From Microvirga soli (lineage in GTDB: Bacteria > Pseudomonadota > Alphaproteobacteria > Rhizobiales > Beijerinckiaceae): DNA of 64,000 nucleotides. The stretch lies in contig NZ_JAERQE010000011.1 of the NCBI RefSeq assembly GCF_016734765.1, positions 62,001 through 126,000 of the forward strand. The letters are read 5' to 3'. The notes below the pieces were generated by a model, which saw only the letters and a program-made list of their open reading frames with translations, was not told where the DNA came from and ran no database searches. Below, one piece after another: positions 1 to 64,000 of the stretch. The first letter of the stretch is position 1; each line of letters begins with the position of its first letter. The position numbers were made by a program, and so were the translations under genes.

Positions 1-206
1 CGTGGGGGTGTCCACCCCGGCCGCTCCGCCACAGCAGTGATATAGGTGTCCAGGCGGACCAACGGAAATCTTGCAGTCATCACGCAAGATTATTCGTTTT
101 CGTGATCCGGTTGAACGGCCTATCCTGCATGGGTGCGTCCTTGCGGCGCCCGGGCCCATGATCTGCGGGGCTGCCGTCGCTGCCGCAGGGCCGCTTGGAG
201 GCCATC

Positions 207-672
207 ATGAGATACAGGTCTGTCGACGAACTGCGCGGTGCATCCGTGGTCCAATCAACCCTGCCGCAACCGATGACGCGTGATGAACGGCTCGGACGCT
301 GGGCCATGCTGCTGGAGGCGAGACCCGACCGCCTGGTTCACACTTTGTCGGAAATCGAAACCAAGCATGGATGGCCGCCAGCGCGACGTCCTGCGTGCGG
401 ACAACTCGGCCCTGACCGTCGCGTTCGAAGATCCTGTCCTGCGGGACGAGGGTCTGCAAAGCGACACACTCGCCGATGCGATCACCTTCTTTGGGCTGTC
501 CGAATGCGACGCCCATTATGTGCTGTGTTCATGCCTCAACGGACAGACGATGACGGCGGGCGCTGCAGCGTTGAAGGTGCGTGGGCTGGCCGGTCAGAAG
601 GTGTCGCTGCTCGCAGCCTGCCTGATCGCTGGTGCGCTGATGGCAGTTCCGTTCGCGGTTTCCTTCATTTGA
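207..672 (+). pseudogene. Frameshifted small conserved-type protein with C-terminal membrane helix
   Basis: An ATG at 207 sits just downstream of a GGAGG-type ribosome site. It opens a frame reading MRYRSVDELRGASVVQ and onward to about position 370, after which that frame becomes Arg/Pro-rich noise. The neighbouring forward frame continues sensibly from about 370 (RADNSALTVAFEDPVLRDEG) to a stop at 672 and ends in a hydrophobic stretch of about 20 residues, probably a membrane helix. Joined, the product would be about 155 residues. I read this as one gene broken by a single-base indel near 355-375, or as a sequencing error there. I cannot assign a function. The two-part reading is inference; the frame change is seen directly. 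Confidence 0.5.
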
Positions 673-1027
673 GTCCGGGTCCTGACAGCGCATGGACGAC
701 GAACCCAGAGGCTTCAGGACGGGACCACCCATCTCAGCCCCCGATGGGACACCGGCGACCCGTGAAGTCGAGCGGGATGGTGCGGAAAGATGCATCATGG
801 GTTTCAAGCCCGTGGCGTCGCGGTTCATGAGGCCTGAAGCGACGACGCGCTGCCGTCTCGTCGGCATCGGAAGGCGTTGATGGCATGATCAGGTCCTGCG
901 GCTCCACTTTCCGTTAGCGAGGGAGATCCGCACGTGAGCCCAGATTGATTGGGGCCCAGAAGGTGCGCATCTATAGGATAACTGGTTTTGATTGACATTT
1001 GAGTGCAGTTTCCTTGTTATAGAAGGC
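673..1027. other. Intergenic stretch, no gene seen
   Basis: Between the broken small gene and the LysR regulator I find no reading frame with protein-like composition. The last 60 bases are less GC-rich (about 950-1020) and probably hold the promoter of the LysR gene. Confidence 0.4.
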
Positions 1028-1876
1028 ATGGACATTGAGCTCGCCCGGACGTTTCTTGAAATCGTTTCGACGGGAAGCTTTGTTCGGGCCTCGGAGAGGC
1101 TGAACGTCAGTCAGACCACGGTCAGCGCGCGGGTCCGCAACTTGGAACAGCAGCTTGGCCGGCAGCTGTTCGTCCGCCACAAGGGTGGAGCCTCTCTGAC
1201 GCCGGCCGGCGAGCAGTTCCTGCGTCATGCACCCATGTTCGTTCAGTTGTGGCAACGGACGCTTCATCAGGTTGCGGTGCCGCCCGGCCGCCGCGCGGTG
1301 TTGACCGTCGGCAGCGAGGTGAGCCTCTGGCAGCCGCTTCTGCTGGACTGGGTCCAATGGATACGCCGTTCACTGCCGGATATCAGCCTTCGCGTGCATG
1401 TGGACGTTCCGCAGGACCTGATCAACCAGGTTGCATCCGGGCTCGTCGACGTTGCCATCATGTATGCGCCCCAGCAGCGGCCCGGACTGAGGGTCGATCT
1501 TCTGCGGGAGGAGAAGCTCGTGCTCCTCACAACCAACCTCGATGGACGCCTCCAGGACGGAACGGACTATGTGTACATGGACTGGGGGCCCGATTTCGTG
1601 CTTCACCACGGCATGAACTTTCCCGATGTCGTGCCGGATGTCTTTATCGATCTCGGCCCGCTCGCCCTTAACTATGTTCTTTCATCTGGCGGGTCCGGTT
1701 ACTTCAGGATGAGCGCGGTTGAGCCCTATATTGCATCCGGGCGGCTGCACCTGGTCCGTGACGCGCCCCAATTTTCTTATCCGGTCTATGCGGTGCATTC
1801 CGTCACGGCGGACATGTCCGTGGTGAGCCCCGCCTTGGGTGGCCTGCACACGATTTCAGGCATGAAAGCCGAGTGA
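1028..1876 (+). CDS. LysR-family transcriptional regulator
   Basis: This is a cytoplasmic DNA-binding regulator of about 282 residues, normal for LysR proteins. The N-terminal winged helix-turn-helix is clear: ARTFLEIVSTGSFVRASERL followed by NVSQTTVSARVRNLEQQLG and RQLFVRHKGGASLTPAG (about residues 4-65). The rest matches the two-lobed effector-binding domain. The ATG at 1028 (MDIELART) is preferred over an upstream in-frame start because family members begin with this motif. The ligand and targets cannot be read from the sequence. The gene stands alone, with no divergent partner, so it may control itself or distant genes. Confidence 0.9.
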   Translation: MDIELARTFLEIVSTGSFVRASERLNVSQTTVSARVRNLEQQLGRQLFVRHKGGASLTPAGEQFLRHAPMFVQLWQRTLHQVAVPPGRRAVLTVGSEVSLWQPLLLDWVQWIRRSLPDISLRVHVDVPQDLINQVASGLVDVAIMYAPQQRPGLRVDLLREEKLVLLTTNLDGRLQDGTDYVYMDWGPDFVLHHGMNFPDVVPDVFIDLGPLALNYVLSSGGSGYFRMSAVEPYIASGRLHLVRDAPQFSYPVYAVHSVTADMSVVSPALGGLHTISGMKAE

Positions 1877-2157
1877 AGCAGCGGGGGCCCGCATTTGCAA
1901 GCTTGGTTCTCTGCTCGCAAATCAGGGTGGGGTATCATCAGGGGCAGGTTTCGGCGCGAGCTGAACGAGCTCCCCAGTACCGAAGTGCGGCGCGTCAGGT
2001 GCATCAAGCCTTCAGAGGCGCATCCCTGAGGACCCCCAAATAAGCCTGGAAATGGTCTGAGGAAGGAAAGACCGTTCCGGTCGCGGATCTGCTCCGATGC
2101 GGAGGTAGCATTCTGCCCGGTCCACCCCACATGACCTTGGCAGCAAAGGAGGCCTGA

Positions 2158-2598
2158 ATGGAACTGACCGGACTGGTTGCCAATGCCATTCTTTCCGCCG
2201 CCGCGGATGCGGTCGTGGCGACCGACCGCGAGGGTATCATCCGCGTGTGGAACCCCGGGGCCGAACGGGTCTTCGGCTACCACGCCGACGAGGCGCTGGG
2301 TCAATCGCTGGATCTCATCATCCCGGAGCGCCTGCGCGCCCGCCATTGGGATGGCTTCCGGCACGTCATGGCAACCGGCGAGAGCCATTACGGCGCAGGC
2401 GATCTCCTGTCTGTCCCGGGCCTTCGCAAGGATGGCCAACGCATCTCGCTGGAGTTCACCATCGTGCCGCTCAAGGACGAACAGGGGCAGATGCACGGAC
2501 TCGCCGCGGTCATGCGTGACGTGACCAGCCGCTTTGAGGAGATCAGAAGCCTGAAGCAGAAGCTGGCAAACGCAAGCGCTCCACCGAGCCCCCACTGA
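2158..2598 (+). CDS. Stand-alone PAS-domain sensor protein
   Basis: The 146-residue protein is essentially one PAS domain: ADAVVATDREGIIRVWNPGA at about residue 18, then RVFGYHADEALGQSLDLIIP, and the PAC-type segment ending in VMRDVTSRFEE. A short C-terminal helix follows. There is no kinase, GGDEF or DNA-binding domain, so it probably acts as a small sensor that passes a signal by protein contact. An AAAGGAGG ribosome site precedes the ATG. The DUF488 gene starts 5 bases after its stop, so the two are likely co-transcribed. The cofactor or ligand is not evident. Confidence 0.85.
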   Translation: MELTGLVANAILSAAADAVVATDREGIIRVWNPGAERVFGYHADEALGQSLDLIIPERLRARHWDGFRHVMATGESHYGAGDLLSVPGLRKDGQRISLEFTIVPLKDEQGQMHGLAAVMRDVTSRFEEIRSLKQKLANASAPPSPH

Positions 2599-2603
2599 CG
2601 GGC

Positions 2604-3146
2604 ATGACAAACCCGTTCTACACCATCGGGCATTCCACCCGCTCCATTCCGGAGTTCGCGGATCTCCTGCGCGAGGCCAACGTCCGTCTTGTGGTGGACG
2701 TCCGGACCGTTCCGCGCTCCCGGACGAACCCGCAGTTCAACCGTGATGCCTTGCCCGACAGCCTGGCGGGTTATCAGATCGGCTACGAGCACATCGCCGA
2801 GCTCGGCGGGCTGCGCGGCAGGCAGCGCCAGATGCCCCCTTCCCCTAATGAGTATTGGGAGAACAAGAGCTTCCGGAACTATGCCGACTACGCCTTGAGC
2901 GACACATTCCGCTCCGGCTTGGCGCGGCTGCGCGATCTCGGCGGTGCGAGCGTCACGGCGATTATGTGCGCCGAGGCGGTGTGGTGGCGTTGCCACCGGC
3001 GGATCATCACCGACTACCTGCTCGCCTCCGGGTGCGGCGTGTTCCACATCCTTGGACCCGGCAAGATCGAGCCGGCGTCCCTCACGCCCGGCGCCCGCCC
3101 CTCCCCTGATGGAATTCTTTACCCCGCCCGGGACCAAGCCTCCTGA
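2604..3146 (+). CDS. DUF488 family protein
   Basis: The 180-residue protein shows the DUF488 signatures: YTIGHSTRSIPEF at the N-terminus, VVDVRTVPRSRTNPQFN, an LGGLRGR segment, FRNYADYAL, and the conserved Cys/Glu and Cys-His pair in MCAEAVWWRCHRRII near residue 125. The family is widespread but its biochemical role is not settled; the conserved Cys, His and Arg residues suggest an enzyme. It lies immediately downstream of the PAS gene and is probably in the same operon. It is convergent with the symporter gene that ends at 3197. Confidence 0.9.
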   Translation: MTNPFYTIGHSTRSIPEFADLLREANVRLVVDVRTVPRSRTNPQFNRDALPDSLAGYQIGYEHIAELGGLRGRQRQMPPSPNEYWENKSFRNYADYALSDTFRSGLARLRDLGGASVTAIMCAEAVWWRCHRRIITDYLLASGCGVFHILGPGKIEPASLTPGARPSPDGILYPARDQAS

Positions 3147-3196
3147 GACACCCCGGCTGAGCCGGCGCGCACCTGTCGTCTGCACTCCCGGACACT

Positions 3197-4174
3197 TCAT
3201 CCAGAAACTGCCATCGTCGCCCCATTCTGCGCATAGCGCCGGGCAAGAACCGCGCCCACGAGGATCTGGATCTGGTTGTAGAACATGATGGGCAGCACGA
3301 TCATGCCGAAGCCCGGCGCAGTGGCGAACAGCACCTTGGCCAGGGGCAGGCCTGATGCTAGGCTCTTCTTCGAACCGCAAAACACCGCCGCGATCTCGTC
3401 TCCCCGAGAGAAGCCGAAGCGGCGGGCGATGTACGCGGTGACGGCCAGCACGACGGTCAACAGAACCAGACACAGCACCGCCGTCAGGGCCACACTGGCA
3501 GGCGGAAGCCGGGACCACAGGCCGTCGACCACCGACTGCGAGAATGCCGCATAGACAATCAGCAGAATGATCGCCTGATCGAACTGGCCGATCCGGCGCT
3601 CGTGCCGGGCCATGACCCGGGACAGCCATGGGCGGACAATCTGGCCGGCGGCAAAGGGGACCAGGAGCTGGAGAACCACGTCGCCCAAGGCCCTGGTGAG
3701 GTCGAAGCCGCTCTCGACCGAGGTCCGAGTCATCAGAGACAGCAGCACGGGCGTCAGCAGTAGGCCAAAGACGTTGGACGCCGCCGAGCTGCAGATGGCG
3801 GCCGGCACGTTGCCCTTCGCCATGGCGGTGAAGGCAATGGAGGATGACACCGCCGACGGCAGCGCCGCCAGGTAAAGGAAGCCCAGCAGAAGGTCCGCGG
3901 GTACCCATGCTGATGGCAGCACGCCTAACGGCATCACGGCCACGGGAAACACCACGAACGTGATGGCGAAGATGAAGAGGTGCAGCCGCCATTGGATGAG
4001 GCCCTGAATCACCACCTCCCGCGGAAGGGCCGCGCCATGGACGAAGAAGAGCAGCGCGATGCCGAGGATCCCCAGAGTGTCAAGGATCTCGGCGCTGGTG
4101 CCCTGCGCGGGAAGGACGCTGGCCACGGCGACTGCCGCCATGATCAGCAGGAGAAACGGGTCGATCTTACGCAT
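3197..4174 (-). CDS. Bile acid:sodium symporter (BASS) family transporter
   Basis: The 325-residue integral membrane protein has about ten hydrophobic segments and the BASS-type motifs FFVHGAALPRE (first repeat) and FCGSKKSLASGLPLAKVLF (second repeat). It resembles the YfeH/SBF-like group (PF13593), which probably carries organic anions with sodium; the substrate cannot be read. The start is set at MRKIDPFLLL because the 51 residues upstream in frame are Arg/Pro-rich and not family-like. It is the last gene of a leftward set with the DUF1275 gene and a 50-residue membrane protein, divergent from a GntR regulator. Confidence 0.85.
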   Translation of the reverse strand: MRKIDPFLLLIMAAVAVASVLPAQGTSAEILDTLGILGIALLFFVHGAALPREVVIQGLIQWRLHLFIFAITFVVFPVAVMPLGVLPSAWVPADLLLGFLYLAALPSAVSSSIAFTAMAKGNVPAAICSSAASNVFGLLLTPVLLSLMTRTSVESGFDLTRALGDVVLQLLVPFAAGQIVRPWLSRVMARHERRIGQFDQAIILLIVYAAFSQSVVDGLWSRLPPASVALTAVLCLVLLTVVLAVTAYIARRFGFSRGDEIAAVFCGSKKSLASGLPLAKVLFATAPGFGMIVLPIMFYNQIQILVGAVLARRYAQNGATMAVSG

Positions 4175-4217
4175 GATTGGATCCTGTTGGATTGTGGAGG
4201 GCAGTCGGCCGCAGGGC

Positions 4218-5057
4218 TCAGTAGTACGGCCACACCTGGGGATGATCCGGGTCTGGATCGCAATGCCGACGGCATTCCCGCGGACGTGCCGGGTGGGACT
4301 GTGCTCTCGCCAGCACGGGCACCGCACTGAGCATCGCGAGACTGGCGACCAATGCGGCCGGAACCGTCAGGGCCATCAGACCAAAGGCGCCGTGCAGGGT
4401 TGCGCCGGCCGCGGCCCCGGGCACGAGTGTGCCACAGAGGAGGGCATGGCCTCCCAATTGCCATGGCCGTGCCCTGCCGCTCAGGGTCTGACCCAACGCC
4501 TTTCCCAGGCTCACCAGCGTGCCGGTAATGAAGGTCGCGCCCAGCCGCACACCATCCACCGGCTGCATGACGGTGTTCTGCACGCCCATTGCCGCCACGA
4601 GCGGAAGGATCGAGGTGGAGATAGGCCATCCGGAATTGGCCAGAAGAGCGGCCCCCGCCAGAAGGAGCGCCTCCAGCAACAGGACAGCCGGGAGGCGCCA
4701 TGCTTCAGCGAGACTGGCCAGGACGGTCGCAACCGCGACGCCCCCCAGGAACGAGCCGATCATCAACGCGCCCTGGTGGACCGGACTCCATTGGCCGTCG
4801 CCCAGTCCGACGCCGAGCGACATGCTGGCCCCGCTCATGAAAGACGCGAACAGCCCGCCTAGGCCGATGTACCCAATGGCGTCAACAAAGCCGGCCAGGG
4901 CCGTCAGCAACCCACCCATGGCAATCTGGTCCGCCTTATCGGCGAGCGGCAGCCGGACGTCCGATGCCGTGCGGCAGCTGGATGGCATCGTCTCGCTACT
5001 GCGGCAAAGCATGGCAGCCTCCCCGAGCCGGGTGCCGGACGTGGCGTTCGCGTCCAA
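4218..5057 (-). CDS. YoaK/DUF1275 family membrane protein
   Basis: The 279-residue protein has five or six membrane segments and typical DUF1275 elements: GLLTALAGFVDAIGYIGLGG, then FASFMSGASMSLGVGL, and GVQNTVMQPVDGVRLGATFI with TGTLVSLGKAL. Family members are inner-membrane proteins of unknown transport role. The first about 40 residues are not hydrophobic and the true start may be a later Met (for example MLCRSSETM). It lies between a small membrane protein gene upstream and the BASS symporter downstream, all leftward, so the three may form one operon under the divergent GntR regulator. Confidence 0.85.
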   Translation of the reverse strand: MDANATSGTRLGEAAMLCRSSETMPSSCRTASDVRLPLADKADQIAMGGLLTALAGFVDAIGYIGLGGLFASFMSGASMSLGVGLGDGQWSPVHQGALMIGSFLGGVAVATVLASLAEAWRLPAVLLLEALLLAGAALLANSGWPISTSILPLVAAMGVQNTVMQPVDGVRLGATFITGTLVSLGKALGQTLSGRARPWQLGGHALLCGTLVPGAAAGATLHGAFGLMALTVPAALVASLAMLSAVPVLARAQSHPARPRECRRHCDPDPDHPQVWPYY

Positions 5058-5069
5058 TCATTCCATCCC

Positions 5070-5222
5070 TCACAGAACCCGAAAGAAGCCGTCGATGACG
5101 ATCCAGACGAACATCGGGTAGAGCGCAAGTCCCAGGGTGGTGCCGATGCGGCGGCCCCAGCGGACAGCCGGATCATGGGATGGCTCATCGCCGAAAAACC
5201 GGTCGACAACTGTGGCTCTCAT
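5070..5222 (-). CDS. Small membrane protein, 50 residues
   Basis: A short leftward frame reads MRATVVDRFFGDEPSHDPAV, then a basic RWGRRIG and a single hydrophobic segment (TTLGLALYPMFVWIVIDGFF). It ends 12 bases upstream of the DUF1275 gene and starts 96 bases from the divergent GntR gene, which fits a first gene in the same operon. It has clean protein-like composition and no competing frame. I do not recognise a family; a role as a small partner of the membrane proteins downstream is only a guess. Confidence 0.55.
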   Translation of the reverse strand: MRATVVDRFFGDEPSHDPAVRWGRRIGTTLGLALYPMFVWIVIDGFFRVL

Positions 5223-5285
5223 CAGGCGTTCTCCTCGGCTTCCTGCTCCACCGCGGCTTTCGCGCTGGATCCAGACCTGCTACAT

Positions 5286-5306
5286 AGACCCAACATAAAT
5301 TGGTCT
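5286..5306. promoter_or_regulatory. Candidate operator between GntR gene and divergent operon
   Basis: An imperfect inverted repeat AGACC-N11-GGTCT lies in the 96-bp divergent intergenic region, just upstream of the GntR start at 5319. A further direct AGACC copy lies at 5273-5277. GntR/FadR-type regulators often bind such palindromes next to their own gene, so this is a reasonable operator candidate, but the spacing is wider than a classic FadR box. Confidence 0.3.
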
Positions 5307-5318
5307 GAATGCGAAGCG

Positions 5319-6029
5319 ATGCCCGGAACACGCCTGTCGGCGAATGATGCCACTCGGCGCCTGCGTGCCCATCTGCGGCAGCGGGCATACGGCCCGCAGG
5401 ACAAGCTGGAGCCGGAGCGGGTCTTGGCGCCCAGGATCGGCTGCAGCCGCGAAACCCTGCGGGCGGCGCTTGATGTGCTGGAGAAGGAAGGCCTGATCTG
5501 GCGGCACGTGGGCCAGGGCACCTTCGTTGGCCCTCGCCCGGCCCATGAGCCGATCCGCCCGTCGGTCCTGGCCGAGATGGCCTCAGCCGCCGATGTGCTC
5601 GACGCCCGACTCCTGATCGAACCGCCCATCGCGGGCGAGGCGGCGCTGCGCGCAACCCCCAACGAGATCGCCCTTCTGCGTGCCGACGCGCTGAGGAGCA
5701 GCCAGGCGCCCGACTGGCAGGCCTACGAGCAAGCTGACGACGCCTTCCACAAAGGGATCGCCCGGATCACCGGCAATCCGCTGCTGATCGCCTTCCTCGA
5801 TGTTCTGTCATCGGTGCGCGGCCGCGCCCGCTGGCAGCGGCAGCACGACCTCGCATTTCGCCGAGCACGCAAGAAGGAATACGCGGCGCAGCAGGGGCGC
5901 ATGCATCTGGCCATCGTGGACGCCATCGCAGCGCGAGATCCCAAGGCGGCACATCGGGCCATGTTCGACCACCTGAGCGCCATCCGGAGCATCATGGTTC
6001 ATGAAGGAGCCGGTCAGGCAGGCGGGTGA
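5319..6029 (+). CDS. GntR family (FadR subfamily) transcriptional regulator
   Basis: The 236-residue protein has an N-terminal winged HTH (LEPERVLAPRIGCSRETLRA, then ALDVLEKEGLIWRHVGQGTF) and a C-terminal all-helical FCD-type domain with the metal-ligand pattern of the family: DDAFHKGIARITGN, an RMHLAIVDAIAARD segment and AHRAMFDHL. FadR-group regulators usually respond to small carboxylates. The ATG at 5319 is chosen because the upstream in-frame residues are not domain-like. It is divergent from the small membrane protein, DUF1275 and BASS symporter genes and may control them. Confidence 0.9.
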   Translation: MPGTRLSANDATRRLRAHLRQRAYGPQDKLEPERVLAPRIGCSRETLRAALDVLEKEGLIWRHVGQGTFVGPRPAHEPIRPSVLAEMASAADVLDARLLIEPPIAGEAALRATPNEIALLRADALRSSQAPDWQAYEQADDAFHKGIARITGNPLLIAFLDVLSSVRGRARWQRQHDLAFRRARKKEYAAQQGRMHLAIVDAIAARDPKAAHRAMFDHLSAIRSIMVHEGAGQAGG

Positions 6030-6116
6030 ATGACCACCTTCTACCTCATTGCGGACGTTCGCTCTTCTTCCGCTCCGTGCCAATTCCTGACCTTCAAAGT
6101 ATGTCCAAGCTTGCCC

Positions 6117-6140
6117 TGAAGCGTTGCATGCAACGCTTCA
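6117..6140. repeat. Perfect 24-bp palindrome between convergent regulator genes
   Basis: The sequence TGAAGCGTTGCA followed by its exact reverse complement forms a 24-base perfect palindrome with no loop. It lies in the 206-bp gap between the ends of the GntR and LysR genes. It has no T-run after it, so it is not a standard terminator; it could be a protein-binding site or part of a dispersed repeat. Confidence 0.6.
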
Positions 6141-6235
6141 ATCTGGCCTGAACCCTTGCAGGCTTAGGAAACCTGATTGCTTGTAGCCACTTGTAATCTG
6201 ACCATTCGGGTGGTGCCGCTTTGCGCGCATTCCTC

Positions 6236-7183
6236 TCAAATGCATTCAGGGCCCGTAAGCATCCGCGATGTCACCTCATGTGCTCGTGCAACAAACGTCC
6301 CGAGCACTGGGCTCATGCTCCTCCCTTGCAGCTTCACCAAGCCCACCGGGCGTTCAGTCTCAGGAAGCTCCAGTGGGATTGCGACTATGGCAGGTTGAGC
6401 ACCGGGAAAACGCAACATGGCTCTCGGAAGAAGCGTCAGGTGAGGACCACCGCTCATCAGGCTCAGCCGCAGTTGAAGGGAGGGGGCCACCACAGCAGCG
6501 CGGGGCGGCTCAAGTCCACGCACCCGAAAGATCTCGGCTCCAAATCGACCGAGCACCGTCTCCGGAGGGGGAAGAACCCAGGGCTGATCGATGAGATCGG
6601 CCAGGCTGATTGACTGGCGTCTTGACCATGGATTGTGTGCTCCCGCCGCCACCACAAGTGGGTCAGCAAACAGCACCTCCATCTCTAGGTCGCTTTCGGC
6701 ATCAAGCTCCGGCATGCGCGTGAGCGCTACGTCCAGCCGCCGCTCGCGTATTGCCTCGTAAAGCACCGCTGTGTCGCCAACCATCACCTGAAACCGGATC
6801 TTGGGCATCAGAGCCAGAAGTTCGTTGATGATGACGGCCAACACTGGCGTGACGGGCTCGGGAGCGCCGACCCTCAGCTCCCCTTGCGTCGGATCCCGCA
6901 GGAACTCGATCTCGGCGAGCCCCTGCCTCAGGTCATCGAACACGGCGGCCCCATGCCTCAGCAGGGCACGCCCGTAGGCGGTCACCTCGACACCTCTCGG
7001 CGTCCGGTCGAGCACGGGCACGCCGAGCGTATGCTCCAGATCGGCAATGGCCTTCGAAACGGCAGGCTGTGAGACGGCCAACCGCTCGGCGGCCTTGGAC
7101 ATGCTCCCGGCCTCCGCGATCACTTGCAGCGTGTGAAGGTCCCGCAGCCGCAATCGCCGGCCGATGCGCTCGTCCCACTGCAT
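6236..7183 (-). CDS. LysR-family transcriptional regulator (GbpR/CbbR-like type)
   Basis: The 315-residue protein starts with MQWDERIGRRLRLRDLHTLQ and has a clear LysR HTH (AEAGSMSKAAERLAVSQPAV, then SKAIADLEHTLGVPVLDRTP). The long effector domain includes LRVGAPEPVTPVLAVIINEL. The gene is divergent from the PQ-loop, TctC-type and MBL genes at 7282-9523 with a 98-bp shared intergenic region, the usual layout for LysR proteins and their targets, so it probably controls that cluster. The effector is unknown; a carboxylate bound by the TctC protein is an obvious guess. Confidence 0.9.
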   Translation of the reverse strand: MQWDERIGRRLRLRDLHTLQVIAEAGSMSKAAERLAVSQPAVSKAIADLEHTLGVPVLDRTPRGVEVTAYGRALLRHGAAVFDDLRQGLAEIEFLRDPTQGELRVGAPEPVTPVLAVIINELLALMPKIRFQVMVGDTAVLYEAIRERRLDVALTRMPELDAESDLEMEVLFADPLVVAAGAHNPWSRRQSISLADLIDQPWVLPPPETVLGRFGAEIFRVRGLEPPRAAVVAPSLQLRLSLMSGGPHLTLLPRAMLRFPGAQPAIVAIPLELPETERPVGLVKLQGRSMSPVLGTFVARAHEVTSRMLTGPECI

Positions 7184-7281
7184 GAGGCTCTTCCGAAAAG
7201 TTATAGGCCCATTCCAGAATACGAATTCTCTTTATAGCTCAACCAGGCAACACTCACGACATAAATGATGCGGAGGCGGCT
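7184..7281. promoter_or_regulatory. Divergent promoter region with candidate LysR box
   Basis: The 98-bp gap between the divergent LysR gene and the PQ-loop gene is AT-richer than its surroundings. It contains AGAAT-N4-ATTCT (7216-7229), a short palindrome of the kind LysR regulators use. A GGAGG ribosome site precedes the ATG at 7282. Confidence 0.4.
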
Positions 7282-7662
7282 ATGACCTTGGGCGAGGCTG
7301 CGTTTCTGGCGTTCTCGGCGTGTAACTTTCTGCGGCTGGGGTCCTATGTGCCCCAGATCATCCGTGTGGCACGTGACCAGCACGGGGCGTCATGCATCTC
7401 GTTCACGTCGTGGTCGATTTTCCTCTTAGCCAACAGCACGACGGCGGCTCATGCGGCGGTCAACCTCGGGGACGGTTTGCTGGCCCTGATCAGCGCAGTG
7501 AACGCCATCTGCTGCCTGGCCATCGTCGGTCTCACAGCCTGGAAGCGTGCCGCTCTGAGGTCGGATCTCTGGCCTCGGGTGCTCTCCTGCCTGCCGCGTT
7601 ACCCATACCGTTGGCCTCGGCGGCAAGCCACCGCCTCATGGTCGGGCCAGCGGCAATCCTAG
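7282..7662 (+). CDS. PQ-loop (SemiSWEET-like) small membrane protein
   Basis: The first about 90 residues have the layout of a three-helix PQ-loop unit: a first helix with GSYVPQIIRV, the SFTSWSIFLLAN segment, and a third hydrophobic helix ending in AWKRAAL. SemiSWEETs are about 90 residues and dimerise to carry sugars or similar solutes. Here the frame runs on for some 35 Arg/Trp-rich residues to 126, which are not part of the fold; they could be a real tail or the result of a lost stop. It is the first gene of a rightward cluster with the TctC-type protein and MBL hydrolase. The substrate is unknown. Confidence 0.65.
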   Translation: MTLGEAAFLAFSACNFLRLGSYVPQIIRVARDQHGASCISFTSWSIFLLANSTTAAHAAVNLGDGLLALISAVNAICCLAIVGLTAWKRAALRSDLWPRVLSCLPRYPYRWPRRQATASWSGQRQS

Positions 7663-7672
7663 GGAGGTTCTC

Positions 7673-8632
7673 ATGAAATGGATGCTCGCTCCTATCCTGG
7701 CCCTGGTTGCTGGCTTGGTCTCCTCCGGGAGTTCGGCAACGGAAGCGGTCCGGCTTGTCATGCCGTTCGCCGCCGGCTCCGCCACGGACGCTCTCTCCAG
7801 GGTCATTGCCGACGAACTTGAGACAGGCCTGGGCCGGGCGGTCGTGGTCGAGAACAGAACCGGCGCGGCCGGACGCGTCGGCGTGCAGGCCGTCAAAAGC
7901 GCTACCCCTGACGGAGCCACGCTCCTGTTCACCCCCATTGCTCCCATGGCCGTCTACCAGCACGTCTACCCAGTGCTGGGATACGATCCTGTTCAGGATT
8001 TTGAGCCGGTCTCGCAGGTAGCCACATTTGACTTTGCGGTCGCCGTGGGGGCTGAGATCCCGGCAGACTCTCTGTCCAGCTTGGTAGAATGGCTCAAGGC
8101 TCATCCTGGACGGGCCAACTACGGCACGCCGGGGGCCGGCACTCTTCCCCATTTCTTTGCCGTGCTGTTCGGCCGTGAGACAGGTCTGGATCTGCGTCAT
8201 GTTCCCTACCGGGGGACGTCGGCAGCCATCAACGACCTCCTCGCCGGCCAGCTCCCGATGGTCTTCACCAACACGGGCGAACTGCTGGAACTGCATAAGG
8301 CAGGGCGCATTCGGATCCTGGCGACTTCCAGCACCTCACGCTCGCCTTTTCTGCCGGGCGTTCCGACCTTCCAGGAGACGGGCTACGCGATTGCCGGAGC
8401 AGGCTGGCACGGTGTCTTTGCGCCCCGTGGCACACCCGCGGACGTTCTTGACCGGTTCAATCAGCTCATCACTGCTGCTTTGCAGAAGGAGCAGGTGAAA
8501 GAGCGGATCATCGCTATGGGATTTGAACCGACCGGGACATCCCGTTCACGGCTTGCCGAAATCCTGAACCGGGATGCAGCAATGTGGGCCCCGGCGGTGA
8601 AGGCAGCTCGCTTTACACCCGACCAGCAGTGA
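7673..8632 (+). CDS. Bug/TctC family periplasmic solute-binding protein
   Basis: The 319-residue protein has an N-terminal signal peptide (hydrophobic stretch ending near SSGSSATEAV) and the typical Bug fold motifs: LVMPFAAGSATDALSRVIAD, VENRTGAAGRVGVQAVKSA, DGATLLFTP and GTPGAGTLPHFFAVLFGRE. These proteins bind small carboxylates in the periplasm for tripartite tricarboxylate transporters or for signalling. No TctA/TctB membrane genes are nearby, so it is an orphan binding protein. A strong AGGGAGG site precedes the ATG. The next gene follows 12 bases later, which suggests co-transcription with the MBL hydrolase. Confidence 0.9.
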   Translation: MKWMLAPILALVAGLVSSGSSATEAVRLVMPFAAGSATDALSRVIADELETGLGRAVVVENRTGAAGRVGVQAVKSATPDGATLLFTPIAPMAVYQHVYPVLGYDPVQDFEPVSQVATFDFAVAVGAEIPADSLSSLVEWLKAHPGRANYGTPGAGTLPHFFAVLFGRETGLDLRHVPYRGTSAAINDLLAGQLPMVFTNTGELLELHKAGRIRILATSSTSRSPFLPGVPTFQETGYAIAGAGWHGVFAPRGTPADVLDRFNQLITAALQKEQVKERIIAMGFEPTGTSRSRLAEILNRDAAMWAPAVKAARFTPDQQ

Positions 8633-8644
8633 GAGGACCTGCCA

Positions 8645-9523
8645 ATGTTCCACGACGCAACCCCATGCGATCCTCCGGCCGAGGACAGGCTCATTCTTCT
8701 GGGCACGAAGGGTGGGCCACGCCCGAGCCTCCTGCGGTCCAACCCGGCCAATCTGATCCTCTCCAAGGGCTCAGCCTATCTGGTCGACTGCGGCTACGGC
8801 ACCACACGGCAGCTTCTGTTGGCAGGAGTGCAGCCTCATGAACTCGACGCGATCTTCATCACACATCATCACTCCGATCATACGCTGGAGCTCGGGCCAC
8901 TGCTCTACCAAGCCTGGGTCGGAGGTCTGCGCCGACCCATTGACGTGTTTGGACCGCCCCCTCTCGCGACACTGATCAACGGCTTCTTTGCATCTCTCTG
9001 GTTTGAGATCGCCACGCGCATGGAGGATGAAGGACGCTCCAATCCACAGCACCTCGTTCGCATACACGAGATCGATGCACCAAGCGTTGCGCTGGAAACA
9101 GCGAAGATCCGGGTGACGGTCGGCCCGGTCCACCACCCTCCCCTGCGGCATGCATTTGCGTATCGGTTTGATACCCAGCACCGTTCACTTGTCCTGTCCG
9201 GCGATACGGCCATCTGCCCGGAGCTGGTCGCGTTGGCTCGGAAGGCGGATGTGCTGGTGCATGAGGTCATGCGAGTGGAGAGCCTGCCGAGGCTGATCGC
9301 CGGATTGCCGAACGCACCTGCGCTACACGCGCACCTTCTGGCCAGTCACACCACTACGGAGCAGGTCGGCGCTGTTGCGGCCCGGGCCGAGGTTGGAACG
9401 CTGGTGCTGAACCACTTCGTCCCGGGCGACGATCCTGCGATCACTGAGGAGATGTGGCTCGCCGCACCAAGGAGGGTGTTCGAAGGCACTGTGATCGCGG
9501 GCCGCGATTTACTTGCTGTGTAA
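8645..9523 (+). CDS. MBL-fold metallo-hydrolase (RNase Z/arylsulfatase-like)
   Basis: The 292-residue protein carries the metallo-beta-lactamase signature THHHSDHTLELGPLL near residue 78, further histidines in VGPVHHPPLRHAF, the LVLSGDTAICPELVALA segment with its metal-bridging Asp, and a late LNHFVPGD. The layout resembles the RNase Z-like group of MBL hydrolases, here without tRNA-specific elements, so a small-molecule ester or lactone hydrolase is more likely. It follows the TctC-type binding protein and may act on the compound it captures. Confidence 0.85.
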   Translation: MFHDATPCDPPAEDRLILLGTKGGPRPSLLRSNPANLILSKGSAYLVDCGYGTTRQLLLAGVQPHELDAIFITHHHSDHTLELGPLLYQAWVGGLRRPIDVFGPPPLATLINGFFASLWFEIATRMEDEGRSNPQHLVRIHEIDAPSVALETAKIRVTVGPVHHPPLRHAFAYRFDTQHRSLVLSGDTAICPELVALARKADVLVHEVMRVESLPRLIAGLPNAPALHAHLLASHTTTEQVGAVAARAEVGTLVLNHFVPGDDPAITEEMWLAAPRRVFEGTVIAGRDLLAV

Positions 9524-9738
9524 CAGTTGGTCGTCCGCCTTGGGTCAAAAACGTCGCTTAAGCATTACTTAGTAGAGGTCCGCTCACGGCGCCGATGCAG
9601 AAATTCAGACATGGTCCGCCCTGTGCCACACGGCGGCATTGTAGTCTGGTCTTCCATTTCGCAAAGCAAATGAACGACCTTGATCGAGACGGCCTCCAGC
9701 GATCAGGAATGGCCAACGGCGTCGGTTCTTTGCTCAAT
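9524..9738. other. Intergenic stretch flanking an M20 relic
   Basis: No gene is seen here. Part of it may be further degraded sequence downstream of the amidohydrolase relic. Confidence 0.3.
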
Positions 9739-10010
9739 TCACACTGGAAGGGCACGGCCTGCCAACTCGACCCAATAAGACACCCCATAGGGGATGGCCT
9801 CATCGTTGAAGTCAAAGGCTGCGTTGTGGACGGGGCGCTGTCGCCAATGCCGATCAGGATATACGCGCCTAGCACCTGACGCAGGATGAAAGCGAAGTCC
9901 TCGGACCCCATCAGGGGGCTGCAGCATAGGTTTCATTTTCGAGCCAGCGAATAGCCGCTTCAAGCCGGGATCGTGGGTCGGTTGAATTCCAGAGGCTGGG
10001 CTCCATGTCC
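9739..10010 (-). pseudogene. Relic of an M20-family amidohydrolase (C-terminal part)
   Basis: On the minus strand two different frames carry consecutive pieces of the C-terminal end of an M20 aminoacylase/hippurate hydrolase. The piece MGSEDFAFILRQVLGAYILI (from 9911) contains the conserved SEDFA metal/active-site motif; the neighbouring frame then supplies VHNAAFDFNDEAIPYGVSYW and the natural end at 9739. A third frame upstream (LEAAIRWLENETYAAAP) may be the preceding segment. At least one, probably two, frameshifts separate the pieces, and the N-terminal two thirds are absent. It is non-functional. Confidence 0.75.
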
Positions 10011-10241
10011 ATTGGATCATGTTCGGACCTTTGTCGCAGAAACGGTACCTGACCCGCGCCGGGAGCCTTCAAACGGGCTCATAACCTGGCTGGGGAGGTG
10101 CGCCTCATAGGCCCTCCCAGCCGGGCGGACATGCTCTTCCAACACGCATGATTGATCAAGCGCCTCGCCACAGGCGTACCGTACGCCCGTCGCTAAACGG
10201 AGCGACCGTATGGGCACGTCACGAGACCATGTGAGGAACAG

Positions 10242-10823
10242 GTGAAACCTCGCCATAGCAAACTGGCCTCCCTGGCCAGCGACGACGCCTATGCGAAGGC
10301 CTCCGGTCGCAACTCCAAGCCAAAGGAAGCACGCTCGGTCCAAGTCGACGAGGACATGGTCTGGCAGCGACGGACGTGGACTATCCAGCGCCTCGGCTGG
10401 CTGGCCATGGGCGGTCTGGTCCTAACCGCTCTGACCGGGGTTTTCGGGTACGGCCCCGTGAGCTGTCAGCAGGCAACCGACCCGGCTGGCCTCGTGCGGG
10501 TCGAGTATGAGCGCTTCCAGCGCCAAGGATCCGAATTTACCTTGCGAGTGGACGTCGCGCCTCAAGCGACTGCAGACAACGTCGTCCCGCTTCGCGTGAG
10601 CGGCAGCTTCCTCGATGCGGTCGAGGTGAAGGGGATTGCTCCCGAGCCCCGGGAGGCCAGAAGCCTAGGAGCCGATATCGAGTACATGATCCCGGTGGCG
10701 CAGTCGGGCCAGGCGGCCACGATCCGCTTCGCGCTGAAGCTGCGGGAGGTCGGCTCCCACTCGGCCGAGATTGGTCTGAGCGGACGCGAGCCGGCCCGCT
10801 TCACCCAATTCGTCTATCCCTAA
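10242..10823 (+). CDS. Membrane-anchored protein of unknown function
   Basis: The frame begins with GTG at 10242 after a GAGGAACAG ribosome site. It encodes a basic N-terminus (about 45 residues), one membrane helix (LGWLAMGGLVLTALTGVFGY) and an extracytoplasmic beta-rich domain of about 110 residues ending in PARFTQFVYP. Position and spacing (17 bases) suggest an operon with the DUF421 gene downstream. I recognise no family; the C-terminal part looks like a small exported beta domain. Confidence 0.75.
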   Translation: MKPRHSKLASLASDDAYAKASGRNSKPKEARSVQVDEDMVWQRRTWTIQRLGWLAMGGLVLTALTGVFGYGPVSCQQATDPAGLVRVEYERFQRQGSEFTLRVDVAPQATADNVVPLRVSGSFLDAVEVKGIAPEPREARSLGADIEYMIPVAQSGQAATIRFALKLREVGSHSAEIGLSGREPARFTQFVYP

Positions 10824-10840
10824 GCCCTGGAGCCACAATC

Positions 10841-11290
10841 ATGGACTCGGTGCTCAGAGCCGCCTTCATCTATTTCTTTCTACTGATCGTGTTCCGCATC
10901 GCAGGCCGCCGCACGCTGTCCGAGATGACGACGTTCGACTTCGTCCTGCTGCTGATCATCGGCGAGGCGACCGAGCCGGTGCTGCTTGGCGACGATCCGT
11001 CGGTCGTCTATGCAGCCATCGTGATCATCACGCTGTTGTTCATCAACATCGCTATGTCGCTGATTAAAAGCCGCTGGAAGACCATGGAAAAGCTCATGGA
11101 CGGTGTGCCGACGATCATCGTTGAGCATGGTCGTCTCATGCAGGATCGTATGAGCACGGCGCGAGTGAGCCGGGATGACGTCATGGAGGCCGCACGTCGC
11201 ATGCACGGGATCGAGCGGCTGGAGCAGATCAAGTACGCCATCGTCGAGGTCAGCGGCGGCATCACCATTGTGCCCCAAGCGAGCGGTTAG
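10841..11290 (+). CDS. DUF421 (YetF-like) membrane protein
   Basis: The 149-residue protein shows the DUF421 pattern: hydrophobic N-terminal segments with FRIAGRRTLSEMTTFDFVLL and IIGEATEPVLLGDD, then a second membrane segment, and the soluble C-terminal part PTIIVEHGRLMQDRMSTARV with ISRDD-like and IKYAIVEVSGGITIVPQ. Members are small inner-membrane proteins without a settled biochemical role. It is shorter than YetF (about 230 residues) but matches short alphaproteobacterial forms. Probably co-transcribed with the upstream membrane-anchored protein and the small protein at 11340. Confidence 0.85.
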   Translation: MDSVLRAAFIYFFLLIVFRIAGRRTLSEMTTFDFVLLLIIGEATEPVLLGDDPSVVYAAIVIITLLFINIAMSLIKSRWKTMEKLMDGVPTIIVEHGRLMQDRMSTARVSRDDVMEAARRMHGIERLEQIKYAIVEVSGGITIVPQASG

Positions 11291-11339
11291 CACTCGCAGG
11301 ACATGCATTGGCCTCTCCCGCAACCTTGGACAATCTGCC

Positions 11340-11501
11340 ATGAAATCGATGTACAGGATCCTCTATCGCCCGCTGCCACGTGCGCTGCGGAGACGCCCTG
11401 CCACAACCGCGGAGGACATCAGGAAGGCTACGCGATGGCATGCCGGCCTGGCGATCATTGTCGCCGTTCTGGCGTGGGCACTCTATGGATTTTACCATTG
11501 A
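11340..11501 (+). CDS. Small membrane protein, 53 residues
   Basis: An ATG at 11340 opens a frame reading MKSMYRILYRPLPRALRRRP, an acidic-basic linker, then one hydrophobic helix (AGLAIIVAVLAWALYGFYH) at the very C-terminus. The size and tail anchor are typical of small inner-membrane proteins. It follows the DUF421 gene by 49 bases. No family is recognised. Confidence 0.5.
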   Translation: MKSMYRILYRPLPRALRRRPATTAEDIRKATRWHAGLAIIVAVLAWALYGFYH

Positions 11502-11561
11502 CAGGGGTGGACGCGATCCTGTCAGCCGCAATGGACTCGCCCGGCATGTCCGTTCCGACGC

Positions 11562-12044
11562 CTATTCGCCTGTCACCGGAGGCGCACGGCTGTGATCCCG
11601 CCACATCTCGTAGAGATCACCCTCCTCAGGATGGACGGGCAGGTAGGTAACTTTTAGCGACTGGTGTGCCAACGGCTTTGCCAATTCGGCATAAATGGCC
11701 GCCGTGGAAAGTCCACAGGGCTCGCCGTCCTCGTTGGAATAGGCGTAGGTCGCTTCACGAATACCAGTCAGATACATGGCTGAAAGGCACATTGGACAGG
11801 GCTGGCCGCTGGCATAGATCACACAGCCGTCGAGACGCGGGCCGCCGAGCGCCCGGCTTGCGGCACGGATCGCCTGGAGTTCGGCGTGGGTGGTCGGGTC
11901 CTGCGTTGTATGGATCTCGTTGACGCCCGTGGCGACAATGGCACCGTCCTTGACGAGGACCGCTCCAAATGGACGTCCACCCTTGCGCACATTCTCGCGC
12001 GCGAGATCGATGGCTTCACAGAGGAAATTCCGGGCCGTGGACAT
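11562..12044 (-). CDS. Nucleoside/guanine deaminase (CMP/dCMP deaminase fold)
   Basis: The 160-residue protein is a zinc-dependent cytidine-deaminase-fold enzyme: HAELQAIRAA supplies the zinc His and catalytic Glu, and GQPCPMCLSAMYL gives the two zinc cysteines. The N-terminus (GRPFGAVLVKDGAIVATGVN) is typical of the guanine deaminase/TadA-like group. Length and motifs favour a free-base or nucleoside deaminase over tRNA TadA. An AGGAGGAA ribosome site precedes the ATG. It lies just downstream of the ankyrin gene on the same strand. Confidence 0.85.
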   Translation of the reverse strand: MSTARNFLCEAIDLARENVRKGGRPFGAVLVKDGAIVATGVNEIHTTQDPTTHAELQAIRAASRALGGPRLDGCVIYASGQPCPMCLSAMYLTGIREATYAYSNEDGEPCGLSTAAIYAELAKPLAHQSLKVTYLPVHPEEGDLYEMWRDHSRAPPVTGE

Positions 12045-12068
12045 GTCGTTCCTCCTCTCCTGGCGCGA

Positions 12069-12749
12069 TCAGCGGGCGCCAGCCGCCGTCAGGAGCTGCT
12101 CGATCCCGCGATAGCCCCGCTGGCGCGCATGCTGCAGCGGCGTGACCCCGTCACGGTCGGCGAGGTTGGCGTTCGCTCCCGCGTCGAGCAGCAGGTGAAC
12201 AATTTCAGCATGCCGCGGCCCGCCGTCCCCGAGGATGATCGCCTCCAGCAACGCGGTCCAGCCCAGCTTGTTCACGTGGTCGACATCCACACCAGCTTCA
12301 ATCAAGGTGCGCACCGTCTCCACGTGCCCGCGCTCGGCAGCGGGGATGAGCGCCGTGCCGCCATAGCGGTTCGTGCTCCTGAGATCGGCGCCATGGGCCA
12401 GCGTGAGGCGGAGGATCTCAAGGTAACCTCTGGCCCCGGCGAGCAGATAGGGACTGTCGTTGATCTCGTCCTTCGCGTTCACGTCGGAGCCGATCTCGAT
12501 CAGGGCTCGTGCGGTCGCGACATGGTTGTTCTGGACCGCTGCCATGAGGGCCGTGCGCTGGCGGCTGTCACGCGCGTCAATGCTCGCCCCTTCACCCAGG
12601 CCCCGCCTGACGCCGTCGGTATCCCCCTGCTCCGCGGCGGCGATGAGTTGGCGGTCGAGCGGCGAAGGGGAGCTGGTCGAACCAAGACCCGTGAGTGTGC
12701 TCATCAGCAAGGCTCCCAATACCATGACAGGAAACAACAGTCTCATCAT
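12069..12749 (-). CDS. Exported ankyrin-repeat protein
   Basis: The protein (about 226 residues from the Met at 12749) starts with a signal-peptide-like stretch (MMRLLFPVMVLGALLMSTLT) and then has about five ankyrin repeats, for example RQRTALMAAVQNNHVATARA, the repeat around YLEILRLTLAHGADL, GTALIPAAERGHVETVRTLI and DGVTPLQHARQRGYRGIEQL. Ankyrin repeats make protein contacts; the export signal places it in the periplasm or outside the cell. A longer in-frame start at 12854 would bury the signal and is less likely. Confidence 0.85.
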   Translation of the reverse strand: MMRLLFPVMVLGALLMSTLTGLGSTSSPSPLDRQLIAAAEQGDTDGVRRGLGEGASIDARDSRQRTALMAAVQNNHVATARALIEIGSDVNAKDEINDSPYLLAGARGYLEILRLTLAHGADLRSTNRYGGTALIPAAERGHVETVRTLIEAGVDVDHVNKLGWTALLEAIILGDGGPRHAEIVHLLLDAGANANLADRDGVTPLQHARQRGYRGIEQLLTAAGAR

Positions 12750-12857
12750 CGTGCCATCCACAACATCGGTCAGGCCCTTCCCGGTCCGGGATATTGGCCC
12801 GCCATGCAATTTGGGAAGAGCACGCACGGTGCGAAGGGCGATTGATCGTGGCATTCC

Positions 12858-13667
12858 TTACCGAACTCTGGAGTGGCCGAGTAGATCCGAGGCGGTCTGG
12901 ACCGGAATGTCCAGCATCGCCTTCTCGGCGGGCGTGAGATGCCGGACGGCGCCCCTCGGGAGATCGCCCAGCCGCACTCCGCCCACATCGATCCGCACGA
13001 GGCGGAGCACCTCCGCATCGACGGCGTCGAGCAGGCGTCGGATCTGGCGGTTCCTGCCCTCGCTGAGAACAATTTCGAGCCATGCGTTGCGTGCTCCGGC
13101 ACGGAGCAGGCTGGCCGATTTCGCGACGAGGCGCTCGCCGTCGAGCACCATGCCGGCCTGGAGGCGTTCCAGCATTGCCTCATCCGGCATGCGGTCGATT
13201 TGGACGTGGTAGACCTTCTCGACGTTCGACGCGGGATCCAGCACACGCTGCGCCCAGCGCGTGTCGTTGGTCAGGAGCAGCAGGCCCTCGCTCGCCTTGT
13301 CGAGGCGTCCCACGGGCGCAACGAACGGGAGGTCGAGCCCTTCTAGGCAGCCGTAGACCGTCGCACGCTCGTGCGGATCGTCGCGGGTTGTGACCAGGCC
13401 GCGTGGCTTGTTGAGCATCAGGTACACCTTGCACTCGGCTACGACCGGTTGGCCATCAACAGTGATGCGAGCGCGTCCTGGATCAACGCGGGCCGCCACG
13501 TTGCGGACGACCCGGCCGTCGACACGCACGCGACCCTCCAAGATCAGGACCTCGGCCTGCGTGCGGGAGCAGAACCCGAGCTTCGACAGGGCGCGCGGCA
13601 GGTTCACCACGGCGCCGTTTTGACGCCGGGGCCCACCCGCGCCCCGCAATCGGGGCGGTGGTTTCAT
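12858..13667 (-). CDS. rRNA pseudouridine synthase (RsuA/RluB/RluE family)
   Basis: The 269-residue enzyme isomerises uridine to pseudouridine in rRNA. It has an N-terminal S4 RNA-binding domain ([30 protein letters not shown]) and the catalytic domain with the essential Asp in [18 protein letters not shown], plus the [16 protein letters not shown] motif near residue 215. The start is taken at MKPPPRLRG (13667), leaving a short basic tail before the S4 domain. The exact target position in rRNA cannot be read. Confidence 0.9.
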
Positions 13668-13686
13668 GATCGTGTCGGTCCGGACG

Positions 13687-14949
13687 TCAGCTCGTGAAGA
13701 ACTGCTGCGTGCCGTGCGCCTCGATGGCGCCCGCAAGCCGCGAGAGCGCATGCACGTAAGCGGCGCTGCGCAAGGTGATGCCCTTGTCCCGGGCGAGCGC
13801 CCAGATGGCGTCCCCTTCCCGCTCCATCATCGACTTCAGCCGCGCATGCACATCCTCGACCGGCCAGTAGTAGCCCTGCCGGTTCTGCACCCATTCAAAG
13901 TACGAGACGGTGACTCCCCCCGCGTTCGCCAGGATGTCCGGCAGAACGACGATGTTCTTGGCCGCCAGGATCTCGTCGGCCTCAGGGGTGATCGGGCCAT
14001 TGGCGAGTTCGAGCACGACGCGAGCCTTGACGCCCGAGGCATTGCCCTCGTGGATCATGTCCTCCAAGGCGGCCGGGACGAGCAGGTTGCAGTCCACCGA
14101 AACGAGCTCGTCGGCAGGAAGAGCGGAGATGCCATCAGCCCCGGCGAGGCTTGTGACACTCCCTTGGGCCTTGGCTGCGAGCAGCTTGACGATGTCGAGG
14201 CCGGCCGGGCAATGGATCGCGCCCTTCGAGTCGGAGACCGCCACGATCTTGTAGCCGTCGGCTGCCAGAAGCCGCGCGATGTGCTGGCCGGCATTGCCGA
14301 AGCCCTGGATCGCCACCCGCGACCCCGGCTCCAATCCAAGCTGCCGGGCGAGGCGCTGGACGAGATAGTAGCCGCCACCGGCGGTCGCGTCGTCACGCCC
14401 GAGGGAGCCACCGAGCGCAATGGGCTTGCCCGTGATCACGGCTGGCGTTGCCTCTCCCACGATAGAGGCGTACTCGTCGGCCATCCAGCCCATGATCATC
14501 GAATTGGTGTAGACGTCGGGCGCCGGGATGTCCCGGTCAGGCCCGATGATCTTGGCGAAGGCCTGAACGTAGGCGCGCGACAGGCGCTCCAGTTCGGCTT
14601 TCGAGAGGGTGTGGGGATCGACCTGCACGGCACCTTTGCCGCCGCCATACGGCAGGTTCATCACGGCACATTTGAAGGTCATCCAGAAAGCGAGCGTCTC
14701 CACCTCCTCCATGGTCGAAGCGGGGTGGAAGCGGATGCCGCCCTTGGTCGGCCCGCGGGTGTCGTCATAGCGACAGCGCCAGGCCATGAAGGATTTGCGC
14801 GAGCCGTCGTCCATGCGGATCATCAGACGGACCTTCGTGGTCTCACGCGGGTACTTCAACTTTTCGAGAACGTCCGCGTCGAGGGCGAGGTGCCGGGCTG
14901 CTTCGTCGAGGCGTGTCAGGGCCTGGTCGAGCATGGAGGCTGCATGCAA
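13687..14949 (-). CDS. Glu/Leu/Phe/Val-type amino acid dehydrogenase
   Basis: The 420-residue cytoplasmic enzyme matches NAD(P)-dependent glutamate dehydrogenase: substrate-binding residues in [20 protein letters not shown] and [16 protein letters not shown], the catalytic Asp region [11 protein letters not shown], a Rossmann segment [18 protein letters not shown], and the late [14 protein letters not shown] and [18 protein letters not shown] motifs. It reversibly deaminates glutamate to 2-oxoglutarate; the exact amino acid is not proven by sequence. The start is a TTG at 14949, spaced well after an AGGAG site; an ATG at 14934 is the alternative. Confidence 0.9.
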
Positions 14950-15416
14950 TTGATCTCACTCCTGTGTGTTGGTTTCGTTGTGCGCAGGTTGTCGCTGGGG
15001 AGCTTAATGGCGGCTTCCGCTCCGGAGCGCAAGATTTCGGGGATCACTGCGTCGATCCGGAGTAGGCTGGGTGCTGCCGCTAGCCGCGCCGGGCCCGTAC
15101 TCCCTGCGCACGAGCGCCTGCGTCAACCGAGAGCTTGCATTCCCCGGCGTCGGGCGTATCTTGAGAGTGTCATGATGAAGCTCGTGAGAAATCTTCGCCT
15201 CTTTGCGCACGCGGGCTGCCTCAAAGCAGGCACGTAAGCCCCAGGAGCCGGCTTGACCCGCTGTGGTCGCCGGCGCTCCGGGGCACCAAATCTCCCTCAC
15301 ACAATCTTTGAGCTGTCGCATGCGCCGTTCAGGCGTGTGTCGGCCCGTCACGTCCGTCCGCCCTGCGGGAACGCGTGCCTGCGTGTCCGGCAGTTGACCG
15401 TCTTGAGGAGGCTTTC
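14950..15416. other. Intergenic stretch, no gene seen
   Basis: The 467-bp region between the dehydrogenase and the first Rnk-like gene, which are divergent, holds no convincing reading frame. It must contain both promoters. Confidence 0.4.
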
Positions 15417-15863
15417 ATGAGCAAGCAGCAACAGCTCCCCCCAATCACCCTCGCAGCCAACGACTACAACCGCCTGCTGTTCACCGCGATGATCCAGCAG
15501 AAAGACAAACGCATGGCATCCGACTTCCTGCTCACGGAGTTGCGTCGCGCGCACGTCTGTCATCCGGCGGCGCTGCCGGAGGACGTCGTCTCGACGAACT
15601 GCCGCGTGATCTTTCGCATCGACGATGAGCCGAAGTCGCGGGCGCATCTGCTCGTCCATCCCGAAGACCTGATCTGGCCCGGCGCCGAGATCTCCGTGAC
15701 CACACCGTTGGGGACGGCGCTCCTGGGCCTACGCGTTGGCGACCGCATGTCGTTCGTGGACAATGGCGCGCTCCATGAGGTGTTCGTGGAAGGCATCGGC
15801 CTTCGCTTCCTGGACGACGGCACGACGGTCACGCGCATCCCCGGCAGCATCACGTGGGCCTGA
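15417..15863 (+). CDS. Rnk/GreA-C-terminal-domain protein, copy 1
   Basis: The 148-residue protein resembles the nucleoside diphosphate kinase regulator Rnk: an N-terminal helical segment opening with PPITLAANDYNRLL and the GreA/GreB C-terminal domain, with PGAEISVTTPLGTALLGLRV and GDRMSFVDNGALHEVFVEGI. Rnk-type proteins bind RNA polymerase in the manner of Gre factors but lack cleavage activity. An AGGAGG site precedes the ATG. It starts a pair with the second copy 17 bases downstream; a third copy lies on the opposite strand at 16767. Confidence 0.85.
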   Translation: MSKQQQLPPITLAANDYNRLLFTAMIQQKDKRMASDFLLTELRRAHVCHPAALPEDVVSTNCRVIFRIDDEPKSRAHLLVHPEDLIWPGAEISVTTPLGTALLGLRVGDRMSFVDNGALHEVFVEGIGLRFLDDGTTVTRIPGSITWA

Positions 15864-15880
15864 GGCGAGTCGAGGACACG

Positions 15881-16318
15881 ATGATCAAGCAAGAGTCACT
15901 TCCACCCGTGACGATCTCGACGGGCGACTACGACCGGCTCGCCTTTCTCGCATCGTTCGGCCTGACCTTCCAGCAGGACCGCCCGGCAGCGGCGATGCTC
16001 GCCAATGAGCTGCTCCGGGCAACGGTGGTGACGCCATGTGCTATTCCGCCATTCGTGGCCACGATGAACTCGCGGCTGGAGTTCCGGGATGACGCCACTT
16101 GGGATGTCCGCTGCGCAACACTGGTCTATCCCGAGGAGGAAGACGGCGAGGCGGACCGGGTCTCTGTGCTGTCGCCGGAAGGCGCGGCGCTGATCGGCCT
16201 GAGCGAAGGCCAGTCAATCACGTGGCGGACACCCAAGGGATGGCGCAGCCTGACGCTGCTGCGCGTCCTCCATCAGCCGCATGGACGCTTCGTCGAGCCA
16301 TGGCGGGAACTGTCATAA
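15881..16318 (+). CDS. Rnk/GreA-C-terminal-domain protein, copy 2
   Basis: The 145-residue paralogue has the same plan: PPVTISTGDYDRLAFLASFG, a LANELLRATVV helix end, and the GreA-C-like part ADRVSVLSPEGAALIGLSEG followed by QSITWRTPKGW. It differs from copy 1 over most positions, so the duplication is old. The ATG at 15881 is preferred because the family starts close to the PPVTIS motif. Likely co-transcribed with copy 1 and presumed to modulate RNA polymerase. Confidence 0.8.
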   Translation: MIKQESLPPVTISTGDYDRLAFLASFGLTFQQDRPAAAMLANELLRATVVTPCAIPPFVATMNSRLEFRDDATWDVRCATLVYPEEEDGEADRVSVLSPEGAALIGLSEGQSITWRTPKGWRSLTLLRVLHQPHGRFVEPWRELS

Positions 16319-16381
16319 AGCCCTTCCAAGCAGCATCGCCAGAGCTGCTTGGATCGTTTAGCCTATGGATGGAGGCCTGAA

Positions 16382-16498
16382 ATGATGAGCCAAGTGCTTT
16401 CGTCCATCGTGCTCATCCTGGGTTGCTTCCTTGCCTACCAGGCGGCCGTTCGCTCAGGAGCCCCGCAGCACCCAGACCATCACAATGCTCGGGAGTGA
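16382..16498 (+). CDS. Possible small membrane peptide, 38 residues
   Basis: A double ATG at 16382 opens a short frame with one hydrophobic segment (SQVLSSIVLILGCFLAYQAA) and a His-rich tail (PQHPDHHNARE). It follows Rnk copy 2 by about 60 bases. The composition suggests a real single-span peptide but there is no independent support. Confidence 0.3.
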   Translation: MMSQVLSSIVLILGCFLAYQAAVRSGAPQHPDHHNARE

Positions 16499-16766
16499 AT
16501 GTTCAAGGGTTCGCTCAGAACCACATCACCATCGTCGGCATGACGGGCCAGGTGCTTCGGGCTGGCGACGCTTGGAACGGTGGCTGGCCTTCGTGCTGAT
16601 CGGGCGATGCGGCTTGCGTCATTGCACGTGCGATAGCGCCGATACAGTTGGTTTCGGCCATTCAGTTCTCGATTGGCAGCAATTCTGTCGATTGCAGCAA
16701 TGAGGCCGCGCGGCCGGCGAAGGCCGCGTGGCGTGCTGTTCATGCGGCGTGCCGCGGCATGCGCGC

Positions 16767-17192
16767 TTAGGCGGGCTGGCCCTCCGTAACCGCAGGCTCG
16801 CGCACCTGCAGCACTGTCAACCGCTTCGACTCCCCGGTACGGGTTGTCCAATCAATCGACTTGCCGACGGGAAGACCGATCAGGGCGGTTCCGATGGGCG
16901 TCAGCACCGAGATCCTTCCCTTCGAGATGTCGGCCTCCTGCGGGTAGACGAGGATCACCGTCTGCACCCGCCCCGTCATGTCGTCGCGGAAGTCAACCTC
17001 GCAGCCCATGCAGACGGTGTCGCCGGGATGGCGGCCCGCGGCAAGGACATGCGCGCGGTCGAGCTCGTCCGCAAGTTCGGCTGCGACCTCGGGCATGGTG
17101 TTCGCGGCCGCATTGGCGAGCACCGAGAGCTTCTCGTGGTCGGTGGCGGTCAGGATGATGCGGGGCTTGGCACCGCCAGCTTTCTTGGTCAT
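16767..17192 (-). CDS. Rnk/GreA-C-terminal-domain protein, copy 3
   Basis: The 141-residue protein keeps the Rnk layout: PRIILTATDHEKLSVLANAA, the ELADELDRAHVL helix, and the GreA-C domain KGRISVLTPIGTALIGLPVG then KSIDWTTRTGESKRLTVLQV. It is closest in the C-terminal part to copies 1 and 2 but is transcribed toward them. The Met at 17192 is favoured, since the upstream in-frame residues are Arg-rich. Three such genes within 1.8 kb is unusual. Confidence 0.85.
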   Translation of the reverse strand: MTKKAGGAKPRIILTATDHEKLSVLANAAANTMPEVAAELADELDRAHVLAAGRHPGDTVCMGCEVDFRDDMTGRVQTVILVYPQEADISKGRISVLTPIGTALIGLPVGKSIDWTTRTGESKRLTVLQVREPAVTEGQPA

Positions 17193-17229
17193 GGGATGTC
17201 TCCTATTCTGTTGGACGCGACGGCAGGAT

Positions 17230-17397
17230 TCAGGCTGCCGACGGGCCGGGATCATTGTCGTCGCCAGGTGTTGGCGGGCTTGGGGCCCGCTCCGTAGCGG
17301 GGCGCCGCCGAGGCATCAGCCGGACGACCTTGCCATCCGGCTGCTCCGTATCCTGCGGCGCGGGCTTGGATGACGGTTCGTTCGGGGACTGACCCAT
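17230..17397 (-). CDS. Small basic/acidic-tailed hypothetical protein
   Basis: A 55-residue reading from MGQSPNEPSSKPAPQ contains DGKVVRLMPRRRPA and an acidic-Pro C-terminus (GDDNDPGPSAA). The frame is open upstream to 17589, which would give 119 residues, and I cannot decide the start with certainty. It lies 37 bases upstream of Rnk copy 3 on the same strand and may be co-transcribed with it. Low complexity suggests an unstructured protein; function unknown. Confidence 0.45.
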   Translation of the reverse strand: MGQSPNEPSSKPAPQDTEQPDGKVVRLMPRRRPATERAPSPPTPGDDNDPGPSAA

Positions 17398-18061
17398 GGC
17401 ACGGTCTCCTCTGCTTTCTGCATTTCTCTGGGCAAGTGCTGACCTGAGCACCTCTGCCAGGAATTCGGCTGTGGGACGTTCGAACGCGGGACGCGCTGCG
17501 TCCATTGGCAGGCTGCGCCACTGGCCTGCAGCTTGCATGGGCTTTGGCGCCGCGAAGCGGAACACGAGGTTGAAGAATTGTTGAAGCATACCGCCACACC
17601 GGATGCGCCAGCACCCGGCCTCACAAGATGTCCGAAGGTTTAAGGATCTTGCGCTCCCCCGAACTCGGGGTGCGGATGCACGTCGAGCTCGGGGCTACTT
17701 GCCCGCGATGAGGTTGCCTGCCCGATGCAGGCCGCGACGGTATTGTGCGATGCTCAACATGATGCCTCGATGCTGGTACACATCGTCCCGTTTGTCAAAT
17801 CGCCGAAGCGCGGCGTGATGGGATGTCCGGTTTATGGTGACGCAAGCTCGAAATACAAGCGGCCGTTATCCTTGAAACCGTGGAGATGGCCACCTCACCG
17901 GATTGGCACGCCCAGGTCCGCGGCGGCCCTCCTCACCGTCGCCGCGATCCTGCTGGACCTGTTCGACCTGCTCGGCAGCGCCTACCGGCTGGCGAAGATC
18001 TGGCGGGCTTGTACAGGCGCGGTTCAGGCTCCTTGGCCTAAACACCCGCAATCGCTGACGA
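17398..18061. other. Mostly empty intergenic stretch
   Basis: Apart from a possible 5' extension of the small gene on the left, no frame in these about 660 bases has protein-like composition or a recognisable motif. Confidence 0.35.
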
Positions 18062-18256
18062 ATGAGGATCATCATGCTGATCTGGACCGCTCTTGCCGCG
18101 GCCCTGCTGTCCGGCCTGGCACTTGGCTTGTTGCCGAATGATGCGCCTGAATGGGCCACCCAGACCGTTGAGCTGGTCACGGTCGTGGCGGTGTTCGTGC
18201 TGGTCTGCCTTGTTGAAACCACTGAAGCGCGCTCGGACAAGTCAAGTTCCCGTTAG
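18062..18256 (+). CDS. Small two-helix membrane protein
   Basis: The 64-residue product has two hydrophobic helices (LIWTALAAALLSGLALGLLP and VELVTVVAVFVLVCLVETT) separated by a short PNDAPEWATQ loop, and a charged C-terminus. No family is recognised. A hairpin follows at 18271. Confidence 0.55.
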   Translation: MRIIMLIWTALAAALLSGLALGLLPNDAPEWATQTVELVTVVAVFVLVCLVETTEARSDKSSSR

Positions 18257-18270
18257 GTCATAGAAGACTC

Positions 18271-18300
18271 CGGGTGTCCGTTCCTAAACCTGGACACCCG
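18271..18300. terminator. Hairpin between convergent genes
   Basis: A perfect 9-bp stem (CGGGTGTCC / GGACACCCG) with a 12-base loop lies after the small membrane protein gene and beyond the end of the CobW gene on the other strand. A third CGGGTGTCC copy follows at 18333-18341. There is no T-run, so termination is plausible but not classic. Confidence 0.4.
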
Positions 18301-18401
18301 CCACCGTGGTCGTCGGAACCGCGGCACGGTAGCGGGTGTCCATAAAGCCAAGCTTGCTTTTTCAAGAGCCAGTGCCCGCCGCGCGGGCCACCTGTTGCTC
18401 T

Positions 18402-19535
18402 TCAGGACACCGATACTGGGCATGCACGCGTCGTCACGTCCGGCAACCCATTCGACTGCAAGAAGGCGGACAGGGAACGTTCAATCAGGGCACGATCAAG
18501 ACTATCGACGATGAAGACGAGGCGCGAGCGGCGGTCCTCGTCCGGCCATGCCGTCATGTGCACGGGAGGGTGGACCAGATGCTGCACGCCATGGACGGCC
18601 ACGGGCGCGGGCGAACCCGCAACGTTGAGGATGCCCTTTACACGCAGGACCGCTGTCCCGTGGCGATTGAGCAGCATGGTCAGCCAGATACCGAATGCCG
18701 TCCAATCAAGCGGCTTGTCGAACACCAGCGCGAACGCATGGATGCCGTCGCAGTGGCGGCTCGGGTTATGGCCATGCACTTCCCCGGCGCCGCTTAGGCG
18801 GCCCCCTGTGCTGTGATTCAGCCCATCTAAAGGGTTTCCGTAACGACGCCATCTCGCCTTGACCTCGTCGGCAAACCAGCGCTGCGCCATCTCGCTCTTG
18901 TCTGACAGCTCAAACGTACCGTGCGAGAGAAGTGCCTCCGCATCCAGAGGGTCGTACGGGGCACGCCAGAGCGGAGCGGAGGGATTGAGCTGGCGAACAT
19001 CTGAGATGACGGTCTCGGTGGTCCGCTTATCGGCCAAATCCGTCTTGGTGAGGACCAGCCGGTCGGCCACTGCCACCTGTCTGGCACTCTCCCTTTGACG
19101 AGCGAGTTGGATGCCGCCGTTCACGGCATCAACCGTGGCGATCACATTGCCTAAGCGGAAGTGGTGCTTCAGCACTGGATCGGCCTGCACCGTTGAGAGG
19201 ATTGGGAACGGATCCGCCAGCCCTGTGCTCTCGATCACCAGCCGTCGGAAGAATGGTATCCGGCCGCCCTCGCGCCTGGCGTGCAGATCCTTGATCGCGG
19301 ACGAGAGCTCCCCCCGGATTGTGCAGCACAGGCAGCCAGACTGCAGAAGCACCGTGGTCTCGTCGATGCGCTCCAGCAGATGATGATCAAGGCCGACCTC
19401 GCCGAATTCGTTGATCAGGACAGCCGTGTCGGCAAGGGCCGGATCCCGCAGCAGGCGCTGAAGCAGGGTTGTCTTGCCGGAACCCAGGAAGCCGGTGATC
19501 AGGTTGACCGGGGTCAATGATGCCGCCTCAGTCAT
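18402..19535 (-). CDS. CobW/COG0523 family GTP-dependent metallochaperone
   Basis: The 377-residue GTPase has Walker A GFLGSGKTTLLQRLL, the putative metal motif GCLCC (here SGCLCCTIRGEL), the ESTGLADP segment and the guanine-specificity motif LVLTKTDLADK. The C-terminal CobW_C domain includes HCDGIHAFALVFDKPLDW and RVKGILNVAGSPAPVAVHGV. COG0523 proteins deliver metals, often zinc, to client enzymes. It is the last gene of a leftward four-gene set whose members include a zinc-type polysaccharide deacetylase, a reasonable client. The ATG at 19535 overlaps the upstream gene end by 8 bases. Confidence 0.9.
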   Translation of the reverse strand: MTEAASLTPVNLITGFLGSGKTTLLQRLLRDPALADTAVLINEFGEVGLDHHLLERIDETTVLLQSGCLCCTIRGELSSAIKDLHARREGGRIPFFRRLVIESTGLADPFPILSTVQADPVLKHHFRLGNVIATVDAVNGGIQLARQRESARQVAVADRLVLTKTDLADKRTTETVISDVRQLNPSAPLWRAPYDPLDAEALLSHGTFELSDKSEMAQRWFADEVKARWRRYGNPLDGLNHSTGGRLSGAGEVHGHNPSRHCDGIHAFALVFDKPLDWTAFGIWLTMLLNRHGTAVLRVKGILNVAGSPAPVAVHGVQHLVHPPVHMTAWPDEDRRSRLVFIVDSLDRALIERSLSAFLQSNGLPDVTTRACPVSVS

Positions 19536-19857
19536 GCGCCGCCTCAAGCCGGGCGATCAGCGCCGGGTCGAGAGGATCGCAGAGGCGGCCGGTCAGCTTC
19601 TCGGCCTTGATCCACAGGTGGGCGAGATGATCGACTATCTCCGTCTTGCCGGTGGCGGTGGAGAGCAGGAAGGCGGAGCCCTGCCAGTCGCTCAGCTTCA
19701 GACCGTACAACTTCAGTACCCGGTTGGCACACTGCACGCGTCGCATGCGCTCGCGCCGACGCTCAGCTGCATCCGAATTGCGGCTGAACACGCCTGGACG
19801 GGCGATGGCGTCCGTCCAGTGATCGGCATTGCCCAAGACGCCGCACAGCGCACACAT
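19528..19857 (-). CDS. Small conserved-type protein of the CobW operon
   Basis: The 109-residue protein starts with MCALCGVLGNADHWTDA, a CxxC motif that could bind metal, has a basic middle, and ends with TGKTEIVDHLAHLWIKAEKL and a helical tail. It overlaps the CobW start by 8 bases, so the two are translationally linked. I do not know a named family; the context suggests a partner of the CobW chaperone. Confidence 0.7.
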   Translation of the reverse strand: MCALCGVLGNADHWTDAIARPGVFSRNSDAAERRRERMRRVQCANRVLKLYGLKLSDWQGSAFLLSTATGKTEIVDHLAHLWIKAEKLTGRLCDPLDPALIARLEAAHD

Positions 19858-19910
19858 GGTTCACTCTCTCCTCTTGCGGCAGCCTGGCAAAGTGCGGGAA
19901 GCTGCCGGGC

Positions 19911-20792
19911 TTACTTCTTTCGTGGGAAGCGCCGTGCAAAGTCATCGGCGATCTCGTCCATGGTGACGAAGCGGACGCCCGGATGGCTAATCATGTGATG
20001 ATAGAGGCGCTCCAGCATCATCAGCACCTGCGGTCGCCCGGACACATCCGGGTGGATCGTGATCGGGAATACCGCATAGTCATACTCGCGGTAGACCCAG
20101 TCGAACTGGTCGCGCCAGAGCTGCTCGATATCGCGCGGATTGACGAAGCCGTGGCTGTTTGGTGAGGCCTTGATGAACATCATCGGCGGCAGGTCATCGA
20201 GATACCAGCTCGCCGGGATCTCGATGAGGTCCGTCTCCTCGCCCCGAACAAGGGGCTTCATCCATTCGGAAGCCTTCTTTGAGTAGTCGATCTTGGTCCA
20301 GCGGTCGCCGACGCGCACGTAGTACGGCTGATAATCATGGTGCATCAGTGAGTGGTCGTACTTGATGCCGCGTTCGAGCAGCAGCTCGTTGGTGACGGTT
20401 GAGAACTCCCACCAGGGGGCGACATAGCCTGTAGGCCGACGGCCGGAGAGCTGGGTCACGAGCTCGATGCACTTGTCGAGAACCTCGGTTTCCTGCTCCC
20501 GGGTCATCGCAATCGGGTTCTCGTGGCTGTAGCCGTGGATGCCGATCTCATGGCCCGCGTCGGCGACGGCCTTCATCTGCTCCGGGAAGGTCTCGATGGA
20601 ATGACCCGGAATGAACCAGGTCGTTTTGATGCCGAACCGCTCGAAAAGCTGTAGCAGGCGCAGGCTGCCCACCTCACCCGCGAACAGGCCCCGGGAGATA
20701 TCGTCCGGGGAGTCCTCACCTCCATAGCTTCCAAGCCAGCCTGCGACGGCATCGACGTCGATGCCGAAGCTGCAGAGAATTTCCTTCGCCAT
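19911..20792 (-). CDS. Polysaccharide deacetylase family (NodB-fold) hydrolase
   Basis: The 293-residue cytoplasmic protein lacks a signal peptide. It has the metal site of carbohydrate esterase family 4: Asp in [14 protein letters not shown], the HGYSHENP His pair and a C-terminal [14 protein letters not shown]. Cytoplasmic members of this type (the PuuE-like group) often cleave amide bonds of small compounds such as allantoin rather than chitin. Directly upstream is an amidase and downstream are the CxxC protein and CobW chaperone, so a joint amide-degradation pathway is likely; the substrate is unknown. Confidence 0.85.
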
Positions 20793-20844
20793 GAGTGCTT
20801 CTCCTCCGGTGGTTAGTAATGCGTGGGAAAATGGCTTCGTGGGT

Positions 20845-22224
20845 TTATCCTGCCGGGTTTCGGATGATGCCTTCCGCCGTCAACGCCGCCGCGAGCAGAT
20901 GATCATCCCGTCCAGGGCCGCCCGACAGGAGGAAGCCTGTTGGCATCCCCTCCGCATCGGTTCCGTTGGGTATGGAGATCCCGCACCAGTCGAGAAAGTT
21001 GCCCAGAAGCGTGTTGCGCAGGGTCCTCATGTTGGTGCGCACGAACAGATCGTCGTCGGCTTCGAGGGCGTCGATGGATGGCGCAACATGGGCGACTGTC
21101 GGATAAGCCACGAGCCAGCCCTCCGCCAGCATCGCAGCCGTTTCCGCCACGAGCCTGCGGCGGGCTTCCATGATGGCGATATAGGACGTGAGCGGCGTCG
21201 CAGCCGCAAGCCTGATCCGGGAGGCCACCCGCCGGTCCATGCTGGCCGCGGCTTCACCCTCGACGCGTTCCCTGTGCAGGGCGTAGGCCTCGGCATTCAC
21301 GATGGGACCGTATTGTGTATTCAGCGCGATGATCTCGTCGAGAGCGGGCAAGGTACTCCGCTCGATATGTGCTCCGGCGTTCTCCAGGCGGGTCAGCGCG
21401 GCCTCGAAGTTCGCGACAACGGCTGGCTCGCACCCGTCAAAGACCACATTCGTGGGCACGATCAGGCGCAGATCGCTGATGCCGCTCCGCCGGAGATTGG
21501 GCGCAGCAAGACCTCGGGCTGCCGCATCGACCAGGATCGCATCAAGCACGCTCAGGCAAAGGACCCCGAGCGTATCCAGGGTGTTAGACAGCGGATAGGC
21601 GCCCCGCATGGGCCAGCGCCCGCCGGAGGTCTTGTAGCCGACGATGCCGTTGAAGGCCGCCGGAATGCGGACAGAGCCGCTGGTATCGGTTCCGATGGAG
21701 ACCGGCAACAGACCTCGTGCGACCGCGACGCCAGAGCCGGAGGAGGAGCCGCCCGGGACGCGGCGTTGCCCGTGTGGATTGACGGGGGTGCCGTAATGCG
21801 GGTTGAGGCCGATCCCCGAGAAAGCGAACTCCGTCATATTGACCCGACCGATGCTGACCATGCCCGCTGCTTCGAGCCGCGTGACGATGACCGCGTCGGC
21901 AGCGGCCGGTTGAGCATCGGCAAGCAGGTGCGATCCGGCCGTCGTCGGCAGGCCCGAGATGTCGAAGAGGTCCTTCCACGCGACAGGCGCACCATCGAGC
22001 CATCCGAGGGAGCGTCCGTCCCGCTGCCGCGCGGAGGCGGCTCGTGCTGCGGTGCGGGCCCGCTCGGGTGTTGTCAGCGTGAAGATGGCCGGGTCATCGC
22101 AGGTTTCGACAGCGACCAGCGTCTGCTCGATGGCGTCGGCGGCATTGACGATCCCGGCCGACAGTTGCGCCGACCACTGAACGGCGGAGCGGCGGGCCGG
22201 CATATAGCTGAGTTTTCTGCCCAT
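20845..22224 (-). CDS. Amidase signature (AS) family enzyme
   Basis: The protein of about 459 residues has the Ser-cisSer-Lys triad region of AS amidases: the Lys in [20 protein letters not shown], the glycine/serine loop [16 protein letters not shown] and the nucleophile region [20 protein letters not shown]. It hydrolyses a carboxamide; the substrate is not evident. The start is taken at [12 protein letters not shown] (22224); a longer frame starts at 22272. First gene of the leftward amidase-deacetylase-CxxC-CobW set. Confidence 0.9.
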
Positions 22225-22592
22225 GATGCAACCTGACGAGCGCTGATCCCTGTGCGTCCACGTGAGCGGCATCGCGAATGCAAGGGCAGAGCCGATGTGC
22301 CATGTGCCTCAATGCGGCCCTTCGATCCTCAACGGAGCGTCCATGGCCAAGTTCCATTAGCTCGGCGGCCCCAGCTCTCCGGTGGAGACAGCAAAGCTGG
22401 GAGGCAAGGGATGGATCAGGCTTTGCCTCTGCCCTGCCATGCGCCGCTCGCGGGGACGCGCAGGATAGGATCGGCTGCGGTACCGCCGTGCCTCTCCTCC
22501 GACGCAGGACCCGTATCCTCCTTCAGCATGTTCGCTCGGAGACCGCGCCACGCCATCTATTGCTTGGCGTGGCCACACCAGGACTCCCACGG

Positions 22593-22809
22593 TTGTTGTC
22601 ACGCCAGGGGGAAAGCTCTGAACAACGCGAAGATCACGCTGTCGAACGTGCTGCTCGACGCGCGCATGGACGTGCCTCGCCACTACGCCACGCCGGTTCT
22701 GCCGGTCACCCTCTTCATCGGCGCGGGCGGATAGCTCCGGTCCGCCCACGTTGGCGAGATTTCCCGTGAGGCATTGACGGGCGCGCTCAACCGGCTGCTG
22801 GCGGAGTAG
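22593..22809 (+). pseudogene. Relic of a TlpA/ResA-like thiol-disulfide protein C-terminus
   Basis: One forward frame reads NNAKITLSNVLLDAR, then VPRHYATPVLPVTLFIGAGG, a TAG stop at 22732, and then LRSAHVGEISREALTGALNR to a second TAG at 22807. This matches the last 60-70 residues of TlpA-type thioredoxin-fold proteins (cis-Pro region, DG turn and final helix), interrupted by one in-frame stop. No CxxC active-site half is found upstream. It lies just before the sulfite oxidase gene. Confidence 0.65.
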
Positions 22810-22986
22810 TCGAACTACGGTGAGGGGCTGGCGCCAACCCCTCATTGCCCGGGAGGCGCCCTACGACGCGCCGCAGCCTTCCCTGCTCTTCCGCCTTGTC
22901 TTCACAGGCCAAGCTTGTTGTCCTACCATGTGGCAAACGACGCTGCGGCCATGGGCCCGGTGCGGCGGGGCATACGGAGGAACGCC

Positions 22987-24321
22987 ATGACAAGCGAAGC
23001 CGAGTGGTCGCCCCAAGAACCACCCATTGACGATCAACAGCCCCCGGAGCCGGGAGGGATCAGCCGCCGTGGGCTTCTAACCAGCGTCAGCCTGGCGGGC
23101 CTCGGGGCCGCCGTGGGCGCCAGCGTCCCCCTGTCCTCAACCATGTCAGGCGCGTTGATCCCGTCGGCTCTAGCGCAGGGGTCTCCCCCATCAGGTGGTG
23201 CTGCCCAGCCCTCAGGCCCACTGCCTCTCGACTATCCCGGCAAGGAGAAGGGTCTTGTCGTCCTGGGCGAGCGTCCCTTGGTGGCGGAGACGCCCGAGCA
23301 CCTGCTTGATGACGAGACCACGCCGATTTCGAAGTTCTTCATCCGCAACAACGGTCAGATCCCGGAGCCAGCGGCGAACCCTGATGCCTGGAAGCTCACC
23401 GTCAACGGCGAGGTCAACAACCCGCTTGAGCTGACGCTGGCCGAGCTGAAGTCCCGTTTTCAGCCCAAAACCTACCGCATGGTGCTCGAATGCGGCGGCA
23501 ACGGCCGCTCCTCCTATCAGCCCCAGGCCCGCGGCAACCAATGGACCAACGGCGGCGCCGGCTGCGCCGAATGGACCGGCATTCCGTTGAGCGAAGTGTT
23601 GCAGGCCGCGGGGCTGAAGGACACCGCGAAATACACCGCCCATTACGGCGCCGACCCGCACCTCTCGGGCGACACGACCAAGGAGTCACTCTCGCGTGGC
23701 ATGCCTATCACCAAGGCGATGGAGCCGCACAGCCTGATCGTCTACGCCATGAACGGCGAGCCCCTGCCCAATATCCATGGCGGACCGCTGCGGCTGGTGA
23801 TCCCCGGCTGGCCGGGCTCGCTGTCGCACAAGTGGCTGACGCGGATCACGATTCGCGACCGCGAGCATGACGGCCAGGGCATGACCGGCACCTCCTACCG
23901 GGTGCCGAATACACCGATGGTCCCGGGCGGCAAGGCGGACGAGAAGGACTTCCGCATCCTCGAATCCATGCCGGTGCGCAGCATCATCACCAACCCGGCG
24001 AACGGCACGAGGCTGCCGGCCGGCACGCGGGAGGTGGCCCTGCGCGGAGCCGCCTGGGCCGGCGATCTCACAGTGAGCCGTGTCGACGTCTCCACGGATG
24101 CCGGCCAGACCTGGACGGAGGCGACACTTGCCCCGACCCGTAACCGCTACGACTGGAACCGGTGGACGGCGACCCTGCAACTGCCGTCGGACGGCTACTT
24201 CGAGATCTGGACAAGGGCCACGGATTCGAACGGCCGGATGCAGCCGCCGGTGGCTCACAACTGGAACCCGCAGGGCTATGGCGGCAACACCATGCACCGC
24301 GTGGCTGTCCTGGTAGGGTGA
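22987..24321 (+). CDS. Sulfite oxidase-type molybdoenzyme (SorA-like)
   Basis: The 444-residue protein has a twin-arginine signal (ISRRGLLTSVSLAGLGAAVG) followed by an export site near SALAQ, so it folds with its molybdenum cofactor before export to the periplasm. The Mo-binding domain contains the cofactor Cys in VLECGGNGRSSYQPQARG, GCAEWTGIPLSEVLQAAG and HGGPLRLVIPGWPGSLSHKW; the C-terminal dimerisation domain follows. It probably oxidises sulfite and passes electrons to the c-type cytochrome encoded 6 bases downstream. ATG 22987 is used, as it precedes the Tat motif by a normal distance. Confidence 0.9.
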   Translation: MTSEAEWSPQEPPIDDQQPPEPGGISRRGLLTSVSLAGLGAAVGASVPLSSTMSGALIPSALAQGSPPSGGAAQPSGPLPLDYPGKEKGLVVLGERPLVAETPEHLLDDETTPISKFFIRNNGQIPEPAANPDAWKLTVNGEVNNPLELTLAELKSRFQPKTYRMVLECGGNGRSSYQPQARGNQWTNGGAGCAEWTGIPLSEVLQAAGLKDTAKYTAHYGADPHLSGDTTKESLSRGMPITKAMEPHSLIVYAMNGEPLPNIHGGPLRLVIPGWPGSLSHKWLTRITIRDREHDGQGMTGTSYRVPNTPMVPGGKADEKDFRILESMPVRSIITNPANGTRLPAGTREVALRGAAWAGDLTVSRVDVSTDAGQTWTEATLAPTRNRYDWNRWTATLQLPSDGYFEIWTRATDSNGRMQPPVAHNWNPQGYGGNTMHRVAVLVG

Positions 24322-24327
24322 GGGGCG

Positions 24328-24705
24328 TTGATCGTGCGTCTGTTTCACTGGCTGCCGATGCTTGCCCTGGCGGCATCGGCCTCTATCGCTCCCGCAAAGG
24401 CCCAGCAGGGACCCGCAGCTGCCTTCACGCCCAAGGACGAGCAGATTGAGGACCTGCCGGAGGGGCCGGGCCGCGAGGAGACGTTCGGCCTATGCACGGC
24501 GTGCCACGGCTACAGGCTTGTGTCGAACCAGGGCATGACGCGGGACAGATGGGACGAGACGATGACCTGGATGACGGAGCGGCACGGCATGCCAGACATC
24601 CAGGGTGCCGACCGCGACCTGATCCTCGACTATCTCGCCAAGCACCACCCGCCCAAGGCGCCGGCGCGGGCTGGCGGGTTCAGGAACCCGTTCGCGCCGC
24701 AATAA
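24328..24705 (+). CDS. Small c-type cytochrome, probable sulfite oxidase partner
   Basis: The 125-residue protein has a signal peptide (LPMLALAASASIAPAKAQQG) and one heme c motif, CTACH, at residues about 55-59 (ETFGLCTACHGYRLVSNQGM), with a Met in the C-terminal half for the second heme ligand. It starts at a TTG or the GTG two codons later, 6 bases after the sulfite oxidase stop, so both are made together. It most likely takes electrons from the sulfite oxidase, as SorB does from SorA. Confidence 0.85.
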   Translation: MIVRLFHWLPMLALAASASIAPAKAQQGPAAAFTPKDEQIEDLPEGPGREETFGLCTACHGYRLVSNQGMTRDRWDETMTWMTERHGMPDIQGADRDLILDYLAKHHPPKAPARAGGFRNPFAPQ

Positions 24706-24885
24706 CTCCCCGACGGTCGAACGGGCGTCACTTGTTCGAGCCGGTGCACCATGCGTGACACTGCCATGCGCCGGCGGCATGAACATCCCAGCCCCCAAGA
24801 CTTACATACCGACCGATGGCATGCAGAGAGCCGAAGTGAACCGGCCCCCCACGTCCACGCGAGTGCCGACCCAGTGGAGATTGGA

Positions 24886-25581
24886 ATGGAAGGATCTGCC
24901 GCGCCGAAGCGGTCTCATCGCTTGACCCGGGAAACCCTCCGGGATGGCTTCGTGCATGAGATGATCGCCCGCTCCGGGACCAATCTGCCCGTGCTGAGCG
25001 ATGCCGAGCGGCATGCATCCCTCCAGGCGACCCTGGCCGCGCAGCCCGCGCCGGGCGATGTCTGGCTGTTCGGCTATGGCTCCCTGATCTGGAACCCGGC
25101 CTTCCACCATGTCGAGCAGAAGCCGGTCCTGATCCGGGGCTGGCACCGCGAGTTCTGCCTGTCCACACCCATCGGGCGCGGCACCCCGGAAGCCCCCGGC
25201 CTGGTACTGGGGCTCGACCGAGGCGGCTCCTGCCGGGGCGTGGCCTTCCGCATCGCCCGAGCCGAGGTGGAGGCCGAGCTGGAACTGGTCTGGCGGCGCG
25301 AGATGGTGACGGGCGCCTATGTACCGTGCTGGGTCAGGCTGCACGGCCCCGACCTGCCCGAAGACACGTTCGGCATCGCTTTCACGATCAACCGCAAGGC
25401 CCCGAACTATGTCCGATCCGCTTCGGAGGCCGACACGGCCCGGGTGATCGCCACCGCCTGCGGGGCTCTCGGCTCCTGCCGGGACTACCTCTTTGACACC
25501 ATCCATGGCCTGGAAGGATTCGGGATCCACGACCGTCATCTCAACCGCATTGCCCAGCAGGTGCGCGAGCACCGGAGCTGA
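24886..25581 (+). CDS. Gamma-glutamylcyclotransferase, ChaC-like
   Basis: The protein of about 231 residues carries the ChaC signature FGYGSLIWNPAFHHVEQKPV near residue 60, the RGWHREFCL segment, and a late YLFDTIHGLEGFGIHDRHL. ChaC enzymes split glutathione into 5-oxoproline and Cys-Gly in the cytoplasm. The ATG at 24886 follows a GGAGATTG sequence; earlier in-frame starts add low-complexity residues. It lies downstream of the sulfite oxidase genes, and a link to sulfur turnover is possible. Confidence 0.88.
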   Translation: MEGSAAPKRSHRLTRETLRDGFVHEMIARSGTNLPVLSDAERHASLQATLAAQPAPGDVWLFGYGSLIWNPAFHHVEQKPVLIRGWHREFCLSTPIGRGTPEAPGLVLGLDRGGSCRGVAFRIARAEVEAELELVWRREMVTGAYVPCWVRLHGPDLPEDTFGIAFTINRKAPNYVRSASEADTARVIATACGALGSCRDYLFDTIHGLEGFGIHDRHLNRIAQQVREHRS

Positions 25582-25599
25582 GCGACCGCTTGGGAAGGT

Positions 25600-25770
25600 T
25601 CAGCGGCCCTCTTCGATGGACGCCCCTGCCTGCTGGAGGGCAGCAAAGCCACCCGCGACATGCGCCACGTTCCCGATGCCCATCTCTTTCAGGGTCTTTG
25701 CCGCGAGCGCCGACCGGCTGCCGGAGCCACAGTAGAGCACTAGGCGCTTGCCGCCGCCCAGCTCGGCCTT
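25600..25770 (-). pseudogene. 5'-truncated rhodanese-domain gene
   Basis: The minus-strand frame holds only the second half of a rhodanese domain: KRLVLYCGSGSRSALAAKTL with the active-site Cys in the CGSGSR loop, then KEMGIGNVAHVAGGFAALQQ and the normal end. The first half and start are missing, and sequence upstream (beyond about 25770) belongs to a different gene on the other strand. It is a remnant and not expected to fold. Confidence 0.75.
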
Positions 25771-26116
25771 GTGGGACGGTCTTTTCCACGCCAGCACCTA
25801 CATCTTCACAGTGCTTGGGCTCTGGATCCTGTGGCGCTACTCACGGACCAACCACATCCGGTGGTCGGGCAAGCTGTTGATGGGGACGTTCCTGATGGGC
25901 TTCGGCATCTTTAACCTGATCGAGGGCATCATCGACCACCAGCTTCTCGGCATCCACCACCTCAACGAGACCGTGCCGCGGGACCAGTGGATCTACTGGG
26001 ACATGGCCTTCCTGGCCTGGGGCGCGGCCATGTTGATTGGCGGTTGGCTCCTGCTGCGGGCCGGCCGACGGGAGACCGCAAACAGAGCCACAGTCCCAAG
26101 GCACCGTTCCGCCTGA
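25770..26116 (+). pseudogene. 5'-truncated DUF2243 membrane protein gene
   Basis: The forward frame begins abruptly at WDGLFHASTYIFTVLGLWIL and continues through NLIEGIIDHQLLGIHHLNET and a final membrane helix. This is the C-terminal two thirds of a DUF2243 protein; its first transmembrane segment is missing. The break coincides with the break in the minus-strand rhodanese gene, so one deletion or rearrangement removed both 5' ends. A start near 25748 could still give a short product. Confidence 0.7.
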
Positions 26117-26126
26117 TCGGGGCTTT

Positions 26127-26738
26127 CTATCGCCGGAACACGAGGCTTAGGTTGTTGGCGGGCATCGGAATGCGCTCGACGAGTTCCAGCCCATGGCCTC
26201 CCGCCAATTCCGTCACCTGCTCAAGATCCCGGACACCCCACTGCGGATTTCGGCGCCTGAGGTCCTGATCGAAGGCCTCGTTGCTGAGAGCCGTGTGGGC
26301 GCCGCTCTCCTTGTAAGGTCCATAGAGATACAGCACGCCGCCACGCGGAAGTGTCCGCCCTGCCCCGGCCATCAGTCCCTGTGTTGCCTGCCAGGGTGAG
26401 ATATGGACCATGTTGATGGCCATGACGGCATCGGCCCGCTCCACGGACCAGTCCGGGGCGGAGGCGTCCAGCCGCAATGGAGAAAGGAGATTGGGCAACC
26501 CTGACGCTGCGCGGTGAGCGGCGATGCTGTTCAGCGCCTGCTCGTCCTGATCGGTGGGCTGCCATGTCAGGCGCGGCAGCGCGGCGGCGAAGTGAACGGC
26601 GTGTTCGCCCGTACCGCTAGCGATCTCTAAAACCATTCCGGCCTGGGGCAGGATCTGTTGCAGGATGGTGAGGATCGGACCGCGGTTGCGTGCCACTGAT
26701 GGCGACGTCAGGGCTCCATCGAAATTCTGTGAGTTCAT
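26127..26738 (-). CDS. DUF938 family SAM-dependent methyltransferase-like protein
   Basis: The 203-residue protein has the class I methyltransferase motif VLEIASGTGEHAVHFAAALP, the acidic loop at QPTDQDEQAL and ADAVMAINMVHISPWQATQG, all typical of DUF938. The substrate is unknown. The start is MNSQNFDGALTSPSVARNRG at 26738; a longer start is possible but not domain-like. It marks the right edge of the high-GC region; the next genes belong to the accessory block. Confidence 0.85.
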   Translation of the reverse strand: MNSQNFDGALTSPSVARNRGPILTILQQILPQAGMVLEIASGTGEHAVHFAAALPRLTWQPTDQDEQALNSIAAHRAASGLPNLLSPLRLDASAPDWSVERADAVMAINMVHISPWQATQGLMAGAGRTLPRGGVLYLYGPYKESGAHTALSNEAFDQDLRRRNPQWGVRDLEQVTELAGGHGLELVERIPMPANNLSLVFRR

Positions 26739-26938
26739 TGCATAGTTAGTCCTCAGGTGTCCGTCAGATGGGCTTAGATCATCATTCAGGACTAGCGTAT
26801 CAGCATACAACAATTCCCTCAGTCACTCATATACTCCTAGTCAAACCATCACCTGCAGTACGAGAGCATCTTTTGGCAGATCCGCTCGGCCTGCTTCTGC
26901 CAGTTTGACGACAGATGATGAACGGAAGACCCGTGTAG

Positions 26939-27298
26939 CTACGTACTCGCTAAGACGGAGATCCGCCGCCGGAGCCCCTCGCCGCTTGTAGAAGTGGGTG
27001 GCAGGAATTCGATACCTGCTGCCTCAAGAGCGAGACGTACGGCCTCCACCGTCTGAACACGCCGTGGGCCATACGTCGGATCATCTTGAGACTCGATCCT
27101 CATGAGTGAGCGACGCTCAATGTTGGCGCGCTTCGCCAAATCATCCTGCGAGAGGTTTAGCAGGGCTCGGGCAGCACGGATTTGGGCTGGCGAAGGCCAG
27201 TTCAATTCTTCAGTTCGCTTCGGATCACCCTCAACCATGTCTCTACTACTGATGGATAATACGACGGTTTTCTTCTTGATCCGCGGGCGAACTGTCAC
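26939..27298 (-). CDS. XRE-type helix-turn-helix regulator
   Basis: The 119-residue protein has one Cro/C1-type HTH at about residues 38-65 (IRAARALLNLSQDDLAKRAN, then IERRSLMRIESQ) and a C-terminal part with VEAVRLALEAAGIEFLPP that is common in small XRE regulators. It is divergent from the AAA+ cluster that starts at 27318, with only 20 bases between the open frames, so it is a likely regulator of that cluster. The exact start is not certain. Confidence 0.75.
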   Translation of the reverse strand: MTVRPRIKKKTVVLSISSRDMVEGDPKRTEELNWPSPAQIRAARALLNLSQDDLAKRANIERRSLMRIESQDDPTYGPRRVQTVEAVRLALEAAGIEFLPPTSTSGEGLRRRISVLAST

Positions 27299-27317
27299 AT
27301 AAAGTCACTGTGACAAA

Positions 27318-27881
27318 ATGTACAAACAGTGGTCGTATCCGATGGAACCCGAATCGCAAGATTATAGCCCAAGCACCCCGGCCCAACCCATAGCCAGTGC
27401 TAAAACTAGGATGGAGCTTTGCAGCTCTGCCCCTGATGGGGAGAGCCCGCTGCTAAGTGGGATAGATTCTCAGCAAGCTATATTGGATGGCAGGGGGAGC
27501 CTACCCATAGACCTCGATAGCTGGCGAACGATGGAGCCTAGTGTATTCGATGGCGAGAGATGTCTCCAGTTTCGCGCCGCGCTTTTAGAGATACAGGCGA
27601 GTACTGATATCACTCGGGATCCTGCTGTGTGTGTTGGAGCAGCACTCGATCTGATGTTCGGTGTTGGTTTAACCGCCCCTGAAACAAACCTGGTGATGAG
27701 CGCTATCTTGCTGCACACCTTGCAAGGTGATTTCACCGCGCACCTGGTTCTCATCCAAGCATTACGGCGGCTTGCCCGATCTACTACTGGTGACCACAGA
27801 TCCTCAGAACTCGCAACCCGCTGGGCTAAATGGAACCCTGCGGAAGCACCTCTGCGGCTAAATCAACTATCCCATCCTTGA
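27318..27881 (+). CDS. Unknown protein at the head of the AAA+ cluster
   Basis: The 187-residue protein has a Ser/Pro-rich N-terminus (about 60 residues) and a helical part with DPAVCVGAALDLMFGVGLTA and NLVMSAILLHTLQGDFTAHL. The helices look like a small all-alpha domain. I do not recognise a family. The next gene starts 44 bases downstream on the same strand. The true start may be the Met at about residue 9 (MEPESQDY). Confidence 0.6.
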   Translation: MYKQWSYPMEPESQDYSPSTPAQPIASAKTRMELCSSAPDGESPLLSGIDSQQAILDGRGSLPIDLDSWRTMEPSVFDGERCLQFRAALLEIQASTDITRDPAVCVGAALDLMFGVGLTAPETNLVMSAILLHTLQGDFTAHLVLIQALRRLARSTTGDHRSSELATRWAKWNPAEAPLRLNQLSHP

Positions 27882-27924
27882 CCTCCATTGACCCTGCTCG
27901 GCCTCTTCTTCTGGAGGACCACCT

Positions 27925-29643
27925 ATGCCGTCTATCAGCACGTCGTTCGCACGTGAAAATCTCCTCATCCATTTTCCACGGGTATTCCGTGCAGCTCTAA
28001 ACGATGACGTCCTGACCGGTAGCGTAAGACGTCAGTTAGTGCAGGATGCCAACGCTCTGGACCCGGCACTCGGCGCCCTCGCCGAGCAATGGCTGTCGCT
28101 CGGTCAGGATGGCATGGCCGTACGATCCTGGGCTCTGACTAACCGACCGCTGCCAGACAATGCCACAAAGCATAGAACAAGAAAGCTATCAGGCGGGACC
28201 GTCGCGCGCCACCTCCGTACCGCCCTAGAGCGTTTCGCGGCTGATCACGATAGTCCCACAGCCCGTGATCTTGCTGATGTGCTGCTGGTGGTGGCTAGCA
28301 CGGCTACTGATCGCCAGACTGCCGCAAGGCTCGCAGCCGCAGCTTGGAGAGCTCTGCATTGGGTGGAGCTGTACAGGTCCGAGTTGCTGGACTTGGGTCG
28401 TATGCTCGGTTTCGGCGCAGACAACCCTGCGGCTGCGACAGCGGATGGCGTGGCAGAGCCCGCGTCTCCTAGTGCCGGAGCGGCCGAACGGCGCGATGCG
28501 TTCGAGGTCGCCTTCAGCGACCTGGCCATTGAGGCGCGCCAGCTGGCGCTCGGCTTGAGTGCGCTCGCCGTCGGTGAACTCCCGAACGAGCTGGCCACCG
28601 CGAGGCTCTCATCCGCGGCACGGACCATAGGACGACGTATCCTCGCCCCTGCCGAAGACCGAGCCCGACAACAGGAGCGACGCAAGCACGAGTCAGCCAA
28701 AGCAGCTGTTGTCGAAGAGCCTATCTTCGACCCGATGGCTGGGCTGGACGAGATACACCCTGAAGGTGCTCCTGTCCCGGAGGGACATGTTGTCGTATGC
28801 CGCGAACTCAATACCAAGGGAGCGAGCAAGGGCAAGAATGTTGCTCAAGGCTATGAACCCGTGATTGGCGCGGCTCTACCTCTCGCGCCAACACCTGACG
28901 TAGGCCGCGTGAGGACGACGCTTCTCGCCAGGTTTCCTCATGCCGAAGACCTCATTGATTATATCTGTTGCGAGGTTGAGAACCATCCATGGGTCCGATT
29001 TCGACCAATCTTAATTGATGGTCCATCTGGTGGCGGCAAGACCCGCCTCGTCCGAGCGATTGCAGAGGCACTATCTGTTGGGCTTTACCGTGTCGACGCG
29101 ACTTCTGACTTGGGAGGAGGCTTTGGCGGCTTGGAACGGCGCTGGTACTCCTCTGAGCCTTGTGTGCCACTGATGGCTGTTGCCCGCTACAAGATTGCTA
29201 ATCCGCTTGTGCTCGTCGACGAGCTGGACAAGGCCTCAACGCGTACTGACTACGGAAGGATCTGGTCGGCACTCCTTCCATTCCTTGAGCCAGAACAGGC
29301 AAGCCGGTACCCAGATCCTTGTTTCCAGACCGACCTGGATCTCAGTCACGTAACGATCATTGGAACCGCGAACGAAACTTGGCGGCTGCCTTCTCCCCTC
29401 CTCGACCGTCTCCGAACCGTGACGCTGCCTCTTCCATCGGCCGAACACATGAACGCACTCGTTCCCAGCATTCTAGCTGACTTGGCCGCCGAACGCGGCC
29501 TTCACCCACAGTGGTTTGAGCCTTTGGATGGGATTGAGCACACCGCGTTGCGGCACCGTTGGCGCGGTGGTTCGCTCCGAAAACTAAGGCGTCTTGTCGA
29601 GGGCGTCCTACGTGTGCGTGACCGTCGCTCAACTTCCCACTGA
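27925..29643 (+). CDS. AAA+ ATPase, Lon-like
   Basis: The 572-residue protein has an N-terminal about 330 residues that are helical and not recognised, and a C-terminal AAA+ module: Walker A in LIDGPSGGGKTRLVRAIAEA (about residue 370), Walker B in PLVLVDELDKASTRTDYGRI, sensor 1 in VTIIGTANETWRLP, an arginine finger region LLDRLRTVTLPLPS and a late helical lid. The DELDKA box and the NET/N sensor resemble Lon and MoxR-like enzymes, but there is no Lon protease domain. It probably remodels a protein or nucleic-acid complex made by its neighbours. Confidence 0.85.
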   Translation: MPSISTSFARENLLIHFPRVFRAALNDDVLTGSVRRQLVQDANALDPALGALAEQWLSLGQDGMAVRSWALTNRPLPDNATKHRTRKLSGGTVARHLRTALERFAADHDSPTARDLADVLLVVASTATDRQTAARLAAAAWRALHWVELYRSELLDLGRMLGFGADNPAAATADGVAEPASPSAGAAERRDAFEVAFSDLAIEARQLALGLSALAVGELPNELATARLSSAARTIGRRILAPAEDRARQQERRKHESAKAAVVEEPIFDPMAGLDEIHPEGAPVPEGHVVVCRELNTKGASKGKNVAQGYEPVIGAALPLAPTPDVGRVRTTLLARFPHAEDLIDYICCEVENHPWVRFRPILIDGPSGGGKTRLVRAIAEALSVGLYRVDATSDLGGGFGGLERRWYSSEPCVPLMAVARYKIANPLVLVDELDKASTRTDYGRIWSALLPFLEPEQASRYPDPCFQTDLDLSHVTIIGTANETWRLPSPLLDRLRTVTLPLPSAEHMNALVPSILADLAAERGLHPQWFEPLDGIEHTALRHRWRGGSLRKLRRLVEGVLRVRDRRSTSH

Positions 29644-29669
29644 AATTTGCACAGCCACAGGAGAGCACC

Positions 29670-30002
29670 TTGCCATACGAACGTGCAGAGCTTACGCGCA
29701 GCCTTCCAATTCTTGAACGCCTCGTTGCCGACCTTCGTCACCTTGCCTCTGGCGGCGAGGCAGATCCCGCGGCCCTTGCTGCAGCCCCACTTCTGGATTC
29801 CTGGACGGTCGGCGCAACCTGGGTTCCGGAGCGCATGCTGGTTGGGCGCGTTACAGATCATCCAACCATCCCGGATGGTCCCTGCCAGACATCGCGGTTA
29901 TTCGTTATCTCCCCTGATGGAGGTTACGCCAGGACACTCTCGCGTTGGTACCGCCTAGGCGCCCCTGCACGCTTCCATGGAGGAGGCGCCTATGACGCCT
30001 GA
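29670..30002 (+). CDS. DUF6634-like small protein
   Basis: The 110-residue protein has a pattern I associate with the DUF6634 family of Hyphomicrobiales: LLDSWTVGATWVPERMLVGR, then VTDHPTIPDGPCQTSRLFV and GYARTLSRWYRLGAPA. Function is unknown. It starts 27 bases after the AAA+ gene. A related C-terminal segment appears in the protein at 31541-32140, so the cluster carries two versions of this domain. Assignment to DUF6634 is from memory of the family pattern and should be checked. Confidence 0.65.
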   Translation: MPYERAELTRSLPILERLVADLRHLASGGEADPAALAAAPLLDSWTVGATWVPERMLVGRVTDHPTIPDGPCQTSRLFVISPDGGYARTLSRWYRLGAPARFHGGGAYDA

Positions 30003-30069
30003 ATAGACTGTGAGTTGCTTGGTGCCGGCGCCAGCCCAGGATTATCCTGTGACCAAGGAGCTTACTGCA

Positions 30070-30339
30070 ATGCCCTTACTCCACTGCAGGCACTGCAAGG
30101 ACCGATCAGAGTTCCGTTGGCGAGGGTCGGTCCCCAGCTGTTCGGTTTGCGGTGAGGCCGACACCTACGCTCAGCTCATTGATGCCGATTTTAACGATTG
30201 TTCGGAACTGGCCACCCTGCGTGCTGACTTGGAGGCTGGATTTCAGGGTGTAGTGGGAACGATCCAGCTCCACGGTTGGCGCCCCTTACGGCAGCAAGGC
30301 AGATCGCGGGAGAGCCACAATCCTTCTTGGGGCGCCTAG
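30070..30339 (+). CDS. Small zinc-ribbon protein
   Basis: The 89-residue protein opens with LLHCRHCKDRSEFRW and then VPSCSVCGEADTYAQLID, i.e. two CxxC pairs about 18 residues apart, a treble-clef or zinc-ribbon fold. The rest is helical and then low in complexity. The ATG at 30070 is used since it sits immediately before the first CxxC. It could bind nucleic acid or another protein. Confidence 0.65.
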   Translation: MPLLHCRHCKDRSEFRWRGSVPSCSVCGEADTYAQLIDADFNDCSELATLRADLEAGFQGVVGTIQLHGWRPLRQQGRSRESHNPSWGA

Positions 30340-30433
30340 AAGCCTTGTTCAACTGCAATTTCCTTCTGTTTGCTGGCCAAACACAGTGCACCTCCTTCGT
30401 TTCGTGTCGACACCACGTTTGAGGAGATCGTTC

Positions 30434-30787
30434 ATGTCCCACCTCAAGAGGCATAAAAGGGGTTTCAAATACCACTGGTACATCAGCAGTTCTGCTTGGC
30501 TCCATAACGCAGCTCGCTTGGAGGAGCTTCGGCTTGCTGGTCACCGGTGCCGACTTTGCCGCCGTGGGCGTCCGCATGTACGGCTTCACGTACACCACGC
30601 GACATACGCTCGCTTGGGCCACGAGCGGCCCTCTGATCTTTGCGTTCTTTGCGAGGAATGTCACAGGGGCGTGACGGACATGCTGCGACAACGCCGGTAC
30701 CGCCGTCGGCGCTCCCTACCCCTCTTGGATGTGCGCGTGCTCGTCCCAGAAAGGCGGCTTGTCGATACAGTGCTGGAGGAGTTGTGA
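30434..30787 (+). CDS. HNH-endonuclease-like protein
   Basis: The 117-residue basic protein has the ordered elements of an HNH nuclease: CRLCRRGRPHVRLHVHHATY followed by LGHERPSDLCVLCEECH, giving two CxxC zinc pairs around a HVHH beta-alpha motif and a final His. A terminal Asn is not obvious in the usual place, so catalysis is likely but unproven. The stop overlaps the start of the next gene (TGATG), so the two are translated together. Confidence 0.7.
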   Translation: MSHLKRHKRGFKYHWYISSSAWLHNAARLEELRLAGHRCRLCRRGRPHVRLHVHHATYARLGHERPSDLCVLCEECHRGVTDMLRQRRYRRRRSLPLLDVRVLVPERRLVDTVLEEL

Positions 30788-31362
30788 TGGCATCCTTTGA
30801 GACAATCCATGTCCGATTGACAGGCGTCGCGCCGCTGTTGATGAGGAGCGGTCGCCTCGCCGACCCACTCGACCCGCACGCCCGAGAGATCGACCGTGTC
30901 GCACGAAAACGTCAAAAAACGGCAGCTGACTTAGAGGCGCTCGCACGCCTAGAATGGTTTGGAGGATTGTGGGTCGATGCCGGCCGGCCTTGTGTCCCAG
31001 CGGAGGCCATTGAAGCCTGCGTCGTAGAGGCGGCCAAGCTGCGCCGCGCCGGGAAGACAGTCAAAGCCGGGTTCATGTGCCCCTCCAACCCGTTGCTCCT
31101 ATACGATGGACCACATGAGCTTGATGAGACGTTCGCGGATACGAACTTCCATCTGCGCGTTGCCGTGCAGATCGCAGGTAAAAGGACAATGCGAACACGT
31201 CCATGCTTCCGTGCATGGTCTCTAGAATTCGATGCGCATTTTATGCCCACAGTACTGGACCGACGCGATGTATGCGAATACCTGAAAGTTGCAGGCGACC
31301 GCGTTGGACTTGGAGATTGGCGACCGAGATTCGGAAGGTTTTCGACTCAGATCCTGAGCTAA
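30787..31362 (+). CDS. Phage-type conserved protein of unknown function
   Basis: The 191-residue protein opens with IHVRLTGVAPLLMRSGRLAD and contains RPCVPAEAIEACVVEAAKLR and RPCFRAWSLEFDAHFMP near the end, followed by VGLGDWRPRFGRF. The LTG-PLLM opening and the GLGDWRP-GRF ending recall a group of hypothetical proteins common in tailed phages and integrated elements; no activity is known to me. It overlaps the HNH-like gene by one base, so it is part of the same operon. Confidence 0.7.
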   Translation: MASFETIHVRLTGVAPLLMRSGRLADPLDPHAREIDRVARKRQKTAADLEALARLEWFGGLWVDAGRPCVPAEAIEACVVEAAKLRRAGKTVKAGFMCPSNPLLLYDGPHELDETFADTNFHLRVAVQIAGKRTMRTRPCFRAWSLEFDAHFMPTVLDRRDVCEYLKVAGDRVGLGDWRPRFGRFSTQILS

Positions 31363-31540
31363 CCGCTTGGGACGGCTATTCGCAATGAGGCGAGGCCGGG
31401 CCAGGCACGGCAAGGCTCAGCCATGGTGAGGCAAGCTCTGGCATGGACCCCTTCTGGGGCGTTCCCGCCGCTCGGCGCCGGGCGGGATGCGGACGCACGC
31501 GCATCCCAACCTCATGCCTGCGATGAAGGAGGTCAGCACG

Positions 31541-32140
31541 ATGTCTGAGACTGAACGAGAGATAAACCCGAACTATGATACCGGCCGTTGGGTGTGTGTG
31601 GCATGCTGGACGGAGGGACTAGGTAGCCTTCCTTGTGCCTGCCCCTCGTGCGGCAGCGTTCGACTGTGGGCAACAGCAAACGCTGGATCCGTCCATTTCC
31701 GCTCAATGCAGGATTGCTTTTACGACTATCTTGGAGCCGCAGTGGCAAAGCATGGGATATGGATAGGAGAGATGCTCGGTGACGGCTTCACCCGAGTTGC
31801 CCCTACGCCCCGTATCGCGACGGAAGCCGCCATTTCGGCCGTCGAAATGAGAAGGACCACGTCTCCACTCCTCCTGGAGGAAGGAGGCGGCCCGTCCGAG
31901 TCGGAGCTTTCGGCAGCTCCGACCCTTGTCAACTGGCACCTTTCCCTTGGCTCAGACAATCGCATTCGGGCAGCTGGCCGAGTCCGCTTCGGGACGACAG
32001 AGCAAACCTCAGTCATCAGCACAACAGCCGTGATCCTGCTGGATCCTGCTTTGAGGTGGTTGCGGACTCTCACCACGGTGTACAACTTAGGTCGAGGCTA
32101 TCCACTAATCCACGGCGTCCAGAGCGCCGAGAACGCATGA
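31541..32140 (+). CDS. Zinc ribbon plus DUF6634-like domain protein
   Basis: The 199-residue protein starts MSETEREINPNYDTGRW. It has an N-terminal zinc ribbon (VCVACWTEGLGSLPCACPSC), a middle helical part, and a C-terminal segment LVNWHLSLGSDNRIRAAGRV then LRWLRTLTTVYNLGRGYPLI. The latter resembles the W..GRV...RTLSRWYRLG pattern of the small protein at 29670-30002. The start at 31541 follows a GGAGGT site. The two domains in one chain may explain how the separate small proteins at 29670 and 30070 work together. Confidence 0.65.
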   Translation: MSETEREINPNYDTGRWVCVACWTEGLGSLPCACPSCGSVRLWATANAGSVHFRSMQDCFYDYLGAAVAKHGIWIGEMLGDGFTRVAPTPRIATEAAISAVEMRRTTSPLLLEEGGGPSESELSAAPTLVNWHLSLGSDNRIRAAGRVRFGTTEQTSVISTTAVILLDPALRWLRTLTTVYNLGRGYPLIHGVQSAENA

Positions 32141-32420
32141 TTGAGGCTCAGTTCGCTCAGCAATGCCGAGGAGGCAAGCGACGCTGGGAGAAACGGTTCG
32201 GTCCTCCGCTACCGCCAACAGGGAGCGGGAGATCCGATTAGATAATTGATTAGCCCAGCGGCAGAGGACCGTATCTCAGTCGCGCTTTCCAAGTCCAGCT
32301 TCGAAGATCGGCGTTCCAAACCTCACTCCTCTTGATGAGATCGGCACCCTCTTGGATCAGAGCGAGCACGGTCAGCTCTGCTGGAATGTCTCAGGGCTCA
32401 CTTACTGAAGGAACTAGTCC

Positions 32421-32660
32421 ATGCCAAAAGAGAAACAGACTGCCTCGATACCATCTATCCGCCCATTCAAACCTTTTAATCTCGGTAAGCATCTCGATAG
32501 GCAGCGAGGAGCGGCTTCTCCACCAATTCTAGCCATTGATGGGCACGAGGTTGTGACTGAGCTTCACCCAGAATTTCGATCATTTCTTCAAACACTTGGA
32601 CGTTGGTCGGCACGAAAAGCCCTACGGAATGGCGACCTATCATCCAATGATCAGCACTGA
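32421..32660 (+). CDS. Possible small protein, unrecognised
   Basis: A 79-residue frame starts with ATG after a GAAGGA site and reads MPKEKQTASIPSIRPFKPFN, with LAIDGHEVVTELHPEFRSFL in the middle. Composition is protein-like but there is no family and no overlap with other genes. It may be the last gene of the AAA+ cluster or a chance frame. Confidence 0.35.
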   Translation: MPKEKQTASIPSIRPFKPFNLGKHLDRQRGAASPPILAIDGHEVVTELHPEFRSFLQTLGRWSARKALRNGDLSSNDQH

Positions 32661-33893
32661 CCGCGTAAAGTGATGCCTTGAGCAGTCAAGTTCCTTTGCT
32701 CATAATGGAGCTAGGGACCGAAGCCTAACGTGGGCGGCTGTCCAACAGGTACGCTCAGACTTAGCGCCCTTGGACTTGGTCGATGTGGCTTTTGGTGGGG
32801 CTCAACCGTGCCAGTGTCGGTTTCCGGCAGAACCTATCTCGATGTTGCCCCGAACGGAATGAACGTCATCAGGGGCAGCTTATGACGAGCGCTAGATCAG
32901 CCAATTTGTAACGTACGTGCTTTAGCCTCGGCTTACCAGCTGGGCTTCGAACGCGAACTCCCATGTAAGCACCAGAGACTTGGTTCTGGAAAAAAGCCTG
33001 CTCAATCGCGAACATTACGTGACGCATATTCCTGAATGAGCACCTTTTCTTCCCATCCAACAAACTATTGATGTTACTGCGATATCAACTTTTTGTACCA
33101 CCGTGCTGATTGTGGCATCGCCTTCAATCGACGGGATCAGACACATTCTGATCCTAACCCAAGCCCTGATCTCCCCGCTCCCGGTGGTGCGAGTACCCAC
33201 GCTGTAGGTCTCACTACAACGCGTGCTCGGGTGTCGCTATGCAGGAGGTGGGCTGTCAATGCCTGCCGATTGCAAACCACGACGAGGCGCAACCATGCTT
33301 TTGAGATGAGTGGCATCGAGGCTAAGCCTAGCGTGATGAAGCCACAGGCCGCGATAGGTATGTGGGTAATGCTGGTCTCTGAAGGTGCGTCAATTTTCAC
33401 GACCACATTTCTCGGGAATCTTGAAAGATCAAGTTTTCATGTTCACGACCCACTCTGGCCTCGAAGCGGCATCGCGTCTACATCAGCCTCCCATTGCGTG
33501 TACCAGCCTCTCTAGACCTAATGCTGGATCAAACGGCAGAGGCGTCACAAGGCTTGATCAGAATCCCCTGGTCTCGTGGAAGAGGCAATTGTGCGGGATT
33601 TGAAGCCTTGTTCATTCGCGGGGCAACATGTCGTGCTTTTTCCTAGTGCCGTTCTTCTCACTGACACCTGAGTTTGCCTGCTAGGGTGTAGGGTCCGTTC
33701 GTCGCGGCACTATCGGGGAACAGATTTCGCACAACTGCTTGGCCCCTCGTGGCTTGATGGGAGAGGAAGAGCAATCGAGGTCGTGGCCTACCCGCTCCTA
33801 AGAGCAGCGCCTCGCAGCCCCCGACCTTGAGACCATAAGGTCAACCCTATCTTCCAGATCCAGCTTTGGATGCGTTGCAGTGACGGATTATGT
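32661..33893. other. 1.2-kb stretch with no convincing gene
   Basis: Several medium-length frames exist on both strands but none shows a protein-like composition or motif. It separates the AAA+ cluster from the serine recombinase and is probably degraded or non-coding accessory sequence. Confidence 0.45.
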
Positions 33894-35771
33894 CTACCGT
33901 ACCTTTGGCTTCTTCTTTGCCATCGTTGGATAATGTCGCCCCAAGACTGGTCCCTTGGGAAGAAACGTCACTTCACCCTCGTATCGGATCCGTAGCGGGG
34001 GGTGATCGGTGTCCTTCTCACCGTCGAAAGGCTCAACTGCCAACGTGCCGGCATTTGCGTCGTAGACGTAAATGACTCCGCTGGGCATTCCAGTTCCGCC
34101 GGCAATCGCATGTAGCGAGCCCTGGATTTCTAGCTGAAACCTTCTCGCACGCGGCTCACGCCTGATGACGGCCTTAAACATGGCCTTAAATTTCCTGACG
34201 GCGCTTAGTGTTTCAGGATCCTTAATCTGCTTAAGATCGTACGGAAGATCCTTCAACAAGTCGCTCAGGCTTTCCGCGTAGCTTGCCAACTGAGATGCGA
34301 CAACCCTCTTTGCGCGCCCGCTCTTCGCAGAAGCAACGATCTTCTCTAAACGATCTATCTCCTCCTTGATGCGAGTTCGCTTTTGTTCGAGATATTTGCG
34401 CTCATCGTCGTCACAATCATTGACGATGAGCTTGTCGAAGACCGCAATTTTCTCAGCCTTCAGGCGCTTGAGGTTTTTTTCCGCCGAGGCCAGGCTGTGT
34501 CCGAGACCTTTTTGCGCCTGTTCGATCTCAAGATTTTGGTGACGCTCAAATTCTGCGCTGGCTCGTGGATCCATCAGGAAGCGCTGGACCGCCTCAAGCA
34601 TGCCACGACTAAGATCCTCGTCCGGCACGCCAAGCGGCCGTGTGCAGACCCGCTCGTTCTGCCCATCCACCTTCCGATCCCTGCTTCCCCAACAAACCCA
34701 GCGCGAGCGTTCAGGTCCAAACCGGCTATCTGCCACCATGGTACAAGTCCGCCCACACTCGCAGGTTAGTCGTCCTGTCCACAGGCGCTCTTGCGCGCCA
34801 GCCCGCTTTCTTTGAGCCGCCTTGATCTCCGCTCGCTTGGCTTGGGCAGCATCCCAAAGCTCTTCTGAGACCAAGGGCTCAATGTGTTGCCACCGATAGT
34901 TGGCTTCTGGCCCTTCAACGAGTTCCCTTTTTCCGCTGAGCGGATTCTTGAACACCTTGTAATACCCTGCTCGCCGTGTGCCTTTGTACGCCGGGTTCGG
35001 CACAATCGCGCTCATTATCGTATTAGGGTTCCAAGCCTCTGCGCGAGGAGGACGGACGCGCCGTTCCATCAAAGTTTTGCAAATTTCGGGACCGGTTAAT
35101 CCGTCGGCCACCGCTCGGAACAGCCAAACCACATGCTCAGCGAGTGCGGGGTCCGGCTTGAGAAATTTCATAGGCTTGTTGCCGACCTGATCCCATCCGT
35201 CCGCTAGGAGAAAGCCCCAAGGAGCTGGCCACATGGCATGACCTCGTTCGAAGTGCGCCCTCTTCCCGCCCTGAACGCGGTTGAAGAAAATTTTGAGCTC
35301 CTCGCGGGCAACAAGCACTTTGATGCCGGCTACGAATGGATCGAGGTGGCCAGAGTCTGCAGCGATAACTTCAATGTCTTTTGATCTGCAAACATCAAAA
35401 ATTCGTTCGATAGCCGAACTTACGCGTGCAGCACGCGATGCCTCTGCCAGATAAATTCGCTTGAACTTACCGGACATGGCATCTTCCAGCATCTTGCGCA
35501 GACCTGGCCTTTCTCGGTCGTCGACAGTGCCGCTCATGTCGTCGATGTAGCGAGCTATGAGGACGTCATCTGGGCGCAGCGCACGGGCCAGCGAGCAATC
35601 CGCAATCTGACGCTCTAGAGACAACCCGGAGTTGAGAGTGCTGTCACTTAGCCTCGCATACTCAACAACTGGAACCTGTGATGGCAAGCACTTTACTGGA
35701 AAGTAAGTAACGTTACCTTCCGGAAGCTGGAGCTTCTTCCTGACATCCCTCATGCCGCTCAGATCCATCAT
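33894..35771 (-). CDS. Large serine recombinase
   Basis: The 625-residue protein has an N-terminal resolvase catalytic domain with the serine in VVEYARLSDSTLNSGLSLER, the RYIDDMSGTVDDRERPGLRK segment and YLAEASRAARVSSAIERIF; a recombinase domain (AWNPNTIMSAIVPNPAYKGT); a zinc ribbon (TGRLTCECGRTCTM and a downstream CW...CTR); and a C-terminal coiled coil rich in Lys/Glu (about residues 430-500). Large serine recombinases move phages and integrative elements between short att sites. No att pair could be identified. It is divergent from the repressor-like gene at 35894. Confidence 0.9.
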   Translation of the reverse strand: MMDLSGMRDVRKKLQLPEGNVTYFPVKCLPSQVPVVEYARLSDSTLNSGLSLERQIADCSLARALRPDDVLIARYIDDMSGTVDDRERPGLRKMLEDAMSGKFKRIYLAEASRAARVSSAIERIFDVCRSKDIEVIAADSGHLDPFVAGIKVLVAREELKIFFNRVQGGKRAHFERGHAMWPAPWGFLLADGWDQVGNKPMKFLKPDPALAEHVVWLFRAVADGLTGPEICKTLMERRVRPPRAEAWNPNTIMSAIVPNPAYKGTRRAGYYKVFKNPLSGKRELVEGPEANYRWQHIEPLVSEELWDAAQAKRAEIKAAQRKRAGAQERLWTGRLTCECGRTCTMVADSRFGPERSRWVCWGSRDRKVDGQNERVCTRPLGVPDEDLSRGMLEAVQRFLMDPRASAEFERHQNLEIEQAQKGLGHSLASAEKNLKRLKAEKIAVFDKLIVNDCDDDERKYLEQKRTRIKEEIDRLEKIVASAKSGRAKRVVASQLASYAESLSDLLKDLPYDLKQIKDPETLSAVRKFKAMFKAVIRREPRARRFQLEIQGSLHAIAGGTGMPSGVIYVYDANAGTLAVEPFDGEKDTDHPPLRIRYEGEVTFLPKGPVLGRHYPTMAKKKPKVR

Positions 35772-35893
35772 TGTTTTGTGTTACGCTACATGTACAATAT
35801 GGCTGTGGGCGATGGGAGTCAATGCTCTTCTGTGTCGGCTCCTGCTGATCTACGAGTAAATTAAAGCTCGTACCGAATACCGTCTGTTGCGGA

Positions 35894-36937
35894 TTGAGAG
35901 TGGGAAACCTAGTGAACAAAGCTCGGCTCTACGGCAACACACTCGTCGCCGAACGTCTGAAAGCGGCGCGGAAAGCGGCAGGCTTCTCTTCAGCACGGGC
36001 TGCGGCCGCTATCCATGGCTGGCCCGAAAGCACTTACCGCAGTCACGAGGCTGGCGTGCGCGCTATTCCGAATGCCGACCTTGCTAAGTATGCCGCCGCG
36101 TTCAACATCCCTGCGGACGACCTTCGATCTGGGGACATTCCATATGGAGGCAGCTTCGGAGAGCCGGCGTTCTACTCTCCGGTGCCGGACACCCACGCAA
36201 ATCCCCAGGCAGATCGCAGCTCCAATGCCAAGCGCAAATATAGGTCGCCTAATCACCAGCTGATCAGCGCGCGTTTAGCGGCAGGCTTCAAAACTGCGGC
36301 GGCTGCCGCGGATCGGTATGGGTGGCGGCGCTCGACCTACTTTGCCCATGAAAATGGACAGAACCAAGTCACCAAAGACATTGCAGAACTCTATGGTTAC
36401 GCTTTTGGTGTGGACCCCGCCTGGATCCTGGGCCGGGAAGATGCAGATAAACCAAGCTCGACCCAAGCACGGCATCCGGACGAGGTGCGACAATGGCAAG
36501 AGGCATTGGAGCACCGTCAGCGTGTTTCTCGTGAAAGCGGCCTAGATCCCCGTCTGCAATTCTTACCAGAATTCCCCACTACGACTTTGGCTCTCGCTAA
36601 CACCGAGACCACAATCAAATGGTCGCAAAAGACTACTGGTCGTTCTTGGGGCATTCCAGCCGACTACCTTGATGAGGTGATTAACGCCGACCCAGGATCT
36701 TTGGTGTTTGCGGCTCTGAACCTACCGGACACGAGGCTAGGATTGCAGCCGGGAGATCGGGTGTTGATCGATACTTCAGACCGAGATCTGGGCACGAGCG
36801 AGCCTTTTGCCAGGGTTAATCCAGACGGCCTCCTAGCCGTGGTTTGGCCGGCGGGCGGATCAGAACCAGCCTCAATCTCCGGTGTTGTTGGGAGGATCGT
36901 CGCCTTTATAGCCCGTCCACGGCATGGCGCGGCCTGA
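35894..36937 (+). CDS. Double-HTH, S24-like phage-repressor-type regulator
   Basis: The protein (about 340 residues) carries two HTH units in tandem: LKAARKAAGFSSARAAAAIH with GWPESTYRSHEAGVR (residues about 23-58), and ISARLAAGFKTAAAAADRYG with WRRSTYFAHENGQ (residues about 124-158). The C-terminal part GLQPGDRVLIDTSDRDLG and ISGVVGRIVAFIARP matches the LexA/C1 beta-fold, without an obvious Ser-Lys dyad, so self-cleavage is doubtful. The listed start is a TTG; GTG codons at 35900 and 35912 are alternatives. It probably represses the divergent recombinase gene. Confidence 0.8.
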   Translation: MRVGNLVNKARLYGNTLVAERLKAARKAAGFSSARAAAAIHGWPESTYRSHEAGVRAIPNADLAKYAAAFNIPADDLRSGDIPYGGSFGEPAFYSPVPDTHANPQADRSSNAKRKYRSPNHQLISARLAAGFKTAAAAADRYGWRRSTYFAHENGQNQVTKDIAELYGYAFGVDPAWILGREDADKPSSTQARHPDEVRQWQEALEHRQRVSRESGLDPRLQFLPEFPTTTLALANTETTIKWSQKTTGRSWGIPADYLDEVINADPGSLVFAALNLPDTRLGLQPGDRVLIDTSDRDLGTSEPFARVNPDGLLAVVWPAGGSEPASISGVVGRIVAFIARPRHGAA

Positions 36938-36955
36938 GCAGCCGGGTACCATTCC

Positions 36956-38071
36956 TCAGGTTGTAGGTGTCAGACCTCTCGCATCAATGATCCGCCCTGA
37001 GACCTGATCGCTGTTCGCGTTCGCCTGCCAAAATTCGAATAGGTCAAGTCCTTGGTCAAGGAGTTCGTGGTGAACCACCTGCTCGGTCTCCTCCTCGTCA
37101 TAGGGCGCGGCTAATCCCGCGAGGGTTCCGGCGTCGCCAAGCACGATATAATCGAACCGCTTCAGGTCGCCAGCGGCGGGACTGGCGATACCGCGCGGGA
37201 TCGGCAGCTTCGCGCCCGGGTTCAATCCGATGCGGTAAATCTCAGGCCCCACCACTTCATAATAGGCTGGCTCCGGATGCACCCAAGGATGAAAGAGAAG
37301 GTGTTGTGGCGAGAGGCACCGGCTTGGCACCTCGACCGTAACCGTATGGGTGCGCCCGCTGGTGTCCGCGCGGTAGACGGTGAGTTCCAGCACCTCCTCA
37401 ATGGGCCGGTCGGAAGTGGTCTGGAGTAGGATCTTTCCGTCGGAGGCCATGGCGATGCGGCTCAGGTCATCTGGTGTTTCTATCCTGGGGAGGCTGGTGG
37501 CGTAGACCGAGGCGACATTAACCAGTTCCCGCGAACCCCGGAGGTTCCAAGCGGATGCCCAGAGCTCCTGCGAGCCCCGAATGCTGCTATAGGCCTGTGC
37601 GTTTGTGTGATGGAACAGCGACAGCGCAAAGTCACCATCGTCCAAGCGGCGACATCTCCCGGCTGCGTGATGGGCCAAGCGCTCTGGTCCTTTGATCTCG
37701 CAGGCATAGAGCTGGGCCCCGTCAGGATAGGTGCGGACGCGGCCATCCGAGCGGATGCGGATCAACAGTCGGGCTGGGCGCGTGCCACGCGGCGACGCTA
37801 CGTCGACACTGAAATCGGCTAAATCGCGATCATCCTCGCCATTGAAGGCGAGGATGCAGGGACCAAAGAACGACGGCTGAAAGAAGCGCCAAGGTCCCGC
37901 TTTCGCGAAGATCAAGTCCGGCACAAGTACACTGCCCCTTCGGCTGTGCCCGAGCCGCAGTTTGACAAACCCTGTGTAGGTTGTGGCCTCGCTTATGTCT
38001 TTGGCGGATGAAAAGCGAACGGGAATGCCTGAAAGCATCGGAGTTTCGGTGGGAAGCCTTGTATTGTCCAT
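36956..38071 (-). CDS. Unknown protein, possible ADP-ribosyltransferase-like toxin
   Basis: The 371-residue protein starts MDNTRLPTETPMLSGIPVRF. Residues about 150-200 read LFHHTNAQAYSSIRGSQELW, then ASAWNLRGSRELVNVASVYA and TSLPRIET. The H-x-T start, the Ser-rich second strand and the VYATS strand are reminiscent of HYD1-type and other ART-fold proteins; a late PAYYEVVGPEIYRIGL might supply the third motif. This is pattern recognition only. It lies 191 bases downstream of the ABC-3C ATPase on the same strand and could be an added effector, or an independent gene. It is convergent with the repressor-like gene. Confidence 0.55.
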   Translation of the reverse strand: MDNTRLPTETPMLSGIPVRFSSAKDISEATTYTGFVKLRLGHSRRGSVLVPDLIFAKAGPWRFFQPSFFGPCILAFNGEDDRDLADFSVDVASPRGTRPARLLIRIRSDGRVRTYPDGAQLYACEIKGPERLAHHAAGRCRRLDDGDFALSLFHHTNAQAYSSIRGSQELWASAWNLRGSRELVNVASVYATSLPRIETPDDLSRIAMASDGKILLQTTSDRPIEEVLELTVYRADTSGRTHTVTVEVPSRCLSPQHLLFHPWVHPEPAYYEVVGPEIYRIGLNPGAKLPIPRGIASPAAGDLKRFDYIVLGDAGTLAGLAAPYDEEETEQVVHHELLDQGLDLFEFWQANANSDQVSGRIIDARGLTPTT

Positions 38072-38262
38072 CTGACTTAACCCTGCATACGGTTCAGGTC
38101 CAGGCGACTGTCGCGCGCTTGTTGCGGCGGGTTCGACTCCTGTCCAAGCTCTCGGACAACATCTAGAGCCGACACCGTAACGCATCCGTCCGAACCGTCT
38201 GAATGGCGCGCCCGAGCTATTTCCGCTCCCAAATCGCCACTGGTCGACAGCGGCTCGCGCAA

Positions 38263-40038
38263 TCAGTCGAATTGGAACCCGAACAGGCCGCCGGTCTCGC
38301 TCTCATCCGAGAGGTGTGTTGGCACCACGATGAGGTTACGGTCCAGACTGTCCGGCAACGGCAGGGTGTCGAAAATATCCGAATTGAGGGTCACGATGTA
38401 CTGGCCGCCGAGCCGCGTGGCGGTGGCGGCCCCCAGGTCAAGCGCATTCGCGACCTGGCGCTCATCGACACCGTCGAAAAGATGGCTGTCGTGGATGAGG
38501 AACCCTGGGCCTTTGCCCCGTCTCGACCAGATCGAAAACAGGGCATGGTCGAGGCAGAAGATCTCCATGTTGGAAATCCCACCGCCCCGGTCCCCCTGGA
38601 TCGAAATACGGAATTCCGGTCCGTTCTCGGTAGCTTCCACCTCGAACTTCCCCTGCCGGTCCTCGTAGAGGAAGCTAATGGCTTCGCCTATCAGGAGGAT
38701 TGCCTCGTCTAGCCGATCCCGCCGCAGGTGATGGTCTTCTTGAAGCCGACGCTTAATGCTCTTCCGGTCGATGCCAAGCTGGGTGGTTTCACTCTCCAGG
38801 GCTTCCGCGGCCTTGAAACGCTCACGCAGAGAGGCGGCCTCCGCCTCGGCGTCGGCAAGCCGCTTCTGCAGCGCCGTGAAATCCTCCAGGGCGCCGCGTC
38901 CTTCCAGCATCCGCAGGATCTCGCTGCGCTCAGCGTCCAGTTCCGCTGCCCTGGTCTCGCCCGCGACGAGCTCACGCTCGATGGCGTCGGTCTCCTCCCG
39001 GAGGCGCAGCCTGCGGTTCTCTACCACGGATTGATGAAATCGTTCGACATCCTCGAACCGACGCTTCGCACTGTCTGGAAGCTCGATCCCAACAGCCTGA
39101 TAGAGACGAGTGACGTCATCCCGTTCGGGAAGACGCTCACGCTTCAGAACTTCCTGGAGGTGTGCGAGGGTTTCCCGGAGCGGGACGGCCCGGCGGGCGA
39201 GAGATTGCATTTCCGTCTTGGCGCTGACCGCTCGGCCCATCATTTCCTGGTAGGCCTCATGGACCTGGAACCGGCTGAGTTGCTCGCGCAGCTTGGATGC
39301 CTTAGCCTCAGCGAGGACAACGGCCGGACGAAGCTCCGCCACGGTTCCGATCAGATGGCCCAGCGCTCCGCCCTTGGCCGCCTTCTTGAGCTCTTCCAGC
39401 TGGCCTTCGCGTTGCCGCACCATGTGCAAGTCGCGGGGGATGCGCCAGTCGAGCCCCAGCAGATAGGATAGGTTCACCTGCCAATCCCAGCGCTGCTGGG
39501 CCTCGGCCTGCTTCTCCGGGTGCAGGAACGCGCCCGATCCGTAACGCCGTGCAAAGTACGCGAACAAGGCGCGGAACGATGGGGTGTAGCTCTCCTCGAA
39601 AGGCGAGCCTTTCACAACCTCGGGAAGGTCGAAGAACCGATGGGCTAGGAAGTCCTTCCACTCTTCGTTTGACACGAACTCGGCGCCCGTGTCCTTGTCC
39701 TTCTTCGTGGTCAGCCCGAAAAGCTTCGCATTGTCTCCGTCGATGAATACTCGTGATGCCTTGGAACCGCTACGTGTGACGTCCACCTCCCGGCTGCCAA
39801 TCAGGAACCGGCCGCTGAAGGTATAGGCGGCCAGCGCATCGTGGCGGAGGAGGCTGTTGGGATCTGCCTTCCCGCCTAACAGGAAGTGAATAATCTCGAT
39901 CAGGCTGGTCTTTCCCGCGCTGTTGCGCGTCTGCCTCTCGTTCGAGCCCGGTGCCTTGGTCGACAGGACGACGTTGAGGCCCGGATGGAAGGTCACGCCC
40001 TTGAAGGTTGGCAGGCTACTGCTAATGGACAGGATCAT
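38263..40038 (-). CDS. ABC-3C system ATPase (SMC/Rad50-like, DUF2326 end)
   Basis: The 591-residue protein has an N-terminal ABC head with a P-loop variant in RNSAGKTSLIEIIHFLLGGK, a long coiled-coil (about residues 230-470, rich in Glu/Arg/Ala/Leu heptads), and a C-terminal head with GPGFLIHDSHLFDGVDERQ, the Walker B/D-loop form of DUF2326 proteins. Such ATPases are the motor of ABC-three-component systems, predicted conflict/defence systems. Its ATG (40038) overlaps the stop of the middle component by 4 bases, and that gene overlaps the third component, so the three are one translational unit. Confidence 0.85.
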   Translation of the reverse strand: MILSISSSLPTFKGVTFHPGLNVVLSTKAPGSNERQTRNSAGKTSLIEIIHFLLGGKADPNSLLRHDALAAYTFSGRFLIGSREVDVTRSGSKASRVFIDGDNAKLFGLTTKKDKDTGAEFVSNEEWKDFLAHRFFDLPEVVKGSPFEESYTPSFRALFAYFARRYGSGAFLHPEKQAEAQQRWDWQVNLSYLLGLDWRIPRDLHMVRQREGQLEELKKAAKGGALGHLIGTVAELRPAVVLAEAKASKLREQLSRFQVHEAYQEMMGRAVSAKTEMQSLARRAVPLRETLAHLQEVLKRERLPERDDVTRLYQAVGIELPDSAKRRFEDVERFHQSVVENRRLRLREETDAIERELVAGETRAAELDAERSEILRMLEGRGALEDFTALQKRLADAEAEAASLRERFKAAEALESETTQLGIDRKSIKRRLQEDHHLRRDRLDEAILLIGEAISFLYEDRQGKFEVEATENGPEFRISIQGDRGGGISNMEIFCLDHALFSIWSRRGKGPGFLIHDSHLFDGVDERQVANALDLGAATATRLGGQYIVTLNSDIFDTLPLPDSLDRNLIVVPTHLSDESETGGLFGFQFD

Positions 40039-40286
40039 GGAGCACCCTGCCCGGGCCGCACCAGACCGTCCGCGTCCTCCACTGCATAAATCGTGTACAG
40101 GAATGTCAAGGCGAGCACGAACCAATCAAATGACAGGGGCGCCCCAGCCTGACGGCTGCCCCGTACCGCACGCACACGATCCCACAGGTCGGACACCTCG
40201 CGGGGACGATCTAACTGGGCCAGTATCTCCGCCCCAACGCCGATCAGGGCGCGGTGGGGGGAAAGATGTTTGCCGGGAAGAATCAT
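40035..40286 (-). CDS. ABC-3C system middle component (type 6-like)
   Basis: The 83-residue protein starts MILPGKHLSPHRALIGVGAE and contains REVSDLWDRVRAV and LSFDWFVLALTFLYTIYAVE, the pattern of middle component 6 proteins (winged-helix-like adaptors). It sits between the C-terminal-domain protein and the ATPase with 4-base overlaps on each side, exactly the expected order. It probably links the ATPase to the effector. Confidence 0.8.
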   Translation of the reverse strand: MILPGKHLSPHRALIGVGAEILAQLDRPREVSDLWDRVRAVRGSRQAGAPLSFDWFVLALTFLYTIYAVEDADGLVRPGQGAP

Positions 40287-41224
40287 GCGTTCACCTTGGA
40301 AGGATGATCCTCAAAGATGTCGCAAGCCTCAAATAGGTAGGCGAGCAGGGCATGAGCAGCCACTTGGCGCTCTGGCGTCACGCTTCCGATGCCGGTGACT
40401 CCTTCGTAAAGCGAGCGCATGATCGCGTTCGGCGACAGCCCTTGCATATTCAGATCCTCGTAGCGATCCCTGAAAATCTTCGCCAAACGTGTTCCCAGTT
40501 CAGCGTCGGGGTGCTGGTCGATGTAGTAGCGGACATGCGGGGTGTTGCGAAACCCAGACAAGAGCAGGTGACTCCAGCATCCTGTGATCTTATTGAATTC
40601 GAGCTTGTCGTACGGCACGGCCGCGACTGGGCCCGCATCCAGCTGGTCCGCGTCGACGCTCAGCATGACCGCCTTGATCAGATCGCTGACCTCTTCCAGC
40701 CGCATGTTCTGCGTGTCCTCGGCAGTTGCTGCCGGCCCGAGCAAGGCGATGATGTGGTCCTCTGCAAGCCGGAACACACGGTCCTCAAAGCCTTGCGGCC
40801 CAATGGCGCCGAAGCGATGGTTCCGGTTCGCGGTCTCAAGCTCCTTGAGCTTGATAAGGGCCTCCACCGGCAGGCCGTCAAACAGGTTGTGGACGAAGTG
40901 CCACTCCTGCATGATCGGGGCGAGCCCGGCCGCTGCCTTGGCATAGTCGTCGCTGATCTTGTTGACGACGTTATCCACGTTCAGCGCCGCATCGTGGAGC
41001 TTGCCGTAGCACTGAAAGAGCTGCCCCGATTGAAGGAGATATCCGTCGCACCCCTTGTCACCCCGGCGTCCGAACGCGCGCACGGGCACGAAGTCGTCAC
41101 CATGCAGCTTGGACATGACCTTGGAGAAGAAGCCCTGGAACGCGTCGCCGTGCAGCCGCCGCAGGGTCAGTTCCAGCAGGGCTTGCCACTGCCAGCGTTG
41201 TTCAGAGGTCATCCAAGAGGTCAT
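40283..41224 (-). CDS. ABC-3C system effector/CTD protein with nuclease-like N-terminus
   Basis: The 313-residue protein has an N-terminal region that resembles a restriction-endonuclease fold: VRAFGRRGDKGCDGYLLQSG followed by QLFQCYGKLHDAALNVDNVV, i.e. an Asp and a Q-x-x-x-K on neighbouring strands. The C-terminal about 180 residues are helical and end in HALLAYLFEACDIF, fitting the ABC-3C C-terminal domain. Predicted function is cleavage of nucleic acid when the ATPase senses invasion. First gene of the three-gene operon. Confidence 0.78.
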   Translation of the reverse strand: MTSWMTSEQRWQWQALLELTLRRLHGDAFQGFFSKVMSKLHGDDFVPVRAFGRRGDKGCDGYLLQSGQLFQCYGKLHDAALNVDNVVNKISDDYAKAAAGLAPIMQEWHFVHNLFDGLPVEALIKLKELETANRNHRFGAIGPQGFEDRVFRLAEDHIIALLGPAATAEDTQNMRLEEVSDLIKAVMLSVDADQLDAGPVAAVPYDKLEFNKITGCWSHLLLSGFRNTPHVRYYIDQHPDAELGTRLAKIFRDRYEDLNMQGLSPNAIMRSLYEGVTGIGSVTPERQVAAHALLAYLFEACDIFEDHPSKVNA

Positions 41225-41951
41225 TCAGGGTGTGATCTATGAAAGGAACCGTTGACGTCCAGTGAAGGACGGCCGCGCCCGGCCTGCAATGGAGGAGGCT
41301 GAACTATCACAACTTTCTTGCGCAACCAACGTGCGGCAGGCCCGGTTCCGTTCCTTACCGTCCATTATGTGGGGGTTCTGTCAGGCGAGTAGCTGTGCCC
41401 GCTCCTACATGGCCGAATTGGCCGGTGTCCGGAGCAACGTGCGGCTGTTGAGCCAGGCACAGTGGCCATAGCGTTATGTGGGTCAGTGTTGATTTGGATT
41501 CGGGGAGATTGAGCCAATCTTGGAAGCCGGATTAGGCTTGGTCGCAAGCTTTGTCGCCTCGCAACGGCTTCAGTGGGTCAGTCTGATCTCGGACCAACAA
41601 ATGAAGCACCCGTAGTATGTGGGTGTCCGCTGGGTTAATCCGTCAACAGACGGCCATGCAGGGCTCAGGGTCTCCGATGGTATTTGCGTCCTTCTGTGGC
41701 GGACGTTGAAACTAGAATTAAGCTTTCGGCACCCAAATTGCAAACTTTGTAACGCCTGCTGGATCGTGAGTTGATCTGTGTCCCCTCAGGCGCACCGTAC
41801 AAAAAGATTGCCGCGCAACGCACCAGCAGGTCTAGGCGAATCGAAAGACTCGACCCGAAGCGTTGTACAAATGTTGTACAGCACGAGTTCGGAACAACCA
41901 TCCCTCAGAGTGGATCGGCACTCCAAGTCTCTGTTATTTATAAAGGATTGT
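41225..41951. other. Intergenic stretch left of the tRNA-type repeat
   Basis: No gene is supported in these about 730 bases. Three TATGTGGG-like words occur at about 41365, 41475 and 41613, and a GTGGGTCAGT word appears twice (about 41480 and 41572). The first (ATGTGGGGGTTCTG at 41367) resembles the repeats beside both island ends, so this may be the remains of an older element. Confidence 0.35.
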
Positions 41952-41999
41952 TTGGAGCGGGCGATGGGAATCGAACCCACGACATTCAGCTTGGGAAGC
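41952..41999. repeat. attL: 48-bp copy of the tRNA-Gly 3' half
   Basis: These 48 bases are identical to 53116-53163. They cover the 3' half of tRNA-Gly(CCC) from the CCA end through the anticodon loop; beyond this the sequences diverge. This is the displaced gene end left when the island integrated, so it marks the left boundary (about 11.16 kb between the copies). Confidence 0.92.
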
Positions 42000-42046
42000 A
42001 AGATTTCCGACAAGCCGAAACCCTTACGCTGCAATAGTTTCAGAGG

Positions 42047-43318
42047 TTAGGCCCACAGCCGTGTGGGGTTCTGTGTGGGGTTTTCGGTCGGAACCTCGAC
42101 CTGCATCCGCTTTGCATCGAGGGCTTCACGAGCTAACTGAGCCTGTCGCATAAGCTCAAGCCTGACGCTACCCATGTAGCGTTCGGTCGTACCAAGGTCG
42201 CCGTGGTTCATGCTATCGCGGACGATCAGCGGGTCAGAGCAGGCTTCGGCCAGACGCCCACCGGCAGCGTGGCGCATGTCGTGCATCCGCACATTGGTAA
42301 GCTTCTGCGCCTTCTTCCACCGCGCCCACTCTGTCCCGATGCCCTCGTAGGTCAGCCGGTAACGCTCTCCCGTAACGTGATCCTGACCCGTCTTGTTGTT
42401 CCAGAAGGTCCGCTTCCCAATGTAGGTCCACACATACTCCGGGTTGTAGGGCTTCTTGGTCTCCGGGTCGATCTGCGACAGGATCAAGTTCTCGATACTC
42501 GGCGTCATCGCAAGCACGTAGGGCTTAGGCTCCTGTCCCTTCCTGGCCTGCTTCTTGAGGCTCTTGAAGGTAATCGTCCGCTTCCGCCAATCGATATGAT
42601 CCCACCGAAGGTCAACGAATTGTTCGCGCCGGGGGCCACCGGCCAAGGCGAAGCACAGGGCCGGAAGGTGGTCCTTGCGATAGGTCTTGAGCATCAGTTG
42701 CTCATGCTCGTAACTGAACTCAGTATGGCGCGGGGTCTCCTTGACCCACACCACTTCCCACCGGATCGGTTGGATTTGCCGCCCCTTCGATTCCATGTGG
42801 GAGAGGAACCACTTCATCCGTTCCCCGACCGAAATGTTGACGGTTCGGGCCGAGACGAGCTTGCGCGGCTTCGGCTTGCCGGTCTCCTTGTCGATCTTCG
42901 GTTTACCGTCCTTAGTCCGCAGGGTCATAAACTCCTTCTTCCGCTTATTCACCATGTCGATGATGGTTTCGGTGTCGATGTCCGAGATCATGAAGGTCGG
43001 GCCAAGGTAGCCGACGATACGATTGAAGTCGGCCTCGATGTCCTTGATCCCCGACCACTGCCCCTCGTGATCTTCAAAATACTCGGCTACGGCCTCATCG
43101 AGGGTCTGGTCAACGATTTTGCCCTTTGGGTTGCGGACGCGGTTCGCTTCCGCTGCCCTCATCTCGGCAAGCATCTCTTCGCGCCACTGCTTTTGAAGAG
43201 CGTTCGCCTTGTCTTTGTTCTTCTTTGATCCGGTCGCAAGGATGTCCGTCATGCGGGTATGCCGCTTGCCCTCGATCTCCCATTCGGCCCGGAAGAAGCC
43301 TTTGTAAGCGTATGCCAT
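42047..43318 (-). CDS. Tyrosine recombinase (phage-type integrase)
   Basis: The 423-residue integrase has an N-terminal arm-binding-like part (MAYAYKGFFRAEWEIEGKRH), a SAM-like core-binding domain, and the catalytic domain with Arg in ALAGGPRREQFVDLRWDHID, H-x-x-R in VRMHDMRHAAGGRLAEACSD, and the late His and nucleophile Tyr in MNHGDLGTTERYMGS. It ends in PTENPTQNPTRLWA. It lies 48 bases from attL and reads toward it, so it is the recombinase of this island. Confidence 0.93.
   Translation of the reverse strand: MAYAYKGFFRAEWEIEGKRHTRMTDILATGSKKNKDKANALQKQWREEMLAEMRAAEANRVRNPKGKIVDQTLDEAVAEYFEDHEGQWSGIKDIEADFNRIVGYLGPTFMISDIDTETIIDMVNKRKKEFMTLRTKDGKPKIDKETGKPKPRKLVSARTVNISVGERMKWFLSHMESKGRQIQPIRWEVVWVKETPRHTEFSYEHEQLMLKTYRKDHLPALCFALAGGPRREQFVDLRWDHIDWRKRTITFKSLKKQARKGQEPKPYVLAMTPSIENLILSQIDPETKKPYNPEYVWTYIGKRTFWNNKTGQDHVTGERYRLTYEGIGTEWARWKKAQKLTNVRMHDMRHAAGGRLAEACSDPLIVRDSMNHGDLGTTERYMGSVRLELMRQAQLAREALDAKRMQVEVPTENPTQNPTRLWA
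42059..42094. repeat. Paired GTGTGGGGTT direct repeats, left end
   Basis: GTGTGGGGTT occurs at 42061-42070 and 42073-42082, followed by a CGGTCGG word. Nearly the same 36-bp block lies near the other end of the island (52992-53027). Here it is also the coding sequence of the last residues of the integrase. Arm-type integrase binding sites or an old duplicate of the integrase 3' end are the two explanations. Confidence 0.6.
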
Positions 43319-43344
43319 TGGTTCTCCTGTTGTAGAAAAGGCGG

Positions 43345-43719
43345 CTATGCCGCCGCCTTTTCAAATCGTGCCATGAAGCTCTTGCGTCCCGCAGGACGGG
43401 TCGGCCTTCGGGTATGCTTCGGGGTCGGTTCGGACACCCGCGCATTCTCAATTGGGCGGCCCATATAGGCGAGAAGATCGGTCTTGCTGACCATCCGCCG
43501 CCGCCCCTCCTTCCGGTAGCCCAAACCGCCAAGCGTCACCGACTTGTTGGTGAGGGCACGAACGCTGTCCACGTCCTTGTACCGGAGCACTTTCGCAACT
43601 TCCTTCAGTTCGAGCCACAAGGGCCACGTTTTAGGGTCTTTGGGGTCGAACCCCCCTTCGGGTTCAGAATTGTTGTTCACGTAAATCTCTGTAGGTTTTG
43701 AAAAAGTTGTCCGACGCAC
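43345..43719 (-). CDS. Excisionase/AlpA-like DNA-binding protein
   Basis: The 124-residue protein has a winged-helix DNA-binding motif of the excisionase type: WLELKEVAKVLRYKDVDSVR, LTNKSVTLGGLGYRKEGRRR and MVSKTDLLAYMGR, with a basic C-terminus (KHTRRPTRPAGRKSF). Such small proteins sit next to integrases and set recombination direction. It is 26 bases upstream of the integrase on the same strand. The Met may be internal to the listed frame. Confidence 0.75.
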   Translation of the reverse strand: MRRTTFSKPTEIYVNNNSEPEGGFDPKDPKTWPLWLELKEVAKVLRYKDVDSVRALTNKSVTLGGLGYRKEGRRRMVSKTDLLAYMGRPIENARVSEPTPKHTRRPTRPAGRKSFMARFEKAAA

Positions 43720-43780
43720 TCGAAAAATGGTGTCGCGACGGGCGCTTGTTGCATACTCCGCCGATGTCTCGCTCTTGCAC

Positions 43781-43826
43781 TCTAAGGACTGACAGATGAG
43801 GTATCCCCACCAGTACAGTCCTTAGA
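43781..43826. repeat. 11-bp inverted repeat (TCTAAGGACTG)
   Basis: TCTAAGGACTG at 43781-43791 and its exact complement at 43816-43826 flank a 24-base centre, just after the stop of the 99-residue gene and upstream of the excisionase gene. It may be a protein-binding site (repressor or excisionase) or a terminator hairpin; there is no T-run. Confidence 0.5.
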
Positions 43827-44121
43827 GATCGCCTTCGTGGGCGATGTATTCGGACCACCGAAGTTTAAACATGGTGGCCGTAGGCAAATCGGTGAACCAA
43901 AATCCAATCGAGTCTGCTTTCATCATCTCCACAGACAACGGCTTGATCTTACTCTCATAGAGCCAGCCGAAGATTTCGAGAACGACATTAGGGAAACTCG
44001 AACCGATAGGGACCAATTCATGGGAGGACCACCCATGGACATTCAGCGAGAACCAGAATTTGTAGATCGTGGAAGGGGTCGTGCTACCACGCTTGCGGCG
44101 AAAAACAGTTGGGGTTGTCAT
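43822..44121 (-). CDS. Small island protein with FKLRW end, copy 1
   Basis: The 99-residue protein reads MTTPTVFRRKRGSTTPS and ends SIGFWFTDLPTATMFKLRW plus a short tail. It starts right after the stop of the next gene upstream (44123). The ending is shared with the protein at 44123-44476 and, more loosely, with that at 46812. No known family; likely beta-rich. Confidence 0.6.
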   Translation of the reverse strand: MTTPTVFRRKRGSTTPSTIYKFWFSLNVHGWSSHELVPIGSSFPNVVLEIFGWLYESKIKPLSVEMMKADSIGFWFTDLPTATMFKLRWSEYIAHEGDL

Positions 44122-44122
44122 C

Positions 44123-44476
44123 TCAATGCCCCTCGTGCCAGCGCAACTTGAACAGCACCGCATCCGCCTCTCTCTGGAAACAGAAAACGCAATACGTTCC
44201 ATTACAGGCCCACTGCCCTGCCCCAGCATTTTCATCGAGCCAACTCACAACCTCTTCAGTCGGTTGGCAGAACGAATCCCACACGGGAAAGTTCTCCGCA
44301 TCGACGCTGGCAGTCCAAGCGTCTACCAACATCCGGTAGGATAGCGGCCTGCGAAAATTTGATTCCTTCATTATTCGGCGCATCACCCTGCGCTGAACGT
44401 CATTGGTTATGCTAGTCTTAATCCTGGCACACAGTTGATCAATATCAATCACGGATAACATTCCTTCAGAAAACAA
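44123..44476 (-). CDS. Small island protein with FKLRW end, copy 2
   Basis: The 117-residue protein contains a helical N-terminus (IDIDQLCARIKTSITNDVQR) and ends NGTYCVFCFQREADAVLFKL then RWHEGH. The last 20 residues align with the protein encoded just downstream, so the two are tandem relatives. The genes are 1 base apart. Function unknown. Confidence 0.6.
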   Translation of the reverse strand: MFSEGMLSVIDIDQLCARIKTSITNDVQRRVMRRIMKESNFRRPLSYRMLVDAWTASVDAENFPVWDSFCQPTEEVVSWLDENAGAGQWACNGTYCVFCFQREADAVLFKLRWHEGH

Positions 44477-44488
44477 GTTTAATCAAAG

Positions 44489-45184
44489 CTAGAACGGGCT
44501 ACTGTTCGTGAATATGCGCGTCTGTAAATCAATTTGAGGCAACTCTTGTGGGCCGAGACGATCCCGCTGAGCCATCCAGTCTGCCTCCTTTTCCTTTGCC
44601 TCTCGCTGTTGATCCAACAGCGCCTGACCCTTTAGGATAGCTGCATGGGTTGGTGCCCCCGCCTTACGGCGCACGCCAGCCTTTCTCGTCGGCTTCATGC
44701 CATCAAGTTCGACATGTGCGCCGTCATTGTAAACAAACCCGCTGAACACCCCTTCCTTAGTCCGTGCAACGACGACGAACTGGCCGATGAAATATTGGGT
44801 GCCTGGAGGGCTCGATATGTGGCCCATCTTCACCAGTTCAAAGCGTTCATCCTGTTTCATTTCCATCGCCATGGTCGAAGCATCGGAATAAAGGGCCAGC
44901 ATTTCAGCATCCATCTCATTAGCCTCGTGCTTCTTATTGGCCCAGGTCAGAACCACTTTTGGTTCAACCAGTTGCACAACCCGCCACCATTCCGGCTTCT
45001 TCAGGTCGATGTTCCATCCCGAAGTCCAAGCGAACAGCTTCAAAGCGAAGTCACTCTTGCCTTTGATCCGAGCGGCCACAGACCGATTATCGAAGAACTG
45101 AGCCTGAAGAACAGTAATCGACTCTATGACAGGCAAGCGAGCCCACGATGCGTCTTTCGACGCCTTGATTAATTTTTTTGACAT
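44489..45184 (-). CDS. Unknown island protein, 231 residues
   Basis: The protein reads MSKKLIKASKDASWARLP, with a middle part LVKMGHISSPPGTQYFIGQF and a basic, Gln-rich C-terminus (LLDQQREAKEKEADWMAQRD). It is 12 bases upstream of the FKLRW pair on the same strand and probably in one transcript with it. No family is recognised. Upstream lies an AT-rich region with inverted repeats. Confidence 0.6.
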   Translation of the reverse strand: MSKKLIKASKDASWARLPVIESITVLQAQFFDNRSVAARIKGKSDFALKLFAWTSGWNIDLKKPEWWRVVQLVEPKVVLTWANKKHEANEMDAEMLALYSDASTMAMEMKQDERFELVKMGHISSPPGTQYFIGQFVVVARTKEGVFSGFVYNDGAHVELDGMKPTRKAGVRRKAGAPTHAAILKGQALLDQQREAKEKEADWMAQRDRLGPQELPQIDLQTRIFTNSSPF

Positions 45185-45277
45185 ATAAAATACCCTAAGT
45201 ACAAAGCATAACAGTTGATCTCGCTACACATAAATCGTACAATTTTTTAACTTCTAAATTCGATATTATTTTTTAAT

Positions 45278-45332
45278 GTTTCTCATTAGTATGGTCGATA
45301 GATAGATATACTAATATTTACTAATGAGAAAC
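45278..45332. repeat. 14-bp inverted repeat in an AT-rich region
   Basis: GTTTCTCATTAGTA (45278-45291) and its exact complement (45319-45332) flank a 27-base AT-rich centre that contains another TACTAAT word. A short CGGCCT-TTTC-type hairpin follows at 45353-45367. It lies upstream of the 231-residue gene. It could be an operator, or part of a replication origin, given the AT content and the Cys-rich protein nearby. Confidence 0.5.
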
Positions 45333-45471
45333 CGAGCTTAAGATCGTTTCTTCGGCCTTTCAGGCCGTATCTAATATCGCTTTCGCTATCTATCTCCTTC
45401 CAGTCGATACAAAATCTAATAGGTCAGCCGCTCCGCGCCTGCCCTTGACGGCACTCGCCAGGGCTCATGCG

Positions 45472-45963
45472 TCAATTCAATAGATGACGGGCTGTTAGCC
45501 ACCGCGTCTTCGATTGATGGGAAGAGATCAAAGGAGCGAATTCGCTTCCGCTCGGCTGCGCCTCGTCAGGCCCTAAGGACAGGACCAAGTCGAGAGAAAG
45601 CCATCCCGTATATTGGCAACGTCGAGACACGACGCCGCCCAAGGCCCCATCGCCCATTCGCGATGGGTATCTGGACCCTGGTTCTCCGACCAACTCAAAC
45701 CATCGCGGTGGATCGAGCGACATCAGCCTCAGCGGATCGCTCCGGGTCTTGGCCAGGATGACGATCTTCACTCGCCTATGGTCCTTAAGCCGATACTCGA
45801 TCAGGCTATCCGGCATCATCTCGGCAAGCATCGAGACTATCTGCAACATCACTGCACGGCAGTGAGAGAGCAGGCACGTGATTTCCGCAGAATGGTGCAG
45901 CCTGCCATCCCCGGCGTGGGTGCAGACCTTGTGGAACTCGGCAATTTGACAGGCGGCACTCAC
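45472..45963 (-). CDS. Hypothetical island protein, 163 residues
   Basis: A GTG at 45963 follows an AGGAGAT ribosome site and opens a frame with VMLQIVSMLAEMMPDSLIEY, RLKDHRRVKIVILAKTRSD and a C-terminal basic, Trp-containing tail. It is the only frame with a good start signal here, but the family is unknown and the product may be spurious. Confidence 0.45.
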   Translation of the reverse strand: MSAACQIAEFHKVCTHAGDGRLHHSAEITCLLSHCRAVMLQIVSMLAEMMPDSLIEYRLKDHRRVKIVILAKTRSDPLRLMSLDPPRWFELVGEPGSRYPSRMGDGALGGVVSRRCQYTGWLSLDLVLSLGPDEAQPSGSEFAPLISSHQSKTRWLTARHLLN

Positions 45964-46170
45964 GGCGATCTCCTAAAGCAATGACAGGAAATATCCATCG
46001 CATTGGATAGTTGTAAAGATAAAATTGCACCTAGTTCCAAAGTATTAAAATAGTAACACGAAAAAACTATACGTTGTATTAGCGATCTTAAATCAATTAA
46101 TAATAAAATCGTAACCGAAAATATTATTTGGCGGGCATATGCGTCATTAGAGAGCGCATAAATACGTCCA

Positions 46171-46722
46171 GTGCGCCACACATGCCAATCCGCCCATCGC
46201 TGTAACCAGACTGTCTGCGAAACCTGCTGCTGGCGGTATTGTGGCCGCGTGGCTCGCCAAATCCTCCGAGTGAAAGCTGGCGAGGTGTGCCGGTTCGAAT
46301 TTGCGGTTCCTGGCATGACACAGGACAGCTTCAGATCGTGGCGGATAACAACCCGCAACTTCATCGACTATCAGCGCAGAAAGTGTCCCCTGTGGAAGTC
46401 AGTCGGCCTATACGCTTGGCTGACCCAGGATGGCACCATACGAGGTGTCATCAATCTCGGCTCACTCGCTTCAACAGAAATTCTGGCCAGTTTCAGTTCG
46501 CGGTGGCCGACCGTCATCGAGGCTATCGAGCCGAAGGAGTTGCGTGCAGAGCTTTATGCGATTGTTCACCCATCCGTAATCTCGACCGGTCCCGGCTTCG
46601 GAAGGCGTTATCAGTCTATGAAGCTGGCAATTCATCCCTGCCGGAGAGATCAACTGATCGCGCAGTCATCCGGACGCTCGTCACCTCGATATTCATGCGA
46701 GCCAATGCCGGTGCTGATCTGA
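46171..46722 (+). CDS. Cys-rich protein, possible replication protein
   Basis: The 183-residue protein opens with a cysteine cluster (CQSAHRCNQTVCETCCWRYC), then FEFAVPGMTQDSFRSWRITT, QDGTIRGVINLGSLASTEIL and a basic end. The order Cys cluster, FVTLT-like strand, helix and DG turn is loosely like rolling-circle initiators, but the catalytic HUH and Tyr motifs are not visible. It is a plausible replication or DNA-binding protein of the island, at low certainty. Confidence 0.45.
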   Translation: MRHTCQSAHRCNQTVCETCCWRYCGRVARQILRVKAGEVCRFEFAVPGMTQDSFRSWRITTRNFIDYQRRKCPLWKSVGLYAWLTQDGTIRGVINLGSLASTEILASFSSRWPTVIEAIEPKELRAELYAIVHPSVISTGPGFGRRYQSMKLAIHPCRRDQLIAQSSGRSSPRYSCEPMPVLI

Positions 46723-46811
46723 ATAAATATCATGAAAATTCGACCCCTGGTGTGCGTCAGCGCCGGAGCCACGAGTGTCAAAGAAGAAATACATCGAAGG
46801 AGCCTGCACCA

Positions 46812-47141
46812 GTGCGCGAAACCACCTCAGCAATCTATCCGATCTCGCTCGACCAAGCCCACGAACTCGCAGAGCGCATCAACCTGCCTGGGCTGCGAAC
46901 GACCATAGAAGGCACGCTCTACTGGGGCCACCTCTGCTCCAACTTGAGCGATGCGACCCTGTTTGCACTTCGATTCGACGCGCAGCGATGGCCTGCTGAC
47001 GATCCGGATGTGTTCTTGATGATCACATCAAACCCTGAAGTGACCAAGGACTGGTACGACGAGATCAGGCTTCCAATGGTTGCAATTGAATTCGGAAGCC
47101 TCAATGACCTTCGCCGCTTCGAATTGGCATTATGGGCTTGA
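46812..47141 (+). CDS. Small island protein, loosely related to the FKLRW pair
   Basis: The start is a GTG at 46812, preceded by an AAGGAG site; the longer upstream frame overlaps the Cys-rich gene and is not protein-like. The 109-residue product contains SNLSDATLFALRFDAQRWPA and ends MVAIEFGSLNDLRRFELALW. The last element resembles the F-x-x-L-x-x-x-x-x-F-K-L-R-W ending of the proteins at 43822 and 44123, so it may be a third relative. Function unknown. Confidence 0.55.
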   Translation: MRETTSAIYPISLDQAHELAERINLPGLRTTIEGTLYWGHLCSNLSDATLFALRFDAQRWPADDPDVFLMITSNPEVTKDWYDEIRLPMVAIEFGSLNDLRRFELALWA

Positions 47142-47144
47142 GTG

Positions 47145-47405
47145 ATGAGATTGTACGAAATCGACATAGCAGGGGATATTCGCCGCTCCCTCCAGCGTTC
47201 CACACCGAGCGGCGTATGCCGGTCGGAATTGCTCCAGGCACTGTACGGTGATCCCGAGCGCTCTGAGGTCGAGAGGTTGCAAGCCGACAAACTGAAGGCT
47301 GAGATTGCGCTGAAGCTGGCAGATGCTGAGAAGAAGGACGCTGAGGCCGAGAAAGCGCGAGCGATGACCCGAGCCCTTCGGATGGCCAATCACCAAAAAG
47401 CATAG
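47145..47405 (+). CDS. Small coiled-coil protein
   Basis: The 86-residue protein is almost entirely heptad-like and charged: SEVERLQADKLKAEIALKLA and DAEKKDAEAEKARAMTRALR. It starts 4 bases after the previous stop. It may be a structural or oligomerising partner of a neighbouring island protein. Confidence 0.55.
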   Translation: MRLYEIDIAGDIRRSLQRSTPSGVCRSELLQALYGDPERSEVERLQADKLKAEIALKLADAEKKDAEAEKARAMTRALRMANHQKA

Positions 47406-47459
47406 TGGATTTCCCTGGCCAGGGAACGATAGATTGCGTGCAATCTGCTCGTGCTACCA

Positions 47460-49130
47460 ATGCGAGCGCCGGGGGCAAAAGTGGCTTACACGACCAAAAC
47501 CTATAAGTGGTCCTATTCGGGATCAATCCTCTCCTATGGCGTTGGCGACTTCAATCGCGATGGTCGCCTAGACTTTGCCTTCGGTGGCCCTGAAACGCCA
47601 TTCAAGAACGTTACCCGCCCCTTCGACATCATCACGGTCACGGCTTCGGGTTCGATCCTCGACTCGACCAAGATCATGAAGACGGCTCCCAGAGCAGTTC
47701 ATGCCCGCGAGATGTTTGTGGCCGATTTCAATAACGACGGCGCTGATGACTTCTTCTCAGCCAATCACGGCTACGATGGGCCTTCGTTTCCCGGCGAGCG
47801 CAATACGATGATGCTATCCTCCGGTCGGATGATGATGGACGCATCCAAGACCCTGCCGAACCGAGTAGGGTTTTCCCATCAAGTATCCGGTGGGGATATC
47901 GACAATGACGGTGATATTGATCTGTTCGTGGGCGATGCCAACTGGTCAGAGTTTGGACCGTATCTACTGATCAACGATGGCAAGGGAAGGCTAACCCAGC
48001 GGGACGAGGGCATTCCTGATCGGATCGGTAAAGGCTACAACGACGCTGCAAATTCGCTGCAATCGAGCCTATTGACCGACATCAATGGCGACGGTTCTCT
48101 TGATCTGTTGGCGGGGTTTACCAATGATGCCTCCAAGGCGGGCGTCACCTACCTCAACGACGGCAAAGGCAACTTTCTGCTAGAGACCGAGGTCGAACTT
48201 CCCCGTGGCATCTACGGAGCCAAGAATACCTTTGTGAACGATATCATAAGCATTGATATCAATCGCGACGGCTTCAACGATCTGATCCTCAACACGACTC
48301 CGTTTAAGCCATACTACCAGGGCCAGAAGCTACAAATCTTGATCAATGACCGGACAGGACATTTTCGCGACGAGACCAAGGCCCGGATCAAGCAGGACGG
48401 TAAAGGGCATTGGAATCAGACCATCCAAGCCGTGGACATCGACAACGATGGTGACAAGGATTTGGTCGTCCAGAGCGATCTGGGCTCGCCCTCAAGCCAG
48501 ACTATGATCTGGATCAATACTGGCGGCAAATTCAAACCAGCCCCTTCGTCGATGCTCAAGGATTTCCAGGGCACTATTCTCGCCATGGATTTCAACAAGG
48601 ATGGGCGTATGGATTTCCTGTCCTATCAACAAGAAGGCAACGCCAATGGCTGGATCGGCACTGACAAGTGGACGTTCAAGACACATCTCAACACGTCCAC
48701 CAAGGCCGCTTATCTGTGGGGTACGCCTTATAAGGACCAATTGAAGGGCGACAGCGGCAGCAACAAGCTTGTAGGTGGCGCTGGCAATGATGTCCTCACT
48801 GGCGGCAAAGGCAAGGACGCCTTTGTTTTCGACAGTCCGCTTCGGCGCAATGTGGACACGATTAAGGACTTCAACGTGAAGGACGATTCGATCTGGCTTG
48901 AGAACGCGATCTTCCACGGCATCGGCTGGGGAACCCCAGCGCGTCCTCAACGGATGGCTGCTGACATGTTCAAGCTGTACGGCGAAGAGGGTGGCGCCAA
49001 GATCATCTACAACAAGGCCAGCGGTAGCCTGTTCTATGACGCTGATGGGTCAGGCGATGGCGGGATGATTAAACTCGCACAGACTACCAAGAACCTGAAA
49101 CTCACGGCAGCAGATTTCTACCTGATCTGA
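47460..49130 (+). CDS. FG-GAP repeat protein with RTX-type C-terminus
   Basis: The protein of about 556 residues has seven FG-GAP/VCBS-type calcium repeats (VGDFNRDGRLDFAFGG, VADFNNDGADDFFSAN, DIDNDGDIDLFVG, DINGDGSLDLLAGF, DINRDGFNDLILN, DIDNDGDKDLVVQ, DFNKDGRMDFLSY) forming a beta-propeller. The C-terminus has one glycine-rich RTX repeat set (SNKLVGGAGNDVLTGGKGKD) and a typical type I secretion end (FDADGSGDGG-like, then a final LTAADFYLI). It should be secreted and bind calcium and perhaps a cell-surface ligand. No type I exporter is encoded in the island. Confidence 0.85.
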   Translation: MRAPGAKVAYTTKTYKWSYSGSILSYGVGDFNRDGRLDFAFGGPETPFKNVTRPFDIITVTASGSILDSTKIMKTAPRAVHAREMFVADFNNDGADDFFSANHGYDGPSFPGERNTMMLSSGRMMMDASKTLPNRVGFSHQVSGGDIDNDGDIDLFVGDANWSEFGPYLLINDGKGRLTQRDEGIPDRIGKGYNDAANSLQSSLLTDINGDGSLDLLAGFTNDASKAGVTYLNDGKGNFLLETEVELPRGIYGAKNTFVNDIISIDINRDGFNDLILNTTPFKPYYQGQKLQILINDRTGHFRDETKARIKQDGKGHWNQTIQAVDIDNDGDKDLVVQSDLGSPSSQTMIWINTGGKFKPAPSSMLKDFQGTILAMDFNKDGRMDFLSYQQEGNANGWIGTDKWTFKTHLNTSTKAAYLWGTPYKDQLKGDSGSNKLVGGAGNDVLTGGKGKDAFVFDSPLRRNVDTIKDFNVKDDSIWLENAIFHGIGWGTPARPQRMAADMFKLYGEEGGAKIIYNKASGSLFYDADGSGDGGMIKLAQTTKNLKLTAADFYLI

Positions 49131-49144
49131 GCCCATATCCGAGC

Positions 49145-49177
49145 GAGGGCTGTTTCTGATAGAAAGCGACAGCCCTT
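49145..49177 (+). terminator. Hairpin after the FG-GAP/RTX gene
   Basis: AGGGCTGT (49146-49153) pairs with ACAGCCCT (49169-49176), with an inner TTTCT/AGAAA pairing possible, 15 bases after the gene stop. A short T-rich stretch follows. This fits a terminator for the preceding gene. Confidence 0.55.
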
Positions 49178-49457
49178 CCTTGTCCTCCAAGTTGGCGATC
49201 CTAGCGCCACTGAAGCTCGACAAGTTCAACCTCTCCATATTTCCGGCGAAGTTCTTGGACGACGAGAAATTCGGATGCGTGAAGCACGCGCACGGACGTG
49301 GAACTGATTGTCCAGGCCCTGCTGGCGTCTGATCTCTTGTATCTGAAACGAACCCACGCCAGCGGTCTGATCGACACTTATTTCTCCCTCTCACTCTCTA
49401 CAGGAGTTTCGGTGATCCGTTTGACGGTCTCTTCGACAGTGGACCGGATCATCCTTA
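49178..49457. other. Intergenic stretch, no gene seen
   Basis: No supported frame or motif is seen between the RTX-gene hairpin and the end of the resolvase gene. Confidence 0.4.
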
Positions 49458-50033
49458 TCAAGCTCCGGGTTCGCTCGGACCAGTCTCGCTGAGGATGCGG
49501 TAGACGGATGCTCGGCTGATCTTCAGGCGCTTGGCGATATCACTGGGCGCGACACTCTCAGCCTTGAGTTTCGCCACTTCGGCACTTTGTCGGCGGGCAG
49601 TGGGCACTCTCCCGCGAAACTTGCCATCCCTTCTGGCCTTTGCGATCCCAATTTTCTGACGCTCAAGCATGATCTCGCGCTCCCATTGGACGATACCGCC
49701 GACGAGCGTCATCATCAGCCGCCCATTTGGCGTGCTGGTGTCGATATCCAGATCGAGAATGCGCAGGGCAACACCTTTTTTCTCAAGGTGCTGTACGATC
49801 TCCCAGAGATGCGGAACGGATCGGGCGAGCCTGGAAAGCGACGTGACAACGAGCGTGTCGTTCTTTCGGCAGAACTTCAGCACCTCGTCCAAAACAGGCC
49901 GCTTCCCAACCGAACTGGCCTCCTCGATGAAAAGGTGGTCATTCTCGACCCCGAGCTTGCGCAGGGTTTCCACTTGGGCTTCAAGCCCTGCCTTCTGTTC
50001 GTCGGTACTCGTGCGTGCCAGTCCAATCAGCAT
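49458..50033 (-). CDS. Small serine resolvase/invertase
   Basis: The 191-residue protein is a Tn3/Hin-type recombinase: catalytic Ser in IGLARTSTDEQKAGLEAQVE, LVVTSLSRLARSVPHLWEIV with its Arg residues, STPNGRLMMTLVGGIVQWER, and a C-terminal HTH (APSDIAKRLKISRASVYRIL). It resolves or inverts DNA between short sites. The ATG at 50033 is used because the upstream residues are not domain-like. Repeats at 50051-50134 may be its sites. Confidence 0.88.
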   Translation of the reverse strand: MLIGLARTSTDEQKAGLEAQVETLRKLGVENDHLFIEEASSVGKRPVLDEVLKFCRKNDTLVVTSLSRLARSVPHLWEIVQHLEKKGVALRILDLDIDTSTPNGRLMMTLVGGIVQWEREIMLERQKIGIAKARRDGKFRGRVPTARRQSAEVAKLKAESVAPSDIAKRLKISRASVYRILSETGPSEPGA

Positions 50034-50050
50034 GGTTGCTCCCAGTTCGT

Positions 50051-50134
50051 GTGAGACAACTATGCGAGACTTGGCCGTAAAGATCAAGAGACAACTTGTG
50101 TGAGACACATTCCTGGCGGGTAGGGCAGTCTCAC
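50051..50134. repeat. GTGAGAC repeats, possible resolvase site
   Basis: GTGAGACA occurs at 50051-50058 and 50100-50107, and the complement GTCTCAC at 50128-50134, all within 100 bases upstream of the resolvase gene. Direct and inverted short repeats next to a serine resolvase are expected for a res-type site. Confidence 0.4.
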
Positions 50135-50249
50135 TAGGTCAGGGTCCATTGGGACACCATTATCGTCGCTTCGCCGCGTAACCTAGACGGGTGAGGTGTC
50201 ATTGCGAGAATATGATATGTGGCTGTAGCTCGGCGGTTTCAGGTTCCTC

Positions 50250-50504
50250 ATGCCTGATGTTGATAGAGATGATCCGCCCGATTGGGTTGTGCAATTGCGG
50301 CAGGAGATGGCGCAGGGTCTCGCAGAGGAGCTTGATGCCCGAACGAAAGCATTATTAGCGCAGGAGCCTCGGGTAATCCGTGCGGGTCTCACCCTCCTTA
50401 GGCTACTAACGCGGAAACAATGGCGCGATGCACCAGCCATATGCGCTAGCCGGTCTCTTAAGCATCAAACACTTCATCTTGCGACAGCAGGCCGATGGCC
50501 CTGA
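50250..50504 (+). CDS. Possible small protein
   Basis: An 84-residue frame begins MPDVDRDDPPDWVVQLRQEM and has a helical part (AEELDARTKALLAQEPRVIR). The second half is less protein-like. It could be a small helical protein of the island or a chance frame. Confidence 0.3.
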   Translation: MPDVDRDDPPDWVVQLRQEMAQGLAEELDARTKALLAQEPRVIRAGLTLLRLLTRKQWRDAPAICASRSLKHQTLHLATAGRWP

Positions 50505-50539
50505 TCTCTAGGACCGGAGCCATCGGCGTTCCCCAAGTG

Positions 50540-51187
50540 TCACTTCTTCTGAGTGGCGGCTTCCGCGATTTTCCGCGTCAACTGGAATACGGTAGTGGAT
50601 GGTGCTCCGTATGGAACTCCTTCCTCTTCTCTACGCTTCAATTGGCGCTCTGCCCGATCCTGAGCCTTTGCAAGGTCTTTAAGAACCGCAGCACAGTCTA
50701 GCGTCTTCCCCTTTGACGGGTCGTACTGCGCACAGAGACTCTTGAGGTGCTTCTGGACCTCGTGTCTGTCATGAGGCTTATGGAAATCATCGAAATGAAG
50801 GATAAGCCAAATCTCAAAGCAAGGATTTGATCTCGCGACGTTAATGCCCTTACCCTCGCAGACCCGAAGCGCTTGGTCAAAATGAGGATGCTCATCGCGA
50901 TCAAATACAGCCCAAATTTCGTCTTTCTCCTCAAACGAATCGCGCTTCTTCCTGCTGCCCCTTGTCAGCCCCATCTCTTGCGCGCGATCCGAAGCAGTTT
51001 CAGCGATCTTCGAAGGATCGCCTACCGCGCCAATAGCTTCTACTTCAACCAACGTGCCCTTAAAAAGAACTTTTAAAGCATTGAAGTAGTCGGGCTCTGT
51101 ATTTTTACCTTCACAGTACAGAATGAACTTCTTCTTGGGAGTGACCTTCGCAGCAGGTCTGGACAAACTCGGAATGCGGCGAGACAT
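50540..51187 (-). CDS. RloB-like protein (AbiL-type defence partner)
   Basis: The 215-residue protein resembles RloB: it starts SRRIPSLSRPAAKVTPKKKF, with FILYCEGKNTEPDYFNALKV, DEIWAVFDRDEHPHFDQALR and NPCFEIWLILHFDDFHKPHD, the Toprim-like motifs (EGK...D-x-D...). RloB and RloA occur together next to restriction systems and in AbiL-like phage-abortive pairs. It overlaps nothing and starts 2 bases downstream of the RloA-like gene. Confidence 0.85.
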   Translation of the reverse strand: MSRRIPSLSRPAAKVTPKKKFILYCEGKNTEPDYFNALKVLFKGTLVEVEAIGAVGDPSKIAETASDRAQEMGLTRGSRKKRDSFEEKDEIWAVFDRDEHPHFDQALRVCEGKGINVARSNPCFEIWLILHFDDFHKPHDRHEVQKHLKSLCAQYDPSKGKTLDCAAVLKDLAKAQDRAERQLKRREEEGVPYGAPSTTVFQLTRKIAEAATQKK

Positions 51188-51189
51188 GA

Positions 51190-52485
51190 TCAGTGGCTCT
51201 GGAACAAGGTAGTAACTGGACCAGCAAACGGTATTGCGCCGAACCGTCCCTCTAGGTATCCCTTCTCGATATTGTCGGTTCTCCGAGTTTGAATATCTGA
51301 AAGGGGAAAGACATGAGTTGCGCCCCTGTGGTCCTTCTCTGTGAACCAAATTTGGTCACGACGAAGCATGGGGGAGCGCATCAAGTTTGTATCATGGGTA
51401 GTCGCGACAAGCTGAGCCCCTTTTGAATTGATAGCTTTATTTGAAAACAGGGAAACAAAGGCTTCACATGCTTGCGTATGCAAGCTTGCATCCAATTCAT
51501 CAACGACAAGCAAAGAGCCTTCGTCCAAGGCTCTGAACGCAGCACTTGCCAATAGAAGCAACCTACGAGTGCCCGCACTCTCTTTTTCAGGCATGAAGAA
51601 AACTCTCACTCCATCCACGCCTTGGTGTGCCAGTTCAATGACAACCTTTTTCTTGTCTTCCTGCGCTTCCTCCATTGAATTAGTTCCACCGAACAGTACG
51701 GGCGATAGGCGCTGAATAAAAGTATCGATCTCTTTAGAAATCAAAAGCTGCTGCTTATTCATTTCCTTTTCAACGCGACGGAACCCGACGACCCCTGTTC
51801 CCACCTTATTGATAAGGTCAATGGTGCGCTGATCGATACCATTATCTTTAAATTGGGTTGAGATTGCAGAGCCACCAACTTCAATATCACTGCTAAAGTG
51901 TATGGACGAAAAGAACGAAGATATCTTTGTTAACTCTTCGTGTCCGTTCTGAATGGCAGCAGAGATGAATAAGCTATTTGGCCGCACTAAATCTGCGATA
52001 ACACGGTTTCTCCCCTTCAAGCCACGCCCGAACTTAAACTCTTTCTCACCAGTACGTTCGTAAAGCATCTGGCGGCGGCCAGAGGGGAATGCGTAAAGCC
52101 ATTCACCGGAGAATGATTCATCTGTTGCTTCAAAGCCAAAATGATAGCGTACTCCATCATGGATGAAGTCTATGTCAAAAACGGACGGAAGTTCTGCCGC
52201 GCCACCACCAAGAGCAAATGCGTCACGTGGCACCGCCCCTTTAACCGCCCCCTTTGGCTGTGAAAGGAGAACCGCTTGACGCATGAAGCGTAGAGCGGAA
52301 ATGAAGTTGCTTTTACCAGATGCGTTCGCCCCATAAATTATGGCTGAGGAGAGCACCTTTGTATTAGGGGCAATCTCACGATCAATTAGGCCCGCCTCAC
52401 CATCTTTCAGCGAACTAGCAATGAGAGAGAGTTCCTGTCCCTCTAATATCGAGCCATGATTGGCCGCACTGAATCTAAGAAGCAT
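51190..52485 (-). CDS. RloA-like AAA ATPase (AbiL-type defence partner)
   Basis: The 431-residue protein has Walker A in IIYGANASGKSNFISALRFM, a Walker B in GSLLVVDELDASLHTQACEA and a late HDTNLMRSPMLRRDQIWFTE, the layout of AAA-15/21-type ATP-binding proteins called RloA or AbiLi. With RloB it forms a predicted phage-defence pair, probably sensing infection and acting on nucleic acid or protein. The start MLLRFSAANHGS at 52485 fits the family. Confidence 0.88.
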   Translation of the reverse strand: MLLRFSAANHGSILEGQELSLIASSLKDGEAGLIDREIAPNTKVLSSAIIYGANASGKSNFISALRFMRQAVLLSQPKGAVKGAVPRDAFALGGGAAELPSVFDIDFIHDGVRYHFGFEATDESFSGEWLYAFPSGRRQMLYERTGEKEFKFGRGLKGRNRVIADLVRPNSLFISAAIQNGHEELTKISSFFSSIHFSSDIEVGGSAISTQFKDNGIDQRTIDLINKVGTGVVGFRRVEKEMNKQQLLISKEIDTFIQRLSPVLFGGTNSMEEAQEDKKKVVIELAHQGVDGVRVFFMPEKESAGTRRLLLLASAAFRALDEGSLLVVDELDASLHTQACEAFVSLFSNKAINSKGAQLVATTHDTNLMRSPMLRRDQIWFTEKDHRGATHVFPLSDIQTRRTDNIEKGYLEGRFGAIPFAGPVTTLFQSH

Positions 52486-52773
52486 ATCTGACCTCAAGTG
52501 CTAACTAGCACGATTTATAGCCCGATTTTGCAAAAAACCAACTAATTTGTCAATTAAATTGCGTCATGGCTACATTAAGATATCATGTAACGTGTCGCCA
52601 TAAACACTTTTGGACCTGAGATGTGACCTTCGCCTTCGAGGCAGCGCCCTTCAGAATTAGATGGAGGCAGTAAATCCGGCAGCCGAGTGGACCAATCCAA
52701 AGGTGCCATTCCCCGCGAACGGCTCGTGTTTCCCAAGCGGTGGGCGCATAATAGCGGGGTAGGAGGGACAACC
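52486..52773. other. AT-richer intergenic stretch
   Basis: No gene is seen; the first about 90 bases after the RloA start are AT-rich and probably hold its promoter. Confidence 0.4.
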
Positions 52774-52878
52774 ATGACGAGGTTTTATGCCGTTCTTGTG
52801 CAGGTCATTCTGTCGTCGGGCTTCGTGCTGGCGATGAATGGCGCAGCCCTGGCGGGAAAGATCATCGGTAACGGCTGA
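52774..52878 (+). CDS. Small exported peptide, 34 residues
   Basis: A strong AGGAGG site is spaced correctly before ATG 52774. The peptide starts MTRFYAVLVQVILSSGFVLA, a signal-like hydrophobic segment, and ends MNGAALAGKIIGNG, with a plausible cleavage after ALA. A hairpin terminator follows at 52887. The signals make it more likely real than chance, but its family and role are unknown. Confidence 0.55.
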   Translation: MTRFYAVLVQVILSSGFVLAMNGAALAGKIIGNG

Positions 52879-52886
52879 CCGAATAC

Positions 52887-52916
52887 CGGGCGGCCTGCTT
52901 ACCAGCGGGTCGCCCG
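52887..52916 (+). terminator. Hairpin after the small peptide gene
   Basis: CGGGCG (52887-52892) pairs with CGCCCG (52911-52916), with CCTGCT/AGCGGG inside (one mismatch) and a TACC loop, 9 bases after the stop. A T-rich stretch follows about ten bases later. Confidence 0.6.
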
Positions 52917-52991
52917 TCATACTGATTTCTTTTAGCCCGTACCTTGAGTTCTTGGTATCTGATCTTCGAATCGGGTCCATTTAGGGATTGG

Positions 52992-53037
52992 CCATGTGGG
53001 GTTCCGTGTGGGGTTTCTGGTCGGTCAGACCCCACAT
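52992..53037. repeat. Paired [A/G]TGTGGGGTT direct repeats, right end
   Basis: ATGTGGGGTT (52994-53003) and GTGTGGGGTT (53006-53015) are followed by a GGTCGG word and then by the inverted form ACCCCACAT (53029-53037). The block matches 42059-42094 at the other end of the island. On the minus strand it would encode PTRNPTRNPTWPIP and a stop, like the end of the integrase (PTENPTQNPTRLWA). It is either a relic of a second integrase gene or a set of integrase arm sites. Confidence 0.6.
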
Positions 53038-53090
53038 TTCCCAGGCGTTCCCGGTTTATTCCGGTCGAGACGATTGGACCAGAAACGAAA

Positions 53091-53114
53091 AAACCCCTGG
53101 GCTTCCAGGGGTTT
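53091..53114 (-). terminator. Terminator of tRNA-Gly
   Basis: AAACCCCTGG (53091-53100) pairs perfectly with CCAGGGGTTT (53105-53114) around a GCTT loop. On the minus strand it is followed by a T-run, so it is a rho-independent terminator for the tRNA gene, which ends at 53117. Confidence 0.85.
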
Positions 53115-53115
53115 A

Positions 53116-53163
53116 TTGGAGCGGGCGATGGGAATCGAACCCACGACATTCAGCTTGGGAAGC
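53116..53163. repeat. attR: 48-bp copy inside tRNA-Gly
   Basis: This block is identical to 41952-41999 and forms the 3' half of the intact tRNA gene plus one flanking base. It is the right boundary of the integrated island. Confidence 0.92.
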
Positions 53164-53191
53164 TGACGTTCTACCTCTGAACTACGCCCGC
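53117..53191 (-). tRNA. tRNA-Gly (anticodon CCC)
   Basis: On the minus strand the sequence folds as GCGGGCG acceptor, D-arm GTTC..GAAC, anticodon stem TCAGC-TTCCCAA-GCTGA with anticodon CCC, T-arm GTGGG-TTCGATT-CCCAT, acceptor CGCCCGC, discriminator T and an encoded CCA. All stems pair. The 3' half is the integration site of the island on its left. A terminator hairpin follows. Confidence 0.95.
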
Positions 53192-53247
53192 GCGCCCTTA
53201 TTCATATCCGGCCTTCCGGCGATCCGGCAAGGGGGCAGCTTGAAGGA

Positions 53248-54348
53248 TCAGCGGAAGTGCTTTGACAGTTTCAGTCCTTGCGCCTGGTAGTTCGAGCCGG
53301 CGCCTGCCCCGTAGAGCACCTTCGGCCGCTCGGCCATGCGCTCGTAGACGAGGCGGCCGACGATCTGCCCGTCTTCCAGGATGAACGGCACGTCGCGGGA
53401 GCGCACCTCGAGCACGGCTCGGGCCCCTTCCCCTCCAGCCCCGGCATGGCCGAAGCCGGGATCGAAGAAGCCGGCATAATGGACGCGGAACTCGCCCACG
53501 AGGGGGTCGAAGGGCACCATCTCGGCGGCGTAATCCGGCGGCACGTGGACCGCTTCCTTGGAGGCGAGGATGTAGAACTGGCCCGGATCGAGGATCAGGG
53601 TGCGGGAAGCATCCGCATAGAGCGGCTCCCAGAAATCGGCGGCGCGGCAGGAGCCCGGCTTGTCCACATCGACGAGGCCGGTATGCCGCTTGGCGCGGTA
53701 TCCGATCAGATTATCCGGACCGAAGCCCGCCAGATCCACACTGACGGCGACGCCGTCCTGGATCGAAGGCTCGGCGGAGGTCACCACCCGCTCGTTCTGG
53801 TGGAGCGCCAGGAGTTCCGCATCGCTCAGGCGCACCTCGCCCTTGCGCAGGCGCAGCTGGGACAGGCGGGTGCCGGTCCGGACCAGCACCGGGAACGTGC
53901 GCGGCGAGATCTCGGCATAGAGACGCCCCTGATAACCTGCCCCGATGGTGTCGAATTCCTGGCTGCGGTCGGTGATGACGCGGGTGAACACATCGATGCG
54001 GCCCGTGGAGCTCTTGGGGTTCGCCGCCGCCGAGAGATCCTCCGGCAGGGCCAGCTCCTCCTGGAGCTCGGCGATATAGACGCTGCCGGTCTCAAGGATG
54101 GCGCCCAGGCTCAGGTCGATCTCGTGGAAGCTCAGCTGGTCGAGACGGTCCTGGACCGTATGGTTGCGACCCGGCAGGAAGCTGGCGCGGACGCGATAAG
54201 CCCGGCGGCCCAGCCTGAGGTCCAGGCTCGCCGGCTGGACCTGATCGGACGCGAAGGGCGTCTCCGGCCTGATGGCTCCCGCTTCCGCAAGGCGCATGAT
54301 GGCATCAGCCGATTGGATCCCGTCCTTCAACGCAACCATGTCCGTCAT
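53248..54348 (-). CDS. dcd: dCTP deaminase, double-length alphaproteobacterial form
   Basis: The 366-residue enzyme converts dCTP to dUTP for thymidylate synthesis. It consists of two Dcd-like halves: the first has VQPASLDLRLGRRAYRVRA and ALPEDLSAAANPKSSTGRID; the second has GPDNLIGYRAKRHTGLVDVD, AAEMVPFDPLVGEFRVHYAG and FFDPGFGHAGAGGEGARAVL. This doubled form is usual in alphaproteobacteria, where ordinary Dcd is about 190 residues. It lies 57 bases from tRNA-Gly and is convergent with nothing, in the conserved backbone. Confidence 0.92.
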   Translation of the reverse strand: MTDMVALKDGIQSADAIMRLAEAGAIRPETPFASDQVQPASLDLRLGRRAYRVRASFLPGRNHTVQDRLDQLSFHEIDLSLGAILETGSVYIAELQEELALPEDLSAAANPKSSTGRIDVFTRVITDRSQEFDTIGAGYQGRLYAEISPRTFPVLVRTGTRLSQLRLRKGEVRLSDAELLALHQNERVVTSAEPSIQDGVAVSVDLAGFGPDNLIGYRAKRHTGLVDVDKPGSCRAADFWEPLYADASRTLILDPGQFYILASKEAVHVPPDYAAEMVPFDPLVGEFRVHYAGFFDPGFGHAGAGGEGARAVLEVRSRDVPFILEDGQIVGRLVYERMAERPKVLYGAGAGSNYQAQGLKLSKHFR

Positions 54349-54414
54349 CCGAGAGCCCTGCCGTCCTTGAAATGTTGAGCCTGACAGTATCCTCTAAGCC
54401 TTGTTACGGAATTC

Positions 54415-55044
54415 TCAATCGCTTTCCTCAACAGGCTCATCGCGAAAGGCGTGCCAGGCCAGGGTGATGCGGGCGAGCGCGCTCATTACGGTCAAACCGG
54501 CAAAGGCGTAGGCCAGGACCGGGAAGTGCCGTGGGAACAGGATCATGGCAACGAAGAACAGGATCGTCTCCGTGCCCTCCATGACGCCGGCGGTGAAATA
54601 GATCGATTTGACCCCTCGGATGCCGGTGCTCATCCCCCGCTTGGCGGCAACGGCCGCAAAGGCGAGGAAGCTCGCGCCATTGACGTAAAAGGCGAACAGG
54701 AGCGCCGCCGCCGGCAGCGCGAAGACGCCTGGGTCCCGCAGGGCGAAGGCCAGAGGGATGGCGCCGTAGACGGCGAAGTCGAGGACGATGTCGAGAAACC
54801 CGCCCCGGTCTGTGCGCCGGGTCGAGCGGGCGATGGCACCATCCAGGCCGTCGAGAAGCCTGTTGAGCCCGAACAGGACAAGCGCCGCCACATCGAGCTC
54901 CAGAACGATCATGACGGCTGCGGCCAGGCCGAGCACCAGCCCCGCCAGCGTCACGGCATCGGCGGAGATCCCTGCCCGCGCCAAGCCCTGCCCCAGCCGA
55001 TCCATCGGCGGATCGATCCTGCGCCGCACCCATCCGTCGAGCAT
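54415..55044 (-). CDS. CDP-alcohol phosphatidyltransferase family enzyme
   Basis: The 209-residue membrane protein has the family motif DGLDGAIARSTRRTDRGG followed by FLDIVLDF (pattern DG-x2-AR-x8-G-x3-D-x3-D) near residue 66, and about five membrane segments. These enzymes transfer a phosphatidyl or phospho group from a CDP-alcohol to an acceptor in the inner membrane during phospholipid synthesis. The acceptor cannot be read. It is divergent from apaG. Confidence 0.9.
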   Translation of the reverse strand: MLDGWVRRRIDPPMDRLGQGLARAGISADAVTLAGLVLGLAAAVMIVLELDVAALVLFGLNRLLDGLDGAIARSTRRTDRGGFLDIVLDFAVYGAIPLAFALRDPGVFALPAAALLFAFYVNGASFLAFAAVAAKRGMSTGIRGVKSIYFTAGVMEGTETILFFVAMILFPRHFPVLAYAFAGLTVMSALARITLAWHAFRDEPVEESD

Positions 55045-55134
55045 GGCCCGTTCTCCCCCTGCCTCGATTGACGAGGTGTGAGGACGGGCTTACCACGGGC
55101 GGGTCCAACTCCTCTACTGGGTGAAGGCAGGCGC

Positions 55135-55527
55135 ATGTACAAGGCTGTGACCCGCGGCATCTCTGTGACGGTAACACCCCGCTATATGCCCGAAGAGTCC
55201 TCGCCCGACGACGGCCGCTACTTCTTTGCCTATACGGTGGAGATCATCAACACGAGCCTGGAGCGCGTTCAGCTGCGCGCCCGCCATTGGCGGATCACCG
55301 ACGAGCACGGCCATGCGCAGGAGGTGCGTGGCGCCGGCGTGGTCGGCGAGGAGCCGGTGCTTGGACCGGGCGAGAGCTTCAGCTACACGAGCGGCTGCCC
55401 CCTGCCGACCCCGAGCGGCACCATGCAGGGCACCTACCTGATGGAATCCGCCGGCGGCGAAACTTTTGATGCCGAAATTCCTGCCTTCTCACTTGATATT
55501 CCCCGCGCGAAACGCGTGCTGCACTGA
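55135..55527 (+). CDS. apaG: ApaG domain protein
   Basis: The 130-residue protein is a classic ApaG: AVTRGISVTVTPRYMPEES, RYFFAYTVEIINTSLERVQL, RARHWRITDEHGHAQEVRGA and PTPSGTMQGTYLMES. ApaG is a small fibronectin-type fold linked to magnesium and cobalt resistance; its exact role is unclear. The ATG at 55135 gives the family N-terminus. It is followed 8 bases later by argE. Confidence 0.92.
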   Translation: MYKAVTRGISVTVTPRYMPEESSPDDGRYFFAYTVEIINTSLERVQLRARHWRITDEHGHAQEVRGAGVVGEEPVLGPGESFSYTSGCPLPTPSGTMQGTYLMESAGGETFDAEIPAFSLDIPRAKRVLH

Positions 55528-55535
55528 GGTTCCCG

Positions 55536-56708
55536 ATGTCATCCCAAGGTCAGCGGCTCACGCCGCTCGAAATGCTGTCAAAGCTCGTGTCGTTCGACAC
55601 GGTGAGCTCGAACTCTAACCTGCCGCTGATCGACTTCGTGGAAAGCTATCTGCAGAGCTGGAACGTGCCTTACATACGCGTGCCGAACGAGACCGGCGAC
55701 AAGGCGGCCATCTATGCAACGATCGGCCCGCAGGATCGCGGCGGGATCGTTCTCTCTGGCCATACGGACGTGGTGCCGGTGACAGGTCAGGCCTGGACGT
55801 CCGATCCCTTCACGCTACGGGTCGACAACGGGCGCGCCTATGGGCGCGGCGCAGTCGACATGAAGGCCTTCGACGCGCTTGCTCTGGCGTTGATCCCGGA
55901 GTTCCAGACCGCCAATCTCATCACGCCGATCCACATCCTGCTCTCCTATGACGAGGAGACGACCTGCCTCGGCGTGGTCGACGTGATCCGACGCCTCGGC
56001 CACGATCTGCCGATGCCGAAGGCTGCCATCGTCGGAGAGCCGACGATGATGGAGGTGGTGGACGCGCACAAAAGCGTCGTGACCTTCAGCACCACGGTGC
56101 ATGGCTTCGAGGCACATTCGTCGAAGCCTTATCTCGGCGCGAGCGCCGTGATGACGGCGGCTGAACTGATCGCGGAATTGAACCGCATCGGCGACGAGAT
56201 GATGGAGCGCGGCGACACGAGCGGGCGCTTCGACCCGCCCTACACGACCGTGCATGTGGGCACGATTGCAGGCGGCACGGCGCGCAACATCCTGTCCAAA
56301 TCCTGCAGCTTCCATTGGGAGTTCCGCGGGTTGCCGAGCCTCGACCCTCAGGAGATCCCAGCCCGCCTAGAGAGGTTCGTGGAAGAGGTCGCCCTCAAGC
56401 GCCTCAACCGTTTCGGCGAGTTCGGACGGATTGAGACGAAGCTCGAGGTGGCGGTGCCGGGCCTTGCCCCAGATCCGGGATCGTTCGCGGAGACTTTCAC
56501 TCTGCGGCTGGCCGGCAAGAACCAGACGCAGACCGTTCCATTCGGCACGGAAGCCGGCCATTATCAGGCGGCAGGCATTCCGACGGTGGTCTGCGGCCCG
56601 GGCTCGATCGATCAGGCGCATCAGCCGGATGAATACATCACGCTGGACCAGCTCGAGGCAGGAGCGGCCTTCATGCGGCGGCTCGCTGCGATGTGTGCGA
56701 GTTCATAA
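55536..56708 (+). CDS. argE: Acetylornithine deacetylase
   Basis: The 390-residue M20-family zinc enzyme removes the acetyl group from N-acetylornithine in arginine synthesis. Metal ligands are seen in VLSGHTDVVPVTGQAW, AYGRGAVDMKAFDALALALI, SYDEETTCLGVVDVIRRL and the C-terminal IDQAHQPDEYI. Length is normal. With argF and argD on the other strand nearby, it belongs to the same pathway though not to the same transcript. Confidence 0.92.
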   Translation: MSSQGQRLTPLEMLSKLVSFDTVSSNSNLPLIDFVESYLQSWNVPYIRVPNETGDKAAIYATIGPQDRGGIVLSGHTDVVPVTGQAWTSDPFTLRVDNGRAYGRGAVDMKAFDALALALIPEFQTANLITPIHILLSYDEETTCLGVVDVIRRLGHDLPMPKAAIVGEPTMMEVVDAHKSVVTFSTTVHGFEAHSSKPYLGASAVMTAAELIAELNRIGDEMMERGDTSGRFDPPYTTVHVGTIAGGTARNILSKSCSFHWEFRGLPSLDPQEIPARLERFVEEVALKRLNRFGEFGRIETKLEVAVPGLAPDPGSFAETFTLRLAGKNQTQTVPFGTEAGHYQAAGIPTVVCGPGSIDQAHQPDEYITLDQLEAGAAFMRRLAAMCASS

Positions 56709-56779
56709 GACCGGCCACAAAACTCTGCTCTCATCCTGAGGAGACTAGCTCAACAAGGGCCGGCAACGCTCCTCACGTC

Positions 56780-56862
56780 ATCACCGGCCTTGTGCCGGTG
56801 ATCTCGATAGCTTGAAGCGCTGTGCTTTTCAGCATCGGGATGGCCGGGACAAGCCCGGCCAT
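56780..56862. repeat. Two REP-like palindromes
   Basis: ATCACCGGC (56780-56788) pairs with GCCGGTGAT (56794-56802), and ATGGCCGGG (56840-56848) with CCCGGCCAT (56854-56862). Both are perfect 9-bp stems with 5-base loops in the gap between argE and hslO. Such paired GC-rich palindromes are common dispersed repeats in rhizobial genomes and could also end transcription on either side. Confidence 0.65.
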
Positions 56863-56934
56863 GACGGAACCCGAGACGTGTTCCTCTTTATGAGCCAACC
56901 TCTCAGGATGAGGCGAGCGTGTATCGAGACGGGG

Positions 56935-57930
56935 TTACTGCGATGCTTCCGACTTCGCGATCTCAGCTTCGACCTCAACCGGGTCGAGATCGTAGAAGCG
57001 CGAGCAGAACTCGCAGGTGATGCCAATGCGGCCGTTCTCGCCCACCATGTCGCGGCGGTCTTCCGGCGGGAAGCGGCGCATCATGCCCATGATGCGCTCA
57101 TGCGAGCAGGTGCATTCCTCATGCACATGCTGGCCTTCGAAGACGCGCACGCCGCGCTCGTGGAACAGGCGATAGAGAAGCGTCTCGCTGGACACGGTGG
57201 GATCGACCAACTCGTGATCCTCGACGGTGCCGACCAGCGACTTGGCCTCCATCCACGCATCGTCCTCGGACGGTCCTGCGAGATCATTCGACGCGTGACC
57301 CTCAGGGATATCGCCAGGATGGAGATCCGCCTGCCGCAGGCGCTCCGGCGACGAGGGCAGGAACTGGATCATCAGACCGCCGGCCCGGTAGGTATGGCGG
57401 CCGTTCTCGAACTGCTCGGCCACGGCGAGGCGCACCTGCGTCGGGATCTGTTCGGACTGACGGAAGTACTGGTGCGCCGCTTCCTCGAAACCCTGACCGT
57501 CCAGCGCGACGACACCCTGGTAGCGGCTGCGCTCGGAGCCCTGGTCGATGGTCATGGCAAGATAGCCGGAGCCGAGAAGCTCGCCCGTTCCCGCGGAGGC
57601 GGAGTCGAGGGCCTCAAGCTTATCCTTGTCGAAGCGGGCCGTGGCGCGCAGGCGGTCCGGCGCGTTGAAATCCACCACCACCATGTCAATGATGCCGTCG
57701 GTCTTGGTCTGCAGCTGGAAGCGCCCCTCGAGCTTGAGCGATGCGCCAAGCATGACGGTCAGCGCCGCCGCTTCACCGATGACGCGGGCGACCCGGTCGG
57801 GATAGCCGTGGCGGGCCAGGATCGTGTCGATCGAAGCTCCGAGACGCACCACGCGCCCGCGCACGTCGAGGGGCTCGACCGCGAAGGGGAGGACGGCATC
57901 ATCGTTTCCTTCAAGCGAGGCTGAACTCAT
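56935..57930 (-). CDS. hslO: Hsp33 redox-regulated chaperone
   Basis: The 331-residue protein has the Hsp33 zinc-binding Cys pattern C-x-C and C-x-x-C in [19 protein letters not shown] and [12 protein letters not shown] near the C-terminus. Under oxidative stress these cysteines form disulfides and turn the protein into a holdase for unfolding proteins. The start is the Met at 57930, overlapping the argF stop by 4 bases; the longer frame to 57951 is less likely. It is the last gene of the argD-argF-hslO set. Confidence 0.92.
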
Positions 57931-58853
57931 GCGCTTGCTGCTCCGAGGCACCAGGCCAGGATGCCCTTTTGTGCGTGAAGCCGGTTCTCGGCCTCGTCGA
58001 AGACCACGGATTGCGGACCGTCCATCACCTCATCCGTCACCTCCTCGCCGCGATGGGCGGGAAGGCAATGCATGAAGAGCGCCTCCTTGTCGGCGACGCC
58101 CATGAGCCTGCCGTTGACCTGATAAGGCTTGAGCAGGTTCTGGCGGCGGAACTCGTCGTCGTCGCCCATGGACACCCAGCAATCGGTGACGACGGCGTGG
58201 GCGCCTTCGGCGGCCTCGAAGGCATCGGTGGTCACGCTGATCCTGGCCCCTTCCTGTTTCGCCCAGGACAAAAGCTCCGGACGGGGGGCAAGTTCCGGCG
58301 GGGACGCGATCTTGAGAGTGAAATCGAGGCGCGCCGCAGCGTGAACCCAGGAGGCAAGCACGTTGTTGGAGTCCCCCGTCCAGGCGACCGTCTTGCCCTC
58401 GATGGAGCCGCGATGCTCCTCGAAGGTCATGATGTCGGCCATGATCTGGCACGGATGCGTCGTCTTGGTGAGGCCGTTGATCACCGGGATCGAGGCGTAT
58501 TGGGCGAGCTCCGTCACCATGGCGTGGTCCAGGGTGCGGATCATGATGGCGTCCACGTAGCGGGACAGGACCCGGGCCGTGTCGGCGATGCTCTCGCCGC
58601 GGCCGAGCTGCATTTCCTTGCCGGTGAGCATCAGGGTCTCGCCGCCGAGCTCGCGCATGCCCACATCGAAGGAGACGCGGGTGCGGGTGGAGGGCTTGTC
58701 GAAGACCATCGCCAGAACCTTGCCCTCGAGCGGGCGCTCCTTGGCTTTCTCACCGCGGCGGCGCTTGGCCTTGATGTCGGAGCCGATGTTCAGGAGGCCC
58801 CGGATCTCCGCTCCGGAGAAATCGCTCAGATCGAGAAAGTGGCGGGTCTTCAT
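57927..58853 (-). CDS. argF: Ornithine carbamoyltransferase
   Basis: The 308-residue enzyme makes citrulline from ornithine and carbamoyl phosphate. It has the carbamoyl-phosphate motif [47 protein letters not shown] for ornithine binding and [12 protein letters not shown] at the end. It overlaps argD by 4 bases (start 58853, argD stop 58850) and hslO by 4 bases, so the three genes are translationally coupled. Confidence 0.94.
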
Positions 58854-60055
58854 TGAGCGGCTCCCCGCTGGGCGGAGGCCTGCCCAGCTTCAATGGCCGT
58901 GCAGGCGGCCTCGATGCGGTTGACGGCCTCGCCGATCTCCGCGTCGCTGATGATCAGCGGCGGCAGGAGGCGGGCCACATTGTCGCCGGCCCCGATCACG
59001 AGCAGCTTCTGCGCCCGGGCGGCGGCGATGAATTCGGTGTTGGGCACCACAAGGCGCAAGCCCATCATGAGGCCGTGGCCCCGCACATCGTCGATGACGC
59101 CCGGGTGGCGGTCCTTCAGCTCGGCGAGGCGCTGCTTGAGCAGCAGCCCCTTGCGCTCGACTTCCTTCAGGAAGCCGGGCTCCAGGATCACGTCGAGCAC
59201 TGCGTTGCCCACCGCCATGGCGAGCGGGTTGCCGCCGAAGGTGGTGCCGTGGGTGCCGACCGTCATGCCCTTGGCGGCCTCGGCCGTGGCCAGGCAGGCG
59301 CCCATTGGGAAGCCGCCGCCGATGCCCTTGGCCACCGCCATGATGTCGGGCGTGACCCCGGTCGATTCATAGGCGAAGAGCTTGCCGGTGCGCCCGACGC
59401 CGGTCTGGATCTCGTCGAAGATCAGGAGCATGCCCTGGCTGTCGCAGAGATGGCGCAGCTCGCGCAGGAAGGCGTTGGAAACGGTCCGGATGCCGCCCTC
59501 GCCCTGGATCGGTTCGATCATCAGGGCTGCGGTCTCGGGGCCGATGACAGCCTTCAGGGCATCGAGATCCTCGACGGGCACCTGATCAAAGCCCTCCACC
59601 TTGGGGCCGAAGCCCTCAAGATACTTGGCCTGGCCGCCAGCCGCGATGGTCGCGAGCGTCCGACCATGGAAGGCGCCCTCGAACGTAACGATGCGGAAGC
59701 GCTCGGGATGGCCATTCACGGCGTGGTACTTGCGGGCCATCTTGATGGCCGCCTCGTTGGCCTCGGCGCCGGAATTCGAGAAGAAGACCACATCCGCGAA
59801 GGTGTTCTCGACCAGGCGCTTGGCCAGCCGCTCCCCTTCGGGAATTTGGAAGAGGTTGGAGGTGTGCCACACCTTGGCGGCCTGCTCTGTCAGGGCCTGG
59901 ACGAGGTGCGGATGGGCGTGCCCGAGGGCATTGACCGCGATGCCAGCTCCGAAATCGAGATATCGCTCGCCATCTCGGCCGAAAAGCCAGGGGCCCTCCC
60001 CTTTCTCGAAGGAAAGCTCGGCGCGGGCATAGGTCGGCAGCAATGGCGATGTCAC
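58850..60055 (-). CDS. argD: Acetylornithine/succinyldiaminopimelate aminotransferase
   Basis: The 401-residue PLP enzyme converts N-acetylglutamate semialdehyde to acetylornithine. PLP binding is shown by [34 protein letters not shown] and the Schiff-base lysine in [35 protein letters not shown] completes the site. The start is a GTG at 60055 ([15 protein letters not shown]) after a GGAGGCGGAG sequence; upstream in-frame residues are not family-like. It leads the operon argD-argF-hslO. Confidence 0.93.
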
Positions 60056-60430
60056 AGGTTGTCTCCGCCTCCAAGGACCCAAGGTCGCACCCAGGTCCGA
60101 AAAAGAAAGCGCCGCCCCAGGCAGGAGCGGCACAATGGGGAATTCTACCGAGGTGCGGGACCCTGTCAATTCAAGAGAAATGAAGTGACTCATCACAGGG
60201 AATTTTTGCCCAGCCGGAGTTCCCTGGGGAAAACGGCATGGCTTGTTCGGGGACTCTTGCGCCGGAGTCCACCCATCCTGTAACTTCGGGTCAGTCGAGT
60301 ACGGCATTCGTGCGGCGGCATTCACCCTCAGGAGCGACCCTCGCAACGCGGTCGGACATTAAAACCCTGTCCGCGATGCATCCGGGATTCTGAGTGTTAG
60401 AAGGCCGCCTCCGATGGAGGCAGAGTGAAA
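60056..60430. promoter_or_regulatory. argD/gcrA divergent region, with a hairpin over the gcrA ribosome site
   Basis: No gene is seen here. It must hold the argD and gcrA promoters. At 60407-60421, GCCTCC pairs with GGAGGC around a GAT loop, and GGAGG is the apparent ribosome site 10 bases before the gcrA ATG. If formed in mRNA, this hairpin would cover the site. Confidence 0.45.
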
Positions 60431-60970
60431 ATGACAGATGCGGGCGCAACTTGGACGGACGAGCGGGTCGAGCTTCTCAAGAAGCTCTGGACCGATGGTT
60501 TGAGCGCGAGCCAGATCGCCGCCGAGCTTGGCAACGTGACCCGCAATGCGGTTATCGGCAAGGTTCACCGCCTCGGCCTGTCCGGCCGGGCCAAGGACGC
60601 CAAGCCGGCCGCTTCGGCCGCCGCAGCGCGTCCCCGCAAGGCGACCCGGGCGCCAAGCGCCCCGGCTCCCCTGCCGCCGCAGACGCACACCAACAATGTG
60701 GTCATCGCCCCGATTGCGCTCCAGCCCATCACCCAGGAGCCGAGCGTCTATGTCGAGGACGACCTTGCCGTTCCGGTCTCCGAGCGCGTGACCATCATGG
60801 ATCTGCGCGAGTCCATGTGCCGCTGGCCCATGGGCGACCCGACCAAGCCGGAATTCCGCTTCTGCGGCGCCCGCTCCATCACGGGCCTGCCCTATTGCAC
60901 CCACCACGCCCGCATCGCCTACCAGCCGGTGGCCGACCGCAAGCGCGACCGCAGGGTCGCCCGGGCTTAA
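60431..60970 (+). CDS. gcrA: GcrA cell-cycle regulator
   Basis: The 179-residue protein has the GcrA N-terminus (TWTDERVELLKKLWTDGLSA, SQIAAELGNVTRNAVIGKVH) with its HTH that contacts DNA and sigma-70 RNA polymerase, an Ala/Pro-rich linker, and the Cys-containing C-terminus MCRWPMGDPTKPEFRFCGA then LPYCTHHARIAYQPV. In alphaproteobacteria GcrA activates genes at methylated GANTC sites during the cell cycle. The ATG at 60431 is chosen over a GTG at 60425 because of spacing from GGAGG. Confidence 0.94.
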   Translation: MTDAGATWTDERVELLKKLWTDGLSASQIAAELGNVTRNAVIGKVHRLGLSGRAKDAKPAASAAAARPRKATRAPSAPAPLPPQTHTNNVVIAPIALQPITQEPSVYVEDDLAVPVSERVTIMDLRESMCRWPMGDPTKPEFRFCGARSITGLPYCTHHARIAYQPVADRKRDRRVARA

Positions 60971-60990
60971 CATTCCATATCTCAAACAAA

Positions 60991-61019
60991 AGGCCGCGCT
61001 GATCACCTCAGCGCGGCCT
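60991..61019. terminator. Bidirectional terminator between gcrA and phoB
   Basis: AGGCCGCGCTGA (60991-61002) pairs perfectly with TCAGCGCGGCCT (61008-61019) around TCACC, with A-run before and T-run after. It ends both gcrA (plus) and phoB (minus). Confidence 0.85.
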
Positions 61020-61045
61020 TTTGTTTGTTTGGAATCCTTGTTGGC

Positions 61046-61762
61046 TCAGGCCTCCAACGCCTGCCCCTCCCGGGCAAAAGTCTCATCGAAGGAATAACCG
61101 GCGCCCCGCACCGTGCGGATGGGATCGGGCCTGCGCGGCATGCTGATCGCCTTGCGCAGGCGGCCCACATGCACGTCCACGGTGCGCTCGTCGATATAGA
61201 CGTCATGGCCCCAGACCGCGTTGAGCAGGTGCTCGCGGGAAAACACGCGACCCGGGCTCTGCATCAGGAATTCCAGCAGACGGAATTCTGTCGGCCCCAA
61301 ATGCAGTTCCTGGTTGGCGCGGCGCACCCGATGGGTCTCGCGGTCGAGTTCGATGTCGCCCGCTCTCAGAAGCGTCGCGATGTGGGCAGGCTTCGTCCGG
61401 CGCAGGAGCGCTCGCACCCGTGCCAGCAGCTCCGGCACGGAGAAGGGCTTGACGATGTAATCGTCGGCGCCGGTCGATAGGCCGCGGATGCGGTCGCCCT
61501 CCTCACCGCGAGCGGTGAGCATGATCACCGGCAGGCGCTCGGTTTCCGAGCGCGCCCGGATGCGGCGGCACAGCTCGATGCCGGACAGCCCGGGCAGCAT
61601 CCAGTCGAGCAGCACGATATCGGGCACCTGCTCGCGCAGGCGGATCTCCGCCTCGTCACCACGGGACACGCTGTCTACCTCGTAGCCTTCCGCCTCGAGG
61701 TTGTAGCGCAGGAGGAGCATCAAGGGCTCCTCATCCTCCACGATCAGAACGCGAGGCCCCAT
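61046..61762 (-). CDS. phoB: Phosphate regulon response regulator
   Basis: The 238-residue OmpR-type response regulator has the receiver domain with acidic pocket VLIVEDEEPLMLLLRYNL and phospho-Asp in DIVLLDWMLPGLSGIELCR, then KPFSVPELLARVRALL, and a C-terminal winged helix (LGPTEFRLLEFLMQSPGRVF, ERTVDVHVGRLRKAI, RTVRGAGYSF). It activates pst, pho and related genes when phosphate is low. The sensor PhoR is not in this window. Last gene of the pst-phoU-phoB set. Confidence 0.94.
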   Translation of the reverse strand: MGPRVLIVEDEEPLMLLLRYNLEAEGYEVDSVSRGDEAEIRLREQVPDIVLLDWMLPGLSGIELCRRIRARSETERLPVIMLTARGEEGDRIRGLSTGADDYIVKPFSVPELLARVRALLRRTKPAHIATLLRAGDIELDRETHRVRRANQELHLGPTEFRLLEFLMQSPGRVFSREHLLNAVWGHDVYIDERTVDVHVGRLRKAISMPRRPDPIRTVRGAGYSFDETFAREGQALEA

Positions 61763-61764
61763 GG

Positions 61765-62478
61765 TCAGGCTCCTACCTCGAGCGAGGCGTCGATCGAATG
61801 GTCGTTCTTAGGCCGGTCGATGGCCAGGGTCTCGGCCGTCACGAGATAATGGACCGTCTCGGCGATGTTGGTGGTGTGGTCGCCGATGCGCTCGATGTTC
61901 TTGGCGCAGAAGAGAAGATGTGTGCAGAACGAGATGTTGCGCGGGTCTTCCATCATGTAGGTGAGGAGTTCCCGGAACAGGGAGGTGTAGAGCGCGTCGA
62001 TTGCGCCGTCGCGCTTCCACACGTCGAGGGCCTTCGCGGTATCCTTCTGGGCATAGGCGTCGAGCACGTCCTTGAGCTGCGCCATCACCAGATCGTTCAT
62101 GTGCCGGAGGCCGACCACGATCTTGTGCGGTTGGAAGTCGTCGCCGATGGCGAGCGCCCGCTTGGCGATGTTCTTGGCGAGATCGCCGATGCGCTCCACG
62201 TCGCCGGCAATACGGATGGCCGAGATGGTCTCGCGCAGGTCGACCGCCAAGGGCTGGCGGCGGGCGATGGTGAGAATGGCGTTCTCCTCGACCTCACGAT
62301 GGAGAACGTCGAGGCGAGGATCGGAGGCGATCACCGTCTGGGCCAGAGGCTTGTCGTGGCGGGCCAGCGCGGCGACGGAATCGACCAGCATCTTTTCGGC
62401 GATGCCGCCCATCTCGGCGATGCGCTGCCGGAGCCCCTGGAGATCGGCGTCGTAGGAGCGGACGATATGCTCTGACAT
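61765..62478 (-). CDS. phoU: PhoU phosphate signalling protein
   Basis: The 237-residue protein consists of two three-helix PhoU units. The first includes LQGLRQRIAEMGGIAEKMLV and ISAIRIAGDVERIGDLAKNI; the second FCAKNIERIGDHTTNIAETV. These E/D-rich repeats bind metal clusters. PhoU tells PhoR/PhoB about Pst activity and keeps the regulon off when phosphate is plentiful. It lies 2 bases from phoB and 25 bases from pstB. Confidence 0.94.
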   Translation of the reverse strand: MSEHIVRSYDADLQGLRQRIAEMGGIAEKMLVDSVAALARHDKPLAQTVIASDPRLDVLHREVEENAILTIARRQPLAVDLRETISAIRIAGDVERIGDLAKNIAKRALAIGDDFQPHKIVVGLRHMNDLVMAQLKDVLDAYAQKDTAKALDVWKRDGAIDALYTSLFRELLTYMMEDPRNISFCTHLLFCAKNIERIGDHTTNIAETVHYLVTAETLAIDRPKNDHSIDASLEVGA

Positions 62479-62503
62479 GGAAGTCCTCCGTGAACCGCTT
62501 CGA

Positions 62504-63322
62504 TCAGCCGAAGCGGCCCGTGATGTAGTCCTGAGTCTGTTTCTTGGCCGGGTTCATGAACATCTTGTTCGTCGGGCCGAACTCCACGAGTTCGCCCAGA
62601 TACATGAACGCCGTGAACTGCGAGATGCGCGCCGCCTGCTGCATGTTGTGCGTGACGATCACGATAGTGAACTCGGAGCGGAGCTGCTCGATCAGCTCTT
62701 CGATCTTGCCGGTGGAGATCGGGTCGAGCGCCGATGTCGGCTCGTCGAGGAGGATCACTTCAGGCTTCTGCGCGATGGTGCGCGCAATGCACAGGCGCTG
62801 CTGCTGGCCGCCGGACAGGCTCATGCCCGACTGGCGCAGCTTGTCCTTCGCCTCGTCCCACAGAGCCGCCTTGCGCAGGGCTTCCTCGACGCGTCCGTCG
62901 AGCTCGGATTTCGGCAGCTTCTCATAGAGTTTGATGCCGAAGGCGATGTTGTCGTAGATCGACATGGGAAACGGCGTCGGCTTCTGGAACACCATGCCCA
63001 CACGCGCCCGCAGCTCGTTCACGTCGATGGAGGGCGAGAGCACGTTCTGCCCGTCGAGCAGGATCTCGCCGTCGGCGCGCTGCTCCGGGTACAGGCTGTA
63101 GATGCGGTTGAAGGTGCGCAGCAGCGTCGACTTTCCACAACCGGACGGGCCGATCAACGCCGTCACCTGCCGGTCGTAGAAATCGAGGTTGATGTCCTTC
63201 AGGCTCCGGAAATCACCGTAGTAGAAGTTCAGGTTCCGAACGGCGATGCGCACCGGCGCTTCGGCATTGCCCGCGGCGGATCGTCCGACGGCGCTGCTCG
63301 TGTTGAGGGCAATGGTGCTCAT
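62504..63322 (-). CDS. pstB: Phosphate ABC transporter ATPase
   Basis: The 272-residue ABC ATPase has Walker [21 protein letters not shown], signature [20 protein letters not shown] and Walker [19 protein letters not shown], with the phosphate-specific [20 protein letters not shown] start. It powers phosphate import with PstA and PstC. Its start overlaps the pstA stop by 4 bases. Confidence 0.96.
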
Positions 63323-64000
63323 CGGATTTTATCCTTCCTCAGGAGCAGGCGCGCCACGACGGACAACGCCAGGATCGACATGGTGATGATGAGGGCGCCC
63401 GCCCATGCCAGTTCGCGCCAGTTCTCATAAGGTGAGAGGGCGAACTGATAGATCATGACCGGCAGGTTGGCGACGCCGCCCATGAGGTTGGGGTTGAACC
63501 AGAAATTGTTGTTGAGGGCCGTGAACAGCAACGGGGCGGTCTCGCCGGCGATGCGGGCGGTGGCCAGCAGCACTCCGGTGACCATGCCGGCGCGCGCCGC
63601 CTTCCAGCTGATCTTGATGATGACGGTGGACATGGGCGCGCCCAGCGCGGCGCCCGCTTCGCGGAGCGAACCCGGCACGAGGCGCAGCATGTCCTCCGTG
63701 GTGCGCACGATCACGGGTACGGCGATGATCGCGAGCGCAACGCCGCCAGCCCAGCCGGAATAGCCACCCATGGGCTGCACCATGAGCATGTAGACGAAGA
63801 GGCCGATCAGAATGCTGGGCGCTGCAAGCAGGATGTCGTTCACGAAGCGGATGACTTCCGCGAGCTTCGAGCTCTTGCCGTACTCGGCAAGATAGGTGCC
63901 GGCCAGCACCCCGACGGGCGTTGCCACGACGATGCCGAGAACGGTCATGATCAGGCTGCCCACAATGGCATTGGCGATGCCGCCACCCTGGCTGCCGGGC
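63319..64000 (-). CDS. pstA: Phosphate ABC transporter permease PstA, 5' end outside window
   Basis: The visible part (about 225 residues) is the C-terminal two thirds of Pst[60 protein letters not shown] and the final [11 protein letters not shown]-opposite permease helices. It spans the inner membrane as half of the phosphate channel. The gene continues beyond base 64000, so its start and first helices are not shown. Confidence 0.93.

Follow-up and report, generated by a model that had tools for sequence, protein, structure and literature searches.

VIPR systems, reported in a 2026 preprint (PMC13142463, doi 10.64898/2026.04.26.720920), consist of the Vipr protein plus a vrRNA and read DNA via a gapped RNA guide; they are a newly recognized relative, and possibly an ancestor, of CRISPR. 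According to this source Vipr binds the vrRNA, the NN pairs of which base-pair with double-stranded DNA with one base skipped between pairs. The experimental work it reports concerns the phage form, with repression shown for the SUSP1 system; for the defence-island types III and V it reports predicted nucleases and suggests target destruction. Neither "HNH" nor "AAA" was found in a word search of its main text. Class 1 CRISPR-Cas systems, with their Csm3/Cas7 RAMP backbones, share the RAMP fold of the guide-binding protein, but their guide is contiguous whereas the guide considered here is gapped, with a 5-base periodic repeat. Scans of the eight cluster proteins against Pfam, NCBIfam and PADLOC turned up no Cas family.

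The locus described here lies in a 64-kb stretch of DNA (the window). It shares with VIPR the Vipr protein, the tandem GGY/NN guide beside vipr and an accessory gene, as well as the defence-island setting which the preprint states for types III and V; it differs in possessing a small HNH accessory protein and a module of AAA+, helical and DUF6634 proteins (relatives often have a phosphoesterase). The cluster is probably a host-encoded, nuclease-equipped VIPR joined to an AAA+ module. The initial annotation knew of no described system with this set of genes. For the core this no longer holds, since vipr, an accessory nuclease and a guide RNA make up VIPR as the preprint presents it; the ATPase, the DUF6634 protein and the helical protein gave no PADLOC family beyond weak P-loop matches. 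All eight proteins together returned no strong PADLOC system match, only weak P-loop, HTH and HNH ones.

Layout of the locus and its Vipr protein

Checking of the open reading frames returned seven rightward genes and a divergent XRE-type gene, placed as in the initial annotation (Table 1), and inspection of the sequence revealed the TGATG overlap joining the HNH and vipr genes. Visible ribosome-binding sites indicate likely starts at 30070, 30434 and 31541 rather than at the longest-ORF positions. The inverted repeat between the divergent genes may serve as an operator, and matches to the XRE-regulator profile adjoin HNH/vipr in many relatives. An Rfam search gave no matches at gathering score. 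The suggestion that the cluster be checked for location in a defence island was borne out, the same 64 kb containing Lamassu-like/PDC-M68 (38263-41224) and AbiL-like (50540-52497) genes.

Table 1. Features of the cluster, with positions in the window
Feature	Position	Strand	Evidence
XRE-type regulator, divergent from cluster	26939..27298	-	HTH_3 E 1e-4, just under cut-off
Inverted repeat TGTCACA/TGTGACA, candidate operator, between divergent genes	27293..27315	.	sequence inspection
Small helical protein (HEL family, our own label), start uncertain	27318..27881	+	HEL profile
Lon-like AAA+ ATPase (P0002), 572 aa, without protease domain	27925..29643	+	
DUF6634 protein	29670..30002	+	PF20339 E 6e-15
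Small zinc-ribbon protein	30070..30339	+	weak DUF1451 match
HNH-type protein, candidate Vipr accessory protein (Vap)	30434..30787	+	PHROGs and alignment
vipr gene (Vipr RAMP protein, phrog_4652)	30787..31362	+	overlaps HNH gene by TGATG
vrRNA guide, 11 tandem GGYNN-like units	31389..31444	+	
Candidate vrRNA 3′ tail, two GC-rich stems	31445..31486	+	fold prediction
Zinc-ribbon plus DUF6634-like protein	31541..32140	+	domain and profile matches

The protein initially described as phage-type matched phrog_4652 (PHROGs E 1e-45) and PDB entry 36pp_D, "SUSP1 Vipr protein," with E values of 7e-28 (single sequence) and 8e-57 (profile). The best Foldseek matches of its predicted model (pLDDT 95.1) are for the most part RAMP subunits from type III and VII complexes, Csm3-type ones among them (TM 0.35-0.57, lowest E 3e-5). 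Sequence and modeled structure thus identify the predicted product as the Vipr RAMP protein, and a phage replication module is rejected, the phage-type protein being Vipr. A relation of P0006 to Gemini_AL1 Rep was dropped (Pfam E only 0.25). In five of five phages inspected the gene next after vipr belongs to a family other than HNH, labeled here winged-helix, and the HNH gene was accordingly rejected as the phage partner of vipr. Among 85 viral vipr loci the winged-helix-labeled family occurs near vipr in 41, an HNH match instead in 29, and neither in 15.

The AAA+ module and its association with vipr

The annotation of P0002 as a Lon-like AAA+ ATPase is supported by the Lon model (E 9e-21), which matches the AAA part only. 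Patterns for Walker A, Walker B, sensor and Arg-finger are present; the C-terminal Ser-Lys protease domain of Lon is absent from this protein, which ends at 572 residues. The DUF6634-like protein was likewise confirmed by its PF20339 match; its model (pLDDT 88.8) found no PDB match at E 0.001, and no mention of DUF6634 was found in the literature searched. Two further assignments stand with reservation: the C-terminal DUF6634 match of the zinc-ribbon/DUF6634-like fusion (31487-32140) falls just under the cut-off, and the zinc ribbon read in 30010-30339 matches weakly (E 0.003, below cut-off). The small zinc-ribbon protein has no relative in the other 66 loci searched. The HEL profile recovered 13 ORFs in the vicinity of AAA or vipr genes across 67 loci.

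Scanning genome and viral collections with single proteins led nowhere. Loci containing vipr were compared as a first set of 12 host loci and a second set of 22 further loci from one Bradyrhizobium-type family. The conserved co-occurrence for which the initial annotation proposed to look is seen across these relatives, and neither outcome that it named as contrary was found: the genes do co-occur, and they did not turn out to be a known phage replication module. The HNH-VIPR loci of the Bradyrhizobium-type relatives lie on chromosomes and plasmids, some from named soybean isolates.

The Lon-like ATPase, helical and DUF6634 proteins form a second module, often found without vipr: among 42 places with the Lon-like ATPase, vipr lies within 6 kb in only four and is lacking in 38. 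There the ATPase is often accompanied by a phosphoesterase or a GIY-YIG-like protein; the one GIY-YIG-like protein tested (L037) matched the PADLOC candidate PDC-S14 (E 6e-23) and the one phosphoesterase tested (L034) PDC-S10 (E 2e-8), neither protein being present in the window. The cluster could then consist of two neighbors that share an island and a regulator: a VIPR of the HNH type and, independent of it, an AAA+/DUF6634/helical module for defence or maintenance. The frequent absence of vipr and the PDC-S14 match of the partner favor this arrangement, as do a gene order reversed with respect to relatives (the AAA module is upstream of vipr in the window and mostly downstream elsewhere) and five Azospirillum and G272 loci (L252, L254, L255, L257, L259) with HNH-vipr and no helical gene. 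Against it, 19 of the 22 second-set loci, all from one family, have an AAA+ gene of some type no more than 7 kb away, and the helical gene is likewise kept near HNH-vipr in 19. Two different AAA+ types occupy that place: only five are Lon-like, a low number that counts against a single machine, and 14 are of another type, 13 of them with a HEAGH or HESGH motif as in FtsH, in the place corresponding to P0002. One such relative scanned contains AAA plus peptidase M41. The AAA+ and helical genes also lie near HNH-vipr on the named plasmids L054, L253 and L256. On balance, we regard two independent neighbors as somewhat unlikely and retain the joined VIPR and AAA+ module.

The HNH protein and the vrRNA guide

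The HNH-like nature of the product upstream of vipr is clear in PHROGs (2e-7); in Pfam the match is weak and below cut-off (0.009). In 9 of the 12 first-set loci the gene lies upstream of vipr at a distance of no more than 0.5 kb, and 21 of the 22 second-set loci have it close to vipr. Through its overlap with vipr in the window it takes the position of the accessory (vap) gene that characterizes VIPR; its product is a candidate Vap. Should Vipr act by repressing transcription of competing mobile elements, as shown by the preprint for the SUSP1 system, the HNH protein would be a binding or structural factor. Replacement of the usual Asn by Asp in 8 of the 9 clear sequences, the window among them, would agree with such silencing; in the same alignment (window plus eight clear relatives), however, no sequence has lost the zinc cysteines or the His pair, and the preprint's predicted nucleases of types III and V, with the target destruction suggested for them, argue for cleavage. 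We consider silencing unlikely.

Directly 3′ of vipr is a non-coding GGYNN array with a score of 15.5, the best run in the 64 kb; the next best on either strand scores 8.5, and 30 of 30 order-1 resamplings of the window (one strand scored) gave runs of 11.0 or less. This array had been overlooked in the initial annotation. Its 11 units fall within the 9-16 tandem YNNGG units beside vipr by which VIPR is recognized. Similar arrays adjoin vipr in all 12 first-set and 21 of 22 second-set loci, while only 1 of 34 control loci lacking vipr reaches a score of 11. A score of about 15 is not proof alone, because L259 has a run scoring 15.0 on the opposite strand, 6 kb away from vipr. The NN pairs vary between units and between loci, and GGY is conserved. 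Relative to regular GGYNN the window array is irregular: nine units are exact GGY, two are GCY, and one is six bases long. The tail folds, though no better than shuffled versions (z 0.1); 6 of 12 host-locus tails reach z -2.7 or lower.

Scans of the collections, which register exact matches only, returned none for two 18-base parts of the window guide; two 16-base parts had 9 and 26 matches, the extensions of which reach at most 18/22 and 20/22 and are judged to be chance. A target inside the own locus was rejected on comparing 11 guides with their own loci, as none stood out at skip 1, where the nearest (L260) was equalled by 3 of 60 permutations. The results for L260 at skip 2 (0 of 60) and L054 at skip 0 (2 of 60) are attributed to chance, given 33 tests over skips 0-2, and at skip 3 only the array itself was recovered. 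That the window VIPR is a decaying remnant with a guide no longer working, as its 6-base unit, two GCY units and missing target might suggest, is improbable, the ORFs being intact and variant or 6-base units common in the arrays of relatives.

Guides of related loci and proposed function

Under the published 1-base skip rule, G-x-[ILM]-S-G-T is the decoded reading of 22 of the 25 guides from the Bradyrhizobium-type lineage, and random guides give this motif in 131 of 200,000 cases; the 22 are not separate events, because the guides share descent and several are identical. Three miss the motif, and the window guide differs from this type. The guides follow alternative serine codons (TCN and AGN) as well as natural variants of the motif, which belongs to the He_PIG Ig-like domains of phage proteins and large cell proteins. 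A 20-base guide part matches exactly once, within a He_PIG gene of a viral contig, and a relative's guide shares 27 of 32 bases with one viral gene (the He_PIG name was Pfam-tested for L432 only, other viral peptides being named by eye). He_PIG genes also occur in 83 of 382 of the family's own genomes (77 over cut-off) and in 4 of 23 vipr carriers (3 over cut-off), so that a purely viral target does not follow; the four own guides tried against own He_PIG genes matched at 15/22, 13/18, 14/22 and 9/12. In the viral set skip 1 scored highest for 16 of 21 guides and tied for five, a preference which is biased because the set was picked with the 1-skip pattern; only 10 of the 21 beat all ten of their own permutations. 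A perfect target over the full length was seen for none of the guides.

Vipr, the guide behind its gene and the overlapping HNH gene together make the core an HNH-type VIPR, encoded by the host and set in a defence island. The suspected defence function gains from the co-occurrence, the island and this core of an RNA-guided, anti-element kind, and we infer that the role of the composite is most likely defence against phages or other mobile elements. By analogy with the published mechanism, Vipr would bind the vrRNA and the NN pairs would read double-stranded DNA with one base skipped; the HNH protein may then cut the bound foreign DNA. Judging from linkage, the AAA+ ATPase and its helical and DUF6634 companions could act after recognition, for example to remodel the complex, to clear it or to supply a second effector step, and the XRE protein may hold the operon low until needed.

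More tentatively, each lineage may keep a single fixed guide that encodes a protein motif, with the AAA+ module completing destruction, which would amount to an innate, germline-fixed RNA-guided immunity with no stored memories. The motif proposed as being read is G-x-I-S-G-T-P, in Ig-like domains of phage structural proteins; because the skipped base would be the codon wobble position, one guide could read the coding sequences of an entire protein family despite synonymous codons.

VIPR itself is already known from the preprint; what is new is the HNH-VIPR and AAA+ composite and its motif-like guides. The window locus and its Bradyrhizobium-type relatives would represent a bacterial form of VIPR with a nuclease and an AAA+ partner. 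If the guides do represent a protein motif in fixed form, the system would recognize patterns by means of RNA guides, a logic that lies between innate and adaptive immunity, and the passage of a viral weapon into host immunity would become directly testable.

Vipr and its guide array

The eight genes of the cluster, one leftward and seven rightward, were borne out on checking the window, and the TGATG overlap of the HNH gene with the phage-type gene (phrog_4652) was seen directly in the sequence. Family searches likewise recovered the proposed XRE regulator, Lon-like AAA+ ATPase, HNH protein and phrog_4652; the zinc ribbon was matched only weakly, and of two DUF6634 matches one held while the other fell just under the cut-off. 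The predicted DUF6634 model is confident (pLDDT 88.8); a fold search with it has so far given no match, and no mention of the domain was found in the literature searched. The inverted repeat in the spacer between the XRE gene and the first rightward gene reads as a plausible operator.

Features of the window
Feature	Position	Strand	Remarks
XRE regulator	26939-27298	-	
Inverted repeat	27293-27315		TGTCACA/TGTGACA; read in sequence
Helical protein	27318-27881	+	
Lon-like ATPase	27925-29643	+	
DUF6634	29670-30002	+	
Zinc ribbon	30070-30339	+	
HNH	30434-30787	+	
vipr	30787-31362	+	
Guide	31389-31444		directly 3′ of vipr stop; GGCGA GGCCG GGCCA GGCAC GGCAA GGCTCA GCCAT GGTGA GGCAA GCTCT GGCAT
Zinc ribbon/DUF6634-like	31541-32140	+	
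79-residue ORF	32421-32660		3′ of cluster; plausible ribosome-binding site
Large serine recombinase	33894-35771		
ABC-3C/Lamassu-like two-gene pair	38263-41224		PADLOC PDC-M68B (E 1e-142), PDC-M68A (E 2e-17); LmuB/LmuA weaker
Tyrosine integrase	42047-43318		
FG-GAP/RTX-repeat protein	47451-49130		559 residues; within island
AbiL-like pair	50540-52497		AbiLi (E 2e-89), AbiLii (E 3e-25); RloB domain
tRNA-Gly	53117		

Its sequence and predicted structure identify the phage-type protein as Vipr. When PDB sequences were searched with a profile, the sole significant hit was 36pp_D, “SUSP1 Vipr protein” (E 8e-57), which the single window sequence also retrieves (E 7e-28, residues 6-191). Foldseek analysis of the model, which was built on a 65-sequence alignment (mean pLDDT 95.1), gave hits that are for the most part RAMP subunits, of Csm3 and other types, from type III and type VII complexes (best E 3e-5; TM 0.35-0.57). 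Within the literature searched, VIPR was found described in one paper (PMC13142463): Vipr assembles on a guide, the vrRNA, of 9-16 YNNGG units and recognizes double-stranded DNA in a gapped manner, with a 1-base skip, and among seven types the defence-island types III and V are accompanied by predicted nucleases. The gene is rare (3/289 genomes of the class and 3/297 of the order), and the genome of the window has one. In the five phages examined (L048-L052) the gene 3′ of vipr encodes a small conserved protein from a different family than HNH, presumably the published vap1-like DNA-binding partner.

The window guide has a tandem-unit score of 15.5, against 8.5 for the runner-up run on both strands of the 64 kb and a maximum of 11.0 over 30/30 order-1 resamplings (one strand scored). 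An array adjoins vipr in all 12 vipr-bearing host loci of the first set, window included, that of L252 sitting inside the end of the open frame. The scores of L255 and L256 (9.5 and 10.0) fall in the control range, one of 34 control loci lacking vipr reaches 11, and L259 has a second run (score 15.0) on the opposite strand, 6 kb off. Rfam has no family for window stretch 26800-36000. The tail of the window guide folds, yet no better than shuffles (z 0.1); tail z is -2.7 or lower in six of the 12 host loci. In L059 (3602-4318), L066 (3570-4101) and L261, vipr stands beside very long GGYNN arrays made up of several successive vrRNAs, whereas most host loci have just one guide.

Neighbors of vipr and the ATPase module

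Profiles built for this analysis were run on 67 loci (the first set). An HNH gene lies 0.3-0.45 kb upstream of vipr in 9/12 host loci (E 1e-27 or better); the match in L261 is weak, and L253 and L260 lack one. Near vipr, a Lon-like ATPase (E <1e-60) is present in four (the window, L054, L255 and L256), a weaker AAA match in three (L252, L253 and L258) and neither in five. In L054 (Bradyrhizobium japonicum USDA 123) the ingredients are mostly those of the window but their order differs: divergent XRE, HNH, vipr, guide, helical protein, metallophosphoesterase, Lon-like ATPase and DUF2130. Plasmid records carry relatives of vipr (six) and of HNH (five), four having both, with HNH directly before vipr.

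In the Bradyrhizobium-type family of genome G112, vipr occurs in 23/391 genomes, and 22 new loci (L455-L476, the second set) were scanned to 7 kb. HNH and guide were each found in 21/22, XRE, the helical protein and an AAA+ gene (E <1e-8) each in 19, a phosphoesterase in 14, DUF6634 in seven and DUF2130 in five; the 22nd locus is a partial vipr with none of these neighbors. Five of the AAA+ genes are Lon-like and 14 of another type, whose proteins carry HEAGH or HESGH in 13/14 cases, one having no Walker A match; the one scanned combines AAA with peptidase M41, as in FtsH.

In a midpoint-rooted FastTree phylogeny of 98 Viprs, from which the second set was left out, ten host Viprs, all but L260 and L261, group in a single 19-tip clade (support 0.85). 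The remaining nine tips of that clade are IMG/VR contigs that match HNH, and 20 more viral loci with such a match fall outside. One of the nine shares its size (105,247 bases) and its guide with a contig from cell genome G272, and is therefore unlikely to be a free virus.

Searches for the Lon-like ATPase turned up 42 places, two of which (Chelatococcus and Devosia contigs) are present twice in the count. Within 6 kb were DUF6634 (22), XRE (13), phosphoesterase (13), the helical protein (nine), a GIY-YIG-like protein (eight) and vipr (four), and seven places had none of the six; the ATPase module thus also occurs by itself. Elsewhere in the window's genome there are four more ATPase loci (E 1e-50 or better) and two weaker ones; in L029 and L030, two similar loci of this genome, a tandem row of additional related genes comes after the ATPase. 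A GIY-YIG-like protein is near AAA or DUF6634 genes in L031, L035-L040, L053, L264, L267, L269 and L275; that of L037, the one tested, matches PADLOC candidate PDC-S14, with Pfam GIY-YIG just under cut-off. Profile-found genes that we take to be Tn7-like TnsA and/or TnsB lie near AAA or DUF6634 genes in L028, L033, L145, L152, L262, L268 and L273, so in some genomes a transposon may carry the module as cargo.

Guides that spell a protein motif

Four first-set guides (L054, L253, L256 and L258) share a core which, read on the other strand with the 1-base skip, spells G-[VLA]-[IM]-[SR]-G-T. Its pattern has >120 matching stretches in viral contigs; the skipped base is the third codon position in 79/84 matches (80 loci kept; longest of six frames), and most of the 25 peptides listed are Ig-like repeats, for example NSSTGVISGTPT. 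For a 20-base part of the L253 guide there is a single viral match, in a contig encoding a 688-residue protein with He_PIG domains (PF05345, E 2e-11); it reads QTGLISGTPTAFA, and the guide agrees at 27/32 bases.

Nearly every second-set guide decodes in the same way. The fixed motif G-[VTLIA]-[ILM]-S-G-T is present in 22/25 lineage guides (missing in L463, L472 and L474), which are related by descent, some being identical, so that the counts are not independent events; it occurs in 0/7 other host guides (window's included, L261 left out) and in 131/200,000 random guides assembled from those units. Over 24 guides, the position after G is V, T, I/M, L or A and the next mostly I/M or L, serine is TCN in 19 and AGN in four, and T or N/K mostly precedes G. 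This column variation resembles that of the protein motif itself. We read the motif-like guides as reflecting selection for recognizing coding DNA of such Ig-like domains.

Setting, target and mechanism

Around the cluster, G+C is mostly lower (26-53 kb of the window), and this stretch also holds the tabulated recombinase, integrase, Lamassu-like and AbiL-like pairs and tRNA-Gly; it has the look of a defence island carried on mobile DNA. Phages are the likely, though not the sole possible, target, as He_PIG genes are also cellular. Such genes occur in 83/382 genomes of the G112 family (open frames up to ~11,000 residues) and in 4/23 vipr carriers, whose guides match their own He_PIG genes poorly; none was found in the window's genome. 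Against 81 viral loci, just 10/21 second-set guides scored above every one of their ten permuted versions, and no guide of nine or more units was seen to have a perfect target over its full length. Two 18-base parts of the window guide had no viral matches, and two 16-base parts had nine and 26, with extensions judged no better than chance. The He_PIG part of viral locus L432 matched mostly proteins labelled as major tail protein among the 40 of 93 phage-collection records listed; a tally of all 93 named no rhizobial phage.

The proteins, the guide and their linkage are direct observations. By analogy with the VIPR preprint (PMC13142463), Vipr assembled on its guide would read double-stranded DNA in a gapped manner. 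The HNH protein is predicted to cleave that DNA, and the AAA+, helical and DUF6634 proteins may have an auxiliary role. The zinc cysteines and His pair of HNH are kept in 9/9 clear sequences, and the usual Asn is replaced by Asp in eight. A word search of the main text of PMC13142463 found neither HNH nor AAA, which its supplement may name. As far as our searches show, the composite locus and the motif-like guides of the lineage are new.
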